Positions 1-64,000 of a stretch of 64,000 bases of DNA are shown one piece after another. The translations under genes and the position numbers were made by a program. Numbering within the stretch: position 1 is the stretch's first letter; the number at the start of each line of letters is the position of its first letter. Below the pieces are notes generated by a model. The model was given only the letters and a program-made list of their open reading frames with translations, ran no database searches and was not told where the DNA came from. Location: positions 18,827,101 through 18,891,100 of the forward strand of contig CM049319.1 of the NCBI GenBank assembly GCA_026874595.1, in the 5' to 3' direction. This stretch comes from Sipunculus nudus. Lineage: Eukaryota > Annelida > Sipuncula > Golfingiida > Sipunculidae.

Positions 1-2652
1 TATACATGTTCTACCCAGGGGATATTTTGTCACCTCGTCTTCATATGATTAATTGATCATCATGTTATCACCAAAGTAAAAATAAACTGTCCTTAAAATT
101 TCGAAAGAAGAATTATCAATACGTCATGGGCGGTTTACTGTTTGAAGCACTTATGCGCAAGGTGGTTTGGAAGATATAAAACGATTCCTGTACCGGCTTG
201 AGTGCTTTTAGCTGAGCTGAAGTGTCCTTTTAATGGCATCCTACTTTGAGTCATTGTCAAGTACGCAAAGAGAGAAAAATGTTTATGCAAGTCAACGTTG
301 TATGGATTTTGCTATTCCATATTCGATTTGACCATCACGTCTTGGCCAAGTAATGTCATCGACCGACCTTTATGTTGGAGCGTTGGCAAAGTCATTCACC
401 GTCAACTACTCTTCATTAAGATGACAAGCATTACCGCTAGAAGAACACAAAGCGATGAAATATTATTATTATGAAGCTTACGTGCTCATGATTTGAAGAC
501 ATTCATGGTTTCCGTGCTCCTGTGAATTCAATATCATACAATAGATTGCCTGTTTCCATGAATATTAGTTTTTTTCCTGAATTACAGACATTTCTTTGCT
601 TCCAGATCCTCTTCTTTCAAGAATTCTATTGTCATCTCTTCTAAGAATTTTAAGTCTTTTCCTTAAATGTCATGTAATGCGTGGATTTTTGAACTTCAAA
701 GAATTTCAAGTCTTATAGACTGCATATCTTCTATTTACTTCAGGTATTGTTCTCGTGTTTCAAAGCTTCTTTGATCACGTCTTCTATTAGATTTTAGTAT
801 TTTTCCCTGAATTTAAAACTTCTATGGATTTCAAGTCTAATATAAATTTCAGTTACTCAGTGGAATTCTTGTCTTTTTAGGTATCAAATATATTTGTAAA
901 CTATAACAGCTTTCCGATATGTTATCAAATTAAGGTCTATGTAGATTTTATGTTTTCTATACATTTTAATTAGATCTTTTGTAAATTTCAGAATTTCTCC
1001 TGTGAGTTTTATCTCTAGTATAGATGTACTGTTGACCACAGTATTGACACTGATATTTATTCATTGTGGATTTTGGTTATTAGCAGGGACAGTCTGGCAG
1101 GTATTGAACTTCGTACATCTTCATTTTCAAAGAAAGGTACCTGCTTGCTGATATGACTTTCTTATCATGTTTGCTATATTGATATCCTATTGGGAACCGA
1201 AATTTATCTGATATAAAAGTAATATATTGGATCGTATTTTCAAATGCCTAGTTAATGTATTTGACTAAATGTTCTCATTGTTCTCAAACAAGCGCGGGTT
1301 TATTGTGCACTAACTCCTTATCACGTTCTCTCTCCTTACGCTCCCTTGCATGCGCTGTGGGAGAACCTTCTGAGATGTTGTTTGCAATATCTTAGGCATT
1401 TCTATAGATAATGAAATTTGGTAGTTCGGCTAAATTACAAACCATAAATATTTTGATCATATGTCAACGTAACGTACCAGTTTAAAAGCCTTATGGCACT
1501 ATATAACCATCAGTTTCAGCAAATCTGCGCTTGTAGCGGTAGAAACCAACATATCCGAGGGAGATTCCATAGGTACTAGGACCATCTCATAGCGGGTCGC
1601 ATGCGATACCTGGTGCTGCCAATATGTTATGATAATAAAAAAAATCTGTATTATCTTTGAGAAAAGTTATGAGACCACTGAAAAGTTTAAAGGTGTAATT
1701 GCTTTAACGCATACGTCAACCAGATACTCTGACAGGTACTCTCTGGAATAGGGATGCTGAACCCTTAAAGCGACTTTAGTTTTAAATGAAAAACGTGAGA
1801 TTCAGCAAAATGTCTATCTCTTTCGAATAATTTCTTCTTTTTTCTGCTGCCTCAAAATGATATAACTTTAATTCCCAGTCGGTAACAGAATATTTGATTT
1901 TTTAATGATTTCCTGGTAAGGTTTAAGTTGTATTCTGAACCTTCCTTTGCGGGGGTATCCAAAATCTTGGATAAATAGTGTCATTGTGTAAGAACACTGT
2001 ATGTACCGAGCAAGCACCTGCTGAAAGAGGTATAAATATTGGATTTAGTGACATCTGGTGGCGGGAGAAGTTACTATTCATTTGCCATCATGGTAACAGA
2101 GTATATTCAAGCTAAATTGTTTTTCATCGCCCTGTCCTTCTATTATCCATATTTTTACCTTATATCTACAACAGTGTCATTTAGACAGAGGTTTTGTTTA
2201 GAGAAAAGGACCCCGATACCCGATCGCAGGATTAACCATGTTTAAGAATTATACGAGGACATAAGATATACTGACAGACAGGAATTAATGACGTTAGTCC
2301 AAAAACTATTTTGACAATAATATTTTTGTGTCATGGAAAATAAAATAGAATTATTGCTTATTGGTCCTGGAAAATATAAATGTTTATTTCCTATCCCTGT
2401 TAATCTCTATACCTTTTTTCTTGGAATATGTTATACAAACTTTTTGTTTTTTTTTGTTTGGTTTTCGGATAAACGATCAAAGTTCTAATTTTTTTCATTC
2501 TCATATAAACGATTTTGGGGTAACCGGTTTTTGGATAAACGACTTTCATCTCTCAAAGATGTGAAAACAGACAAGGCCAGTGAAAAAGAGCCATTTGCAG
2601 ATGTGATAACTGGCCTTAAAGTCGTTTATTGGCTCTCCAATCAGAACCGCCA

Positions 2653-2656
<4 letters not shown>
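1..2656. other. AT-rich non-coding stretch
   Basis: I see no coding exon, RNA gene or recognisable transposon end here. Bases 560-1010 are T-rich with a loosely recurring ATTTCAAGTCT-like word, possibly an old decayed repeat. Short open frames (for example 2039-2245) lack codon bias and family motifs. Confidence 0.5.

Positions 2657-2705
<49 letters not shown>
2657..2705. repeat. (CT)n microsatellite
   Basis: An uninterrupted run of about 24 CT dinucleotides. It creates a spurious Arg-Glu repeat frame on the - strand. Confidence 0.95.
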
Positions 2706-2707
<2 letters not shown>

Positions 2708-2892
2708 GCTCTCATATTCCTCTCATAAATCAAATGATGAGCCAATATTATGCAGGTTGTGTTACATTTGCCCACAATCAGCATGAAAGGTATATAAAGG
2801 TACATTAACATACATTCTCTAACGCTATATCTGAGTTCATTTCGGGTGAATGCAAAGTTTCCCAGCAAAACCAGCTAGGGCACACAGACTAA

Positions 2893-3183
2893 CCACCCTC
2901 AGTTTACCATATTTTACCTCCTGTGACTAAACGCGGTCAACATGTATATGTTAATCATGACGGCTTGGCTAGAGAATCTTGCATGCTTGCGCATGCAAAG
3001 AAATACGGAAAAACACCGGATGGAAACTTGAAAAATCTTGATTGTGAATTTTTCAAGTACGGCCACCAGTTGTGCGCTCAGTTTATGTTTTGCCCGTCTG
3101 ATCGCGCCCCGTGCAAGCTTATTCGCATTAGCATACAGGAGTTAGCAAATGCGTTAAGTACAAAATTTTGTAAGAAATCATAA
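2893..3183 (+). CDS. Possible terminal exon, cysteine-rich (Kazal-like)
   Basis: The frame is open from 2893 to a TAA at 3181-3183, after a stop at 2890-2892. The translation has six cysteines in about 85 residues and balanced, gene-like codon use. One segment, DGLARESCMLAHAKK, resembles the DG-x-TY-x-N-x-C-x-L-x-x-A part of Kazal protease-inhibitor domains, but the expected cysteine before it is absent. A weak acceptor (CTCAG, 2898-2902) could open the exon. No upstream signal-peptide exon was found in the preceding sequence, and no AATAAA follows closely. It could be the last exon of a gene starting outside the window, an exon pseudogene, or chance. It lies 650 bp upstream of the esterase start on the same strand and has no evident link to it. 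Confidence 0.3.
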   Translation, partial: PPSVYHILPPVTKRGQHVYVNHDGLARESCMLAHAKKYGKTPDGNLKNLDCEFFKYGHQLCAQFMFCPSDRAPCKLIRISIQELANALSTKFCKKS

Positions 3184-3836
3184 TCTTTCACGCAGAAAAC
3201 TGTATCTCATATATATTTAATACACGTGGTATGTGAATAGGATCCTTTAAGTTAATCATCGGAAGTGTCATCCCGTTATACTGTTTCCTGGACACCAGTC
3301 TGGTCAGACAGAACAGTTTTCATGAAACTACCAGCTTACACTTCAATTTCTGCGGGAGATTTTCAGCAGACACTGAGAAGTGTCCAGCTTAACTCTGATC
3401 AAATAACTAAGACAGAACGTAAATTTAGTCAGAGACACTAAACTAAATGATTAATCAACAATGACGATTAAAAATAGCTATAAGATCCTTATTATTACTG
3501 AACTATTACTTTTGTATGGAACTAGAGAGAGGGGCGGGTCCAAAAGGAGTGCTTTGCCTTGGCGGAGGTTTGCGGTCAACAATGTGCTGTAACAATCAGT
3601 TGTAGTTTTCCACACAGCTCCACAGCTTGAACTTTCATGTGAATTAGGTTGGAGTGGTGTACCCACATATAGTCATATCAGATTATATGTGAACTGACCA
3701 AATGGTCAGCTAGATAAGCGCAACCCGTCCTTGAGGAAGATTTAGCATTGGTCCTTACTGAAGGTTACGCGTGCAGGTAGGCCAACACCTCAGATCACCA
3801 AGGTAGAACTGAGAACCTGAGCCGGGCCACTCAGTG

Positions 3837-3963
3837 ATGCTAGGGTTGTTGTTGATAGCTCTGTCTTGCTGCTTGGCTGGTCTGGTCAGCGGCCAAGCCT
3901 CGTCGCCAGTGGTAACCACGAGTTATGGTCAAGTGGTTGGCAACCGTAAACAGGACGACACAG
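3837..3963 (+). CDS. Carboxylesterase exon 1 (signal peptide)
   Basis: ATG at 3837 begins a hydrophobic leader ([19 protein letters not shown]) followed by the family's N-terminal strand pattern [13 protein letters not shown]. The exon ends in phase 1 at a GTTTGT donor, weaker than the others. An in-frame start with a credible signal peptide decides this start codon. A 5' untranslated exon farther upstream cannot be excluded. Confidence 0.88.
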
Positions 3964-4400
3964 GTTTGTAGGCGGAATTCTTTCATCTCTTACAGTCTGT
4001 TCCATTAGTGGGTTTCCATTGGCATTAACGATTAAAGCGGCTCATTTTTTTTAAGTAGCGTCGATAAATAAAAGATAATTCATCAAACGTTTTAGAAAAA
4101 AATATATACGCGAAAACGCCGCACAATGGTTGTTTGTTTTGTTTATAACATGTGGGACCCGCAGGAATAATCCAAGCATATTCAGCAAGAGTAACTGGCA
4201 ACGAGTCCGACAAACCAGACTTTACCAAAGGACGTTTTCAACCAGCGACCTATCACCTTACACCAATAGACAACCAATGACCATAAGTTACGTGGTTTTC
4301 TGTTTGTCAACATTGGCGAATGTACCGTGTTTACCAACAAGATTGTAGGTAAACATGCTCCTACTTCTGAACAGGAATTACCCACAGTTCATTAATATAA

Positions 4401-4452
<52 letters not shown>

Positions 4453-7400
4453 CGTAAGCCAGAAATCACATATTCAGAACAGGCAGGTGAATAGCTGGCT
4501 CTAAATATTATCACACTGTGACAATTAAGTTGGTAAGGGACTTTACCTAAATAAATGAGAAAATCTTGATTTGATTTATCATTAACATTACACAATCTCC
4601 GTAACAATTGGAGTATTGTGACTAAGTGAGATGTCATCTGTCAGGGACCGTCACTTCATTGTGATGGCTATATTTTTAGAACATATAAGACGCCAAACAA
4701 CCGATCGGAATTTTTTAAAATTTAGTTTTCCCTGCATGTGACCAGTTACCTGTACCATAATCAATGAGACCGAGACGTTTAAAAAGAGTTTAATTCAATA
4801 AGTAAAACTGATTTCTCCGTAATTGTTTTTTATTTATTTCAATCATAGTTTGCAAGGTCGCGTTCAAGGTGAACTCCAAGTCCTTGAAATTCGAGTTCGA
4901 GTCTACCACCTTCGAGTTCTAGTTGTTTGAAAACCGAATCCAAGACCATGTAATATTTCATCTAAAGAGTATATTTAATGTTTATAAAATCAAGGTTTCG
5001 ACATGCTTCATTCACCTTAACATTGTTAAAACGTTAAGTCTGGCTGGATAAATAAAAAATTCCTATTCCCCATTTGAGAATATTACAACTTGTCCTTATG
5101 CGATACACCACGTTTACTTTCTCAACCAAAACTATATAACTGATCTGATTTATGATTTTTTTTAAATAATAAGTAAATACACATGTTACTCTGTCAGAAA
5201 ACATTTATCCGAGTCCGTGTACCTCCGAGTCCACTTTTTTTTACCCCGAATACCTAAAGGTGGTTTTGAGACCTGATCTTAAAGTGTTATATTCCAATAT
5301 CTGACCTTTATAAACTAAAGGTAATTCCTTGGAGCTTTCATAAAAAATAGGCCAGGAAACGTGGATTTCAAGACAACCTGTCTCAGACGTCAGATTGTGC
5401 GGACGCAACGTACATATGGATTGTCTTGTACATGTGGGGACACCCCCCCCCCCCCCCTGGATTGTCTTGTACATGTGGGGACACCCCCCCCCCCCGATTT
5501 TCTTCCTCGTATTAGTTCTTAGATTTTACATTGAAGGGGAAAGAGGGTGCAATAACAGGTCTGCCAACTGATATATTAGATGTAATATGCTGAAAAGAAA
5601 ATGCAGTATAGGATGTGATAAATGTAAAATGATATACAATATATTTTACAAGCATAATACATTTATAATATTATATCCTAATATTACCATATGGCTGAAA
5701 TAATCTAATATGATAATATACATAACATGTTAGAATATAGTATAAAAATAAATAATTCTTTATCGAAATTAAAAAGTATTATAGTATTATTTGTAATACC
5801 AAATAATCTGCAAAAATGTGGGGTTTCTTTAAAAAAAAAAAGAAGTCGTCTACCATCTTTAAAATGATAGTTTTCCTTTCTATAAGAGTAATTATTTTAT
5901 TGATTTACAGGTTTAGTTTTTGATGAGTTTCTGGGCATTCCATATGCATCGCCACCTGTCGGAGACCTCCGCTGGCAGAAAACTGTGGCACCCTCTGCCT
6001 GGGAGGGCGTGAGGGAAGCGAAGACATTTTCTGCGCATTGTATCCAGTTTACTTCCGGAGATTACCCTGAAAACGATGGCGTAACGGACGAAGACAGCGA
6101 AGACTGTCTGTACCTGAACATCTGGGTTTCCGGTGGAGTTAATCCAGAAAGGTCAGGCTGGGTCATTTCTAAGTTCAAATCCAAATTAGTTTCACATTGC
6201 TGTGGGTGTTCTAGATGTATTTATCCTTGTGGACGTAGGGCCTATCACTTGAATATGAAATATAAAAATCGTTGGTATCAAACACGTAAGGCGTTAGATT
6301 ATGTAAATTTTGCAATTTTCATGGTCATAGAATAGGTGCCAACTAGATTGACTCCAAGGATAATGTCGAAAATGCATTTGACGTGAATATAGTGACATGA
6401 TGGTTTACATTCCATTCACGATAAACTAATACATCTTCGTTGCTTTTAAAATCCTGGCATCAAATATATCACGCATGTAGTATGTTAACTATATTCCCTT
6501 CATGAATGTTATTTTTCAGTAGGTTCCTTTTTTATAACGGTCCATGTTGACATTACTTTTTTCGGTTATTTATAAGTTAAAATAAAAATAAGAGGTATAG
6601 TTTCTTTGATTTACTTTCCTTTATTAAGTAGGCAGACGATGGCGCCTTAATACGCTAACCTTACTATTAACACAAGACTCCCAAGACTTCATCGCAAGGC
6701 TTATTGTCTTTTGACGGCGTAACCTCCGAGATGAGACACACCACAGGTAGAGACATTACAGCAGTTATTTAAGCCACCAATAACGTATTGAATTACCGTG
6801 AAATCCCGAAATAATAAAAAGTTAGGCAAATGGTTGACACAGTTTTAAGACCATCTGTGTTTAATCTCTATTGTTTGTAAGCAACGCCATAATCCATGCC
6901 AACTGATCAATAATGGGAACAGTTACAAAACTCCTTTCACACTTGATGGAACGGGACCGAGAACCCGAAAGCTTGTGTAATGGAGACTTTACAAGCTAGT
7001 CTTAAAGGTGTCAACCATTTACATTACTTTTTATATCACCCTATATATTTATCATATATCAGTCCAAAATGATAATAGTAATAGACAATTAACGATGGTA
7101 TATGTCACAAGAGGGATATTTTTCTTGCCTCCTGTTGCCTATGCTTACAAGGACAAAAACAGGATCATCTGTTCCTCATGTATACGTCGAACCGCATACA
7201 ATCTCATACACAATACATATCTGAGCAAGTATACCAATAAGAAAAGTATACTTACATGGAACTTTCTTGGTCTTGGTTTTGATATATGATGCACTAATGA
7301 CATCAAAGCACAAATATTTAGTAATTTCTATAGATTTGATAGCTCTATTGCTTGGTAGCTCGCTATACCAGACCACATGGTGTGAAGCACACCCGACCGA

Positions 7401-8257
7401 CCAGTTTCGATGAACAAATTTTCTCTTCCTGCGATATAGTCACAGAGCCTCTAAATAGCAGTTTTTCCATTAATCTTTATCCTAATGGAACACAATAGTT
7501 TACAATATAACAGGTTACGAAAAGGCCATTTCACAAATAAAGTTCATCTGAACTCTCGATCAGATAACCCCTAAATGGGGTTTATAGCGGACGCATTATC
7601 AGGTCGCAACAAATCACAAATGGCCATTGACCATACAGAAAACACCAGAAACACAGGAAGTTCTAAGCATATTAATTTCAGGTGTTCTACCTTAATTTAC
7701 TAGTAGTCCCATTCTTAAATGTAAATTCAACGTGGGTATCTGTGCATATTTATGCCCCCAATGAATACCACTCACTCTGATCTAGGCTAAATTAATGTGG
7801 AACAGTCTGTGCCATTCAATGCAAACTACATCTTCCAATGTTGAATGACATCATCAAAAATTTAACTCTGACAGTTTAACTGAGTTCAAACTTTATACAT
7901 TGCGCACCTGATAAAATTGTTGAACAACGCCCGAAGAATATGCGTCTAAAATAAACACCGCTTCTGTAACCGAGAGCACAAAAAAGCAGTTCAATCACTA
8001 AAATCAACAAAAACGAGATCACCATAAAAAATGCTCTTAAATATGATACCCCCTAAACATGGCAGCATACTGTGACAGTATATATGAATATACAGTCTAA
8101 CCTCGTTGTGTCGAGGTCGAAAGGACCCTCAGAAAATTTGACACATCCGAGGTTCGACACAAGCGGGTTTTATTTGGTAATAATTTAACTAGAGTTGTCC
8201 GGAATATCGAGTCTGTAACTTCGACAAATACAGGGTATTCGACTTCACTGTATACTC

Positions 8258-8319
<62 letters not shown>

Positions 8320-8364
8320 AATAAATATATATATATAAATATATGTATATATATATAAATATAA

Positions 8365-8395
<31 letters not shown>

Positions 8396-11300
8396 TAATT
8401 TGTAGTCTTTAATTTGATAATGGCTTAGAAATAAAAGTGAAATATATATTCATTTTATTGCAAATATAAATCACAAAATGTCTTTCTTCTTTTTATAAAC
8501 AGCCCAAAACGACCTGTCATGGTATTTTTCCACGGGGGAGGTTTCTTATTCGGTACCGGAGCACTTTTTCCAGGCTACGAACTGGGTCGTATTTCAGACG
8601 TCATAGTGGTCACGTTTAATTACCGACTGAGCACACTTGGTTTTCTTTCAACGATGGATTCTAACGCTCCAGGTAACTATGGATTGTGGGATGGAAAGGC
8701 CGCTTTGGAATGGGTACAGAGCAACATAGCTTTATTTGGTGGCGACCCAAGCTACGTTACCATATTTGGCCACTCAGCGGGCAGCGTTTTAGTTAGTCAT
8801 ACAGGTATGTCTCCTGCGACAAAGGGATTGTTTAATAACACGTTTTGTCTGAGTGGAGCTGCATCTGGAGCTTTTGGATACGGCATCAGACCTCGTGAGT
8901 TTTTAAGCTTATTGGCCGAGCAGTTTGATTGTCCAGTAAACGACAGTGCTGCCACCTTGGAGTGTTTACGACAGGAAGAAGCAGAAGACCTTGACCTTTG
9001 GGGTATTGTAGCACCGGTCACAGAAGGTTACATTCCATCATGGCTGCCGGTGATCGATGGAGATTTTTTAGCAAAAGAGCCTCGTCAGAGTATCATAGAT
9101 GGCGCTGCCTCTCAATATAATATGATCACAGGCCGTACTTTGCACGACGCAGCAAACTTTGTTTTCATGAACCTAAGGGGTGCCAACATGACCGGAAACG
9201 GAGCCGCAGACGACAAAGAGGAATTAGAGTTTGCAATACGCGTCATAATTAGGACCAGTACTTTTGATGAGAATGGTACCTACAACGCCCTGCTTCGTCG
9301 TTATCCAGGGGTTATGGATGATGATGCCGTTGTTCGGTCACAAGCGGTTACTCAAGCGGCCACTGATTGGCTGTTCAGCTCACCAGCACATCTGGAATCT
9401 AGTCTTTACTCACAGTGAGTGCAGTACTTATATTTTTTTAATCAATTGAAAACTAACGTCATTTTTAATGTTTATTTTTTTTTTATATTATAAGCATATT
9501 TACCTGACCACATCGTGTGTACTGAAACATTATAGACAAAAGAAATGCGAATGGGAACAACTGTCCTAACTGTCCTACTTATAAACAAGGTCACTTCAGG
9601 TTATACAATGTACATTTAAAATTTGTTTAAAGAGTCTTAAACTCCAGATAAGATTAGATGATCAGTCTGAGTACATTTGCTGTAAAATAGGGAATAATTC
9701 ATGCTAAGAATGTCATGAATATATATATATATATACACACACAGTGAAACCTCGAAATTACGACCACCAACGAGACCCTATAAAAGGGTCGCATTTCCGA
9801 GGTGGTTGTTTCAGCGAGGTCTTATGGAAAGAAGAAATAAGGATTAGGACCGTGAAAAAGTGGTCGTTATCTTGAGGTGGTCGCTAAACTGATGTGATCG
9901 TTAGGCGAGGTTTCATTGTATATATTTGTGTATATATATAAATGTAACATATAAAGAAAAAAATATATCTTTGGTTTTCAGATGTTATTTGATTAACATA
10001 TTTCTCTGCAGGGTGGGTAAAAGTTCTGCATATCTGTTCGAGTACCAACATCGACCTAATTTTGTCCTGTTTCCCTCTTGGGTTAATGGTACCCATGGCA
10101 ACGACCTGTATTCCGTCTTTGGTGACCCGTTCCGTAAGTTCTACAGAAGAAATACGTTCGAAAATGAGGGGCCGTTTAACGAAGATGACCTGCGCATGCG
10201 TGATACCTTGATGAACTATCTGCATAATTTTGCTAGGAGCGGGTATGTTAATTTTATGAAACTTGTGAAAACTTGAAAAAGTCACAGTTGCAAATTAATG
10301 AAGGATAACTTGCAAACATAGAATTTTATCGTGGTAATAGTTTGTGAACCAAAAGCCAAATGCAGGCAAGAGTTTATTCTTTAGTTATTTATTGCTATGA
10401 ATTTATAAATATCCTGTTTATAAACAAAACAAATAATTTTTGCTTGGACCTTAAAGCCTGCGCCAAATATCCAAAACGGAGCACGTCCGACTTCTCTGCG
10501 AACTGAAAAGGGAATTTTTGGCAGGAATACGGCCGGTGTTTGCTCGATCACTGCAAACTCCACCGCAATTTTTAGGGGTCGGCCGACGATCGCAGGGCAC
10601 CGAAACCTGTTCTTACATCAGCGATCAACCAATGGCGATTTTTGAGGTCGCAGAGCTCGTAAACAGGTCACCCGTAGATCGCTCGAGCAGCGGCCAACAT
10701 GTAATCGATGTTCGGGCAGCAGTCCAACGATTTTAGACGCATTTTTGCTTGAAAATTCGGACGGAGGTCGACAAAGCTGCGCGGCCTCCTCATGGGCTCC
10801 CTACGATACTCGAACGCCCCCCATTTAGCAAACCTCCAAAATTCTTCTGGCCAAGTGACATGGAGCCTCTCATGGGGTACTAGCCTCATTGTTACATATT
10901 TTTTTCAGAATATTTACGAAACTAAATCACTCTAGGCTTTTTAAAGCAGTATGTAGCCTGTGACTGTAAAATATAAACTGTTTTATCAGACATTTATTTT
11001 ATTTATTCACTTGACTTTTGTAAGATATGGTTTTGTTTCAATTTAATTGATCGGCCTATGCCTTATCATTGTTCAACCCTTCATTGGACAGATTATTGTT
11101 GTACCTGGGTTATATTTTTTACAAGGCGTTAAAACTCCAGTTTGTATCTTTATTTTTATTCAGCTCTAAACTATATACTATAGTAATAGTACCATATCAC
11201 ATAATATTCGATACCTTATTATCTCTTCTAAATAAATTATAAACCACAGAAATCCGAACCAAGGAAGACAGGTTCCGGCTTCCTGGCCAGCTTACAATGA

Positions 11301-12192
11301 TAACGACAAACAGTTTGCCCGCCTCTCCGCATTTATGACGTCATCATCAATTGAAACTGAAACACCCGATATGCTAGAGCGTTTTAAATTCTGGAATGAC
11401 GTCACAATAGGAAGGACGCCGGAAATCGAAGAGGACTTTTTGCCTTCTTCATCCAAAGAGCACGGTAAGATGGTGATAGTATCGAGGATTAGTTTTCAGA
11501 CTTTGGGTGAATTAAAATTGCATTAAACTGATGTTATTTTAATAATGATAAGTTCAAGATCCTTAAAGGTCACTCAGAAAAAGAACCAATGAATAGCATT
11601 TATTGTTCTATCCGATGACAAAGAATAAAATCCTAATCATACAGGAAAACTAAAATAAACGCTGAACTATAAATATAAAAATTATATAATACTGTAATAT
11701 AAATAATTATTGACATGCCGTTGCCAGAACCGTATGAGCATGGCTACCTTCATCTATATTCTTGTTTCAATCAGTTCGTTGAAGTAGATATAGTATACAA
11801 AATTTGAAAAATTAGGAAAATGTTTCATCGACTGATTTTTTCAAGGTAATATCATTTTAAAGTCTCTCTACTTTCAGAGTGCTTATTGCACTCTTCTTTG
11901 ATATGCCAAAAATGCTTTTAATAAGCTCTCTGATTTTGTATCTTATTCGTATATCTTAAGACAATAGTCATTTTTGGCCTCAATCTTAGGTGTTCACTAA
12001 CACCTATGCTGTTATTATGAGTTCTGATAACACCAGCACTCTGTGTCTTTAAAATGAAAAAAATTAAGAACTAGTCAGATACTGTTTTGAGTATTTTATT
12101 TATGCTGTGTGTTTAGAATTAGTTGCATTATTTCTGTTTATAATTTATATATTATTTTATGTTTTTTGTGTATAATGATAATAATAATAATA

Positions 12193-12224
<32 letters not shown>

Positions 12225-13493
12225 CTATTTATTTTTGAAAGATCTGACTGATATCCTTGAGGCCGTGGATCGTATCTTTCCTTTGTTTGTCCCTGATTAC
12301 GAGGCAGCAAGGGATAGAATAAAAGACAGGATTGTTAATTGTAAGTGTAGACATAAAAAAACGCAAATAATAACGTGTGCTACGTCGTCAGTTTGTGAGT
12401 GAATTGTAGTGATGTCACACATCAAGAGTTTCTGGTTATTAGAATTATATGATTTTGAGTAAACTCTTTTATTAACTCTAACATTTAACATTTGCGCCAT
12501 AAAGTACTTTTCAAGTAATTTGAATTGAATTATTTTCTCGCGGTAATAGAAACCAAACTCATAATATGAACTCATTGCTTTATTTTGTATAATATATATA
12601 TAACCTATAGTCCCTTTCCACCTGTCTTTTTTTTCACCTCTTATTTTTTGGCCTGGGTATATTTTAACATGCAGTTTGCAAACATTCTTTTATATTTCCT
12701 GTAATGATTACATATATTATTTGGTCATGTCTTCATTCATAATCAATTCAGAAAATTCATATTTTGCCTTTATAAATATGCAAACTTCAAATAAAATGGT
12801 AATGGTTCACCTTATGGGCCTACCCCGTTTCATACTGGTAGTGAATGCTTGGTCAGAGTTTATGAAGTTTTAAAGTATCCTTGAAATACACCCTGATTTT
12901 GGTAAGGCAACCATGGCCAGTGTTTTTGAACAAAGACAGAAAGAGGAAAATTGGTTAAGATCTGTTGAAAACACAAAATCTTTCCTAGATGAATTTCTTG
13001 TAAACAACTTAAATATAATAAAAACCCTGCCAGTTTTGGCTACATCTCACTGTGAGTGGCATGAAATGGACATAGCACACAGCAAAAATGACGTCACAAT
13101 TGGGGGTTACGTCCAAAAGAGGTGTCCACTACAGCATAGCTAGTGACCAAACATGGTCTCTTGCTAGCGACAATATGAATCACGAATACATACACAGACA
13201 AGTAAACCAGGCTGTGAAGTAAGGAATGTTAATTTCATAATCAGGTATACAAATACGTTGCTGACAAAATAAGCGTTTTATCCTTTTTTGGGCTGTGGTG
13301 CAATTTTTTGGCCAATCTGCCTTATATAAATAATCGCGAAAAAAATGATCGAAAGGAGTCGTGAAAGGGAATATAGTAAATACGTAATGTAATTGGAATA
13401 AGTCCATATTTGATATAATTCTATGTGTACTCTGCACCGCAAGTCAAATATGTCAACAATTTCGCACTTTAATCTTGCTTGAGTGTTTACTTA

Positions 13494-13536
<43 letters not shown>

Positions 13537-15856
13537 TTACAGCCTACAGAAAGCTTCAGATGCGCAAAGGTATGTCTCTGCTTTGTTACACTAAGAACCT
13601 GAGCCAAGTTTGCTTAAACCATGGTCACAAAGTGTTGATGTGAGCTTAAGCCTAGGTCACACTATCACCGGCCTTACCACGGATCATCATGGATGGGCCG
13701 ATAAGGACCATACCTGGTGATCCGTTAATAATCCCTAGTGATCCGTAGGAAATCGTAGAGAGTCTATGGCTCTGTCCGTCGTCATCCATTATGGTCCTTG
13801 CTGACTGTTCTGGGTAAGGAAAACTCCAAAGGAATTCTGAAATGTCTGATCGTGAGCATCCGTAGCAGTTCCTTGTAGGATTCCTATGTGATCCGTGGCT
13901 GATCGTAGGAATCCCTCATATTCCCTGATACTGGCCGTCGGAATCCGCCCCAAATGGCGCGTTTACCGTACCCAAACCGTTAGAACCTTCGCTGACAGCA
14001 TAATGCTATCGAAAAAAAAAGGTTTGTTTCTCACAGGTGGTCTGTAATTACTCTATATCCAAGACCATCCGTCGCCGTCCGTACCTTCATCTGTGACAAT
14101 GTGACCAAGGCTTTACTTTAATAAAATGTCCTGTCCATTTATATCACATTATATTATCCCTTATTTGCAGCCACAACCCAGACAATGAAACATACACCAA
14201 TAATACGATATGGAATATTGCGTAAATTACATTTTACATTTATGTTATATAATAATTTGTTGGCGGTTATAAGTGATATGGAATTATGAAAACTTATGAA
14301 TTAAAAAAATCATTATGAAAATTATGAATATGAAATGAAATGAAATGAATACGTCGCTTGTCCTTATTTTGTATTTAGGCTATCAATCGATCCTGTTTGG
14401 GACATTCATGGCTTCTATTTGAGCTATCCTTGGCTTCTGTTTCAGCTATCCATGACTCTTATTTGGGTTTTCCATGGCTCCTACTTGACCGTCCATTGCT
14501 ATTTTATGCTATCTATGTCATAAGTTTGACTGTCTATGGATTCCTTTGAGGCTATCAATTTTCATAAATTTGGATATCCATTGCTTCTATATCGGCGATC
14601 CCTTGCTTTTATGGCAGCTATTTATGGCTTCTATTTAGTTTATCTACGGCTCCTGACTGGGCTAGCATAGCTCCTGCTTGGTTTATCCATTGCTTCTTTT
14701 AGACTATCCATGGCTTCAATGCGGACAATCCATGGCTCCCATCTGGGCTGTCCATGGCTTCTATCTGGGCTTTACAAATGTTGTAACTGTCTATGACTTC
14801 TATTCAGGCTATCCCCCATCTGCTGTTTAAAGGATTTAGAGTAGGCTTGTATGCATGCCTACTTTCCGACACTAGAATCAGCCAGACAAGGACACTTTTA
14901 CCTTTCGTAATATCGTCATATCAGACTCCCGCTTAGGAGAGAGGTATTGATGCCGCACTTAAAGGGGGTGTCCGGCAACGGTCAAGCTTGTCCACTGAGC
15001 GTTAAAGCAACCATTGATATCGATGACGGCAAACACGGATAAAGTTTTAGCAGCGCGACCTTTGCCATAGCATCCCTTAAAGGCTATGCTCCGAGACGAA
15101 TCAGTATATGTATATGGTAATACGTGAATACATATTTGAGTTTGCACACATGTTTCTCATTTTACGTACTTTATTTTGTTTCATTTTTTCAGTCAGCAAT
15201 TTAATATTCAAAATTATTCAAAACTATATCTTGCATGATAAATCTTGCAACTTGAAGCTCATTTTAATCTTTTATAGACGTTGGTTATTGTGGGACCGAT
15301 AAAAAAAATCTTTTTAACATGTGCTACTTATATATCTACAAACAGGAAACGACCTACGAATACATTGGGCGTCTGTTCTCAATACTAGATTGTAATGATG
15401 CATGGTGTAATGGATGCATTTAATCGAACCCAGTTATTAGTTGACAGATGAATCGGGCATGAAATTATTAATTTCATTTATTAAGCCTCCCGTATTTAGA
15501 CGGGATCTAAAAAGGTCCTTGCACAATGTTTTTTTAGCTCAAATATGAATACAGAAATAAACACATTAACCCTATAAGCCGCCCCGTCCTACTGTACTCC
15601 TACAGTGTGAGACTTATTCATAGCATTTATTTTTGTGTAGTCGATTTGACAGAGCACGACGTATTTAACATACCGGTATATCTTCGTTATTACTAAAATT
15701 TAGCCATGGGTACCTTACAACTGAAATCGTCATGGAAGGGTTATTATTCTCTCAATTTTTTTTTACAATAAAGAATAGTTCAACGCAATCATCCCTTATA
15801 CGACGAACTTATAAGAAATATAAAAATTACAACAAATCATTGTTGGAAAAAAATCC

Positions 15857-15888
<32 letters not shown>

Positions 15889-16762
15889 CACAGGAGTGGA
15901 AACAGATTCATTAGTTAAGTCAACCGGCCTTTTTGCAAAAAGTACAGACAAACGTTGAATGAATGTCCCCCTCATCTGAAAGACAAGCAATTTCCACTTT
16001 CTGGTACTCTTCATAAATTCTTAAAATATTATACAACGAAAGTCAATGACATCTGTCTACCAAACGTCAAAAGTATAAATAAAACCAACTAAGCAAGCTT
16101 GCTAGTGGAGAAATAAAGACTACCACTCGATAGAAATTGTTTGATAACAACGAAAGCACCGTCTTATACGTAAGAAATACAGGCGGACACATTTAATATC
16201 GTATCATAAGGAATCTTTCAAATACGAAGACTTAAAAAAAATTAACGGAACAATTTAAATACTATTGGGACAAAAACGACAATGCGCCTGTAAAGGTACC
16301 AAATAGTCCATCATCTCTAATCCACCAATTTCAGTAATGACTAATAGATGTAATTTATTCATACAAGAAAAGCTACAGATTATGACGTAAAAAAGGAACA
16401 CGCTTCAGTAAACGAATACCGTAACACGGGCATAACGGACACAAGGAAAACCGTAAATATTCCCAGACACAAAAAAAAACCGTATATATTAATATCATTT
16501 GCGTAAATATGATTATATATACGCAATAAAATCGAAGCGAATCGCAAGAATATTCATACATTAAAAAATGCAAGGAAGAACTCACAAAGGAAAAATGAAT
16601 TTATTCACAAAATATAACACATTGCTATCAAACAAAACATTTGAATATTATATAATAGTCAAGCAATAAATAAGTTATGATGAGGTAACTGGAAACTTTT
16701 AAGATTTGTTTTATCTTTTTTTATTATATTTTTCAGCATCAAGAGCACCGAAGACCCTGTAA
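3837..16762 (+). CDS. Secreted type-B carboxylesterase (8 exons)
   Basis: Eight exons (3837-3963, 5911-6151, 8503-9414, 10012-10242, 11250-11464, 12242-12340, 13543-13569, 16737-16762) join with matching phases into 1878 nt, or 625 residues, a usual length for the carboxylesterase/cholinesterase family of the alpha/beta-hydrolase fold. Visible landmarks are a signal peptide (about 1-19), [12 protein letters not shown] (49-60), EDCLYLNIW (106-114, the family's second signature), the oxyanion loop HGGG (133-136), the nucleophile elbow GHSAG with Ser214, an acidic member at Asp338 (LHDAANF), His454 in THGNDL, and GNPN after the catalytic domain. Cys86-Cys108 and Cys266-Cys277 match conserved disulfides. 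There is no transmembrane segment, GPI signal or HDEL-type tail, so the enzyme is probably secreted and hydrolyses carboxylic esters. The substrate cannot be told. The introns carry many mobile elements. Assembly is by eye, but the phase agreement is strong. Confidence 0.92.
4125..4400 (+). repeat. Dispersed repeat, copy 1 of 3
   Basis: This stretch resembles 28880-29170 and 31845-32170 in the same orientation. Shared landmarks are TTTATAACATG, a later GTTTTCAAC...AGCGACC/AGTCACC word, TTGTTTACTAAT-like spacing and CAGGAATTACC near the end. The family is not recognised. It sits in esterase intron 1. Confidence 0.6.
4411..4448. repeat. (AT)n microsatellite
   Basis: A TAAATA-rich lead passes into an uninterrupted AT run. 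Confidence 0.9.
5417..5497. repeat. 42-bp tandem duplication with poly-C ends
   Basis: The unit GGATTGTCTTGTACATGTGG plus GACA and a run of C occurs twice back to back. Each copy ends in a homopolymer C tract, where length is easily misread. Confidence 0.85.
5911..6151 (+). CDS. Carboxylesterase exon 2
   Basis: Acceptor GATTTACAG precedes residues 43-122. The exon holds [12 protein letters not shown], Cys86 and the signature EDCLYLNIW with Cys108. It ends in phase 2 at GTCAGG; reading on past the donor loses all similarity. Confidence 0.93.
8093..8250. mobile_element. Pogo-like non-autonomous DNA element
   Basis: A 158-bp element with inverted ends (CAGTCTAACCTCG on the left; on the right the complement of CAGTGAAGTCGAA) flanked by TA on both sides. 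CAGT...-type ends with a TA target duplication are typical of Tc1/mariner/pogo elements. It has no coding capacity. It lies in esterase intron 2. Confidence 0.7.
8262..8397. repeat. AT-rich microsatellite block
   Basis: (AT)n interspersed with TAAATA and GTATAT variants, directly beyond the pogo-like element. Confidence 0.9.
8503..9414 (+). CDS. Carboxylesterase exon 3 (catalytic core)
   Basis: The largest exon, residues 123-426, follows acceptor TTTATAAACAG and ends at a perfect GTGAGT donor (phase 2). It carries the oxyanion [13 protein letters not shown], the nucleophile Ser214 in GHSAG, the second disulfide (Cys266-Cys277) and the acid Asp338. The conserved residue before the nucleophile is His rather than the commoner Glu, and the acid is Asp rather than Glu. 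Confidence 0.96.
9742..9918. mobile_element. Pogo-like non-autonomous DNA element, second copy
   Basis: A 177-bp element with CAGTGAAACCTCG at the left and CGAGGTTTCATTG at the right, so inverted ends differ at one position. TA follows on the right; on the left a CA microsatellite masks the target duplication. Internal words about ACGACC and GGTCG repeat in inverted form. It lies in esterase intron 3. Confidence 0.75.
10012..10242 (+). CDS. Carboxylesterase exon 4 (catalytic His)
   Basis: Acceptor TTTCTCTGCAG. The exon encodes residues 428-503, with the YLFEYQHRP strand and the catalytic His454 in [11 protein letters not shown]. It ends in phase 2 at GTATGT. Confidence 0.95.
10440..10890. 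other. GC-richer insert of unknown nature in intron 4
   Basis: This stretch is clearly richer in G+C and CpG than the surrounding intron and is open on both strands for short distances (10518-10736 + and 10889-10668 -). The translations match nothing I know. It is more likely a fossil transposon fragment than a nested gene. Confidence 0.4.
11250..11464 (+). CDS. Carboxylesterase exon 5
   Basis: Acceptor ACCACAG. The junction restores FARSGNPNQG followed by SWPAYND, the conserved end of the catalytic domain, then a shorter conserved tail (FKFWNDV). It ends in phase 1 at GTAAGA. Confidence 0.93.
12173..12225. repeat. (ATT/AAT)n microsatellite
   Basis: Trinucleotide run just upstream of esterase exon 6; it replaces a normal polypyrimidine tract. 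Confidence 0.9.
12242..12340 (+). CDS. Carboxylesterase exon 6 (C-terminal tail)
   Basis: The acceptor is GAAAG just after an ATT microsatellite, and the donor is a strong GTAAGT. The translation [20 protein letters not shown] is charged and helix-like, without hydrophobic anchor. The phase fits exons 5 and 7. Confidence 0.8.
12913..13143 (+). other. Unassigned 76-codon open frame in intron 6
   Basis: ATG GCC start and codon use that looks protein-like ([20 protein letters not shown]...), with a TAG stop. No domain is recognised. It could be a captured exon or transposon remnant inside esterase intron 6. Confidence 0.25.
13500..13533. repeat. (TA)n microsatellite
   Basis: Run of TA that ends ten bases before esterase exon 7. 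Confidence 0.9.
13543..13569 (+). CDS. Carboxylesterase exon 7 (27-bp microexon)
   Basis: A 27-nt exon between TATTTTACAG and GTATGT, phase 1 on both sides, giving SYRKLQMRK. Because it is a multiple of three, skipping it would leave the frame unchanged. Its size makes it less certain than the others. Confidence 0.6.
13649..14112. mobile_element. PIF/Harbinger-like MITE
   Basis: A 464-bp element with inverted ends AGCCTAGGTCACA (left) and, read from the right end, AGCCTTGGTCACA, followed by a second shared word TCACNG. It is flanked by TTA at 13646-13648 and 14113-14115. A 3-bp TTA/TAA duplication is characteristic of PIF/Harbinger. The interior is full of diverged GATCCGT/ATCCGT words and has no transposase. 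It is in esterase intron 7. Confidence 0.75.
14378..14816. repeat. 22-bp minisatellite, about 20 units
   Basis: Imperfect tandem copies of GGCTTCTATTTGGGCTATCC plus AT. Units diverge and a few are short. It lies in esterase intron 7 and its frames hold stops, so it does not encode a repeat protein. Confidence 0.85.
15862..15888. repeat. Poly-A tract
   Basis: An A run of about 27. No retroelement body or duplication is evident on either side. Confidence 0.85.
16737..16762 (+). CDS. Carboxylesterase exon 8 (stop)
   Basis: Acceptor TATTTTTCAG. In the phase set by exons 6 and 7 only eight codons follow (ending PKTL) before TAA at 16760-16762. A different frame of the same exon stays open to a TAA near 16812 and gives an acidic tail ([19 protein letters not shown]), so a different splice into this exon could yield a longer C terminus. 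Confidence 0.65.
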
Positions 16763-16825
16763 ATGCTGATACACAAGCCAGCAGCGACACAGAACTCGAC
16801 ACCGGCAATTAATTCATTATGGAAT

Positions 16826-16831
16826 AATAAA
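16826..16831 (+). terminator. Polyadenylation signal AATAAA
   Basis: A canonical AATAAA 64 bp after the esterase stop codon, well placed for the 3' end of that transcript. Confidence 0.7.
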
Positions 16832-17593
16832 GTTATACATAAACAATATCTTCTTGAAAGAAACTTTAACAATTTGATGTAAATGTTAATTGAACGAGAA
16901 TGGTAACAATCTTTACCCAGTGAATAAACATAGTATATTTATATCACATACATATCTGAGTAAGCGCGTGTGAACAAGCCGGTTTTCTCTTTTGACATCT
17001 ATTATCAACCTGCATGGTTTACGAATGAAATGTACAGAACACCTTAGACTTGTGAACAAATAATGGTCTGGATCTAAATGAATATCGCTCGCATAAAACC
17101 AGTGAGAAAAGACTGACACTTTCCACGTGCCTTCTTGTCCTAAGGACAAAAGAAGAGTCAATATGCAAATGTCTGTTTCATGAATAACGTCAAGACAGAA
17201 GAAATTAGAGTTAGAAACACAATAGGTAAAACAGGTGGTCTAGCGTTGAAAGACTGAAGTATCATTTATCACCTGATGAATGGATCTCCCTAGATCGGAA
17301 TTTAATTATACAGTTCAAAGAGTAGGCCACAAAAGGAAATGATCATCTCCCGTCTCTTTTTCCGTTTCAAAAAAGTTTCGCCATGTATCTGCATCCGTAA
17401 TCCGGCAGATTGCTGGATTCGGTTCATTCTGATAACGTGTATTGAAAGCGTTTGCTTTGATATGGTTTAGGAAAGTGTTCATTTTATCCTGATTCGGTGT
17501 TAAGTTGACAAATCTTATTTAAAGTTTTTACAAATCCTATTTGAGAAGCCAAGATCCGGGAAATCTGGGATTATGAACACATATTACAAGGTC

Positions 17594-17841
17594 TTACTTT
17601 CCGTAGCCGCCGCCCCATCCAGATTTGTGAAGGTAGTTCCTTTTTTCTTGATTTTCAGCCGGTGATTCCGTTGCCGTTTTCAGCAGGAGTTCCAGCTTCG
17701 CTAGAGCATTATGCAGCCTGGTTTTACTCTGAACGACTTCTGACAGCAAGCCCATTATCATGGCTTCTGCTAATCTGCCTTGGGCAAGCAGCTGGCTTCC
17801 TTCTGTGTCTGTTAAATCTTTTACCTGGTCTGGTATTTTGC
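17594..17841 (-). CDS. Peptide precursor exon 2 (peptide and stop)
   Basis: The acceptor on this strand is TCTTGATTTCAG, and the exon is open for 82 codons with strongly protein-like codon choice. It contains the spacer, the Lys-Arg site, the glycine-rich NYLHKSGWGGGY and the final Gly-Lys. A possible ATTAAA polyadenylation signal lies at 17306-17301. Confidence 0.8.
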
Positions 17842-20800
17842 CTGAAATCAAGATAAAATATAATAACTGTTCAACAGAGTCTTCTGGTCTGAACTCTCCT
17901 CTGTCTTATTTTTTTCGATTGAAATCCTCAGTATATTTTATCTGTTCGTCAGTCAGAGGAAAATCTATAAATGTCAGTCAATATTAGTTTCATTGGAAAC
18001 AAGAAAACAAAAATTTACCAGTCCTTATTAAAATACTGTCATCTCGAAAATACCTGACCAAACCTGGTAAATGAAATGAATCCCTACCACGGTTTTCAAT
18101 TAACGGCTTTCCGTCCGAGCAAATTAGGACTTAACAAATATTTTAAAAATTACGTCTTCACTAATCTTGGATATAATATACTTGAGAATCCCTCTCTCAG
18201 TCGGCGAAAGACAGTCAGTGAGATTGCATTCCCATATTCTAAATCATTGGTAACACTGAATTGGCAAAAGTAATGATACAGTTATCACAAATATCAAATT
18301 TATTTTTTATAATATCCATTTATTTCAGACAAAGTTTTCAATTTCAAAGAAGGAGAGGTGCAATTACGTGGCACTTAAACGTAGATAATATATTGCTTGT
18401 TCTTTTTTATGTTATAGGTAAACTGCCGTTCAGGTATACATGACCAAAGATTGCAACTGGTGACCGGCTTCTCTTTACTTGGTGGAGCGCAGGACTCTAA
18501 AGTCAGAAGATCTTGAGTTCGAATTTCAACCGATGTGGTCTTATTTTTCACAGTCCGTTCCCACCAGCGCTCTGCAGGCTTATAATGAAGCTGTGCCCCA
18601 CGGCCGTGTTTCACTCAAAAACTAGTGTGCCTTTCTGGGGTTCCTCGGTAGCATTACCCCACAACAGGGGGAAATTACACACCCAGGGCCTGCAGGTGCA
18701 ATAGTGACCGGACCTGGATAACTCAAAAATATATAATGAGATCAAACATGTGCTACAGCCCTGTCACTTACATTCTAAAAAAGGGGTTCTTGGTCTTTAG
18801 CTCAGCTGACTGAAAGTCATCTGAGCTATAGCGATCACCCTTTGTCCGGCGTCCGTCAGGTTGTCCGGCCGTCCGTCCGTTATCAGGGCACAAATCGTAA
18901 CCGTTAAACTAAGAAACTTCTAACTGTACATCCAGGGAGGTCCTGGGCAAAGCTCCTTGGAAACCTAAAATCAGGTCATGATTACCTATATTTTGTGACC
19001 TACGGGCCGAAAACCTAATTTTGAGCACCCAGACAATCAGACGGGGAACAAATTTTATGCATTAGGCGTAGAAACATCAAAACTAACGTTTTGGTAGATC
19101 CTAGGCAAATGTCCATGGAAACCTGAAACTAGGTCACTGTGACCTATATTCTGCGACATATAGGGAATAGATGTCATATGAGCACCAAGAATGGTAGATG
19201 GGGAAAAATCGTATCTGTGAGGCCTAGAATCTTCTAACACAATTCCCTGGGAGTTTCTTGAAAAATCTCCTTGGAAACCTGAAATTAGGTCATGGTGACC
19301 TGTATTTTATGACTTTTGGATCGAAAACATAGTTATTAGCATCCAATCAGTCAGAATGTGCACAAATTGAATTGCTAAGGCCTAGAATCCTCCAACAGGA
19401 CAGTAAGAAAGGTCCTAGGCAAATCACCTTGGGAACCCGAATTAAGATCATGGAGACCTATATTTTGTGACCTACAGGCCGAATACATGATTTTGAGCAC
19501 CCTGAATGTCAGAATTTTATCTGTGAGGCCTAGAATCTTCTAACCCAATATACTTGGAGTTTCTAGGCAAATCTTCTTAGAAACCTCAAATAGGTCACTT
19601 TGACCTATATTCTGCGGCCTATAGGGAAAAGATATTTGAAAACCTTAAACGTCATATGGTGACTTTTTAGGAAAATAAAGACAGTCAGTCAGGGCACACA
19701 TTGTATCTGCTAGTCCTCAAATCTTCTAATGTAACATTCTGATGTCCTTTGCCAGTGTCCTTGGAAACTGAAATTAGGTCACCGTGACCTATAGTTTGCT
19801 ACCTATCAGAAAAGATGTCATATAAGCACCTAGACGGTCAGACAGGGCACAAATTGTATCCATTAGGCCTAGAATATTTTAACATAAAATTCAGGGAGGT
19901 CCCAGTCAAGTGTCCTTGGAAACCTGAAATTATGGTGACCTATATTGTGTGACCTATGGGCTGGAAAATGGTTTTCACACCCAGACAAACAAAGCACATT
20001 TGTATCCATTAGCCCTGTACTCTTCTAACATGATATTCAGGGAAATCCTTGGCAATTCACCATGGAAACCTGAAATTGGACCATGGTGACCTATATTCTG
20101 CTAGCTATGGACCGGAAACTTGATTTTGAGCACCCAGACAGACAAGGTACAAATTGATCCATTTTCCTTGGAACCCTCTATAGTAAACTCCAGGGGGGTC
20201 CGGGGAAAGTCTTCTATGAATCGTGAAATTTTTATTTCTGTCCATTTTTTTCAACACTGTAATTTTAGCCATACGTTATTCTCACAGACAATATATAACA
20301 TTGATAAAAAAACATGAGCACCCAGTCAAAATTAGCCTAAAAATGGCCCATAGGTCACTTGCTTAAGAACCACCTGGTTCTGGATAGAACCATGGTTCTT
20401 TCTAGAACTCTTTTCTTCGTGAAGAGGTTCGATCTGGCACTTTGAGGTTCGTGCCATGACCATAACTCATAATGAGGTTTCAGATTGAACCTGCGTTTTG
20501 ACCTGATGCACCGATGATTAGAACGCGCGTGCGCAAATAATGGAACTAATGAGATCAACTGTTCAATGGTCGATGTTTTTGTCTCTAGATATAAAAGAAG
20601 AGACCATAATATTAGGTAAGACCTTTGTTTATATATATATTCATGTGAAGAATGTCGAAGTTATCTGATTGGAGATTAACTGTCCAGCGACTTTAAGTAC
20701 CCAATTAGTCTATGTCTGCGAACAAATTTACGTTCACTTAATCTAAACGCGGATAAAGGCTAGTGATAAACATGCTATTTCTGGCATGAATTGTTTCAGT

Positions 20801-22866
20801 CATAAGTTAGAAATAGTGTAACTGAAAAAGATGAAAGGGTTTTTTTTTCATTTGGAAACAATAGAAACAATTCATTTTCTCAAGGGACTTGCGTACGTTT
20901 GAATCGCTCAATAAGGCGTATCAGATGTATTAACCATACAAATATCTTATAAGACACTTATCACCTGTTGTTTGTCGATTATATGTTGCTAAGACTTCAT
21001 ATAATTTTGTTTTGTAAAACAGACAAGTATTAATTTTATAATACAGATTTACAACATGAGACGACCTGGAATCACAAGAGATAAACATACACCTAAGAAC
21101 ACATAACCAAGAAAATATCCTTGACGAACACCAGCTATTAAACCTACAATGAACGACACACTCTTGGCATTTCTGTGTGCGGGTAAGAGAGACAGTGCAA
21201 CGTATGCAATTTCATTGTTGGTATATATATATTTAAAAAATGGAATTTTTGCAGGCATACCATAACATTTACCTGACGTATCAAAGACTCTACACTGAAC
21301 GATCACAAGAGAACTTAACAGTATTAATTTCTATTAGAAACGACTCGAAAGTGAAGAGGTGTTCACGTACTATTCCAAATGCCCAGTTTAGGTGCATATA
21401 TATATATACTAATGCTTCTTGACTGTTGCACATTTTTCACAGGTGGATCTTTAAATCTAAATAAAAATGTGTTCCCTAAACAGACCTGTTTTCATTTCAA
21501 CTATGAGGATTCGTCATATTGACATGATGCAAGTATATATATGATTTTCAGATATGATCCTTGCACTTTCTATGAGAAATGCTTTTATAATTTTCCATTT
21601 TATCTATCAAAACCTTAAACCTTAAATATGGACATATGACGTGATTAATTTATCCTCAATGTAGGATATAACATCTTAGACTGTTTCCTTAAATAAACCT
21701 GTATTGAAGGTTCTGTATAGAACCCTACACATGGGTTCCACCAAGAACCTTTCATGGGTCCCCACTCTGTCCATGACGAACCTTGGAGGTTCTCTAAAGA
21801 GGTTCTTCATGGAACCGGTAAGGTTTCATAAAAGAACCTTCAGGAGGTTAAAAACCCTCTTTTAAGGCTCCAGTTGGAGGTTCCCCACGTAGTCTACTCT
21901 AAAGATCACTTTTGTGATTTAGCTAGAACCCATTTTTCTTAGAGTGTAGTCCGAACCCGGAATGGAATTCTGCAGATATGCAGACTTATTCAAGCTAGCA
22001 TTAATATTATGGAGGCGGATAACTCCATCAAAGATGAAAGAATCAAAAACATCAAGTGGGGATATTAAGAAGAATCAGAAAACAAATAAATCAACACCTT
22101 TATATAACAATACCTATCCCACGGAAATAGGCCTTATGTATAACCTGACACTACTATCCGGTAGTCTAAAACCAAAATATAAAGCCCACTCACCAGTCCC
22201 CCCGGCTACTACGACCCCGAGTGTCGCCGGTGATCAATTATTGAACATGGTTTAGCACTAGCGAAGCTGCCAGCGCTGACAAAACAAACAATCCCGTGAG
22301 TGAAGTGACGTACCCAAGACGCAGACCGCCTAAATATTAATGCCCTTGATGATCAGCCGATGTTATTACAGTCACTATTATTTGACTGTTAATATAAAGA
22401 GCATGACCTATTCATGATTCGGGTGTCGGTCAAATGGCAAATACCAACAATTAAATATCTAGAGTTGGTAGATTCTCTTAATAAAAAAAGACGTACTGCA
22501 TTGTATTGGAACATTGGTATCAACTGTTTCAGTTTCACTTTTGTAATATCTAGTATTAATCATGTTATCGTTAATTTGGCTAACATTACAATATTCACTT
22601 AATTGAACCGATTTAACTAAAACAGCACCTAAATCAGCACAAAAATTATAAACAGAACAGTTGCAGGAATTGGATGATTTATCTTACATTACTTTTAGCA
22701 AATAGTATGATATTAAGTCTCTTTCATATAATTATAAACAGAACAACTGCAGGAATCGAATGAAGTATCTTACTTCCCGGTCTGCCAATGTTAAGATAAC
22801 TTTGGCTTTAATCTGATCAAATGCCAGTTTAAATATTACAAAAATTTAAATTTTACTTGTCTATTT

Positions 22867-22900
<34 letters not shown>

Positions 22901-25900
22901 AATATATAATATTATGCATATAACATTCGCTCAAGTGGAGAGGAAAGACTGGCCTTGTGTACTTGTCTTGTTTTATAGACTTTCACCCAATATTTTTTTT
23001 CATTTATTCAAGGGTAACCTTGATCATAATGAAATCAAATTTACAGGATAAAATCATAGTATATGAAACTAGATTTGGTCGGACAATGGTTCTCAGAGGC
23101 GCCCGCATTTCTGGTAGTGCTAGACTAGTTTACATATGGGTGAGAAGTTTAGGTTAAAGTTGAAAAATATGACAAACAGAATTAGAGTTTTATCCATATG
23201 CACTAGCTGCTCCCCTGGAAAATCCACGGCTCTATCTGATGTATATTTTTGTAATGAGCTGATAGGGAAATAAACGACGCCTATTTTAATCCTAAGGTTT
23301 TGCAGGAACTTTTGTCATGTGTTTCACCTATATGATATAAAGATTACTTCTGCTGAGTTCTCCAGTATCACGCTCCCTAAAAATATCAACATAGAAAGAA
23401 AATATATTCTATTCCAGAAATCACACAAACATTTTTTTCCCGATAAACAACATAGGTCGACAGCTTCATTGCTTGGGAAATATCATAGATATAATGATTG
23501 TATAAAGAAGCGTTCTACCGTGAAGTTAAATGAAAAATGCTTTGTATTAGTTGAAGCTCAGGCGACATCGTAAACACGATGTTTATCCAGTGTAGTCAGT
23601 TGAGGATATAGTCTAAGGCATGTTAACTGACACATGCGTTATTTGTATACACATGCATATGTCGTTGAATTCTCTTGTACGCGAAACTTATAGCTGCCAA
23701 TGTGAAAACGATAGACCCAGAAAAATATCTTCCAACAAATTTTTGGTTTAAGTACTGTAAATTGTCATTGAATAAGCAGGTCTGGTGCAAAATTGACAAC
23801 TGTCTCAGATAAAAAGAAAGCAGGTTGATATATTTTGATGAAAGCATTTGGCAAAGAAACCACTTCAGCCTAGGTTCGTTGCATTGTCTTTCAGCAAATG
23901 AACGCAAAATGTTATATACAGATTTAGCTGGAAATTTGTAGGTGGAGTAAAACTGCATCCATAATCGATAACATTTTAAGAGGTAATCAGGATCACCATA
24001 ATATATTTTTTTCTTAAGTGCCATAATCACAAATCCATAAAGGAATAACTATAAGGGGCTATTCCTTTGTCCCCAAGTAGAAGCCGCCCATTCGTATGCA
24101 GTTGTTCTGCCACTCGCCTGGTGAACCCGTGTTCCTGAACCATGACAAAGTTTATACATGAAACGTGCACATATGAACGACCGACTGATTAGTAGATTCT
24201 GGTGGGGGTTTCAAGGTCCCCTAGAGATTGAGGGCCCTCTGAAGTGTGTGTAATCCCCCCGGGCTTCCTTTTAAAAAACTTAAAAAAAACCCATAAATCG
24301 GCCGAACTACAAAAACCATGGTTATTATGGAAAATAATTCTGAATGTATTAAAATCAACAAACCTGTAACCCCTATAAAACGGTGATCGTGTAAAGGGAC
24401 TCAGCTCTTTGGGTCCTCTCAACGGAAAAGTGTTCCCTATTAAAAGATTCATGTGGACATGTTCCGCGCTTGAATTTAAAATATCTACTTATACTTTTGA
24501 CAGAGTAAAATTCCTTAACAGGCGATATAACGGAAATGGGGTTCAATGGGGATTACTGGTCGCCTCCTGAAAAAGCGTGACAGACAAAAAATGTTTTGCT
24601 GAACACATATCAATTTTGGTGAAGACATATCAATAGTCCATTTCATTTTAGGAGGTAACTAGAATCAGAACAAAATATATTTTCTAATAAAGCTTTATGA
24701 CAAAGGACCATTACTTTGTCCCCGTGTGGAAGCCACCCATTCGTACTTATTTGTCCTGTCATACGCAAGGTGAACTCGTGTTGCTGAAGCATGACAGTGT
24801 TCACACATGAAACGCATACACGCGAACACATGACTGATATTAAAGAAGAGGTCTGGTAGAGGTCTGTACGCCCTCTCTACAGATTATATTTAGTATCAAT
24901 TTAAAGATGTACTGGTGTTTTTTTCATGTTTCACCGTCCCTACAGATAACGGATCTTAAAAAAATATATATGACCCCCCCCCCACCCACCTCAAATGATA
25001 ATTAAGTTGTGGGGCTTCTTTTTGAAAAAAAAACTTCACAAAACACATGACTTGGCCTAACTTTTAAAACCATGGTTTTCATGGAAAGATATCTTTGAAT
25101 GGATAAAAATCAACATACCTGTAACCCATAAAAAAATTGTCAAACGGTGGTCACATCACTGGTCTTAGTGCCTAGTGTTGACCAAACTAAAGAGCCCTCG
25201 CATTGAAAGCGGAGTCATGTGGTCATTATATTAAAAACCTTTCCTTCCTTTTGAGAGCGAAAATTCCTTTAGAGGCGTTACAATAGATATGGGGGGTCAA
25301 TGGGGATAATGGTGGACCCGCGTGACCGCGTATTGCATGGAAATGCCTTTTGGGTAAGACATGCGCGCTGGCCACGGGCTTTAACAGGCCATTGAAAATC
25401 CCAGAGGCGCCTCCTGAAAAAGCGTCACAGTCGTGGAGGACCTTGCAGCACAAAAGAAATAGGGGCACCTAATGGGGAAATATTAAAATTATTAATTATT
25501 CAGCTTAATAGGGCATAATCCCGCAAAATAAAATAAACTTGTCCTAGAAGAGCACACCACCGATACGTCTGCCGAATTTGGAGAGCCAAATCAGAACGGA
25601 AGCTGGTAAACCGTGGTCTAGAAAAAACCCAACTCCGTATTAATTATATAGATAAGGGAAAAAACCTACTTGTTCAAATAATATTAAAAAAGATATGTCT
25701 GAAATAATGTGTGTAATATAAAATCACCGATTGTACTCTGTTGCCCAAATTTGATTTTGAGCAAGTCTTTAGTTCAGAAGGTCAGAAGGCCCCATTTGGG
25801 CACCAATGATCCCTGTAAATTTGGGAAAGCTGAAGTATGTTGTTGTTGAGTTATCGCGCGAAAAAGAAAATCAGCGATTTGGCTGTGGAAGCCATATTGG

Positions 25901-28900
25901 AATTCGGACAGGTCTGTTATTCAAAAGGTCTGAAGCCCTTGTAAGTACCAATCATCCCTGTGAATAAGGAAAAGCTGGAGTATGTTGTTGTTGAATTATC
26001 GCGCGCGAAAGAATATCAGCGATTGGGCTATGGCGGCCATATTGGAATTCGGACAGGTCTGTAATTCAATAGGTCTGGAGCTCTCTTATGTACTAATCAT
26101 CGCTATGAATTTGGGAAAGCTGAAGTACTGTATGTTGTTGTTGAGTTATCGTGCGCGAAAGAAAATCAGGGATTGGGCTGTGGTTGCCATATTGGAATTT
26201 CGGACAGGTCTGTTATTCAATAGGTCTGAAGCCCTCATATGTACTAACATCCCTGTGAATTTCGGAAAGCTGAAGTATGTTTTGTTGAGTTATCGCGCGC
26301 GAAAGAAAGTGTCACGGACGGAAGGACGGAAAGAAGGAAAGACGGACTGACACGGTGATCACTGTAGGGCACCGCTTGTCAAGCGGGGGCCCTTATAAAA
26401 GTGTAGTATTGTAAATATAGCTAATATGGAGATACCTGTGCGATATTAGATTCACCCTGTATCACATTTCCTGGCATTTAAAAGCAGCCTCATCAACACA
26501 GGATGGGTACATGTCCCATGACATACTTTCTCTTGTAAATGTAAAAAGAAGATGTTTATTTTTTAAAAATAGTTTTCAGATAAGATAATATTCAGTTTAT
26601 TTTAAATTTATTACCTGCTTCAAAAAAGAGGCGAGAAATAAAATGAACTTAAAAAATATAAAATATTAATAAATCATTTTACTATGTATTATTATTTATT
26701 ATCACTACAAACTAAAAAAGTAAAAAAAATGAAAAATGAGTTTTAACTAGATCAGTTTTTTAATCGACAATCACTTATTTAAACCGCATGTCCCACTAGT
26801 GGACAAACTATGACCTCTCTTGGTCTGCTCTTGTGTGATCGTAATCAAATATGCCCGAGATAAAAAAAACATATCTTGAATATTCTAATTATGATAAAAA
26901 AATTAAGATTTCAGTAGAAAAATATGAAAAAACTATTTCTTGACCGGATAACCCAATTATCACAAATTGCTATTTTAAAATGATCAATTGTTGGGAAAAG
27001 GGGATTGAAATACCTCACTTGTTTTATTTCCAATTAGAAATATCAAATGTACAAGATGAATAAATAAAAAATATCATATTTGCAGGATCAAACCTAATGA
27101 AATGTACAATTATCAATAAACAATACATTAATTACTGCATGTGCAATGCTTTATAGTGAAATACTAATAAGTCCAAAATCTGCAGTTACTAGTGGCAGGA
27201 ATTTCATGATTGTATTTTAAAAAAATTATTAATCATTATTAGACTGAGTGAAATTCTGGGAAGACGAGGAGACGAGTAGTATTGGATGGGGGGGGGGGGG
27301 GGTCATGGCCCCTTGCTGTCCCCTCTTGGCTAGGCCTCTGCTTCGCCCCCTAACATGAAACAAGGCTCACGGCATGAACTATTCCAAGCTTCAAACGGCA
27401 TGGGTAACCGTGGCATACACGCATTAACCTTTGTAATTAAAGGTGGAAGAAAAACAAGTAACAAGGTTTGCTTACTTGTCTTTGCAACTTGACATCTTCA
27501 GTCTAATATATAGTTTCGTCAGATTATCTTTCAAATATATATGAAACCCGTTTCCGAGGAGGTTTTGTATTGCTTGAAGAAATAAGAAACATTTTTCTGG
27601 TGTTTCTTGAATGTCATATTAATGTGATTTTTAAAAGTATTGGCCCTTGATTCCTACATCTTAGCTTTAATGTCTCGGATTAAGACATAATTATAAAAAG
27701 TACCATAGAAAAAAAATTAAAAAACTAATTTAATATTATGAAATGCAAATATCCACTGAGACCATATAGCATCGCTCAGTAAAATAAAATTCACTACCGT
27801 AATGAGCACCCCCCCCCCCGGATGTTTTAGAGATTTCTTTGAGAAAACGAAAGGGATGAGCCTATCCCACCTAACAAAAATTTGGTTGTACTTACGGTCA
27901 CCATTGTTTTTACCACCTCGCTTGATGATTTATTGGCGTCATATTATGTCAGGGTGTCCCAAGCCCATAAATATTGGCTAAGGAAGGGAAATTTTCCCTA
28001 AATAAGCGAGTAAAAGTTTTTCCATAAACCTCAGAAAGGTCACATCATCGCCAAGAACAGCATGGGGGCGCTTTTTAGGATACAAACATGATTTATAAAA
28101 TAGAGAGCGCCCGGGGCGCTTATAACGTCATTACTGTACTCGTACCCCTAAATAACTAAAATCACGATTTCTAAACTGTGAATTCATCCCAAGAGTATCT
28201 TTTCCTGTTGGGTTCGCTTAATCCAAATCTGGAAAAATACAGCTGCTAAATAATAATAGTCCAGTTGCAATAAACCTGATAAAGAGATCCAGGGACAAAT
28301 TCGGGAAGTTATTGAAAATTATTGAATGCAACAAAAATGGTACTGATAGTTTTTTTTGTTTTTTTTTTAAACATAAGCTATAAAGTTGATGAAGTGAATA
28401 CAGAGAAGTTGTGATTACAAATAATTACAATTCAACAACACATAGACCTAAATAAGAAAAGCTCTAAAAATACAGAAGTTTCATGTTAAATATACAATTA
28501 TAGCTCTAAAACAGTTTATGTTGACCATACAACGTCATTGTTTTGATTAAGGCATAATTCGAAATAAAATAAATGAACAAATGGTAAATGTTTCCATTAA
28601 AATTTTAATATTTTGTACACTTTACAGGTATTTAAGAAATTGTCGTGTATACTTAGAGCTGAACCGTACCCTCTGTGTAATTTATATAATGGCATGCCAG
28701 TTGGCAGTGGCTTGATCACCTACAACCAGTCGCTACGGAAACAAAAGTGTCACTTTGAGCAACTCAAAGCTTACAAGAACTTATTCCGATATCTGACATA
28801 TATCAACTAAAGATCATTTCTTATAAAATAGGCCAGAAAACTCCAATCCCACCGCACATAGGACGTTCGTTTAGTTTTTATCCAAGTTTATAACATCTGG

Positions 28901-30183
28901 GGGCCGCCAAAATATTCTAAACACATTCAACAAGGACATCTGGAAGCGAATCAGGCGAACCAGAGACTTTAAAAGGGAGGTTTTCAACTAGTCACCCTTA
29001 AATATCCGCATAATTGTAAAAAAAATCCCAGGTTACTTTTTTTCCTTTTGACAACATTGCAGTGTTTGTTACTACTCTGTAGATTAACAAGCTTATACAC
29101 CCGTTACAGAGGAGTTATAAGAATATCTCTTAACAGGAATTACCTGTAGGGTCCATAAATAGGTAAGCGAGAAATAACACGAATTCAATAGAAAGGTAAT
29201 GAATATCTAGCTTTAAAATATTTTGAATATAATTGAACCAAATAGGTGAACTATTAAAAAGAATCTATTTCGTGCTGTTCGAAAGCAGGATTTGGAATTA
29301 ATTCCAACAAAGGCAAGCACTGTAGTTAATGTTATTAATGCTGAAATTAAACCTGTCAGAAATGTCAATTATTGATACTCTAGTCAGCTTGAGGAATCAT
29401 AAACATTGTCCTCTAACTATCGTTTTTATTTGCCGTCATTATTTTAAATTAATTTAGTATTCTATGTATAACATCAATTGAACATAAATAATCTAAATAT
29501 AAATAGAAAGCTAAATTTGAGAGAAACCGTCTTCCTGGAACCGAGCCTGGTTTCCTGTTTCTTTAGAAGATGTTTTTCAGGAACAAATCACGCTACGGGA
29601 CATTCAGTATTTTAACCGATATCATAAAACATGAATCCTCTATAAAAAGTTGTAACACATTATCAGAGGCACAATTGTAACAAGAAAGCGATTAACTTAA
29701 ATGGTTAACAAGGAACATATAACAGCGACAAAGATAACAGAAAGTATAAAAGCATTCTTATCTTATCTTGGCCTGTATATATATATATTTTATTTTATTA
29801 AGTTTTATTTGAATAAGAAAAGACTGTCACGAGAAACTTTGTGTAACCAATATTACACAGAACAAGATACACTGGGCGCATATATTTATACTTTCTAGTT
29901 TATATCAAAATTTCTTATCATTTCTGAATGCTAAATCTTATGACTTTACGACACATTTGCCCACTTATACAAATTAGAATACTACGAACTTGGCAAATTG
30001 ATTTTTTAATTTGATATAGAGAATATCATTTATAAACAATTATTTTCATTGTATGAAAGTGAGAAATGTATTAAGAAAAATCGAATACATACCTTCAATG
30101 GGCGCTGCATGTGTTTTATGAACCACAAAGCAACCCAGGTTCGTCGCCACGATGGCTAAAGATATCAAATACCTTGCCTGCAT
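17594..30183 (-). CDS. Secreted peptide-hormone-like precursor (2 exons)
   Basis: Exon 1 (30183-30093) and exon 2 (17841-17594) join in phase 1 to give a 112-residue protein. Residues 1-26 form a signal peptide (MQARYLISLAIVATNLG start, cleavage likely near THA-APIE). Residues 31-96 are an acidic, helix-prone spacer without cysteine (AQGRLAEAMIMGLLSEV). Lys97-Arg98 is the only dibasic site. After it comes NYLHKSGWGGGY, then Gly111-Lys112 and stop. Lys-Arg is the usual prohormone-convertase site, and a terminal Gly before a basic residue is the usual amidation donor, so a 12-residue amidated peptide is predicted. I do not recognise the sequence; NY-x-H-x-S-x-GW recalls GnRH-type peptides, but the position and lack of N-terminal Gln argue against that. 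A further phase-1 exon inside the 12.3-kb intron cannot be excluded. Confidence 0.75.
18476..18710 (+). mobile_element. tRNA-derived SINE-like sequence
   Basis: ACTTGGTGGAGCGCAGGACT followed by GTCAGAAGATCTTGAGTTCGAATTTC resembles a tRNA from the A box to the B box (GTTCGAATTTC). The anticodon arm no longer pairs well, and an unrelated body follows (18610-18710), so it is a SINE rather than a working tRNA gene. Confidence 0.55.
18790..20355 (+). repeat. 155-bp tandem array, 8-9 units
   Basis: The phrase CCTTGGAAACCTGAAATTAGG recurs at about 18955, 19108, 19267, 19427, 19569, 19758, 19910 and 20058, each followed by GTGACCTATATT and GAGCACCCAGACA. The array opens with TTTAGCTCAGCTGACTG and ends GGCCCATAGGTCACTTG, which look like element ends. 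Frames are broken, so it is non-coding. Confidence 0.85.
21130..21490 (+). repeat. Dispersed repeat, paired with 51600-51965
   Basis: Shares TAAGAGAGACAGTG, CAATTTCATT, ACTCTACACTGAACGAT, GGTGTTCACG and AATAAAAATGTGTT in the same order and orientation with 51600-51965. No domain is recognised. Confidence 0.7.
22867..22908. repeat. (CA)n(TA)n microsatellite
   Basis: CA run followed by a TA run. Confidence 0.9.
23960..24600 (-). repeat. Tandemly duplicated unit, copy A
   Basis: Aligns in order with 24645-25500: ACTTTGTCCCC...GAAGCC-CCCATTCGTA, CGTGTT-CTGAA-CATGAC, AAACCATGGTT-T, ATCAACA-ACCTGTAACCC and CTCCTGAAAAAGCGT. Copy A lacks about 110 bp found in copy B between AATGGGGAT and CGCCTCCTG. 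A 135-codon - strand frame (24030-23623) overlaps it but is not recognised. Confidence 0.8.
24645..25500 (-). repeat. Tandemly duplicated unit, copy B
   Basis: Second copy of the unit at 23960-24600, about 680 bp downstream in the same orientation and diverged. It is more complete at its right end, which also matches 47105-47375 in reverse orientation. Confidence 0.8.
25770..26390 (+). repeat. 145-bp tandem array, about 4 units
   Basis: AGCTGAAGTATGTTGTTGTT recurs near 25829, 25973, 26122 and 26268, each followed by GAGTTATCGCGCG, AAAATCAGCGATT and CCATATTGGAATTCGGACAG. The last unit passes into GGACGGAAGGACGG and then GGGCACCGCTTGTCAAGCGG, which reads as the end of a mobile element. It lies in the intron of the peptide gene. 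Confidence 0.85.
26400..27796. other. AT-rich intronic DNA with a G tract
   Basis: I see no exon on either strand. A run of about 15 G lies near 27287-27301. The rest is low-complexity AT-rich intron of the peptide gene. Confidence 0.5.
27797..28136. mobile_element. Mariner-like MITE
   Basis: A 340-bp element flanked by TA. Its ends read CCGTAATGA on the left and, inward from the right, CAGTAATGA, each followed by a GCGC/CCCC-rich word. CAGT-type ends plus TA duplication fit Tc1/mariner. No transposase remains. Confidence 0.6.
28628..28810 (+). CDS. Possible terminal exon, Kazal-like fragment
   Basis: A good acceptor (TTTGTACACTTTACAG) precedes 60 codons ending in TAA at 28808-28810. Codon choice is unusually protein-like for this AT-rich DNA. 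The translation has YPLCNLYNG, then GLITYNQSLRKQKC and FEQLKAY. A PxC..-NG..TYN...C..E..KA order recalls a Kazal domain, but one expected cysteine is missing and the spacing is long. It lies on the strand opposite the peptide gene, inside its intron. I found no upstream exon with a signal peptide, so it may be an isolated or dead exon. Confidence 0.35.
   Translation, partial: VFKKLSCILRAEPYPLCNLYNGMPVGSGLITYNQSLRKQKCHFEQLKAYKNLFRYLTYIN
28880..29170 (+). repeat. Dispersed repeat, copy 2 of 3
   Basis: Same family and orientation as 4125-4400 and 31845-32170; shares TTTATAACAT, AACAAGGACATCTG, GGTTTTCAACTAGTCACC and CAGGAATTACCTG. Confidence 0.6.
30093..30183 (-). CDS. Peptide precursor exon 1 (signal peptide)
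   Basis: ATG at 30183-30181 in context AGACAATG opens 30 codons: a basic-start hydrophobic leader, LISLAIVATNLGCFVV, then HKTHAAPIE. The exon ends one base into a codon at the strong donor GTATGT, matching the phase of exon 2. Confidence 0.75.
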
Positions 30184-30251
30184 TGTCTTACGGGAGTTGC
30201 TTCTAGCAGAAAGCTGCTCGTTAAAGGGAGTGTTCTGTGGTACGCGCGTCG

Positions 30252-30257
30252 CTTATA
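30252..30257 (-). promoter_or_regulatory. TATA box of the peptide gene
   Basis: On the - strand this reads TATAAG, 70 bp upstream of the exon 1 ATG, which leaves room for a short 5' leader. Confidence 0.5.
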
Positions 30258-30402
30258 TTGTATGAAGGTTAAGCCGCAAGCCCTCCGGTAGTCTCAATAA
30301 TAAGATCGGCCCTGCCAATAGTGAAGGGACTCCTTCTCGATGACATAGGCCAAGCAGATGGATTAACACGTGGAGCCCCACTGAAGATAGCGCCCTGCGG
30401 TG

Positions 30403-30407
30403 ATTGG
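30403..30407 (-). promoter_or_regulatory. CCAAT box of the peptide gene
   Basis: ATTGG on the + strand, so CCAAT in the gene's direction, about 150 bp upstream of the TATA motif. Confidence 0.35.
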
Positions 30408-30456
30408 TTGTCGCTTGTGTCATGTCACGAGGTCACATGACTGGCTGTTGCTTGTG

Positions 30457-30464
30457 TTACGTCA
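30457..30464 (-). promoter_or_regulatory. CRE-like site upstream of the peptide gene
   Basis: TGACGTAA in the gene's direction, seven of eight positions of the palindromic CRE. It lies about 200 bp upstream of TATA. CREB sites are common in neuropeptide promoters, so activity-dependent control is a reasonable inference. Confidence 0.4.
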
Positions 30465-30469
30465 TTGCT

Positions 30470-31680
30470 GTATCAATTATACGTAATATTTGACATAAGA
30501 TGTAATTGTTAATCTTGAAGAATATGCTATGACATCAGTTTTCACGATTTATTGACTGTATTACTTGATTTTGCCTGGCCACTCTGATGTGCAAATGTTA
30601 AACTTGCATGAAGGAAAAGCTGATCTGGTATAAAAACAGTTCATACGAGTTTCATTCACAAGTGAACCAACAGAAAATGCTCTTCGAATGAATAGCATGT
30701 TTGGTGGATGTATGTTCTTATGTTCTTATTTTGTGAATTTATGTTTGTATGATCAAATAAGTCTTATGTCACCATGGCAGTGTTTATTAATTTAACTCCA
30801 GCTGTCCGCTGTATTATAAGCTTAGTTTTCGGTTACTTTGTGGTAGAAAAATCTATATTTCATATCGACAATGTAGGTCGAAAAAGTATTAGTTGAGAAA
30901 GTCTTGGAATAAAGTCATTTTACTTACATATGAGGCGCTCTAAAGAAAAAAAAAGCTTCATTCCTCAACTAAAGAGAGCCACTTAAAACCTGGAAGTGAA
31001 TATTTGAGTCAAGCTCCCGGAGTAATTTTTACATATTTTTTATGATATTCCACGTGACCATACCTAAACCCTTCATCCTTCATGCATATCATTATGAATT
31101 CAGCCAGTTATTATGTAACCCGTCACCAAAGTCATTTAAAATCTTTCCAGAAATCTGCAAGGAAAGATGTATATAAATATTTTGAACAATGAATAGAGGT
31201 TTTGTCAAATAATAATGCTTGAGTCTGCCTTACATAATACGAACCTCTGTATTTGTTGAACAAAAAAGATAAAAGTTGTATTTATAGTCTGATGTAACTG
31301 GTGATGTTAGTCTTATGGGTGATGAAGCCTCTTTTGGGCCTGTTCATCTTTTTAGCTTATGTCCGTTCCTGACTTAGTATTATGTTTTCATCGGGGTTTT
31401 TTGGTTAAAAGGGGTGTTTGACGTCTATTAAATAAAGATAATTCCTGTGGCTTTTTTATATATATAAAAAAATAATAAACCAAGACTTGCGGATCCCACG
31501 TTGGATAGACTGCAGTGGCGTCTGTTTATCTTCAGGGGTGGGTGGGAGACTCATTGGCGTGGGAGGGTAATCCAAGTTGGGACAACTTTTTTATAAACCA
31601 GGTTGAGATATGTAATATTTCATCGTAAAAACTAAAACATGGAACCAATAGAATTCTTATAAGAAACAAAATATTTAATT
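30470..31680. other. No gene seen
   Basis: AT-rich sequence upstream of the peptide gene. I see no exon, RNA gene or element end that I can support. Confidence 0.5.
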
Positions 31681-31684
31681 TCCA

Positions 31685-31845
31685 ACATATCAATATTATT
31701 CTCTGAATATCAGGGGGTGTGGGTGGATGATTACATTGACCATCCCCTGGCTAAAATGCATGTGTGTGGTGGGGGGAGGGGGGGGGTATATACCCCCATC
31801 CTCCTGTATTGACGCCCCTTATAGATTCTATGCTGTGTATATATC
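31685..31845 (+). repeat. G/C-tract repeat, paired with 35940-36080
   Basis: Both copies carry TCTCTGA, a CACATTGACCA/ATTGACCA word, a long G tract, TAnnACCCCCATCC and TATTGACGCCCCT. Orientation is the same. Confidence 0.75.
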
Positions 31846-32170
31846 AACGTCTTTATAACATGAGGGGGGTCCGACAAAATCGCCGCCGGTCTTTCACCGA
31901 ACACGCCAAACAAGGATATCTGAGACAAATCAGAAAAGCAAGTGTTTTCATTTTGTTAAAAGGTTCTTCATATATTCTCATAGAACTAGTGACCTTTAAA
32001 CATCCTCGAAAAGTCCGGTTTCATGCTTTTCCTTTTTTTTTAATATGATAACGTGTATCTTGTTTACTAATAAGCTTGTAGATAAATAAAATATCTCACT
32101 CCGTCGCAGAGGCGTTATCATATCCATTCTTACAGTTAATTGATGTGTAACCAGAATAAGTCAGAAATCT
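31845..32170 (+). repeat. Dispersed repeat, copy 3 of 3
   Basis: Third copy of the 4125-4400 family; shares TTTATAACATG, AACAAGGATATCTG, TTGTTTACTAATAAGCTTGTAG and a following GAGGCGTTAT word also seen near 29120. Confidence 0.6.
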
Positions 32171-32999
32171 CATTAATTCTACAAATAAGGCACGTGAACA
32201 GCGGGCTTATACTTTCGATGTACGTTTGTTGCTGCCTATGACACGTGCTCATTTACTTGGCATGGAGAGGGCGAACCCTTGTGGTGATGATTTTTGGGTC
32301 CATTTTATGCAGAACATAGTTACGCGAACCCACACTCTTTTGTGACCACTCCACCCCACATTACATAAAAAATCGTCAGACAACTAACATATTCATCACT
32401 GATCTCGTGATGACGTTCGCGATTTTATTGACCAGTATCGGACTCCTTTGATCAGGACACCCATCTTCATTCATAATTTAAAAGATGTGCAGTGGCGACA
32501 CCCCGCGGGAGATTCATCTGAATGAACACACAAATATCTGCTTATTTGATTAAGCATTAGAAACAGGCCAATTTAAAAGCTGGGAAACAAGCTAGAGTTG
32601 AAGAGTGCATTTAAAACCAAACCAGAATATGTCTTAACATAATCTAATTTTACCATATAAAGAATCATATTTTTACAATTAAAAAAATTGATTTTTAAAA
32701 TGAACATTTTCTGGAAACTGCTATGTAGTTTGATATTAACCCATTGAAATAGACTTGCTGCTGTTGGGTGCTTAAAACAGTGTACTATTTGATTCTAATG
32801 TTTTAATCATATTAAAATATGAAAAATAAATGAACATTCCATTAATACATGAACCATTTGAAAGAAGATGTACCAGGTTTAACTAATCTTAATTTTGTAG
32901 GGTTTGACATGAATTTAAATCAGCTTTTGTATTGATTCAGATGAAGGCGGTTTAGTAAGGGATGCTACCTTAAAGTCTTTGAAGCTCACTTATTTATTA
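32170..32999. other. No gene seen
   Basis: AT-rich non-coding sequence without a supported feature. Confidence 0.5.
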
Positions 33000-33483
33000 T
33001 AGTCCATATTTCCACCTGCGCTCCACCTGTTTTTTGTTAAAAGTTTATACTATTAAAAAATTTCATAGAAATAAAATATGAAAGTGACAACCTAATATGG
33101 CAATTATGAATTTTACAATAAATCCCCCGTTTATGTTTCACAACAATTAGTCTCTTCACTATGATCTGGCAGATATGATGTGTCCCTCCATAAGTAGCCA
33201 TCTTTGTTTTGGCTGGGTATATTTTACATGACATCATCCAATCAGCAACTGTCAATCGAGGCTGTGTTTGCAAGAGACCAATGACCTTGACCGCCACAAG
33301 TGGGTTTGATATGTTGTAAAAGGTAGAATGATTTCTCAGATGTCAGGTAGGTATTTATTAACCATGTTAAAAACAGATCGTGTAATCCCCTACACTATAA
33401 TATATTTGTTTTCCTTGAAATGTAAATGAAAAAAAAAATATTCATGGCAAAAACACGTGGACCGGAAGGGATGAAACGGACTA
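33000..33483. mobile_element. 484-bp MITE with about 37-bp inverted ends
   Basis: The left end TAGTCCATATTTCCACCTG and, inward from the right, TAGTCCGTTTCATCCCTTCC align over about 37 bp at roughly 70 % identity, meeting again at CCAC-TGTTTTT. TA flanks both sides (32998-32999 and 33484-33485). It has no coding capacity. A related left end may occur at 12607. Confidence 0.65.
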
Positions 33484-33908
33484 TAGTTCGTATATTCTGA
33501 TCGGTACTGCATTTATGTGGGAATCAAAACCTGACCAAAACTAAGTAGAAACAGCCAGACCCTATATGGAGGTTCCCAGACATGTACAAAGCATTCGATT
33601 GCTTAATGATCGACTTACACTTTAATCCAGTCCTTCTCGCAGACTTGTTTGCTCTAGTTTGCTTGTACACTCTGTAAGGAGAGGTGAACCGGAAACGAAC
33701 AAGGACTCTGCCGGGAGTCTCATCAAAGTTAGCCGCTGTCTACCTGAACATCGTGCATCTAATGTAAGAAGAGACGCCTTTTCAAATATGAGCGGTATTA
33801 GACTTGAAGGACCAATGACGTACCAAACTATACTCCTTCACTGCCTACGCACATCGCTTTATTCTGCTATTTGTTGCCTCAGCTATGCAGGAGGGTATTC
33901 TTTAATCC

Positions 33909-33962
33909 CCGCTGTGTGTGTTGTGTGTGTTTGTGTGTTGGGTGTGGTTGTGTTTGTGGTTG
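33909..33962. repeat. GT-rich low-complexity tract
   Basis: Interrupted GTGTGT and GTTGTG run. Confidence 0.85.
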
Positions 33963-33999
33963 TTTACAACATAACTCATACAATCAATAACTAAATCTC

Positions 34000-34176
34000 A
34001 TGGAATTTCCAGGGAATTTCGGAATTGGGCCAATGAAGAATTGTTTGGATATTGGTGATGATACGGCACCTTATCCGGGTCCAGGAACGTCATCAAGTAG
34101 TCACTTGTGCACGAATGAACCTGGGAATATGGGCCGAATAAGTGAATGCAAACACGATTTTTGGAGCATCCCATAA
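34000..34176 (+). other. 58-codon open frame of unknown meaning
   Basis: ATG at 34000 opens MEFPGNFGIGPMKNCLDIGD..., with three cysteines and many Gly, Pro and Ser, closing at TAA 34174. Codon choice is protein-like. No signal peptide, domain or splice partner is clear; an exon fragment or chance are both possible. Confidence 0.2.
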
Positions 34177-35164
34177 TAGGGACCTCTCATATTGCGGAAG
34201 CTTGCATTCCCTAGAATGCAGATTTCTAGTTTTGTCAACTGGTTTAGCCCGGGCTACATGGACCGGGCTCGCTGATATCAATTAAAGAACAGCCCCATAA
34301 AGAAAAGAATCCTGTGACTTAAAAATTATGATGATACAGATTACATCCACGATTTAATATATTGTTCATCGGGTGATACTCTAACCTTTCACAAGCTTTT
34401 TTATTCAGATTCAATAAATTTAACTGCGTAAAACTTCCAACAGTCAAACCATTCATCCCAGCGACCAATAAACATAATATAAAACCCCGCCTCCTGATGG
34501 AGGTGTAATAAACATTGAGGTAAAAAGTATAAACATGTAACCGTTGGGATGGTTTATATTTAGGAATTGTAAGTTGTGAAGAAGATTTTGTTTCCTTGTT
34601 GAGAGTTTGACAAGTCTTCGATACAGCTTAAACTGCCGCTAAAATGCTGTTCTATTTTAAGTCTTTGTCTATGAAGGAACAATAAATGATTTAACTGTTA
34701 TGAAGAGGATATAATATAGTGTAGGCTATCTGTAGGGTTTCTTGTTTTCCTATATTTCCGGTATAAAATTAGATTTTTGTCTCCATGTGGGAGAGAAACC
34801 TCACTAACACGTCGGTATATAAAGAACATCTCGCCATCTAAAAGGATAACATTCATATCAGGAACACTGTTGTCGGGCAAACAGGAAAGGGTTTATATGA
34901 ACCTCATAGTCAGCAAAATCTATTCAGATTACAGTTTGTTCTCAGTTTTCAAGAACAATACACATACTTACGCATAGAGAGCTAGCTTTTGTAAAGGGAA
35001 ATATGAATTCACTTTGTATGTGTGTTTTTTATGATCCTCTTATTATTATAAATTGGAATAAAAAATTAAATTTGTAAAGTTACACAGGTGCAGAAAGATT
35101 ATATATCCAATAAAGTAAAACTTGCAAACTGCAGATCACATGTTGCAATGAACACCCACCGACC

Positions 35165-35247
35165 CACGCACACAACACACACACACACACATATATATAT
35201 ATTATTAATATATTTATATATATATATATATAAATATATATATATAA
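35165..35247. repeat. (CA)n/(TA)n microsatellite
   Basis: CA run followed by TA and TAAATA runs. Confidence 0.9.
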
Positions 35248-35614
35248 GATTATTAATTAACCGTGAACACAAAGCCTAAGTTATTCGAAAAACTCTATTT
35301 AAGTGGCCATATATCCTACATCTATCGATATCGCTGATAACAACTGGTAACTGGACAAACTAAAGTGTACATCCAGTCTCTGAGGTAATCGCCCGACTTG
35401 GCTAACAATCACATGTTGGACAGGCCGGAGTGCCTGTGCGAGTTTTAAGTTCTCACACGTGATATCTTGTTGTTAAAAGTACACGCTTTCCAAATCTCTT
35501 TTTACGGTTGGTCTTGATTATCTGAAGTATATGTTGGCAATGAGGCTTTGTCAGAAATGATGAAAATATTCGAATCTTCATTAAGTTTACAGTACGGTTC
35601 TCCGAATTGAAAGG

Positions 35615-35730
35615 AATGCCACACAGACATCTCGATGGAGGGGAAAAACATTTGCGACCAGTTAATGATACCGGTATCATTAACTGGTCGCAAATGTTTT
35701 TCCCCTCCATCGAGATGTCTGTGTGGCATT
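35615..35730. repeat. Perfect 116-bp palindrome
   Basis: Two 58-bp arms (35615-35672 and 35673-35730) are exact reverse complements with no spacer; the centre reads GATACC|GGTATC. Symmetry stops at the next base on each side. An AT microsatellite follows immediately. Both strands therefore show the same short frame starting MPHRHLDGGEKH, an effect of the symmetry. Confidence 0.97.
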
Positions 35731-35939
35731 ATATATATATATATATGGCCTGTGTGACAGATTTCAAGTATATTAAAATTAAATATGTTTAAAAAACAAA
35801 CACCGATTATTTTTCCCGTGTGGGTTATTTCTAACGAAGGTTTAGATGTATAATATCTTATAGTAAACTCAGAAATGCAATTAAAGTATGCAATTCTAAT
35901 TATTAATACATTTCATTTCCATGCAATATATATATTGAT

Positions 35940-36080
35940 AATATTCTCTGACTAGTGGGGGGTGATCACATTGACCAAGCCCCTTGCCAAAAGTTTGTGA
36001 AAGGGGGGGGGGGGGGGGTAATACACCCCCATCCCCGTATAACCCCCCCCCCCCCCTATTGACGCCCCTGATGGGTTACC
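35940..36080 (+). repeat. G/C-tract repeat, second copy
   Basis: Copy of 31685-31845 with a longer G tract (about 17) and a C tract (about 14), both prone to length error. Confidence 0.75.
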
Positions 36081-36099
36081 AAATGTTATATGAAGCATA

Positions 36100-37119
36100 T
36101 GATAATAGTTCTAACAGACAAGCCATATATTCATTGCTTCACTGTGGAATTCAAGAGAATACATGTTAATTAGATGTGAAGTCAAAACCTCCATCAAAAC
36201 CTCCACCAGGACCTAATTAAACTTTCCCGTGTTTTGCACAATATCACAATTCACTAACGCGTTTCCAAGGTGAGCTTCAGAACAAAAATAAATGAAGGGC
36301 CAACGTCTGCATTTACAGATTTATATAAATCGGAGAAATAAAACCATTATATGCTGATCCAGATATCCCGCATATTTAATTGATTTTTCATAAAAAAAAA
36401 TCTGTTAGAGCTTATAGTAAAAAAGAAACAATTATACATTCACTTATATATCATCTTTATTCTTGCTGAAGGAGCGCCTAGTGCGAGGGTCCCTGACTTC
36501 CTCAACTACGGCGCTCAAGAGGCAATTATTTACATATTGAGCTTCAGCTCCGTTCATAACGTTTTTACTCATATTTGCTTACAGACATAACAATCAACCA
36601 AAAGAAGACACAATATTTTTACCACTTGGTGGAGGTAAAATAAAAGAGTGAACCTTATAGATGCATGGTATCATTTACTGGGCTTGACTGTAGTTTGTTT
36701 CGCTGTGCGTTAATTATCTTCATTCAATATGTTTAAAACATCGCATGACGTAATCCGTAACTACGGGAGGGTCGGACACGCGCTATGGTATTTCAATATG
36801 ATGCCCTCTGTCGTTTATTAATTATAAATTGTTCCAATTTACGCTTGCAATTATAGCTCCATTTCTAAATAACTTCAATTCCTCCTATAGAACCAGGAAA
36901 CTTTCTGCGTTAAATAAATGGAGTAAAATTTTACAAACGTGCACAAACATCTGTTGCCAGATGCTGAGGTCATCAAGAAATATGAATTCATAGTCGTGGG
37001 CCTTGCAACACTGTTGATTTAAATTAATGAAAAAGGACGTAGTTACAAAATACCATTGATAATGTTTTTTAAAGTTTAAGATAAAGATATGAAAATGAGA
37101 AGGTCGTCTTGCTTGAAAC

Positions 37120-37120
<1 letters not shown>
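36100..37120. other. No gene seen
   Basis: AT-rich non-coding sequence; no element ends recognised. Confidence 0.5.
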
Positions 37121-37123
<3 letters not shown>

Positions 37124-37182
<59 letters not shown>

Positions 37183-37254
37183 GGCTACCAAATGACCTGT
37201 CAGAAAGCAACAGAGACAGGCCGACAGATTGACGGAGGGACAGACAAATAAAGA

Positions 37255-37312
<58 letters not shown>
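37124..37312. repeat. Two (GA)n microsatellites
   Basis: GA runs at 37124-37179 and 37261-37312 flank an 80-bp stretch; both create spurious Ser-Leu frames on the - strand. Confidence 0.95.
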
Positions 37313-37317
<5 letters not shown>

Positions 37318-37810
37318 GGCAGGAACAGACAGACTGACAGAGTGGCAGACAGACTGACAGAGAGAAGTGCAAAGAAAACCTCCTTTCTGCCAGCTAATGA
37401 ACAGACCCGATTTCATCAGAAAACAGTGGCGTTAAAATGAGATTATCCCCGACACTGGTATCCAACTACAAACCCAATACGTTTACCTGGATTGAGCAGT
37501 CTAATTTCCCTGAGTTTTCCCCTGACATTGCATCAGTATCTTGGGATCACAAGGGCAGATGGATTCATCTAGTGCTGTTAATGGGCAGGACCGACACCCG
37601 CATATCTAAATGTCAGGGTATCACCTGTTCCTGGCGGGGTGACCCGCTGTAGATATTTAGAGTGGGGTTGCTAATTGATGACAAAGTGTGCGGATCTCCG
37701 TGTTATTGTTTCTCTATCACTTGGGAATGAGTTCTGATGCTGAAACTATTTATTATACCACTGCAGAACCTGCCGCCTACTTAATGTTTGGTTTCACAGC
37801 TCTTAATGTC

Positions 37811-37812
<2 letters not shown>

Positions 37813-37848
<36 letters not shown>
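37813..37848. repeat. (CT)n microsatellite
   Basis: CT run that abuts the tandem duplication at 37849. Confidence 0.95.
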
Positions 37849-37849
<1 letters not shown>

Positions 37850-38190
37850 ATGGTTCCTGCCAGTGTTTTACTATACATTCTTCAATAAATAAGGTGTCTG
37901 GTTTAATATTCTCAGATTTTAATTTTCGCGATTTCACCACACAGTGACGTACACATGCAATCTTCATGATTACATGAATTATTAAATATAATCTTGGAAA
38001 ATGAGGACTCAGTAGTTCATCTTTCTCCCTCTCAGATAGTACATGTACATGCCAGTGTTTTATCGTACACGTTTTACTGTATACCGTAGTTGGCTTTATA
38101 AGTGGGGGGTTATGTTTCCGCGATCTCACCACACAGTGACGTACACAGTTTTCATTTATTATAACATGAATAACTTTATTTAATCTTCTA
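37849..38190 (+). repeat. Tandem duplication, unit about 185 bp
   Basis: CTCTCAGAT...GCCAGTGTTTTA, then GCGAT-TCACCACACAGTGACG and an AACATGAATAA-like end occur twice in order (37849-38010 and 38032-38190). No function is apparent. Confidence 0.75.
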
Positions 38191-38259
38191 TAAGGAAGTG
38201 AATAACTTCTATAATCGAAATAATTGGATTTCTTGTTCATTGTGGACAACTCATTCAAA

Positions 38260-40055
38260 AGATATTATATTATTAACATATTTACTTATTTATTCAAATG
38301 TAAGCTAGGGAGATCTGTTATAGTATATAATTTGGCTACAGTGTGAGGCTTCAGTATACATAATAGAGCCCGGAACCGTGTTAGCCTCCCGAATGCGGCT
38401 GGCTCGGACCCAAAGACGGTCGACTTTAGTAGTAAGCCGAGTTTCGTGGCTCGACTCGGCTTTCAAAGTGTCGGCTGGCTTAAACTGACCTGAAAGCTTA
38501 TTCATTTGACGATATTACAAATTACCCATCTATTTTAACAAGTTATCCATATTTTGTGTGACTCTTGTATTTTTGAGGGGGGTGGGGGGGGGGGGGCAGG
38601 ACTTGACCACGTATTATAATACGGGAAATTTCAACCTTGTCAGTCAGCATCAACATCAAGAAAAGTAACTTTGTATTAGTCTGTATATGTTTCGGGCATT
38701 TTGTAATCGTAAAAGATTTCTCTTTTTGTAATTATTTTTTTACAAGCCAAACTGAACTCTTGTGAAAAGAATAATGCAGTATGTACTATTTGTGTATGCA
38801 TTATGTGTATATATGTATTATATTTATAATAGGTATTATATGTATTATATATAGGCTCTACACATATTTGTATATATGGAAGTAACAATTAATAATTTTC
38901 AATGGGGCCAATGTGTGTTTATGGACGCCTTGTGAGTTTAAACAAAAGTTAATTGGTTATGTGTGCCAGTTTATCCAAAAGTCCATACCAAAACAGTAAA
39001 GGATATTATTCTTTATATTATATTATATTGTATTGTGTTGTGTTGTGTTATGTTATGTTATATTATATTATATTATCTTACATTATATTGTATCATATTT
39101 GGATTACCCATCTGACGTTTCCCTTGATAATAATAACTCGATTATTATAATCTTGATAATTGGGCCATACATATACTAGTTTTTATGAACTTTATACGTG
39201 CGAAATGTAACATATACTGGCTGTTAATAATTTTAAAAGTGCGAAATGTAACATTTCCACTGCTTTCTAGTAGCTTGGAATTCGCAACATAGTTTTCTAC
39301 TCCATATAAAGCAAATGGAAAAGTGACCCGCATTGTTGTATAAGGAATTGGACGTCTGGCAGAAAATGGTCCGGTATTTGTTCAACACAGCGCCCCGAAA
39401 TAACCCTATTTGGGAGGGATTAATTGATGAACGTCCTGACATAAACCTCCTTAATCCCAGAATCCTCTAAAACCCGGTCTGTGTGCAGATAGGTCACAGC
39501 TATAAAACGTGAACGTCAGCGATCTGATGTATTGGTTAACCATTGTACTTGTTTGCCACACAAGTTCGATGTTTCCAGATAATCCGGTCTTTTCTAAGAA
39601 CGCGACACTCTGCATTGAGCCGGTTTAATAGCTATCAATACGAAATGGAGCTATGCTGATACTTAGATCCTGAGATTGTACTCTCTTGTACTGCAGATTT
39701 TCTATAATAGAAAACCACCGCCAAAGGCGTTATATGTACTCTAATCGTTTCATAACCGCCTGTTTTGTTGCATGAGCTTATACCTGCCGATTGATCCGTA
39801 AAGAGCATACTTCACGTGTGTTTTGTGTATCGGTTATAAAATATTGACTTCGTCTGTTTGTCTCTATCTCTGTGTCTCCCTTTCTTATCTATCTATCTTA
39901 TCTAACCTATATGTTTATCTATCATTCCGTTTCTGACTCTCTCTGTCTCCCTCTTTAGTCGCTCAAGCTTTAATTTCTCTCTTCCCATTATCTTTGTCTG
40001 TCTCTTCTTACCTATGTCTGTGTCCCTTTCTTTGTCGCTCTCCGTCTCTCTGACC
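38260..40055. other. No gene seen
   Basis: Non-coding sequence with a TTATATTATA-like simple repeat near 39014-39085 and a G tract near 38576-38597. I found no supported exon. Confidence 0.45.
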
Positions 40056-40057
40056 CT

Positions 40058-40060
<3 letters not shown>

Positions 40061-40092
<32 letters not shown>
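40061..40092. repeat. (CT)n microsatellite
   Basis: CT run at the end of a CT-rich stretch starting about 39860. Confidence 0.95.
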
Positions 40093-40094
<2 letters not shown>

Positions 40095-40339
40095 ATGCGA
40101 AATAATCTGCTGCAATTTCAAATAGTTATAAAGTGTGATATAATACACAATATGACACCGTTATCTGTAAAATATATTACACGATTCTGAATGAAGGTCG
40201 TAATATCATGGGAAAGTTATGTTACAGAACTGCATTTGCATTTATACAACAAATGTTTTCACATGAAAATGTAACGGCAGAGTTACACGTTAATCTGGCT
40301 TTTTTATTGGACATCCACTGAAAGTATGATATACACGTA

Positions 40340-40361
40340 TGTATACATACACACACACACA

Positions 40362-40406
<45 letters not shown>
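40340..40406. repeat. (CA)n(TA)n microsatellite
   Basis: CA run joined to a TA run. Confidence 0.9.
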
Positions 40407-40409
<3 letters not shown>

Positions 40410-41609
40410 ATTGCCCCTGATTTATCAGTTTCTTTTTCATGCTGAAGATATTATAAATGTACCTTGACACAGTAGAGAGAAAGGGTTTTAACACTGGGAC
40501 GTACTTTTTGGTTGAATAGTCAGTAAGTTATTTTATATCACTAATTCCCAGTGTACACAAAAATGCTGTCCATCATCTGTCCGTGATTATTAGGGACCAG
40601 TCTCCCCATAAACTACAGATCTAAGTATATCCTCCCCATAATGCTCAAAGCTCGCCCACTGACTCGCGCTCGTTCATACCTCGATAATCAATATCTTGTT
40701 GAACTCATTAATAACAACCTTGAAACTTATTTTCTTTAAACTGTTTGTGAATGTGTGTATGTGTGAGGGTGCATGTATACCAGGTAGGAATATTTTTTTA
40801 CGACTGATCGAGTTCCCGGATCATAAATCGTCTGGTGAAATCATACAAACCACCGTCTTCATTAGATGTTTCCCGCCCATAATAAAATTCAGCCGTTCTT
40901 TTAGGGATTTTCAATTATTTTTTTCTCGCGTGTTTACGGCAGCGGGATATTTTCTTTTTCATTGGGAGGCTGTTACCTGAGAAGACGTCATCCAGATTAA
41001 ATTTCATTTCGGCTGCAGCACTTCGAAGATTGTCAAGACAATGAACAGATGTCATTTAAAAAAAATAGGTTTATCTTTGTTTTCATCAAAAATGAAATTT
41101 TAATCAACATGGAGCAACACGCAAGTTAATCATATCAAAGTACAACATGGATCAGTATCATGCAGAACTGTTTTAAACGATGTAATTCGATACAAAGGAA
41201 TGTCTAAATAAAGTATTGACGGTTTTAATGGTTACAATCATTAATTACTGTAATTCGTACCTCATCTGGCGCCACCTGGTGTCAACAAAAAATGTTATCA
41301 AGACGCTTCGTGGTATTAAAATGTAAATATACCTTTAGAAGAGGTATAAATGTATGATTGATGAGAGGACAGAGCGCTTATGATAAATATAATGAATGTT
41401 TAACATGTTTTGTATGGGCCATGTTCACTGGAACAGGCATATATAGGCCCAACCTTCCCCCGGCTGAGGGACGTTTGTGAGATGTTAACGTTGCACCTAT
41501 TGTAGGCCTATACAATATTTAATCAGGCATGTTCAACCATTCACTAAAAACTGATTTGTAATCATGTTTATGAACATTAATTTTGTACATAGAGACATTT
41601 AATCAGACA

Positions 41610-41660
<51 letters not shown>

Positions 41661-42000
41661 CTGCATTTCTATGAATTGTATCACATATTTTTAAAAATCA
41701 GATGCATCAATAAAGTTTTTAAAAAGTTATTAGTTATGTATGTATTGAACATCATGGACTTCACCTGGACCCATTTTATGAATGTTTTACCATTCGATTC
41801 TTCTTGTATTCATCCTATATCAAATACATAGTATGTACTTATATTATATTTTAATTTTTCTTAAAATATATAGTCAACAGATTGTCGCCAATTGTCTGCT
41901 TATGAAATGGCATGTGTTATAGCACTGGAACTTGTGCACACGGACTAATTCCCACATAAAATCGCATGAATGAAACTTTAAGTGCGCGGGACTTCGTGTT
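40410..42000. other. No gene seen; contains (AT)n at 41613-41658
   Basis: AT-rich non-coding sequence. Apart from the AT run I see no supported feature. Confidence 0.45.
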
Positions 42001-43369
42001 TAGTATATAATGTTGGAGCCCGTCAGCGGATCTGGCCCATCTGCCGATGGGCTTGGCCCATATGAGGATCCGTTATTGGGCTGCCCATCTCGGGAACCTA
42101 TAGGGCCAAAATTTTGCATGTTTACAAAACTTACATAGCTCTTTATCATACGCATAACTAGTGGCGCCACCTGCAACCATTTTTGCACAGTGTTCGTCTG
42201 TTTGTCTCCCGTGGGACAAAGTCACTCATATCTCGGCAGTGGTTTGACTTATCTGCCCTAAGTTTTGCAATTGTATACAACTTGGATAACTTTCTGGATT
42301 TTGTGGCAGGTAGCGCCACCTCCATACACATTTCTGCTGCAGACGTCCATTCTTATATGCAACAAACCTCTCTCTGTTTCCCCTCGCCACTCAATCCATG
42401 CCTTACTTCACCTGTCCCACTCTGGTTTCGCGTAATCCATGCTTTTATGCAAAACATCGTTTTCTATTTCCCCGAGCCACTTAATTCATGCCTCGCTTCA
42501 CCCGTCCTACTCTGATTTCAGCGGATACACGTAGTCGCTTGTCGAATACCCGCATTCTAGTTTTATCACTTGTATCTTTTAAATTGTTATATATTAAAAA
42601 TAAAATAAACTTTACCATGCAACTGTAAAAGATATGTGAAACATAAAGAATCAATATTTGAAGTTCCTTTACAAAAAAAAAAGAGTGAAAACAAACTGTA
42701 AAAAGATGTGTTATTGTGGTGATAGTGCATGATTGTGATTGACTCTGAGATTAAATGACTCTGAGAGAGTTTTGCTACATATATAACTATTCTATTGTCA
42801 AAATGTATATGGTAACCTTGATATATATGTGGTAATTTAAAAATGAATTTGAGAAACTGATTGTGTACCATATATAATTGCTCTTTAGTAAAACTGTATG
42901 GTTCCATGGATGTCACATCTATGTGGTAAATTAAATGAGATTTTTTTCACAACAGCTGTAATTACTCTTTGGTAAAAGTTGAACCTCATCAAACTAAGAA
43001 TTGTGTGTAAAAAATTATAATATAGGATATTATTACACTGAATGCACATCTATGTAATATTGATGATAAAATTATTTATGTAAGGCTGTGATAGTGATTT
43101 ATGTTTCAATAAACACATTAAAGTTCTGAGAAATGTTTGTCTGGGTACAAAAGTCATCAAGATAATAAAAAAATAACGTATTACCTACAAAAATTAAAAT
43201 CGGGTATTGGGCCAAGCCCATCTGCAGATGGACCAGCAAGTACAGGGTATCAAATCCGTAATTGGGCTGCCCTTCTGCAGATAGGCAGCCCAATAACGGA
43301 TCCTCATATGGGCCAAGCCCATCGGCAGATGGGCCAGATCCGCAAACAGGCTCCAACATATATACTACG
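42001..43369. mobile_element. 1.37-kb DNA element with about 90-bp inverted ends
   Basis: The left end (42001-42092) and right end (43278-43369) are near-identical reverse complements: TAGTATATAATGTTGGAGCC, then GCGGATCTGGCCCATCTGCC, GATGGGCTTGGCCCATATGA and GGATCCGTTATTGGGCTGCC. A further inverted copy of the GGGCTGCC/CTGCAGAT words lies just inside the right end (43200-43290). The interior has no recognisable transposase. No clear target duplication is visible, so the superfamily is not assigned. Confidence 0.75.
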
Positions 43370-43962
43370 AGCAAGTCTGATTGACTCACTTTATATGGCC
43401 ACTGCATGCAGCGTCTATCCACCAATCGACAAGGTAGCTTAAAACATGACAATCAAACTGTCAATCAATTTATCACAAAATGAAAACGATAAAAACAGCA
43501 GGGGCACCTCTTTATAATTCAAAATTGTTAAGTATACCGCTAATAAGACTAACAAAAATAATAAAACTTACATGTCTTTCACACTGTCTTTCAGGATGGT
43601 GACGATCGAGGATATATAATGTCACCAATTAATGCTTCTTGAGGTTATGCTTTTATAATAATAAGTGAATAAAATACATATACACTATTTCCATCCCATA
43701 TAGGTCTACACGGGAAGATGCCATGCAGAGAATTTAACACTGACCCGGGCGGACGGAATAATTGAGATCGACACTTCATTATTGACACTATTATGGGATC
43801 AATGGGTTTACTGGATAAACAAACAGGGCCCTTGTTATAAAATAAAATCATCGATGAACAATGGATTAACATTTTTTTAAAATAGGGTCTAACTTGCTAA
43901 CTGACTTTGAGTGACACGCATGTATTTATCACTGCACCATGCAGGTCTGCCGTGCACGGGAA

Positions 43963-43965
<3 letters not shown>

Positions 43966-44050
<85 letters not shown>
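43966..44050. repeat. (AT)n microsatellite (SINE tail)
   Basis: AT run of about 85 bp at the tail of the SINE on the - strand. Confidence 0.9.
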
Positions 44051-44165
44051 GTAAGACAGAGGGAGAGAGATGGAACATGACTTTGCGTCATTGTATAGAG
44101 AAATGGAACATAAGTACACAGAAAAGACGATGGGAATCGAATCTGTGGCCTTATGATTGCCCTTT
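44050..44165 (-). mobile_element. tRNA-derived SINE, left block
   Basis: On the - strand: AATCATAAGG, then GATTCGATTCCCATCG (tRNA B box and T arm), CTGTGTACTTATGTTCCATT, TATACAATGAC and an AT-rich tail. The 5' part of the tRNA head is decayed. Confidence 0.6.
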
Positions 44166-44204
44166 TGTATATTTCTACACTATCATAGAAACCAGCGAAG
44201 TGAA

Positions 44205-44345
44205 GACAGTAGTGCTTTACCTTAGTTCCTACAGTAAAGGACATGCTTTCGATTTCAATCGGCAGTGAACAGACATTTCTGTGTATTTATGTTCCATTTC
44301 TCTTAACAATGACACACATATTATATTTATGGTTTTTGCGTGTCT
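44205..44345 (+). mobile_element. tRNA-derived SINE, head-to-head partner
   Basis: TTTCAATCGGCAGTGAACAG, CTGTGTATTTATGTTCCATT, AACAATGACACAC match the body of the preceding SINE in the opposite direction; the two heads face each other. Confidence 0.55.
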
Positions 44346-45869
44346 GCACGTATATCTTGTGTTTTCATGTTTATAGTTTCAAGGACTGACTGTTTCCAAC
44401 ATCACATCACATGTGTAATCGATACATTTATGGGGATTCATCAACAGGTATATTTAAGCGAAATTTTATCCCAGTCAATTCCCGGGTTTAAGGATAATTG
44501 CTCGTTGAACATTGGCTAATAGTCGATATCAAGTATTATCATGATAACCAGTCCTAGTCAAATGTCATACTAATGATGCAAATTGTGGACGAAGTTTGTT
44601 TAATGCGTGAAGGTCTAAATTGGCCCTTCTGTTCCGCTCGGGAGGCCCAGGAGCCTTGTTAAAGCAATCCACATGGAAATATGTATGTTAATGCTAAATG
44701 ACAACACACATTGTCGGGTTATACTCAATTCATTTGATCTTTTTGCTAAAGTAACAATATTTTATGCACTTTAACATAGCTTTAATGCAGGGACACTAAC
44801 AATGGCCTGAAGTACTACATATCAAGTACAAACAATATAATGCAATAAAGTTTATAATGATACGAAAGGAGCCCCTTTAGTTACAAACCAGCCATTCTTC
44901 AATACATATTTATGGTTTACTACTTTTACTTACAACTCTTTTATTTTTTTATATCGCTGTTGTGACACGGTTCAATGGCCTACAATTCAGTTTTAAAGCA
45001 CTGGAACCTATGTAAGCTACATATTTTGTGCATGATTACAAAATCATTGTTTGTTGTCCACACGTGGAAGTGTAAGTATCTCAAATATTTATCCTAATAA
45101 AAAAGAAACCACGTTGTGTCAGTAACCAGGTTCTTTGAATTATGTGATGGGAGGCATAATTAGTTTGAGCGAGTAAAAGCTTTTTTTAACATACAACACT
45201 CATATCAAAGCAAGCGTATATGCAGCAGACAGATTAGTTTGTCCTAACAAATGACATGGTTTGATTCATTTAACTTAAATAAAATATAGTATATTCATAG
45301 TATACAAAATATTTTCAATATATATCGCAATAAATATAAATATATATCAGAGGAAAAAAGATTTTTAACCAATCGGTGAAAAAAGCTTAAAGACTGCTTT
45401 ATTATAGGTATACTGTCTGCTGCAATGTATAATGTTAGATAGGTGATTCGCGATTAAATTTATGTAATGTATACTTTCCTACTAAAGATCATCTTGCCAA
45501 CCAACTTGCATGTATAAAGAGACTCGGAGAATATCTGGAACCGTACTCTGATTAAACAATTATACTTGGAAATTAACTGGATAAAGCAGGAAGCCGAGTT
45601 CAATTACCGAGCCACGCAACAAAATCATTAATTCATTTTGATGAAAAAATACTCTTTTTGTGATGCCTGGCGAATGTTACATCCTGATGTACAGGGATAC
45701 ATTAGAGTTTAATTTAATCCAATAATTTTTTCACGGATAGATCTTTTTTTAAGATTTAAATAGTATTGTGTCTTTTATCATGACATAGGTTATAAACTTT
45801 CTACTTTTTCATAGCCTTGTGCACATTACTTTTAAAGTTTAATCAGACGCTTTTGGAGGTGAGGGTTAT

Positions 45870-46900
45870 TATATGTTGTACAATGAGCCATTTAAAGACG
45901 AAGATTATGTGAAGAACATAAAACAATTTAATCTAGATTTAAGAGAAAAATATAAACATATCGAAAAAAAGACTTTCTGCCTTGGACACAATAAAATGCG
46001 AGGTAAGAGGATATTCCATTCATTTAACAAAGAGACAGACTAGACAAGGAAAGCAAAAAAAAGAAGAAGAAATGCTCACCACGGAATTTGAAAGATTTAC
46101 TGCTTAAGCTAATAAATATCTTGGTATGAAGAATATCAATTAAATGTAACACAATTGAAGTCTGAACTAGATACCTTGTACGATATGGACACAGAAGGCA
46201 CCATTGTCAAATCACGGTTACGTTAGTATGAACAGGGATAAAAGAACACCAAATATATCCCATCACTAGAAAAGAGAAAAACTTTTAATGAAACAATAAC
46301 CTTACTTGAAACAGAAATAGAAACCTAACTGTTATTACACAAACATTGAACGTGTGTCAAAGAAACTTTGGTAATATTTATTAATTACAAAGCAAGAAGA
46401 GTAAACACCAGGGAACCTTGCCTTTTTTCATCAGTCGGCAACACCAAAACTTGCAGATATTGAATTAAGTAAATTTTCCTCTCAAATTTCAACTCAAGAA
46501 TGCTTACTTGGTTTAAAACAATTTTAATCAGGAAAATTACCGGAATGTACGGCTTTACAACTGAATTTTATTCGTGCTTTTGGGACTTTCTGTCTGAACC
46601 ATTTATACAGTGTCTTCATTAAACGCATATAACGGGTTTCTTGTCCATTGAAGAAAGAAGAGGCCCTTAAGTTCTGTATACCTAAAAAGTATAAAAAAGC
46701 CAATTTCTTTGCTCCTTGTGGACTACAAAATCATAGCTAAAACCATATGAAATCGACTTTAACACTATAGACTACGAAATAATCGCTAAAACCATATCAA
46801 TTCGACTTAAACCACTTCACAAATAACTTATTTACACTAATTTAACCGGATAAGCGAAAGTGGTATGAAACACAAAGTCTAGCCTTGAAATTGACCTGGG
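45870..46900 (+). pseudogene. Decayed L1/Tx1-type LINE ORF2 fragment
   Basis: Scattered frames still align with the LINE at 58-63 kb. DEDYVKNIKQF (about 45900) matches its linker after the endonuclease; KSELDTLYDMDTEGTIVKSRL followed by YEQG and KNTKY (about 46155-46260) is the pre-polymerase region; KSGKLPE and TTEFYSCFWDF (about 46530-46590) and KPISLLLVDYKIIAKTI (46695-46745) are reverse-transcriptase motifs, with RLKPLHK after them. Stops and frameshifts interrupt every segment, and about 50 bp around the DYKIIAKTI motif is tandemly duplicated. No YADD box, tail or ends remain. Confidence 0.8.
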
Positions 46901-47104
46901 TTAAACATACTTTCAGCAGCTCAGTACTCATTCTTGTATCATTAATCGAATCGTATTTAAACTAATAATTCATATTTCTTCGAAGTATCTTGCAAAGTAG
47001 ATGATGTTTTACCTTGCAAGATGTACTTCCAATTGTCTATAAAGATATTCTAAAATCATTGTAATAAAACACGCCCCCCCCCCCCACAATTATGCCCTAT
47101 TTAA

Positions 47105-47375
47105 TTGAATAATAATTAATTTTAATATTTCCCCATTAGGTGCCCCTATTTCTTTTGTGCTGCAAGGTCCTCGACGCCTGTGACGCTTTTTCAGGAGGTT
47201 TCTGGGAGATTTTCGCTGGCCTGTTAAGACCATGGCCAGTGCGGATGTCCTGCCCAAAAGGCATTTCCGTGCAATATGCGGTCAGGCGGATCCACTATAA
47301 TCCCCATTGATCCCCATATCCATTGTAACGCCTGTAAAGGAATTTTCTCTCTCAAAGGAAGTAAAGTTTTTAATC
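47105..47375 (+). repeat. Inverted partial copy of the 24-25-kb unit
   Basis: Reverse-complement match to 25226-25490: TTAATATTTCCCCATTAGGT, GCTGCAAGGTCCTC, GACGCTTTTTCAGGAGG, CCCAAAAGGCATTTCC and AAGGAATTTTCTCTCTCAAA. No coding role is seen. Confidence 0.8.
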
Positions 47376-47439
47376 CAAAGACCTCGATAGAAAATACCGT
47401 ATTTGTGATATCACTTATAAGGGAAACTTATTAGAGAGG

Positions 47440-47660
47440 AAACGTTTAATAATAATATGTAAACATTTCCTAAATACAAATTTCAATACAAGTCGACACA
47501 GTATCGAATACCAGTTAAATTTATATCAATCAGTCAGTATAATATACCGTTGGTAACTTATTAGTGTGTCGTTAAAGACCTCCACCAACAGCGACATCTG
47601 TTGGTGGGGACTGAGAATGAGTGTCCAGGCACGGAATACGCATTACAAACACGTATACTT
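47440..47660 (+). repeat. Dispersed repeat, paired with 51040-51260
   Basis: Shares the order AATCAGTCAGTATAATAT / GATGGTAACTT, CAGCGACATCTGTTGGTG and GTGTnCAGnnnCnGAATA with 51040-51260 in the same orientation. Confidence 0.65.
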
Positions 47661-47779
47661 TATGTTTTAAATGATAAAATGAAAAAAGAATCATCTTTTT
47701 AACCTTTGTTCTCTGTTCCTTAGGAAACACTACAAGTAAACAACGTATTGGTGTGTGTCGACGCTTCATTCAGATTTCA

Positions 47780-49057
47780 TACTTGTGTGTATTATAAAGC
47801 TGCAAGGAAAATCATCTTTTAAATCTTTTACCTGCATATTTATCATTTAGGAGACAATAAAAAACTACAATGCCGTGGTGTTGGTTGATGCATGCGTCAG
47901 ACTTTACACATCAGGTTTCTCTGAAACAATAGCTTAAGTTGTTAAATTGGCGGCGGAGGACTCATTGCAAATGCTGGGCTGCATTCAATGTATTCAAATA
48001 CCCATCTGAGTCTTTATGACTACATACCTACAGATATAAAACTCGCACAATGTCACCGCCAACGTGCTACTTCCTTCATCGTTATATATAAAACCAAAGA
48101 AATATATGAAACGATATGAAAGTGTGCCGTGCTGTGTAGCCTAGAAACGGAATTTATTGCTCCAATAAAATTATTAAAATTGCACAGCCAAAAGCCCAAA
48201 GGAATTGGGACACTACCATCTTTATGACCAATCTACATTGAATATATTCTTTGCCAACTTCTTCACAGACTTATGGGATGTTAAATTTCAAACCGTCATT
48301 TACAAATTTATCCGCAACCCAAAAAGAGTGTACACAGAAAATAATGTGTCGCTCTTGAAAGCACTAACATCTCGACCAATAATTCTTATTTACCATGAAC
48401 CAAAGTTTAGGATAAATTTAAAAACTAAACAAGGCCCTCCAAGGCAGGCTTTAACTAAACATGTTGTTGTTGTATTTTGTTAACTGAATATATATTAAAA
48501 CACCCATATGAAAATAAATACCTATACGTTAGAGATCACTCATTGGAGATGTATCCGGTTAGAGGGCTACAGTGTGTGAATGACAATGTTCACATATGAA
48601 TATTTTTATCATGATACGGTGCAAGGACTTCTTGTATTGATCTGCTTTTTAACTTTAACGATCAATTGTAAGGACTGCTACCATGTTGAGATTTAAAATA
48701 TTTGGTACACAGTTCCTAATGAATAGATTAACATTTCTTCAAAGTTCGAGTAGTCATACGAGAACTGATGGACGCGATTAACGTTCCTTTGGTTTCTGAT
48801 GTCTGATCTCGTGTGGTTTGTAACGGTACATGTCAGGGTTTTCTGTTGTTTTTTTTATTCATAGATCGCCCTCGTTTGCGTAAAACAAGTGGTCAGGTGA
48901 GATTGCTTCAGTGAATAAAGCTCCTAATTACCTAAGGTTCAGACTGTACAAATTCATGTTAACATTTGTGAGAACAAATAAAGGGACTACATGGGAACAA
49001 AAGTAATCAACACTGCATTATTGAAGCTTTTATCATAGTTTTTTTGTGGTGTGTTAC

Positions 49058-49088
<31 letters not shown>

Positions 49089-49880
49089 TTATTATCATTA
49101 TTATTATTATAAATATTTATTCAGGACGAGCTATTAAGCTTTTCCATCCTGAATATTCAAAGTGCATTCACCGATGCTTTAATAAAACGGCTTTCATACA
49201 AGCCTAGGTAGAGAGATTACACTTAACCAAGGCTTGAAATCTACAAACGTTTATGATATGATATATAATATATAATATATATGTAAGATTTCATTTACTT
49301 ACTAAATACCCTATAGGAAAAGCGCTTATTTCTGCCAAGATTTACTGGAAATGGTTCAAGGACTGTGTGACAAAAATTACTTTTCCATAGATTTATTGGT
49401 CACATTGATATGCTTGAGATGTTTCAGGGAATGCACGACTAGATCAATTCTAAGTTATATTTATGTACTTACTATCTTAGACCGTACTCCGTTGTGTGTT
49501 CTTGTCTGTCAAATTGTTATTAATACAATTTTGATTAAAATAATAGCCATGGCATATACTATAAGAACTCATTAGTAATGATCACATCTAAAATACAACT
49601 TTTCATGCCGTGATAATTGATAAACACCTTACCATAGCAAAATTGAAGGGCAGACGAGACTGAAATCGCTGAGAAAAGGCATTTTACGGCGGATGAAGTT
49701 TAAATTGTCGATATTAGTGCCAGGTATATGTCTATGTTATTTACCTACAAATACTACCTTCAAAGACTGCCAAACGCCACAAACCATGGCATGGAGAGTG
49801 CCTTGTATTTGTAACTAACCTAGTTGTACAATCAATGTGAAATAAATAAAGTTTATGGCTGCAGATTTCCCCGACAGAAG
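47780..49880. other. No gene seen; contains (ATT)n at 49055-49110
   Basis: AT-rich non-coding sequence. A 92-codon frame at 48205-48483 has no recognisable domain and no ATG start that would favour it. Confidence 0.45.
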
Positions 49881-49889
49881 GCGCATTTT

Positions 49890-50226
49890 TCTGCATGAAT
49901 ATGCTTAAATTGCTGATCCGACACGGAATGCGGTTCCGGCTTGAGGAATGCGGATACAAATCGACATGGACCATATACATATTAGGAGATTCATTTTTTC
50001 GCAGACCAGGCGGGAGGAATACGTATCCGGCAAAATGGCAGACCGAATATGGCAGCGGAATGCGTGTTGAGAGATTTCATAAGTATTTGCACGACAACAC
50101 GATGTTATCCAAGACTCGCTCCGGAATCCCATGCGGGACCGGCAAAGCTCGCTATGTATCGATTCTTTATGCCGGTCACGCATCCATCTTGCCCGGGCCT
50201 AGACTGGCCCAGTGGATGCAATGATT
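49890..50226. other. GC-richer segment, open on both strands, unassigned
   Basis: Richer in G+C and CpG than its surroundings, open for about 110 codons on + and 92 on -. Neither translation shows a known domain. A transposon fragment is more likely than a gene. Confidence 0.35.
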
Positions 50227-50591
50227 AAGACATAATTCCTGCCACAGAGAGAACCATCAAATTTTCTCTTGCTGTGTCCCAATCCTTTCAACAGGTGATG
50301 CCACCTCGCGGCATATTATATAAGCAGTTTAGGTGTTCGACGGTAAACGAATACTGCACAATACATGCCTTAAACAAAAGATGTACAGGGACTAACCCTT
50401 ACAAACAGTTACACTTCTGCTGCCTCCCTGCACTAGTAACTTTAATAATAGTAACTCTTTTAAGAAATTTCCACATTTTTTTAATGTAAAAATATTTGTT
50501 TGTTCTTATCAGCATTGTTTCTTTCAACACGATATATCTTTTCTAAATGCCTACACCGGTCTGTAAAATCTGGCAACTGACATTTACGCCG

Positions 50592-50593
<2 letters not shown>

Positions 50594-50652
<59 letters not shown>
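50594..50652. repeat. (AT)n microsatellite
   Basis: Uninterrupted AT run. Confidence 0.95.
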
Positions 50653-50655
<3 letters not shown>

Positions 50656-51039
50656 CGAAAGGCCGAGGAGGATTTGTGGGCTTACCTACCAAAAGTTCAA
50701 CTTTAATATGTACCTGTCGCATGTTGAAAGGCTTAGTACATATGCTTTTATTAATATGTGTTCAGGTAAAGAAAATATATAATTTTTTACCGCAATTTGT
50801 TTTTGAGACGTGCAATTGTAAAAATTATATTACACTCAGAAGACAATAAATAAATCTAGGAATACACACCTATCCGTGACATTTTCTGATAGTAATATGC
50901 TATCAGTGCGCTGTAAAAAACGTGACGCCAATACCCTCCGGCTGCGGGGAAGGGAGCTGAGAGTTCGGGTACGTGGATAAACATGATCATATCTGTATTA
51001 TCTCTAATTATAAAAGAAGAGAAAAATGTTACGAAAATC

Positions 51040-51260
51040 ATATTTAATCATTTCTTTAAAAAAAATTTTAATACAAGGTGACCAGTTGGTATCCAATTCT
51101 TATTATTCAATATATGAATATCAACCAGTCAATCAAATATTCCGATGGTAACTTTTCAATGTGTCTTCAAAGAACTCCACGCCAGCGACATCTGTTGGTG
51201 AGAACTTAGAATAAGTGTTCAGATGCAGAATATTATTTATAAACACATATATGACATCGC
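51040..51260 (+). repeat. Dispersed repeat, second copy of 47440-47660
   Basis: See the shared words listed for 47440-47660. Confidence 0.65.
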
Positions 51261-51529
51261 CTTGACCAATGCACTTTTTATGATCTCTTTGCTAACATAT
51301 TCAGAGATTTAATGACTAACGGTACTAAATTTTCACCTGCCATACATAAAACTGTCCGCTCTCCAAAAGAGAGCTAACAAATAACTGAATATGCCCCTCG
51401 TTAAATCGTATAAGAATCCATTTGACATTTCATCCCGGCAGAGCGTTTAAATATGTTTCTTCCTATGTTGAGATTATATAACGGCACAACGTAATTTCAT
51501 TTAGAATTGACTGATCGTATGTTACGTTA

Positions 51530-51553
51530 TTGTTATCTTGTTATTATTATTGA

Positions 51554-51583
<30 letters not shown>
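51530..51583. repeat. (ATT)n microsatellite
   Basis: Trinucleotide run beside the dispersed repeat that begins about 51600. Confidence 0.9.
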
Positions 51584-51584
<1 letters not shown>

Positions 51585-51599
51585 AAGCTCATTCTTGAC

Positions 51600-51965
51600 G
51601 TTCACCGGATGTCAAACCCACAAAAAAAACAGAAGACACTGCGCAACATGAATGTTCTAATCTTATAGGGATGTTTGTGTTCAGATAAGAGAGACAGTGC
51701 GAAATATTCAATTTCATTATTAGTATATATCAAGAAAAATGAAATGCTTGCAGGCAAAACACAACATTTGCCTGCATTTTAAAAACTCTACACTGAACGA
51801 TGACAAGGGAATTCAATTAAGTTTGAGAAAACGAATCGGTTCAGTGCGAGGTGTTCACGAACTCTGTATAGCAAATGTCAGTTATATCAATTACGTGGAT
51901 TTATTTGTATTTGCTCTTTTTTCACAGACTGATTCTTACAACTTAATAAAAATGTGTTTTTCTTT
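51600..51965 (+). repeat. Dispersed repeat, second copy of 21130-21490
   Basis: Direct copy of 21130-21490, diverged; ends at AATAAAAATGTGTT in both. Confidence 0.7.
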
Positions 51966-52183
51966 ATATAAGAACTCGGTTCGACGGACTCGCTTCTCGG
52001 TTTCCAGCAGGGTGTTATAATAGGTAAACCGGAGAGATATTAGCAGAAATTTGTTATAAAGTTATTCAAACAATGACCAATTGTTTCGCACCTGAGTGGA
52101 AGACTTTTGTATATCCCCTACAACTATAAAAGACCCAAAGGAAGCCATTTGCAGTGGGACTTTTAGTCCAATAAATATATAAG

Positions 52184-52592
52184 ATTGTCTATAAGGCAAC
52201 AGTTAGAACAGACAATGACGAGAAACACTACATAGGGTGTACTGAAGATGATTTCAAGACCAGATACAATAACCACAAAGAATCCTTTCGTAACAGATCC
52301 CATGCTAAAAACACTGAACTGTCTAAACACATCTGGACACCAAAAGACAAGAATATCAATTACAAGCTCTCCTAGGAACTCTCTACCACGTAAGCTCCTG
52401 ACTTCTGTGGGACTAGAAAGTGTGACCCCTGTCTGAAAAGCTACTTATAGCAAAGAACCCCCCTGAATCATTGTTGAAATCAAGAGCTAAAATTCTTTCC
52501 AAGTGCCGCGATCAAACCAGATTCAGTCTGAAATGTTTTAAAACCTAGCATTCATACAAATATTCAACGTGCCCACTCATCCATCACATATA
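52184..52592 (+). pseudogene. Penelope-like GIY-YIG fragment (+ copy)
   Basis: The frame IVYKATVRTDND, then KHYIGCTEDDFKTRYNNHKE and TELSKHIW is the GIY-YIG endonuclease domain found at the C terminus of Penelope-like retroelements. An in-frame TAG follows NYKLS, and later frames shift. Only the 3' part of the element is present; no reverse transcriptase precedes it. The 3' tail (CCTAGCATTC, CGTGCCC) matches that of the - strand copy at 53353-53760, so both belong to one family. Confidence 0.85.
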
Positions 52593-52602
52593 AATATATA
52601 CT

Positions 52603-52603
<1 letters not shown>

Positions 52604-52681
<78 letters not shown>
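52604..52681. repeat. (AT)n microsatellite between Penelope copies
   Basis: Two AT runs joined by AAAATATAT. Confidence 0.95.
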
Positions 52682-52682
<1 letters not shown>

Positions 52683-53153
52683 CTCTGAAGAAAACAACAC
52701 TGTTAATTCACAACAGACTGTTTCACGGGATGCGACCCGATCATCAGGTGAATGTGGTTAGAATGAAGCTAACGTCGTGGTTTGAAAAGCCGAGACTTTA
52801 CGAGATTACGAGATTATGCTTTGTGCGATTCGGGTCGGGGGGGGGGGGGGCATGTGAAAGACTGACACTGATCCTATTGTTCTCGGGTGCACAATAGGAA
52901 TGGTCGGGGTACACGTGCGATACTGGAACATAACAGGGCAGGGCAAAGAGGTTATATAATGTAGTAAATAGTAAATATAATACAAAGATATAACCAGGAT
53001 GCTCAATCAGCATATTGAAATGATTTCTAATAGGGCCTTGGAAGCAGTGAACATATCAGTAGTATACATATGATATGATAAAAATACACATATACTGTGA
53101 AAATACACAATATACAAGGCAAATATACAATATAAAAGGCAAATATACTATAC
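52683..53153 (-). repeat. Penelope pseudo-LTR arm, left
   Basis: Reverse complement of 53760-54235, differing mainly in a G tract (52839-52850) and a few bases. Read in the sense direction it begins TTTGCCTTTTATATTG and ends with the ribozyme and CTTCAGAG. Confidence 0.9.
52706..52753 (-). ncRNA. Type I hammerhead ribozyme (- strand)
   Basis: In the - direction: stem I ATTCAC, core CTGATGA, stem II CGGG-TCGCAT-CCCG, core GAA, stem III ACA-GTC-TGT, then T and the closing GTGAAT of stem I. Same sequence as the + copy at 54156-54203. Predicted cleavage is between 52712 and 52711. Confidence 0.85.
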
Positions 53154-53352
53154 CCATACCAAGTGGTGCAAGTCTCCTAGCTGAAGGTCGTTAAGCCCAT
53201 TAGACCAGGATAAAGTAGAACTTTCCTGTCATCCAATGGGCTCCACGAGCCAGCAGTGAGAGAACAACTACCTGAACAAATGAGTCTGCCCAGCGGATCC
53301 TCGTTGGGGGGGGGGGGGGGTTAAAGGGGCACGCTGAATATTAGTACGAATG

Positions 53353-53760
53353 CTAGGTTTTAAAATATTTCAGGGTGAATTTGTTTTGATGGCGGCACTT
53401 GGAGAGAATTTCAGCTCTTGAGTTCAACAATGATCCAGGGGGGGCCGTAGCTATAAGTAGCTTTTCAGACAAGCAGAGATCACACTTCCTAGTCCCACAG
53501 AAGTAAGGTGCTGCCTTGGCAGATATTTCCCAGGATAGCTTGTAATTGATATTGTTGTCTTTTAGTGACCAAATGTGTTTAGACAGTTCAGTGTTTTTAG
53601 CGTGGGATCTGTTCCGAAAGGATTGCTTGTGGTTATTATATCTTGTCTTGAAATCACCTTCAGTACACCCTATGTAGTGTTTCACGTCATTTTCTGTTCT
53701 AACTGTTGCTTTATAGACAATGCATTTCAGCTGACATTGACCATTCATAGGACATTCGTC
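53353..53760 (-). pseudogene. Penelope-like GIY-YIG endonuclease domain, 5'-truncated
   Basis: The frame is open from about 53760 to a stop at 53353. It begins CPMNGQCQLKCIVYKATV, goes on to HYIGCTEGDFKTRYNNHK and TELSKHIWSLKD, and ends near CDLCLSEKLLI and LLNSRAEILSKCRH. These are the GIY and YIG motifs, the catalytic Arg helix and the cysteine pairs typical of Penelope-type endonucleases, which nick target DNA for reverse transcription. Only this domain remains; everything upstream is replaced by the inverted arm. Confidence 0.9.
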
Positions 53761-54235
53761 TTTTGCCTTTTATATTGTATATTGTATATTTGCCTTGTAT
53801 ATTGTGTATTTTCACAGTATATGTGTATTTTTATCATATCATATGTATACTACTGATATGTTCACTGCTTCCAAGGCCCTATTAGAAATCATTTCAATAT
53901 GCTGATTGAGCATCCTGGTTATATCTTTGTATTATATTTACTATTTACTACATTATATAACCTCTTTGCCCTGCCCTGTTATGTTCCAGTATCGCACGTG
54001 TACCCCGACCATTCCTATTGTGCACCCGAGAACAATAGGATCAGTGTCAGTCTTTCACATGCCCCCCCCCCCGACCCGAATCGCACAAAGCATAATCTCG
54101 TAATCTCGTAAAGTCTCGGCTTTTCAAACCACGACGTTAGCTTCATTCTAACCACATTCACCTGATGATCGGGTCGCATCCCGTGAAACAGTCTGTTGTG
54201 AATTAACAGTGTTGTTTTTCTTCAGAGTTATACCG
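53760..54235 (+). repeat. Penelope pseudo-LTR arm, right (inverted)
   Basis: The inverted partner of 52683-53153. It abuts the truncated coding region directly, which is how a 5'-truncated copy joined to an inverted repeat should look. Confidence 0.9.
54156..54203 (+). ncRNA. Type I hammerhead ribozyme (+ strand)
   Basis: Stem I strands ATTCAC (54156-54161) and GTGAAT (54198-54203) pair perfectly. Between them lie the invariant core CTGATGA (54162-54168), stem II CGGG/CCCG (54170-54173, 54180-54183) with a U-U at its base, the core GAA (54185-54187), a 3-bp stem III ACA/TGT (54188-54190, 54194-54196) with a 3-base loop, and U at the cleavage position (54197). A short stem III and type I topology are typical of Penelope ribozymes. 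The function is probably self-cleavage of the retroelement transcript. Confidence 0.87.
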
Positions 54236-54289
54236 CTCTGGCCTAGCTTGTAGGCCATAGAGCACTTTACATCGGAGGGTAACACTACC

Positions 54290-54290
<1 letters not shown>

Positions 54291-54339
<49 letters not shown>
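54291..54339. repeat. (AT)n microsatellite
   Basis: Uninterrupted AT run. Confidence 0.95.
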
Positions 54340-54342
<3 letters not shown>

Positions 54343-55287
54343 TTCGCCGTCTTGAAAATTAACTTCATAAGAGCAGTTTTTACGATTTCTTTTACCATGA
54401 AATTAGCTTTTGGTCTGTTGCAATGCTCATCAAGCACTGGTCACTGTGGAGAAGGCCGAATAGTAAAAATATGGTCACGGTATGACAACGTCACTTAGAA
54501 CTGTACAATCCTACTGCATTGAATCCCAAAAGAAGCGCCAACGTTCGAACACACCGACAAATGAAGTTGGGCCCCCTTCTTAACAAAAATTACATTTAGG
54601 CTATTTCCGTACTGTTTAGTGCATTCTCCACACTCGCGCGTTAAGCGACTTCATATTTTCTAACATGGTCTTTTTCGCTTTCATTCGTGTAAGTGAGTAA
54701 AAGAAACATTTTAGCCTTTAATCATATGCAAGGGTAAAATGGAGCTAGGGCAATTCAATAACTATTATATGGTATAGAATTATTTTAAGGTTGTTTCCAC
54801 ATAACTGAGTTTTTTTTTAATTTCACATGGTTTTATATAAAGTGCAGAATACTTTTGATCTATGTCAAATTCACAGAGATGATTGGTGTGTATGAGGACT
54901 AAACCCCTATCAAATTACAGTATGGTCACCAGAGTCCAATCGCTGATTTTGTATTGCACACATTGTTTAAGACTGATTAAAAAAAACTTTTTATCCATAT
55001 ATACCCTAGTCCAGGAATACCAGATAATTACACCCACCGAGATTTCAGGGCCAATTTTTATGACATTTATTGAAAAGCGCTCTTTTTAACATTCTTCAAT
55101 AAATAATGAATATTATTCGTTTTTTATTTTATATCACCATTTTGCTATCGTATATCTGGAGTACGCCAATGAAGCTACCCTAAGCTGGGTTTAATGACTA
55201 CCATTCAGTTATTCGATCTCTGTGATGTTAAGCAATTCAGTTAGGCTCGGGAAATTTTAAACTTTGATTGGCACATAATTAATTGTC
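54340..55287. other. No gene seen
   Basis: AT-rich non-coding sequence between the Penelope element and the right inverted block. Confidence 0.5.
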
Positions 55288-55352
55288 TCGTATACCCCAT
55301 AATAAAGCAGTCTTTTCAAGATTTTTTCACCGATTGGTTAAAAATTATATAT

Positions 55353-55359
<7 letters not shown>

Positions 55360-55404
<45 letters not shown>
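55360..55404. repeat. (AT)n microsatellite
   Basis: AT run into which the following foldback element appears to be inserted. Confidence 0.95.
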
Positions 55405-55405
<1 letters not shown>

Positions 55406-55407
<2 letters not shown>

Positions 55408-55561
55408 GTTCATGACGTTTACCTACATGGGTTTTACAACGTTGTTTCGTGAGGGACTTTTCGAAAACCCATTATAGCAATTTCATATTGGGTTTCCGAT
55501 GAGTGAGGACCTACGGCCCTCACGAAACAACGTACCCATGTAGGTTAAAATCTTGAACTAT
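55406..55561. mobile_element. Foldback MITE
   Basis: Ends TAGTTCATGACGTTTACCTA and, inward from the right, TAGTTCAAGATTTTAACCTA, both passing into CATGGG and then GTTGTTTCGTGAGGG, so more than 45 bp at each end are inverted. The left block at 43960-45418 lacks it, so it inserted after the blocks separated. Confidence 0.75.
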
Positions 55562-56529
55562 ACATATATAACGTCTTCTGTCAGTTGAAAACTTTATCGT
55601 TGTGTATTTGAACACACACTTGACTATATTGCATATATATTAAAAATATTGCGTATACTGTAAATATACTATATATTATTTACATTTTATGAATCAATCC
55701 ATGTCATTAGTTTGGACAAACTAATTTGTCTGTGGTAAAAGCTTTGATATAAGTATTATATGTTAAAATATATGTTATACACTCAAACTAAGTATGCCTC
55801 ACGTCACATAAATCCAAGAACTCGGATACTTATAAAATTGGTCGATTATAATAAATATCTTAGAAGCTTACACTTAAATATGTGGTGACTGACAATGTAC
55901 TTGTAACCGTACACAAAATATAAGCTTTAATAGGTGCCAGTGCTTAAAACTGAATTAAAGGGTATTGTTCCGTGTCATGACAGCAATATATAAAATTATC
56001 TGATTTGTAATTAAATAGTGGTAAATCATCTATATGTATTGAATAAGAGTTAGTTTTTGCCTACAAAGGATCAAATACATATTTAACAAACATCATTGCA
56101 ATATATTATTTGTACCTGATATGTAGTACCTCGGGCCTTACGTTTTTTCGGTGCCTCTTCATTAAAATTATGTTTAAGTACATTAGTCATTGTTGCTACA
56201 GCAAAAAATATAACATATATTGAAGCAGAAATATACATGCTTCCATGTTGATTGCTTTTACGGAGCTCCGGGAGCTTCCAAGTGGAAATTGAGGACTAAA
56301 ATAGACCTTCATGTATTAAACAAACTTTGTCTTCAATTTGCATCGGTTGTATATGACAACTGACTAGGACTAGTCGTCACGATGTGATATCGATTATTGA
56401 CCAATGTTCGACGAGCAATTTCGTTAAAAGTCGGGCATATATAGAAATATCATCGACTGAATATACCTGTTGATGAATCTCCGGGAAATGTATCGATTAC
56501 ACAGATGTGATCTGATGTTGGAGTCGGTC

Positions 56530-56593
56530 AGTCTTTGAGATTATTGCCATTGAAAACACAAGATATACATAGAGACACAGACACAGACACATA

Positions 56594-56652
<59 letters not shown>

Positions 56653-56770
56653 GTGTCATTGTATAAGGAAAATGAAACATAAATACACAGAGAGTTTGCT
56701 TCACTGCCGATTGGAATCGATCCCATGACCTTCCGATTGCGGGTCGTTTGATCTGGGCGTGAAGATACAA
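56530..56770 (-). mobile_element. tRNA-derived SINE, right block
   Basis: On the - strand: GCAATCGGAAGGTCATGG, GATCGATTCCAATCGGCAG (B box region), CTGTGTATTTATGTTTCATT, TATACAATGACAC, then (AT)n at 56596-56649. Confidence 0.65.
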
Positions 56771-56835
56771 CACTAATGTGACTTCACTTTGCTTGTTTCT
56801 ATAATAGTGTAGAAATATACAGAGGGGCTTGATTT

Positions 56836-57016
56836 TGTTGCAGCTCAGTGGCTAGACCGCAAGCAACCGGTAATCATAAGGTCATAGATCCGATTCCCAT
56901 CGGCTTTGAACCAACTTTTCTGTGTAATTATGTTCAATTCCTCTATACAATGACACACAGACATATTTTTCTGTATAGTCATGTTCCCCCCTCTCTCTCT
57001 CTCTCCTTTTGACATA

Positions 57017-57054
<38 letters not shown>
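56836..57054 (+). mobile_element. tRNA-derived SINE, head-to-head partner
   Basis: The best preserved head: CAGCTCAGTGGCTAGA (A box), GGTAATCATAAGGTCATAG and ATCCGATTCCCATCGGC (B box and T arm). The body CTGTGTAATTATGTTCAATT, TATACAATGACACAC and a CT-rich then (AT)n tail follow. No intact acceptor stem, so not a working tRNA. Confidence 0.7.
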
Positions 57055-57055
<1 letters not shown>

Positions 57056-57059
57056 CATT

Positions 57060-57907
57060 GACATTTAGGTCTAGAATTCCCTTTTCCATTCTTAATTTAG
57101 TTTTATGAGGTTTGAACGAAAAAATAACAAAGGTGGCAGTTCTTGTTGATCCCGATAAATCTCCGCCTCTTGAGCGTCATGCACGTGATTCTGCATGGCC
57201 TCCTGTAAATAATCTAACATAAATCATTATACAGTTTATTTTAATGTGGAATTCATGAGTAATATAATGAAAAGATTACTATATGAAATAAATTTTTTTT
57301 TATTTTATTCTCTATTTGGTTATTGTGATTATAATAGTCAGACCAGCATATCCAATTAAGAAGATTATGGAAAATTCATATATCAATTGAACAATGACAA
57401 ATATTTAGATGTACAATAAGATCTACTGGGTGTACAATCCAATTTTCTTCACATGAAACCTTTACGGTTGCCAATCATGGCCGTTTTGCTTTTATTTGTG
57501 TATTCTCTGAACAAACACGAAACACACCACGTGGGTTAGAAAATGGCGGCTCTAAAAGCGCCATTCGCATATTTTGTCTGTACCGTAAAAGTGGAAATTT
57601 ATTGATGCACGTGATCCCTTCAAGCCTTTTTCATGGACATTCTGGAAAAGAAATTTCAATATATTACAGTTTAAAAAAAGAATTATCAGGGTTTCCTATG
57701 CCAAACTAAATTCAATCGACACAATCCGCCACTTTCCTACCATTAGTTCTATTTTTCACTTTATACGAAACGTACTTGTTAGATGGGTCATGTTCAGAGG
57801 GGCGTCATTAAATCAAATTTAAATTGGAAGGCATGGATCTGCCAGGGGCAAAATTAATTTTACCAAAAATTATCCTCATGACAACGTATTAAGAAAATGA
57901 AGACCAA
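57060..57907. other. No gene seen
   Basis: AT-rich non-coding flank of the LINE insertion. Confidence 0.5.
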
Positions 57908-57919
57908 CATTGACCTTTT
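57908..57919. repeat. LINE target-site duplication, 3' side
   Basis: CATTGACCTTTT, identical to 63409-63420. The poly(T) that follows makes its inner boundary uncertain by a few bases. Confidence 0.8.
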
Positions 57920-57933
57920 TTTTTTTTACAATA

Positions 57934-57939
57934 TTTATT
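57934..57939 (-). terminator. LINE polyadenylation signal
   Basis: AATAAA on the - strand, six bases before the poly(A) tail begins. Confidence 0.8.
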
Positions 57940-58210
57940 CAAAAAGACGATACACACATACATATACATACATGGCATAACAAAATAAGCGATATACATA
58001 AATTAGTACAGGTACAGACAAAAGTGCCTATTTTAGTCATTCATATTCTTCTGAATGTAATGTTTGTTAAGAATAAAGGAAAATGTTTGTTAAGAACAGT
58101 TCATCAACACCCTCCGCTTGTTCACCAATACCTTTCTAAATGACAAATAGACTACACATGAAAGTGAGCTCTTTACATGAAACATGCACTTAAAAAAAAT
58201 TAAATAAACA

Positions 58211-61200
58211 CTAGAACAAGACACATATATCGTTTAAGATTATGTCCATAATTTGTGACCATTTTTCCATATGTACATTCAGTTTTCCCTTCCTGAAGGC
58301 CAAGAGATATTCGATGTTATACACCTCTTTTAGCTTGAACTTTATAATTTCTAACAAATAAGGGTTATCAGTTTCCCTTTTAAGGAGTACTACGTATTTG
58401 AAAATGAGAAAAATTGTATTACTAAGCCTACTGTTACTACTATCCGGCAACTGACCATACATAATATTTGATTTCGTAAACTCCGGTAAAATATAGCCTG
58501 TACTTTCAATCCACTTTTCAACCTGATATAAAGGTTTTTTGTTGTATGTTATATGACAATAATAGAACAGATGACTTACTGACTCATTGTAAATAAAACA
58601 ATAACTACATCTTGGGCTGTCTATCAATTTCCATCTAAAAAGATTCTTATTTACAGGAAGATAATTGTTAATAATCTTAAATTGAAATTCACGCAAATAA
58701 GTATCAAGAGAACATTGATAGACATTTTCATAAACATTGTGCCAATTGCTATATCCAATATCACCAAGTATAGTACTATTTGTCGGTACCTGATAAATTG
58801 TATTGATAAGTGTCTTGTACACCGAACGACTGTTCAGTTTTGACAAATCTAAAATATTATCAGGCACCATATCTGAAACAAGTCCATCTTTTATTTTTCT
58901 TTTCCATTCCTTCGGTATTGCACTAATAAGGCTGCTCCATTGAAGACACAATAAATCCTTTCGAATAATCTGAATAATCCTTAAGAATTTGTTCCACTGT
59001 TTTAAAGTTACTATCACAATCTAACATGTCATTAATATATTGAACATTCATTTTAAATAGAGTAGGATTAAACACAGAATACCCATCAATCAATATGTTT
59101 CGATTATTCCAAATAAATTGACATCTGACATCCTTCTCTATTAATGTACATTTCCAATATAAAATCCATTCCTTAAAGCAAGATATATAAAATGGTGCAC
59201 ACTCCTTTGAAAGACAGTTGATATCAAAGTCTTTATGAATGCATTGTAATCCACCTACATTACTACACATTGCATTCAAGAGAATTTTAACAGTTCCATT
59301 AAACTTGTTTAATAAATTAACTACCCAAATTACTCGTTGGGTCTTGTATCTCATCTCTATGTTTGGTAATTTTTATCCTCCATCTTCATACATACCAACT
59401 GCTGTACTAAATTTCACCTTAGCTCGTTTGTTTTTCCAAGTGAATCTGTTAATAATTTCTTGAACCTCTTACATAAATCCCTTTGGGGGGTCGAGCATAT
59501 TCATAATATACAGTATTTTAGAAACTGCTAATGATCTTACTACCTCTAATCTGCCCTATATAGTTAATTGTCTTCCTCTCCACATATTTAGAACATTCTT
59601 CAAATTTGACAAAGCCCTATAAAAATTAAGCTCATATGATAATTTATCATTATATGTAAAGTGCACCCCTAATATCTTCATAAAACTATTAACTAAATTT
59701 ATCCAGTTTAAATTAAATGGATCATCTGCTTTGTTTTTCCATTTGCCGATCCATGACACTTCCGATTCCCCACATTCATCTTCAGTGATGAAAATGTAGC
59801 ATATATATCAAAAATGGTCATGACTCTTCGCAGTGAATTTAAATCCTTTAAAAACAGAGTAATATCATCCGCATACATACACATTTTTATTTCTATATTC
59901 TTTATCTTTATTCCTTTTACCTCCATATTACATTGGATTAAGGCTCCAAGACATGATAAATAAGTAGGGGACCAGGGGGTCTCCCTGCCGTGTTCCTCTG
60001 GTCAGTGTAAAATAAGTTGTACTGAATCCATTGTTAACCACAGTACTCTGGACATTGTTATGTAACAGTTTAACCCTCTTAATGAAAGACTGACCAAAGC
60101 CATACTTTTCTAAAACCGAAAACATGAATTCATGGCTTAAATTATCAAATGCAGACTCAAGATCTGCCCAAAACATAATACCTTCCATATTCAGGGTATC
60201 TGAATAATATAACACATCAGAAATCAAGCGTAAAGGCTCACCAATGAATCTATTTTTCACAAATGCACTCTGATCAGTATGGATAAAGTGCGGTAACAAA
60301 CCAATTATTCTCTAAACTAGAATTTTACTAATTATTTTGACATCAACATTGAGAAGACTAATTGGCCGCCATGATTTTATCAACCTTGCATCCTTACCGT
60401 TTTTCTCCAAGAGAGTTATAACAGCCTGACCCTGACTGACACTTAATTTTCCTTTCTCATATGCGGCATTTATACTGTTTACCAACATATCACCAATCAA
60501 TGGGAAAAATCCAACATAAAATTCTTTTGTCAAACAATCATTACCTGACACTTTATTATTTTTCATATTTTTTAGATCTTTCAAAACCCCACATTTTTTT
60601 ATGATACCCTCACAACTCTTAGCTTCTGTTTCTGTAATGTTTGGGAGATTAATATTTCTTAAATAATTTTTACAATCACTCTCAGTCAACAGCGAGGTTT
60701 TCAAGTATTTATTACTATAGAATCTCCGTAAGTTATATAGAATGTCAGATTGTTTTGTGATTTCTTCATCATTAATTAAAAGCTTTCGAACAACAGATTT
60801 ACATTTATTTTGCTTTTCCAGATTAAGAAAATATTTCGAGTTTTTTTCTCCTTGTTCTACCCACTGTACTCTAGAACGTATAATAATTCCTCTGCTTATC
60901 TGATCATACATTTCTTCTAGCTTTGATTTAGTCTCGGTATATCTTGAATTGTTTTGTAATGATTGTTGATCAAGATTAGATTCCAGGAATTTTACCTTTT
61001 CTTCTAATTCTCTTAAATTGATTTAAAACTAAATGCTTTTTGTTCACTGTATTGTATAGTGAATTCCCTTATTTTATATTTAATATACTCCCATAACATC
61101 TGCGCATCATGTCTCAATTCATATTTTCCGCTCCATTTTTCTATATTTTCTTCTATTTGTTTAATATAATCTTTATCTTCAATCAACGAATTATTGAACT

Positions 61201-61979
61201 TCCAAAATGAATGGCCATGACGCTCAAGTGAATGTGAAATCAGACGAAGGATTACAGCAGAATGATCTGTTCCGACTGCTGGAATTATGTTACAAGTCTT
61301 GGTAAAGGACTGAAGGGATGAAGATATAAGAAAAAAATCCAAACGTCTTTGTACCAGTGGACAGGTTGTACGCCATGTAAATCTTTTAATCATCTCATTT
61401 CTTATGCGCCATATATCACACAAATTAAACTGTGCCATGGATGACAAAATAATATTGATAGACTTCTTTTTAAAATTATATATATTCCCTCCACTGCCAT
61501 CTAAATCTGTAAAATGGAAGTTAAAATCACCACACCATATAACTTCAGTGTCATTATCTATATCAAATGCGCATATTTGTTCCAGAACCTTCTGATAAAA
61601 ATCAACTTGCTGTGTGTATTTGGAGCATATATATTTATCAGTAAGAACATATTCTCCTGTATCAGGCAATGATTAATTATGACTCTTCCATTTGGATCCA
61701 TGTATGTTTTCAATTCTTTAAAATCAATATTATTTCCAATAAGAGTACAAACACCAGCACTTTTAGAAGTACAATTAGAAGAATACATTCTCCCTCTCCA
61801 TTGATATTTCCAGGAATTCATATCTTTATCAGTTGAATGAGTTTCTTGTAAATATGAAATACCTTTGGCCATTCCATGCTTAACCAGTTAAATAATTTTC
61901 TTCTTTTATGGTAATCACGAATACCTCTGGTATTCAAAGACATAACTGTAAAATCAAAGTTAACGTCACCTACTGACAT
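58211..61979 (-). pseudogene. LINE ORF2 (endonuclease-reverse transcriptase), broken
   Basis: ATG at 61979 opens MSVGDVNFDFTVMSLNTRGI. Frame changes then occur near 61885 (before GISYLQETHS) and 61625 (after INIYAPNT), a stop near 61013, TAG at 60312, and shifts near 59930, 59760, 59550-59355 and 59010. Remaining motifs in order are QETHS, DNDTEVIWCGDFN and GTDHSAV (APE endonuclease); WVEQGEKNSKYF; KNNKVSGNDCLTKEF; WRPISLLNVD; FWADLESAFDNL; RGTRQGDPLVPYLF; YADD at about 59878; and CSYC...H....C (about 58612-58555), a reverse-transcriptase zinc knuckle. Both catalytic domains are recognisable but not translatable as one protein. Confidence 0.93.
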
Positions 61980-61982
61980 GAA

Positions 61983-62963
61983 TTAAAGGGTTTTGTATTG
62001 TATTGTAGAGTGTATCCAGCCACGATGTTTTACACATAAAGCCACAAAACATGCATAATAACATAGCAATATTACAAACATAATTGAGATATAATAATAA
62101 ACCAACTGAAAGAAGAAAATACCAACCCACTGTCCAATATTAACTTCTGTGGAAGACATCACTGAGTGATTCTCCATACTGAACTCTAAATTTTTGTCAT
62201 CATCATTTTTTACACACACTTTACTATCCCAGGTCCAGGCATATTTTACTCTATCATCCTTCTTTACTCTGTTAAAAAGCTTCTGCTTGTCACTACACAA
62301 ATCCTCTGTCAAACCAATGCCTGTGTTCTTGAGTTTTCTCCTCTCTTTCAGAATTCTAGTTTTGTCATCTCTTCTAACAAATCCAACCATTATGCTCCGT
62401 TGACTATCTTTCTTATGTGGTCCTACTCTATGTGCTATGTCAATATCATTTTCATGAATATCTATGTTGAGTTTATCTTTGAAGATTGCCATAGCAACAT
62501 GTTTTGAGTTCTCATTTTTCTTCATTTCCGGAGCACCAATTATCTTTATATTGGATTTTCTAAGGTATTGCTCTGTATTCACAGAGTGAGCTTTGGCTGT
62601 TTGAGCAAGCTCAAGAGATTGTTTACATTTCTGTTCCAAAGCTCTGTTTTCTTCCTTTAGTTTCTCAATAACACCTTCAAGTTTCTGGACAGTAGTTTCC
62701 AATGGTTTTACAAATTTATCTTTAATGGTTTGTTCAATCTGAACAGTGACTGTTTCTTTTATCTCTTGGATAATATCCCTTTTAAAAGTATCTAACGGCT
62801 CAACCAGCCTGTCTTCTGTGACAGTTGCCATTTCCTCTAGTACACTATCCTCTGAGGAACTTATAGATAAGACCTGTTTTTCTCTTTTATAAGTATAGAC
62901 AGAACCATCAGAAGAGGAGCTAGAAGTATCGGACCTATTTCTCTTTTTTTCTTCTAATGACAT
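61983..62963 (-). CDS. LINE ORF1 protein (L1-type RNA-binding)
   Basis: ATG at 62963 gives 326 residues with no frame break. A Ser/Asp-rich N terminus is followed by a coiled coil (about 60-130, EGVIEKLKEENRALEQKCKQ), an RRM-like start (YLRKSNIKIIGAPE, about 132-146) and a C-terminal domain (IDIAHRVGPHKK ... SIMVGFVRRDDKTRILKERR). This is the layout of L1 ORF1p, which trimerises and coats the element RNA. Oddly, the last 55 residues include a strongly hydrophobic stretch (FFFQLVYYYISIMFVILLCY), not usual for ORF1p. The in-frame TTG at 63023 is a less likely start. Confidence 0.88.
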   Translation of the reverse strand: MSLEEKKRNRSDTSSSSSDGSVYTYKREKQVLSISSSEDSVLEEMATVTEDRLVEPLDTFKRDIIQEIKETVTVQIEQTIKDKFVKPLETTVQKLEGVIEKLKEENRALEQKCKQSLELAQTAKAHSVNTEQYLRKSNIKIIGAPEMKKNENSKHVAMAIFKDKLNIDIHENDIDIAHRVGPHKKDSQRSIMVGFVRRDDKTRILKERRKLKNTGIGLTEDLCSDKQKLFNRVKKDDRVKYAWTWDSKVCVKNDDDKNLEFSMENHSVMSSTEVNIGQWVGIFFFQLVYYYISIMFVILLCYYACFVALCVKHRGWIHSTIQYKTL

Positions 62964-63408
62964 ATTATTAATAACACATACATATTTTGTAATTTCACTG
63001 TAGACATATAGGGTTGGTGTCAAGCTTCACTCAGGCACTCAGAAAAACCCAAGAATACACAGCTATAATACACAAGATACACAGGATAGAATGAGTGCCT
63101 CTGGGGGCCCTGGTGTGCTATTACATTGAAACCATTCAGTTGTGACGGCACCCTTTCATTGTGGAATGAATAGGCCCTGTAGAACTTCAATTCTGTTGAC
63201 TTTATTCTCAATTTACAAAGTCACATTATGCCGCAATTAAACTATTTGCACATAAACTATTCAAAGTACAAATTCACTAGATAGTTCAGAATTACTGGGC
63301 AAAAATTTCTGAATAGTACTTGCCTGGAAATTTTGAAATACCCAAAGAACGTGTGAGCTCATGAAACACAGCTCCTCCCAAAACAGCACACCAGCGCCCT
63401 CCCGTCAT
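62964..63408 (-). promoter_or_regulatory. LINE 5' untranslated/promoter region
   Basis: The 445 bp between the element's 5' end and the ORF1 start. It begins ATGACGGGAGGGCGCTGGTG on the - strand. L1-type elements carry an internal promoter here; no specific site is identified. Confidence 0.5.
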
Positions 63409-63420
63409 CATTGACCTTTT
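63409..63420. repeat. LINE target-site duplication, 5' side
   Basis: CATTGACCTTTT; fixes the 5' end of the LINE at 63408. Confidence 0.8.
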
Positions 63421-63838
63421 ACTGATAAGGAATTCCGGTCTAGTGGAAACAGACACATTTACCGCCACAACAACGTTAGAGCATAACGGAATGCTTGAAC
63501 AGATGTATAATTATGCTTCAAACAGAGCTCTCCTGGACTGAAAGCCCAACATGCACTGAGGTCATAGTGCTGAAGAAAATTTTTTAAATGCCTGGATTTT
63601 CTTCAAATCCATCATTAAAAAAATCAATCAATAATAAAAAACTCCTTTCTTGTTCCTTTCTTCTTATCTTAATACTATTGGATAGGACGGAGCACGTGCT
63701 AAGTTTTTGTTTATAAAGAAATACGGGAAAGCACATGAGTTGCTTTATTTACTACATTTGTTTGCATCCACTTGCCACATTTCACTGGTAATCTTTGCTT
63801 TGTGTATCGAGTTTAAAATATAAAAAGGTTGGTTACCC
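63421..63838. other. No gene seen
   Basis: Non-coding flank on the 5' side of the LINE. Confidence 0.5.
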
Positions 63839-63936
63839 AATAAGGCTAGACTTACATTCAAATGGAAGCTAGAAATTTATAATAGGCAATAAGGTAAGAC
63901 TTACATTCAAATGGAAGCTAGAAATTTATAATAGGC
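63839..63936 (+). repeat. 49-bp tandem duplication
   Basis: Two adjacent 49-bp copies beginning AATAAGG and ending ATAATAGGC, differing at two positions (GCTAG against GTAAG). Confidence 0.95.
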
Positions 63937-64000
63937 AATAATGATCAAAGGCATGTGCTAGCCCCATTGCGGCTACACTGAAAGGATTTCCGCCGGCCTC

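What the first reader, a model, noticed from the sequence alone, without database searches (positions are those of the whole stretch)
17594..30183. Unrecognised amidated-peptide precursor gene
Seen: a signal-peptide exon and a 3' exon 12 kb apart on the - strand have strong splice sites and matching phase, and join into a 112-residue protein with one Lys-Arg site, then NYLHKSGWGGGY, Gly-Lys and stop. Known: Lys-Arg cleavage and Gly-directed amidation define many neuropeptide precursors. Inferred: the gene makes one amidated 12-residue peptide. I cannot match it to any peptide family I know (GnRH, AKH, allatotropin, PDF, kinins, RFamides).
Basis: partly seen in the sequence, partly recalled or inferred. 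Interest (0 to 1): 0.85.

Follow-up and report, generated by a model that had tools for sequence, protein, structure and literature searches.

The report
Amidated neuropeptide precursor in peanut worm
A two-exon gene in the peanut worm Sipunculus nudus appears to encode a single short amidated signalling peptide that matched no family in the libraries searched, although a nereid worm has a one-peptide precursor of the same general kind that could not be compared.

Summary
On the minus strand, exon 30183-30093 and exon 17841-17594 join in phase into a 112-residue protein: signal peptide, about 70 residues without Cys, one Lys-Arg, NYLHKSGWGGGY, Gly-Lys, stop. The window is from Sipunculus nudus: four of four comparable scaffold lengths equal the published table. 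Exon 2 looks coding: best codon-usage segment of the window outside the training gene; 0 of 60 simulated windows reached its score; of 20,000 dinucleotide shuffles 317 stayed open and none scored as high. It is the only one of 2,139 frames of 20 residues or more with the [KR]R...Gly-Lys-stop ending. Gene and motif are found once in 1.43 Gb. No significant Pfam, NCBIfam or PDB relative. It is not GnRH: an ordinary GnRH gene lies elsewhere. The closest described kind is Platynereis 'GYa', with one short amidated peptide and no ortholog known in 2013. Its sequence was out of reach, so orthology is untested, as are expression, processing, activity, and presence in the published gene set. Verdict: very likely a real neuropeptide-type precursor; moderately interesting.

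The parts
30093..30183 (-). Exon 1 (coding part): ATG, signal peptide and first residues of the propeptide (MQARYLISLAIVATNLGCFVVHKTHAAPIE and the first base of Gly31)
   Evidence: donor AAG|GTATGT
30106..30183 (-). Predicted signal peptide, residues 1-26, cleavage expected after THA (recalled -3/-1 rule; SignalP not available)
   Evidence: hydrophobic core, maximum 12-residue mean 2.1
17842..30092 (-). Intron, 12,251 bases, GT-AG, phase 1; contains diverged tandem repeats with units near 145-158 bases
17594..17841 (-). Exon 2 coding part: spacer, cleavage site, peptide, amidation signal, stop
17639..17644 (-). Lys-Arg (residues 97-98), the only dibasic pair in the protein
17603..17638 (-). 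Predicted mature peptide NYLHKSGWGGGY-amide (residues 99-110)
17594..17602 (-). Gly111 (amide donor), Lys112, stop TAA
30252..30257 (-). TATA-like TATAAG 74 bases upstream of the ATG (read by eye, not tested against chance)
   Evidence: inference
30457..30464 (-). CRE-like TGACGTAA upstream of the TATA-like site (read by eye; may be chance)
   Evidence: inference

Best explanation
This is a neuropeptide (regulatory peptide) precursor gene of Sipunculus nudus with two coding exons. Shown from sequence: a two-exon reading frame with coding statistics, a hydrophobic start, one Lys-Arg, and a Gly-Lys-stop tail. Inferred: the signal peptide sends the protein into the secretory pathway, a prohormone convertase cuts after Lys-Arg, a carboxypeptidase removes the last Lys, and the amidating enzyme (PHM/PAL) turns Gly111 into a C-terminal amide. 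That yields NYLHKSGWGGGY-NH2 (calculated mass 1336.631), released from neurons or endocrine cells and most likely read by a G-protein-coupled receptor. By described layout it is closest to the Platynereis GYa precursor.
For: Exact frame and sites. Coding signal confined to the predicted exon, best segment 17600-17833. Simulation, shuffle and flank controls. Wrong frames score -20.9 and -9.5 against 18.4 in frame. The only such processing ending among 2,139 frames of 20 residues or more. The only suitable phase-1 signal-peptide exon upstream in the window. Exon 2 DNA, the protein and the motif GWGGGYGK each find only this gene in the genome, with pattern control 0. Genes of the copper type II monooxygenase family, to which the amidating enzyme belongs (recalled), are present (PF01082).
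Against: No transcript, no mass spectrum, and no homolog in any collection searched; apart from this genome these are not collections of annelid genomes. The splice sites are good but not unique. The codon model rests on 527 codons of one gene, scores some real exons near zero when left out, and gives exon 2 antisense 9.5 to 10.5 bits. The 12-kb intron could hide a small exon.
Confidence: 0.85

Rival explanations
1. On identity: the gene is the sipunculan ortholog of the Platynereis dumerilii GYa precursor, so it belongs to a family already named, and that family is annelid-wide rather than Platynereis-specific.
For: [quoted passage not shown] it is listed as amidated, with mass-spectrometry evidence, in the paragraph on precursors without orthologs outside Platynereis. 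This gene has one short peptide ending in Gly-Tyr-amide, in another annelid. That GYa ends in Gly-Tyr-amide is taken from its name.
Against: The GYa sequence is in a supplementary file that could not be read, so no alignment was possible. A GY ending is only two residues.
Confidence: 0.4
2. The gene is real but makes a secreted peptide of another kind, such as an antimicrobial or epithelial glycine-rich peptide, rather than a neural messenger.
For: Many secreted defence peptides also have a signal peptide, a spacer and a Lys-Arg cut before a C-terminal product (recalled). The product is glycine-rich.
Against: Only 12 residues, no Cys, little charge, and an amidation signal. The BRICHOS-type precursors of annelid antimicrobial peptides (recalled) would be expected to give a Pfam match and none appeared.
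Confidence: 0.1
3. Exon 2 is real, but exon 1 is not its true partner, or a further exon lies in the 12-kb intron or upstream, so the N-terminal part of the protein differs.
For: The intron is long, and the acceptor ranks only 18th of 730.
Against: The one suitable phase-1 signal-peptide exon upstream in the window is exon 1. The four best internal exon candidates are 31-45 bases long with coding scores of -5.2 to 4.6. Among minus-strand segments listed between the exons the best is 10.9 bits, below the simulated median maximum of 13.5.
Confidence: 0.08
4. The peptide is a derived GnRH or adipokinetic-type hormone: NY.H.SGW recalls the molluscan GnRH start (recalled).
For: A loose match that needs gaps.
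Against: No Gln at the start, the peptide does not follow the signal peptide, and there is no Pro-Gly-amide. The genome has an ordinary GnRH gene, QAYHFSKGWMPG-KR directly after a signal-peptide-like stretch, on C2.
Confidence: 0.02
5. Chance: an open frame and two splice-like sites in non-coding sequence.
For: No transcript or homolog is in hand. At least one of six frames stays open in 14.6% of shuffles of this exon.
Against: Codon statistics: 0 of 20,000 shuffles and 0 of 60 simulated windows reach the score. Segment borders match the exon. The processing ending is in 1 of 2,139 frames.
Confidence: 0.03

Closest known systems
Platynereis dumerilii GYa precursor (PMC3890597; passages and parts 2 and 3 of 7 of the main section seen)
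   Same: Annelid; one short amidated peptide per precursor; Gly-Tyr-amide end (the latter taken from the name)
   Different: Sequence not available here; orthology untested
Wx3Yamide family of bivalves (PMC5996578 and PMC4200219, passages seen)
   Same: C-terminal W-x3-Y-amide (WGGGY-amide here)
   Different: The scallop precursor is listed with three peptides ending in W-[S/N/H]-I-A-Y-amide; here a single peptide, Gly at all three x positions, and no homology shown
GNamide of oyster and scallop (PMC8398477, section 2.7 read)
   Same: Shared GWGG core (pQTFGWGGAGN-amide); precursor with one short amidated peptide and one longer peptide
   Different: Pyroglutamate start and Gly-Asn-amide end; the paper says it may be bivalve-specific
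Orcokinin of ants (NFDEIDRAGWGGFV, passage in PMC10194420)
   Same: N-aromatic start, basic residue then S/A-GWGG
   Different: Acidic middle, gaps needed to align; not amidated and multi-copy (recalled)
GnRH of Sipunculus nudus (C2:8933793-8933827)
   Same: Secreted precursor with Lys-Arg and amidation Gly
   Different: Peptide at the N-terminus with Gln start and Pro-Gly-amide; a separate gene

Membership tests
Amidated neuropeptide precursor | N-terminal signal peptide | tested here: met
   Hydrophobic core and small residues before the expected cut; heuristic only, no SignalP. 43 of 662 ATG frames of 25 residues or more are at least as hydrophobic
Amidated neuropeptide precursor | Dibasic convertase site before the peptide | tested here: met
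   Single Lys-Arg at residues 97-98
Amidated neuropeptide precursor | Gly followed by basic residue or residues at the C-terminus | tested here: met
   Gly-Lys-stop
Amidated neuropeptide precursor | Expression in neurons or endocrine cells, peptide detected, receptor activated | not testable with these tools
   No transcript, mass-spectrometry or receptor data available
Annelid GYa (Platynereis) | One short amidated peptide per precursor, Gly-Tyr-amide end (end taken from the family name) | tested here: met
   against the description in PMC3890597
Annelid GYa (Platynereis) | Sequence similarity to the Platynereis precursor | not testable with these tools
Wx3Yamide | C-terminal W-x3-Y-amide | tested here: met
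   WGGGY-amide; family
Wx3Yamide | Several related peptides with an I-A-Y-amide end | tested here: not met
   One peptide only, GGGY against three scallop peptides
GNamide | Gln/pyroglutamate start and Gly-Asn-amide end | tested here: not met
   Asn start, Gly-Tyr-amide end
GnRH/AKH superfamily | pGlu peptide directly after the signal peptide, with GW-x-P-G-amide end in GnRH (recalled) | tested here: not met
   Peptide is C-terminal with Asn start; the genome's GnRH is another gene
Pedal peptide/orcokinin | Repeated, mostly non-amidated peptides (recalled) | tested here: not met
   One peptide with amidation signal

The most novel reading that the evidence does not exclude
NYLHKSGWGGGY-amide founds a peptide family of its own, restricted to sipunculans or annelids, with its own receptor. 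Or, if it is the GYa ortholog, it shows that a peptide thought private to Platynereis goes back to a deep split within annelids.
Probability: 0.5. Interest if true: 0.5.

Novelty: new member of a known kind. Interest (0 to 1): 0.42.

Why it matters
I saw no sipunculan neuropeptide in print: none of the six papers listed combined Sipunculus with neuropeptide (that one search, open-licence library only). A defined single peptide with an exact mass is directly testable by mass spectrometry and receptor screening. If it aligns with Platynereis GYa, it would turn a precursor found only in Platynereis into an annelid family, and suggest that short one-copy peptide genes are missed because little more than the peptide is likely to be conserved.

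Tried and rejected
Pfam gave one weak match, COG6_C at E 0.18, below its cut-off; NCBIfam one meaningless match at E 0.23; PDB sequences none at E up to 10. Viral contigs: 10 stretches matched a pattern, none confirmed. Prokaryote genome contigs: 136 stretches, none confirmed. Rfam and ARAGORN found nothing in the window. Literature strings SGWGGGY, GWGGGYG, GWGGGYamide, KSGWGGG, WGGGYGK, SGWGGGYa: 0 papers. GGGYamide and similar strings: 47 papers, 40 listed; by title and start of abstract I saw none on an invertebrate peptide precursor, and none was opened. GWGG with neuropeptide: 7 papers, of which PMC10194420 (passage) and PMC8398477 (passages and section 2.7) were opened and 5 were not. 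GGGY with neuropeptide and 'amidat': 3 papers, seen in the listing only; one of them is about nematode neuropeptides and was not opened. Four snail papers hold no GGY, GWG, GYamide, GYa or GYG in the main text. A nemertean/brachiopod/phoronid survey holds no GGY, SGW, GWG, GYamide or WGG, a mollusc survey no GGY, GYamide or WGG, and a Platynereis connectome paper no GYa, GYamide, GGGY or GWG; their supplements were not open. Haliotid growth-associated peptide dropped: described as a double-chain peptide. Cuttlefish orcokinin B dropped on its described peptides. Internal exons: none convincing.

Not obtained: a structure prediction, and genome scans for GNamide-like and Wx3Y-like motifs.

Full report
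What was checked. The minus-strand sequence was read around both exons and joined.

Which organism. The genome search places the window at C14:18827101-18891100 of an unnamed 1,426,538,692-base assembly in 153 contigs. I looked at the lengths of 8 of the first 17 contigs (C1, C2, C10, C13-C17): 110.9 Mb down to 61.1 Mb; C18 has 52,500 bases. The published Sipunculus nudus assembly (PMC10212961, part 1 of 4 of the text read) has 1,427 Mb in 17 chromosomes. Its table gives the scaffolds of rank 2, 10, 14 and 16 as 98,497,835, 79,641,139, 68,268,086 and 63,522,239 bases. The held contigs C2, C10, C14 and C16 have exactly these lengths: 4 of 4 ranks that could be compared. The published total, 1,426,776,655, is 238 kb larger than the held one. 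The host is therefore the peanut worm, in class Sipuncula of phylum Annelida.

Is it coding. A codon model was trained on 527 codons of the carboxylesterase gene in the window (three of its four pieces match Pfam COesterase; the fourth was placed by eye). Of 212 frames of 60 codons or more, exon 2 ranks third, after two training exons, and its best segment, 17600-17833, coincides with the predicted exon. In 60 windows simulated from the mostly non-coding part of the window, the highest segment was 18.1 bits against 22.0. In four real flanks of 10 kb each, one segment passes 22 bits, at 24.4, and it is an exon of an amiloride-sensitive sodium channel gene (PF00858, E 1.1e-11); exons of a lectin and of a DUF1647 gene there score lower, so the model is specific but not sensitive. 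After dinucleotide shuffling of the exon itself, 317 of 20,000 stayed open in frame and none reached the real score of 18.4. In frame it scores 18.4 and in the wrong frames -20.9 and -9.5; antisense frames score 9.5 to 10.5, and with one exon left out the training exons score from -0.2 to 22.5 bits.

Is exon 1 its partner. The donor ranks 4th of 747 and the acceptor 18th of 730 in the region with a recalled consensus matrix, and no internal exon candidate combines sites and coding signal. Of 2,569 ATG codons in the window, 662 open frames of 25 residues or more, 43 of them at least as hydrophobic as exon 1. Two with a comparable start also have a strong phase-1 donor: exon 1, and one at 8025, downstream of exon 2. 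A TATA-like site lies 74 bases upstream of the ATG and a CRE-like site further up (by eye). Candidate polyadenylation signals begin 287 bases after the stop (ATTAAA, window 17306). The partnership is likely but not proven.

Processing. The protein has one dibasic pair, Lys-Arg at 97-98. A scan of the stop-to-stop frames of the window for [KR]R, 4 to 40 residues, then Gly and basic residues before the stop found this frame alone among 2,139 of 20 residues or more; one 19-residue frame among all 7,606 also fits, and allowing any dibasic pair gives 2 of 2,139. The spacer windows examined show modest amphipathicity and no strongly hydrophobic stretch. The genome carries copper type II monooxygenase genes, the family that holds the amidating enzyme (recalled): 53 matching pieces, the best at E 7.6e-39. 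Which of them is the amidating enzyme was not examined.

Relatives. In its own genome the gene was found once: DNA of exon 2 finds only itself, the protein finds only its two exons at E up to 10, and the degenerate motif GWGGGYGK finds only this place with a control count of 0. Pfam, NCBIfam, PDB sequences, viral contigs and prokaryote genomes give no significant match. These are not collections of annelid genomes, so absence of homologs is not evidence of novelty.

What is known. The others were not tested one by one. In the papers opened, four resemblances were found. Platynereis GYa (PMC3890597; [quoted passage not shown] Bivalve Wx3Yamide peptides share W-x3-Y-amide. Oyster GNamide, pQTFGWGGAGN-amide, shares GWGG. 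An ant orcokinin shares a GWGG core. Only GYa agrees in phylum, single-peptide layout and, by its name, C-terminus. Searches for the peptide's own strings found no paper; wider string searches were followed up only in part, as told under Tried and rejected.

Verdict. A neuropeptide-type precursor gene is the best reading, at 0.85. Shown: sequence, phase, coding statistics and sites. Inferred: splicing, secretion, cleavage, amidation and signalling. It is a new member of a known kind of gene; whether it founds a family or belongs to GYa is undecided.

Noticed in passing
window 5904-11526, + strand: Carboxylesterase/cholinesterase-type gene in several exons (PF00135, E down to 3.4e-70); used as the codon training set.
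   Followed up: partly
window about 58200-63030, - strand: LINE-type retrotransposon pieces in several frames: reverse transcriptase (PF00078, E 1.5e-8) and a sub-threshold endonuclease match.
   Followed up: no
window 52798-53055 (-) and 53857-54111 (+), with 53353-53769 (-) between: Two nearly identical 84-85 residue frames in opposite orientation flank a frame that recalls the GIY-YIG part of a Penelope-like element (recalled; no Pfam match at 0.01). Suggests an inverted repeat.
   Followed up: no
window 18886-20145 and 25802-26308: Diverged tandem arrays with units of about 145-158 bases inside the intron; similar-looking frames also occur in flank L004.
   Followed up: no
L003 and L002 (C14:18807101-18827100) and L004 4632-5153: Neighbouring genes: amiloride-sensitive sodium channel exons (PF00858, three pieces), a C-type lectin exon (PF00059) and, on the other side, a DUF1647 exon (PF07801).
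   Followed up: partly
contigs C60, C61, C62, C66, C72, C74, C75, C89, C123 and C5 of the assembly: COX1-family matches: 9 places with 577-578-residue frames and one on C123 that looks cbb3-like, on unplaced contigs, which suggests bacterial contigs in the assembly (origin not tested); one short piece with a stop on C5; no clear mitochondrial gene among the 11 listed.
   Followed up: partly
C2:8933793-8933827, - strand (L030): GnRH-type precursor of S. nudus: signal-peptide-like stretch then QAYHFSKGWMPG-KR.
   Followed up: partly
genome-wide, clusters on C5, C10, C1 and C3: 53 matching pieces of copper type II monooxygenase (PF01082), with clusters that suggest a family expansion.
   Followed up: no
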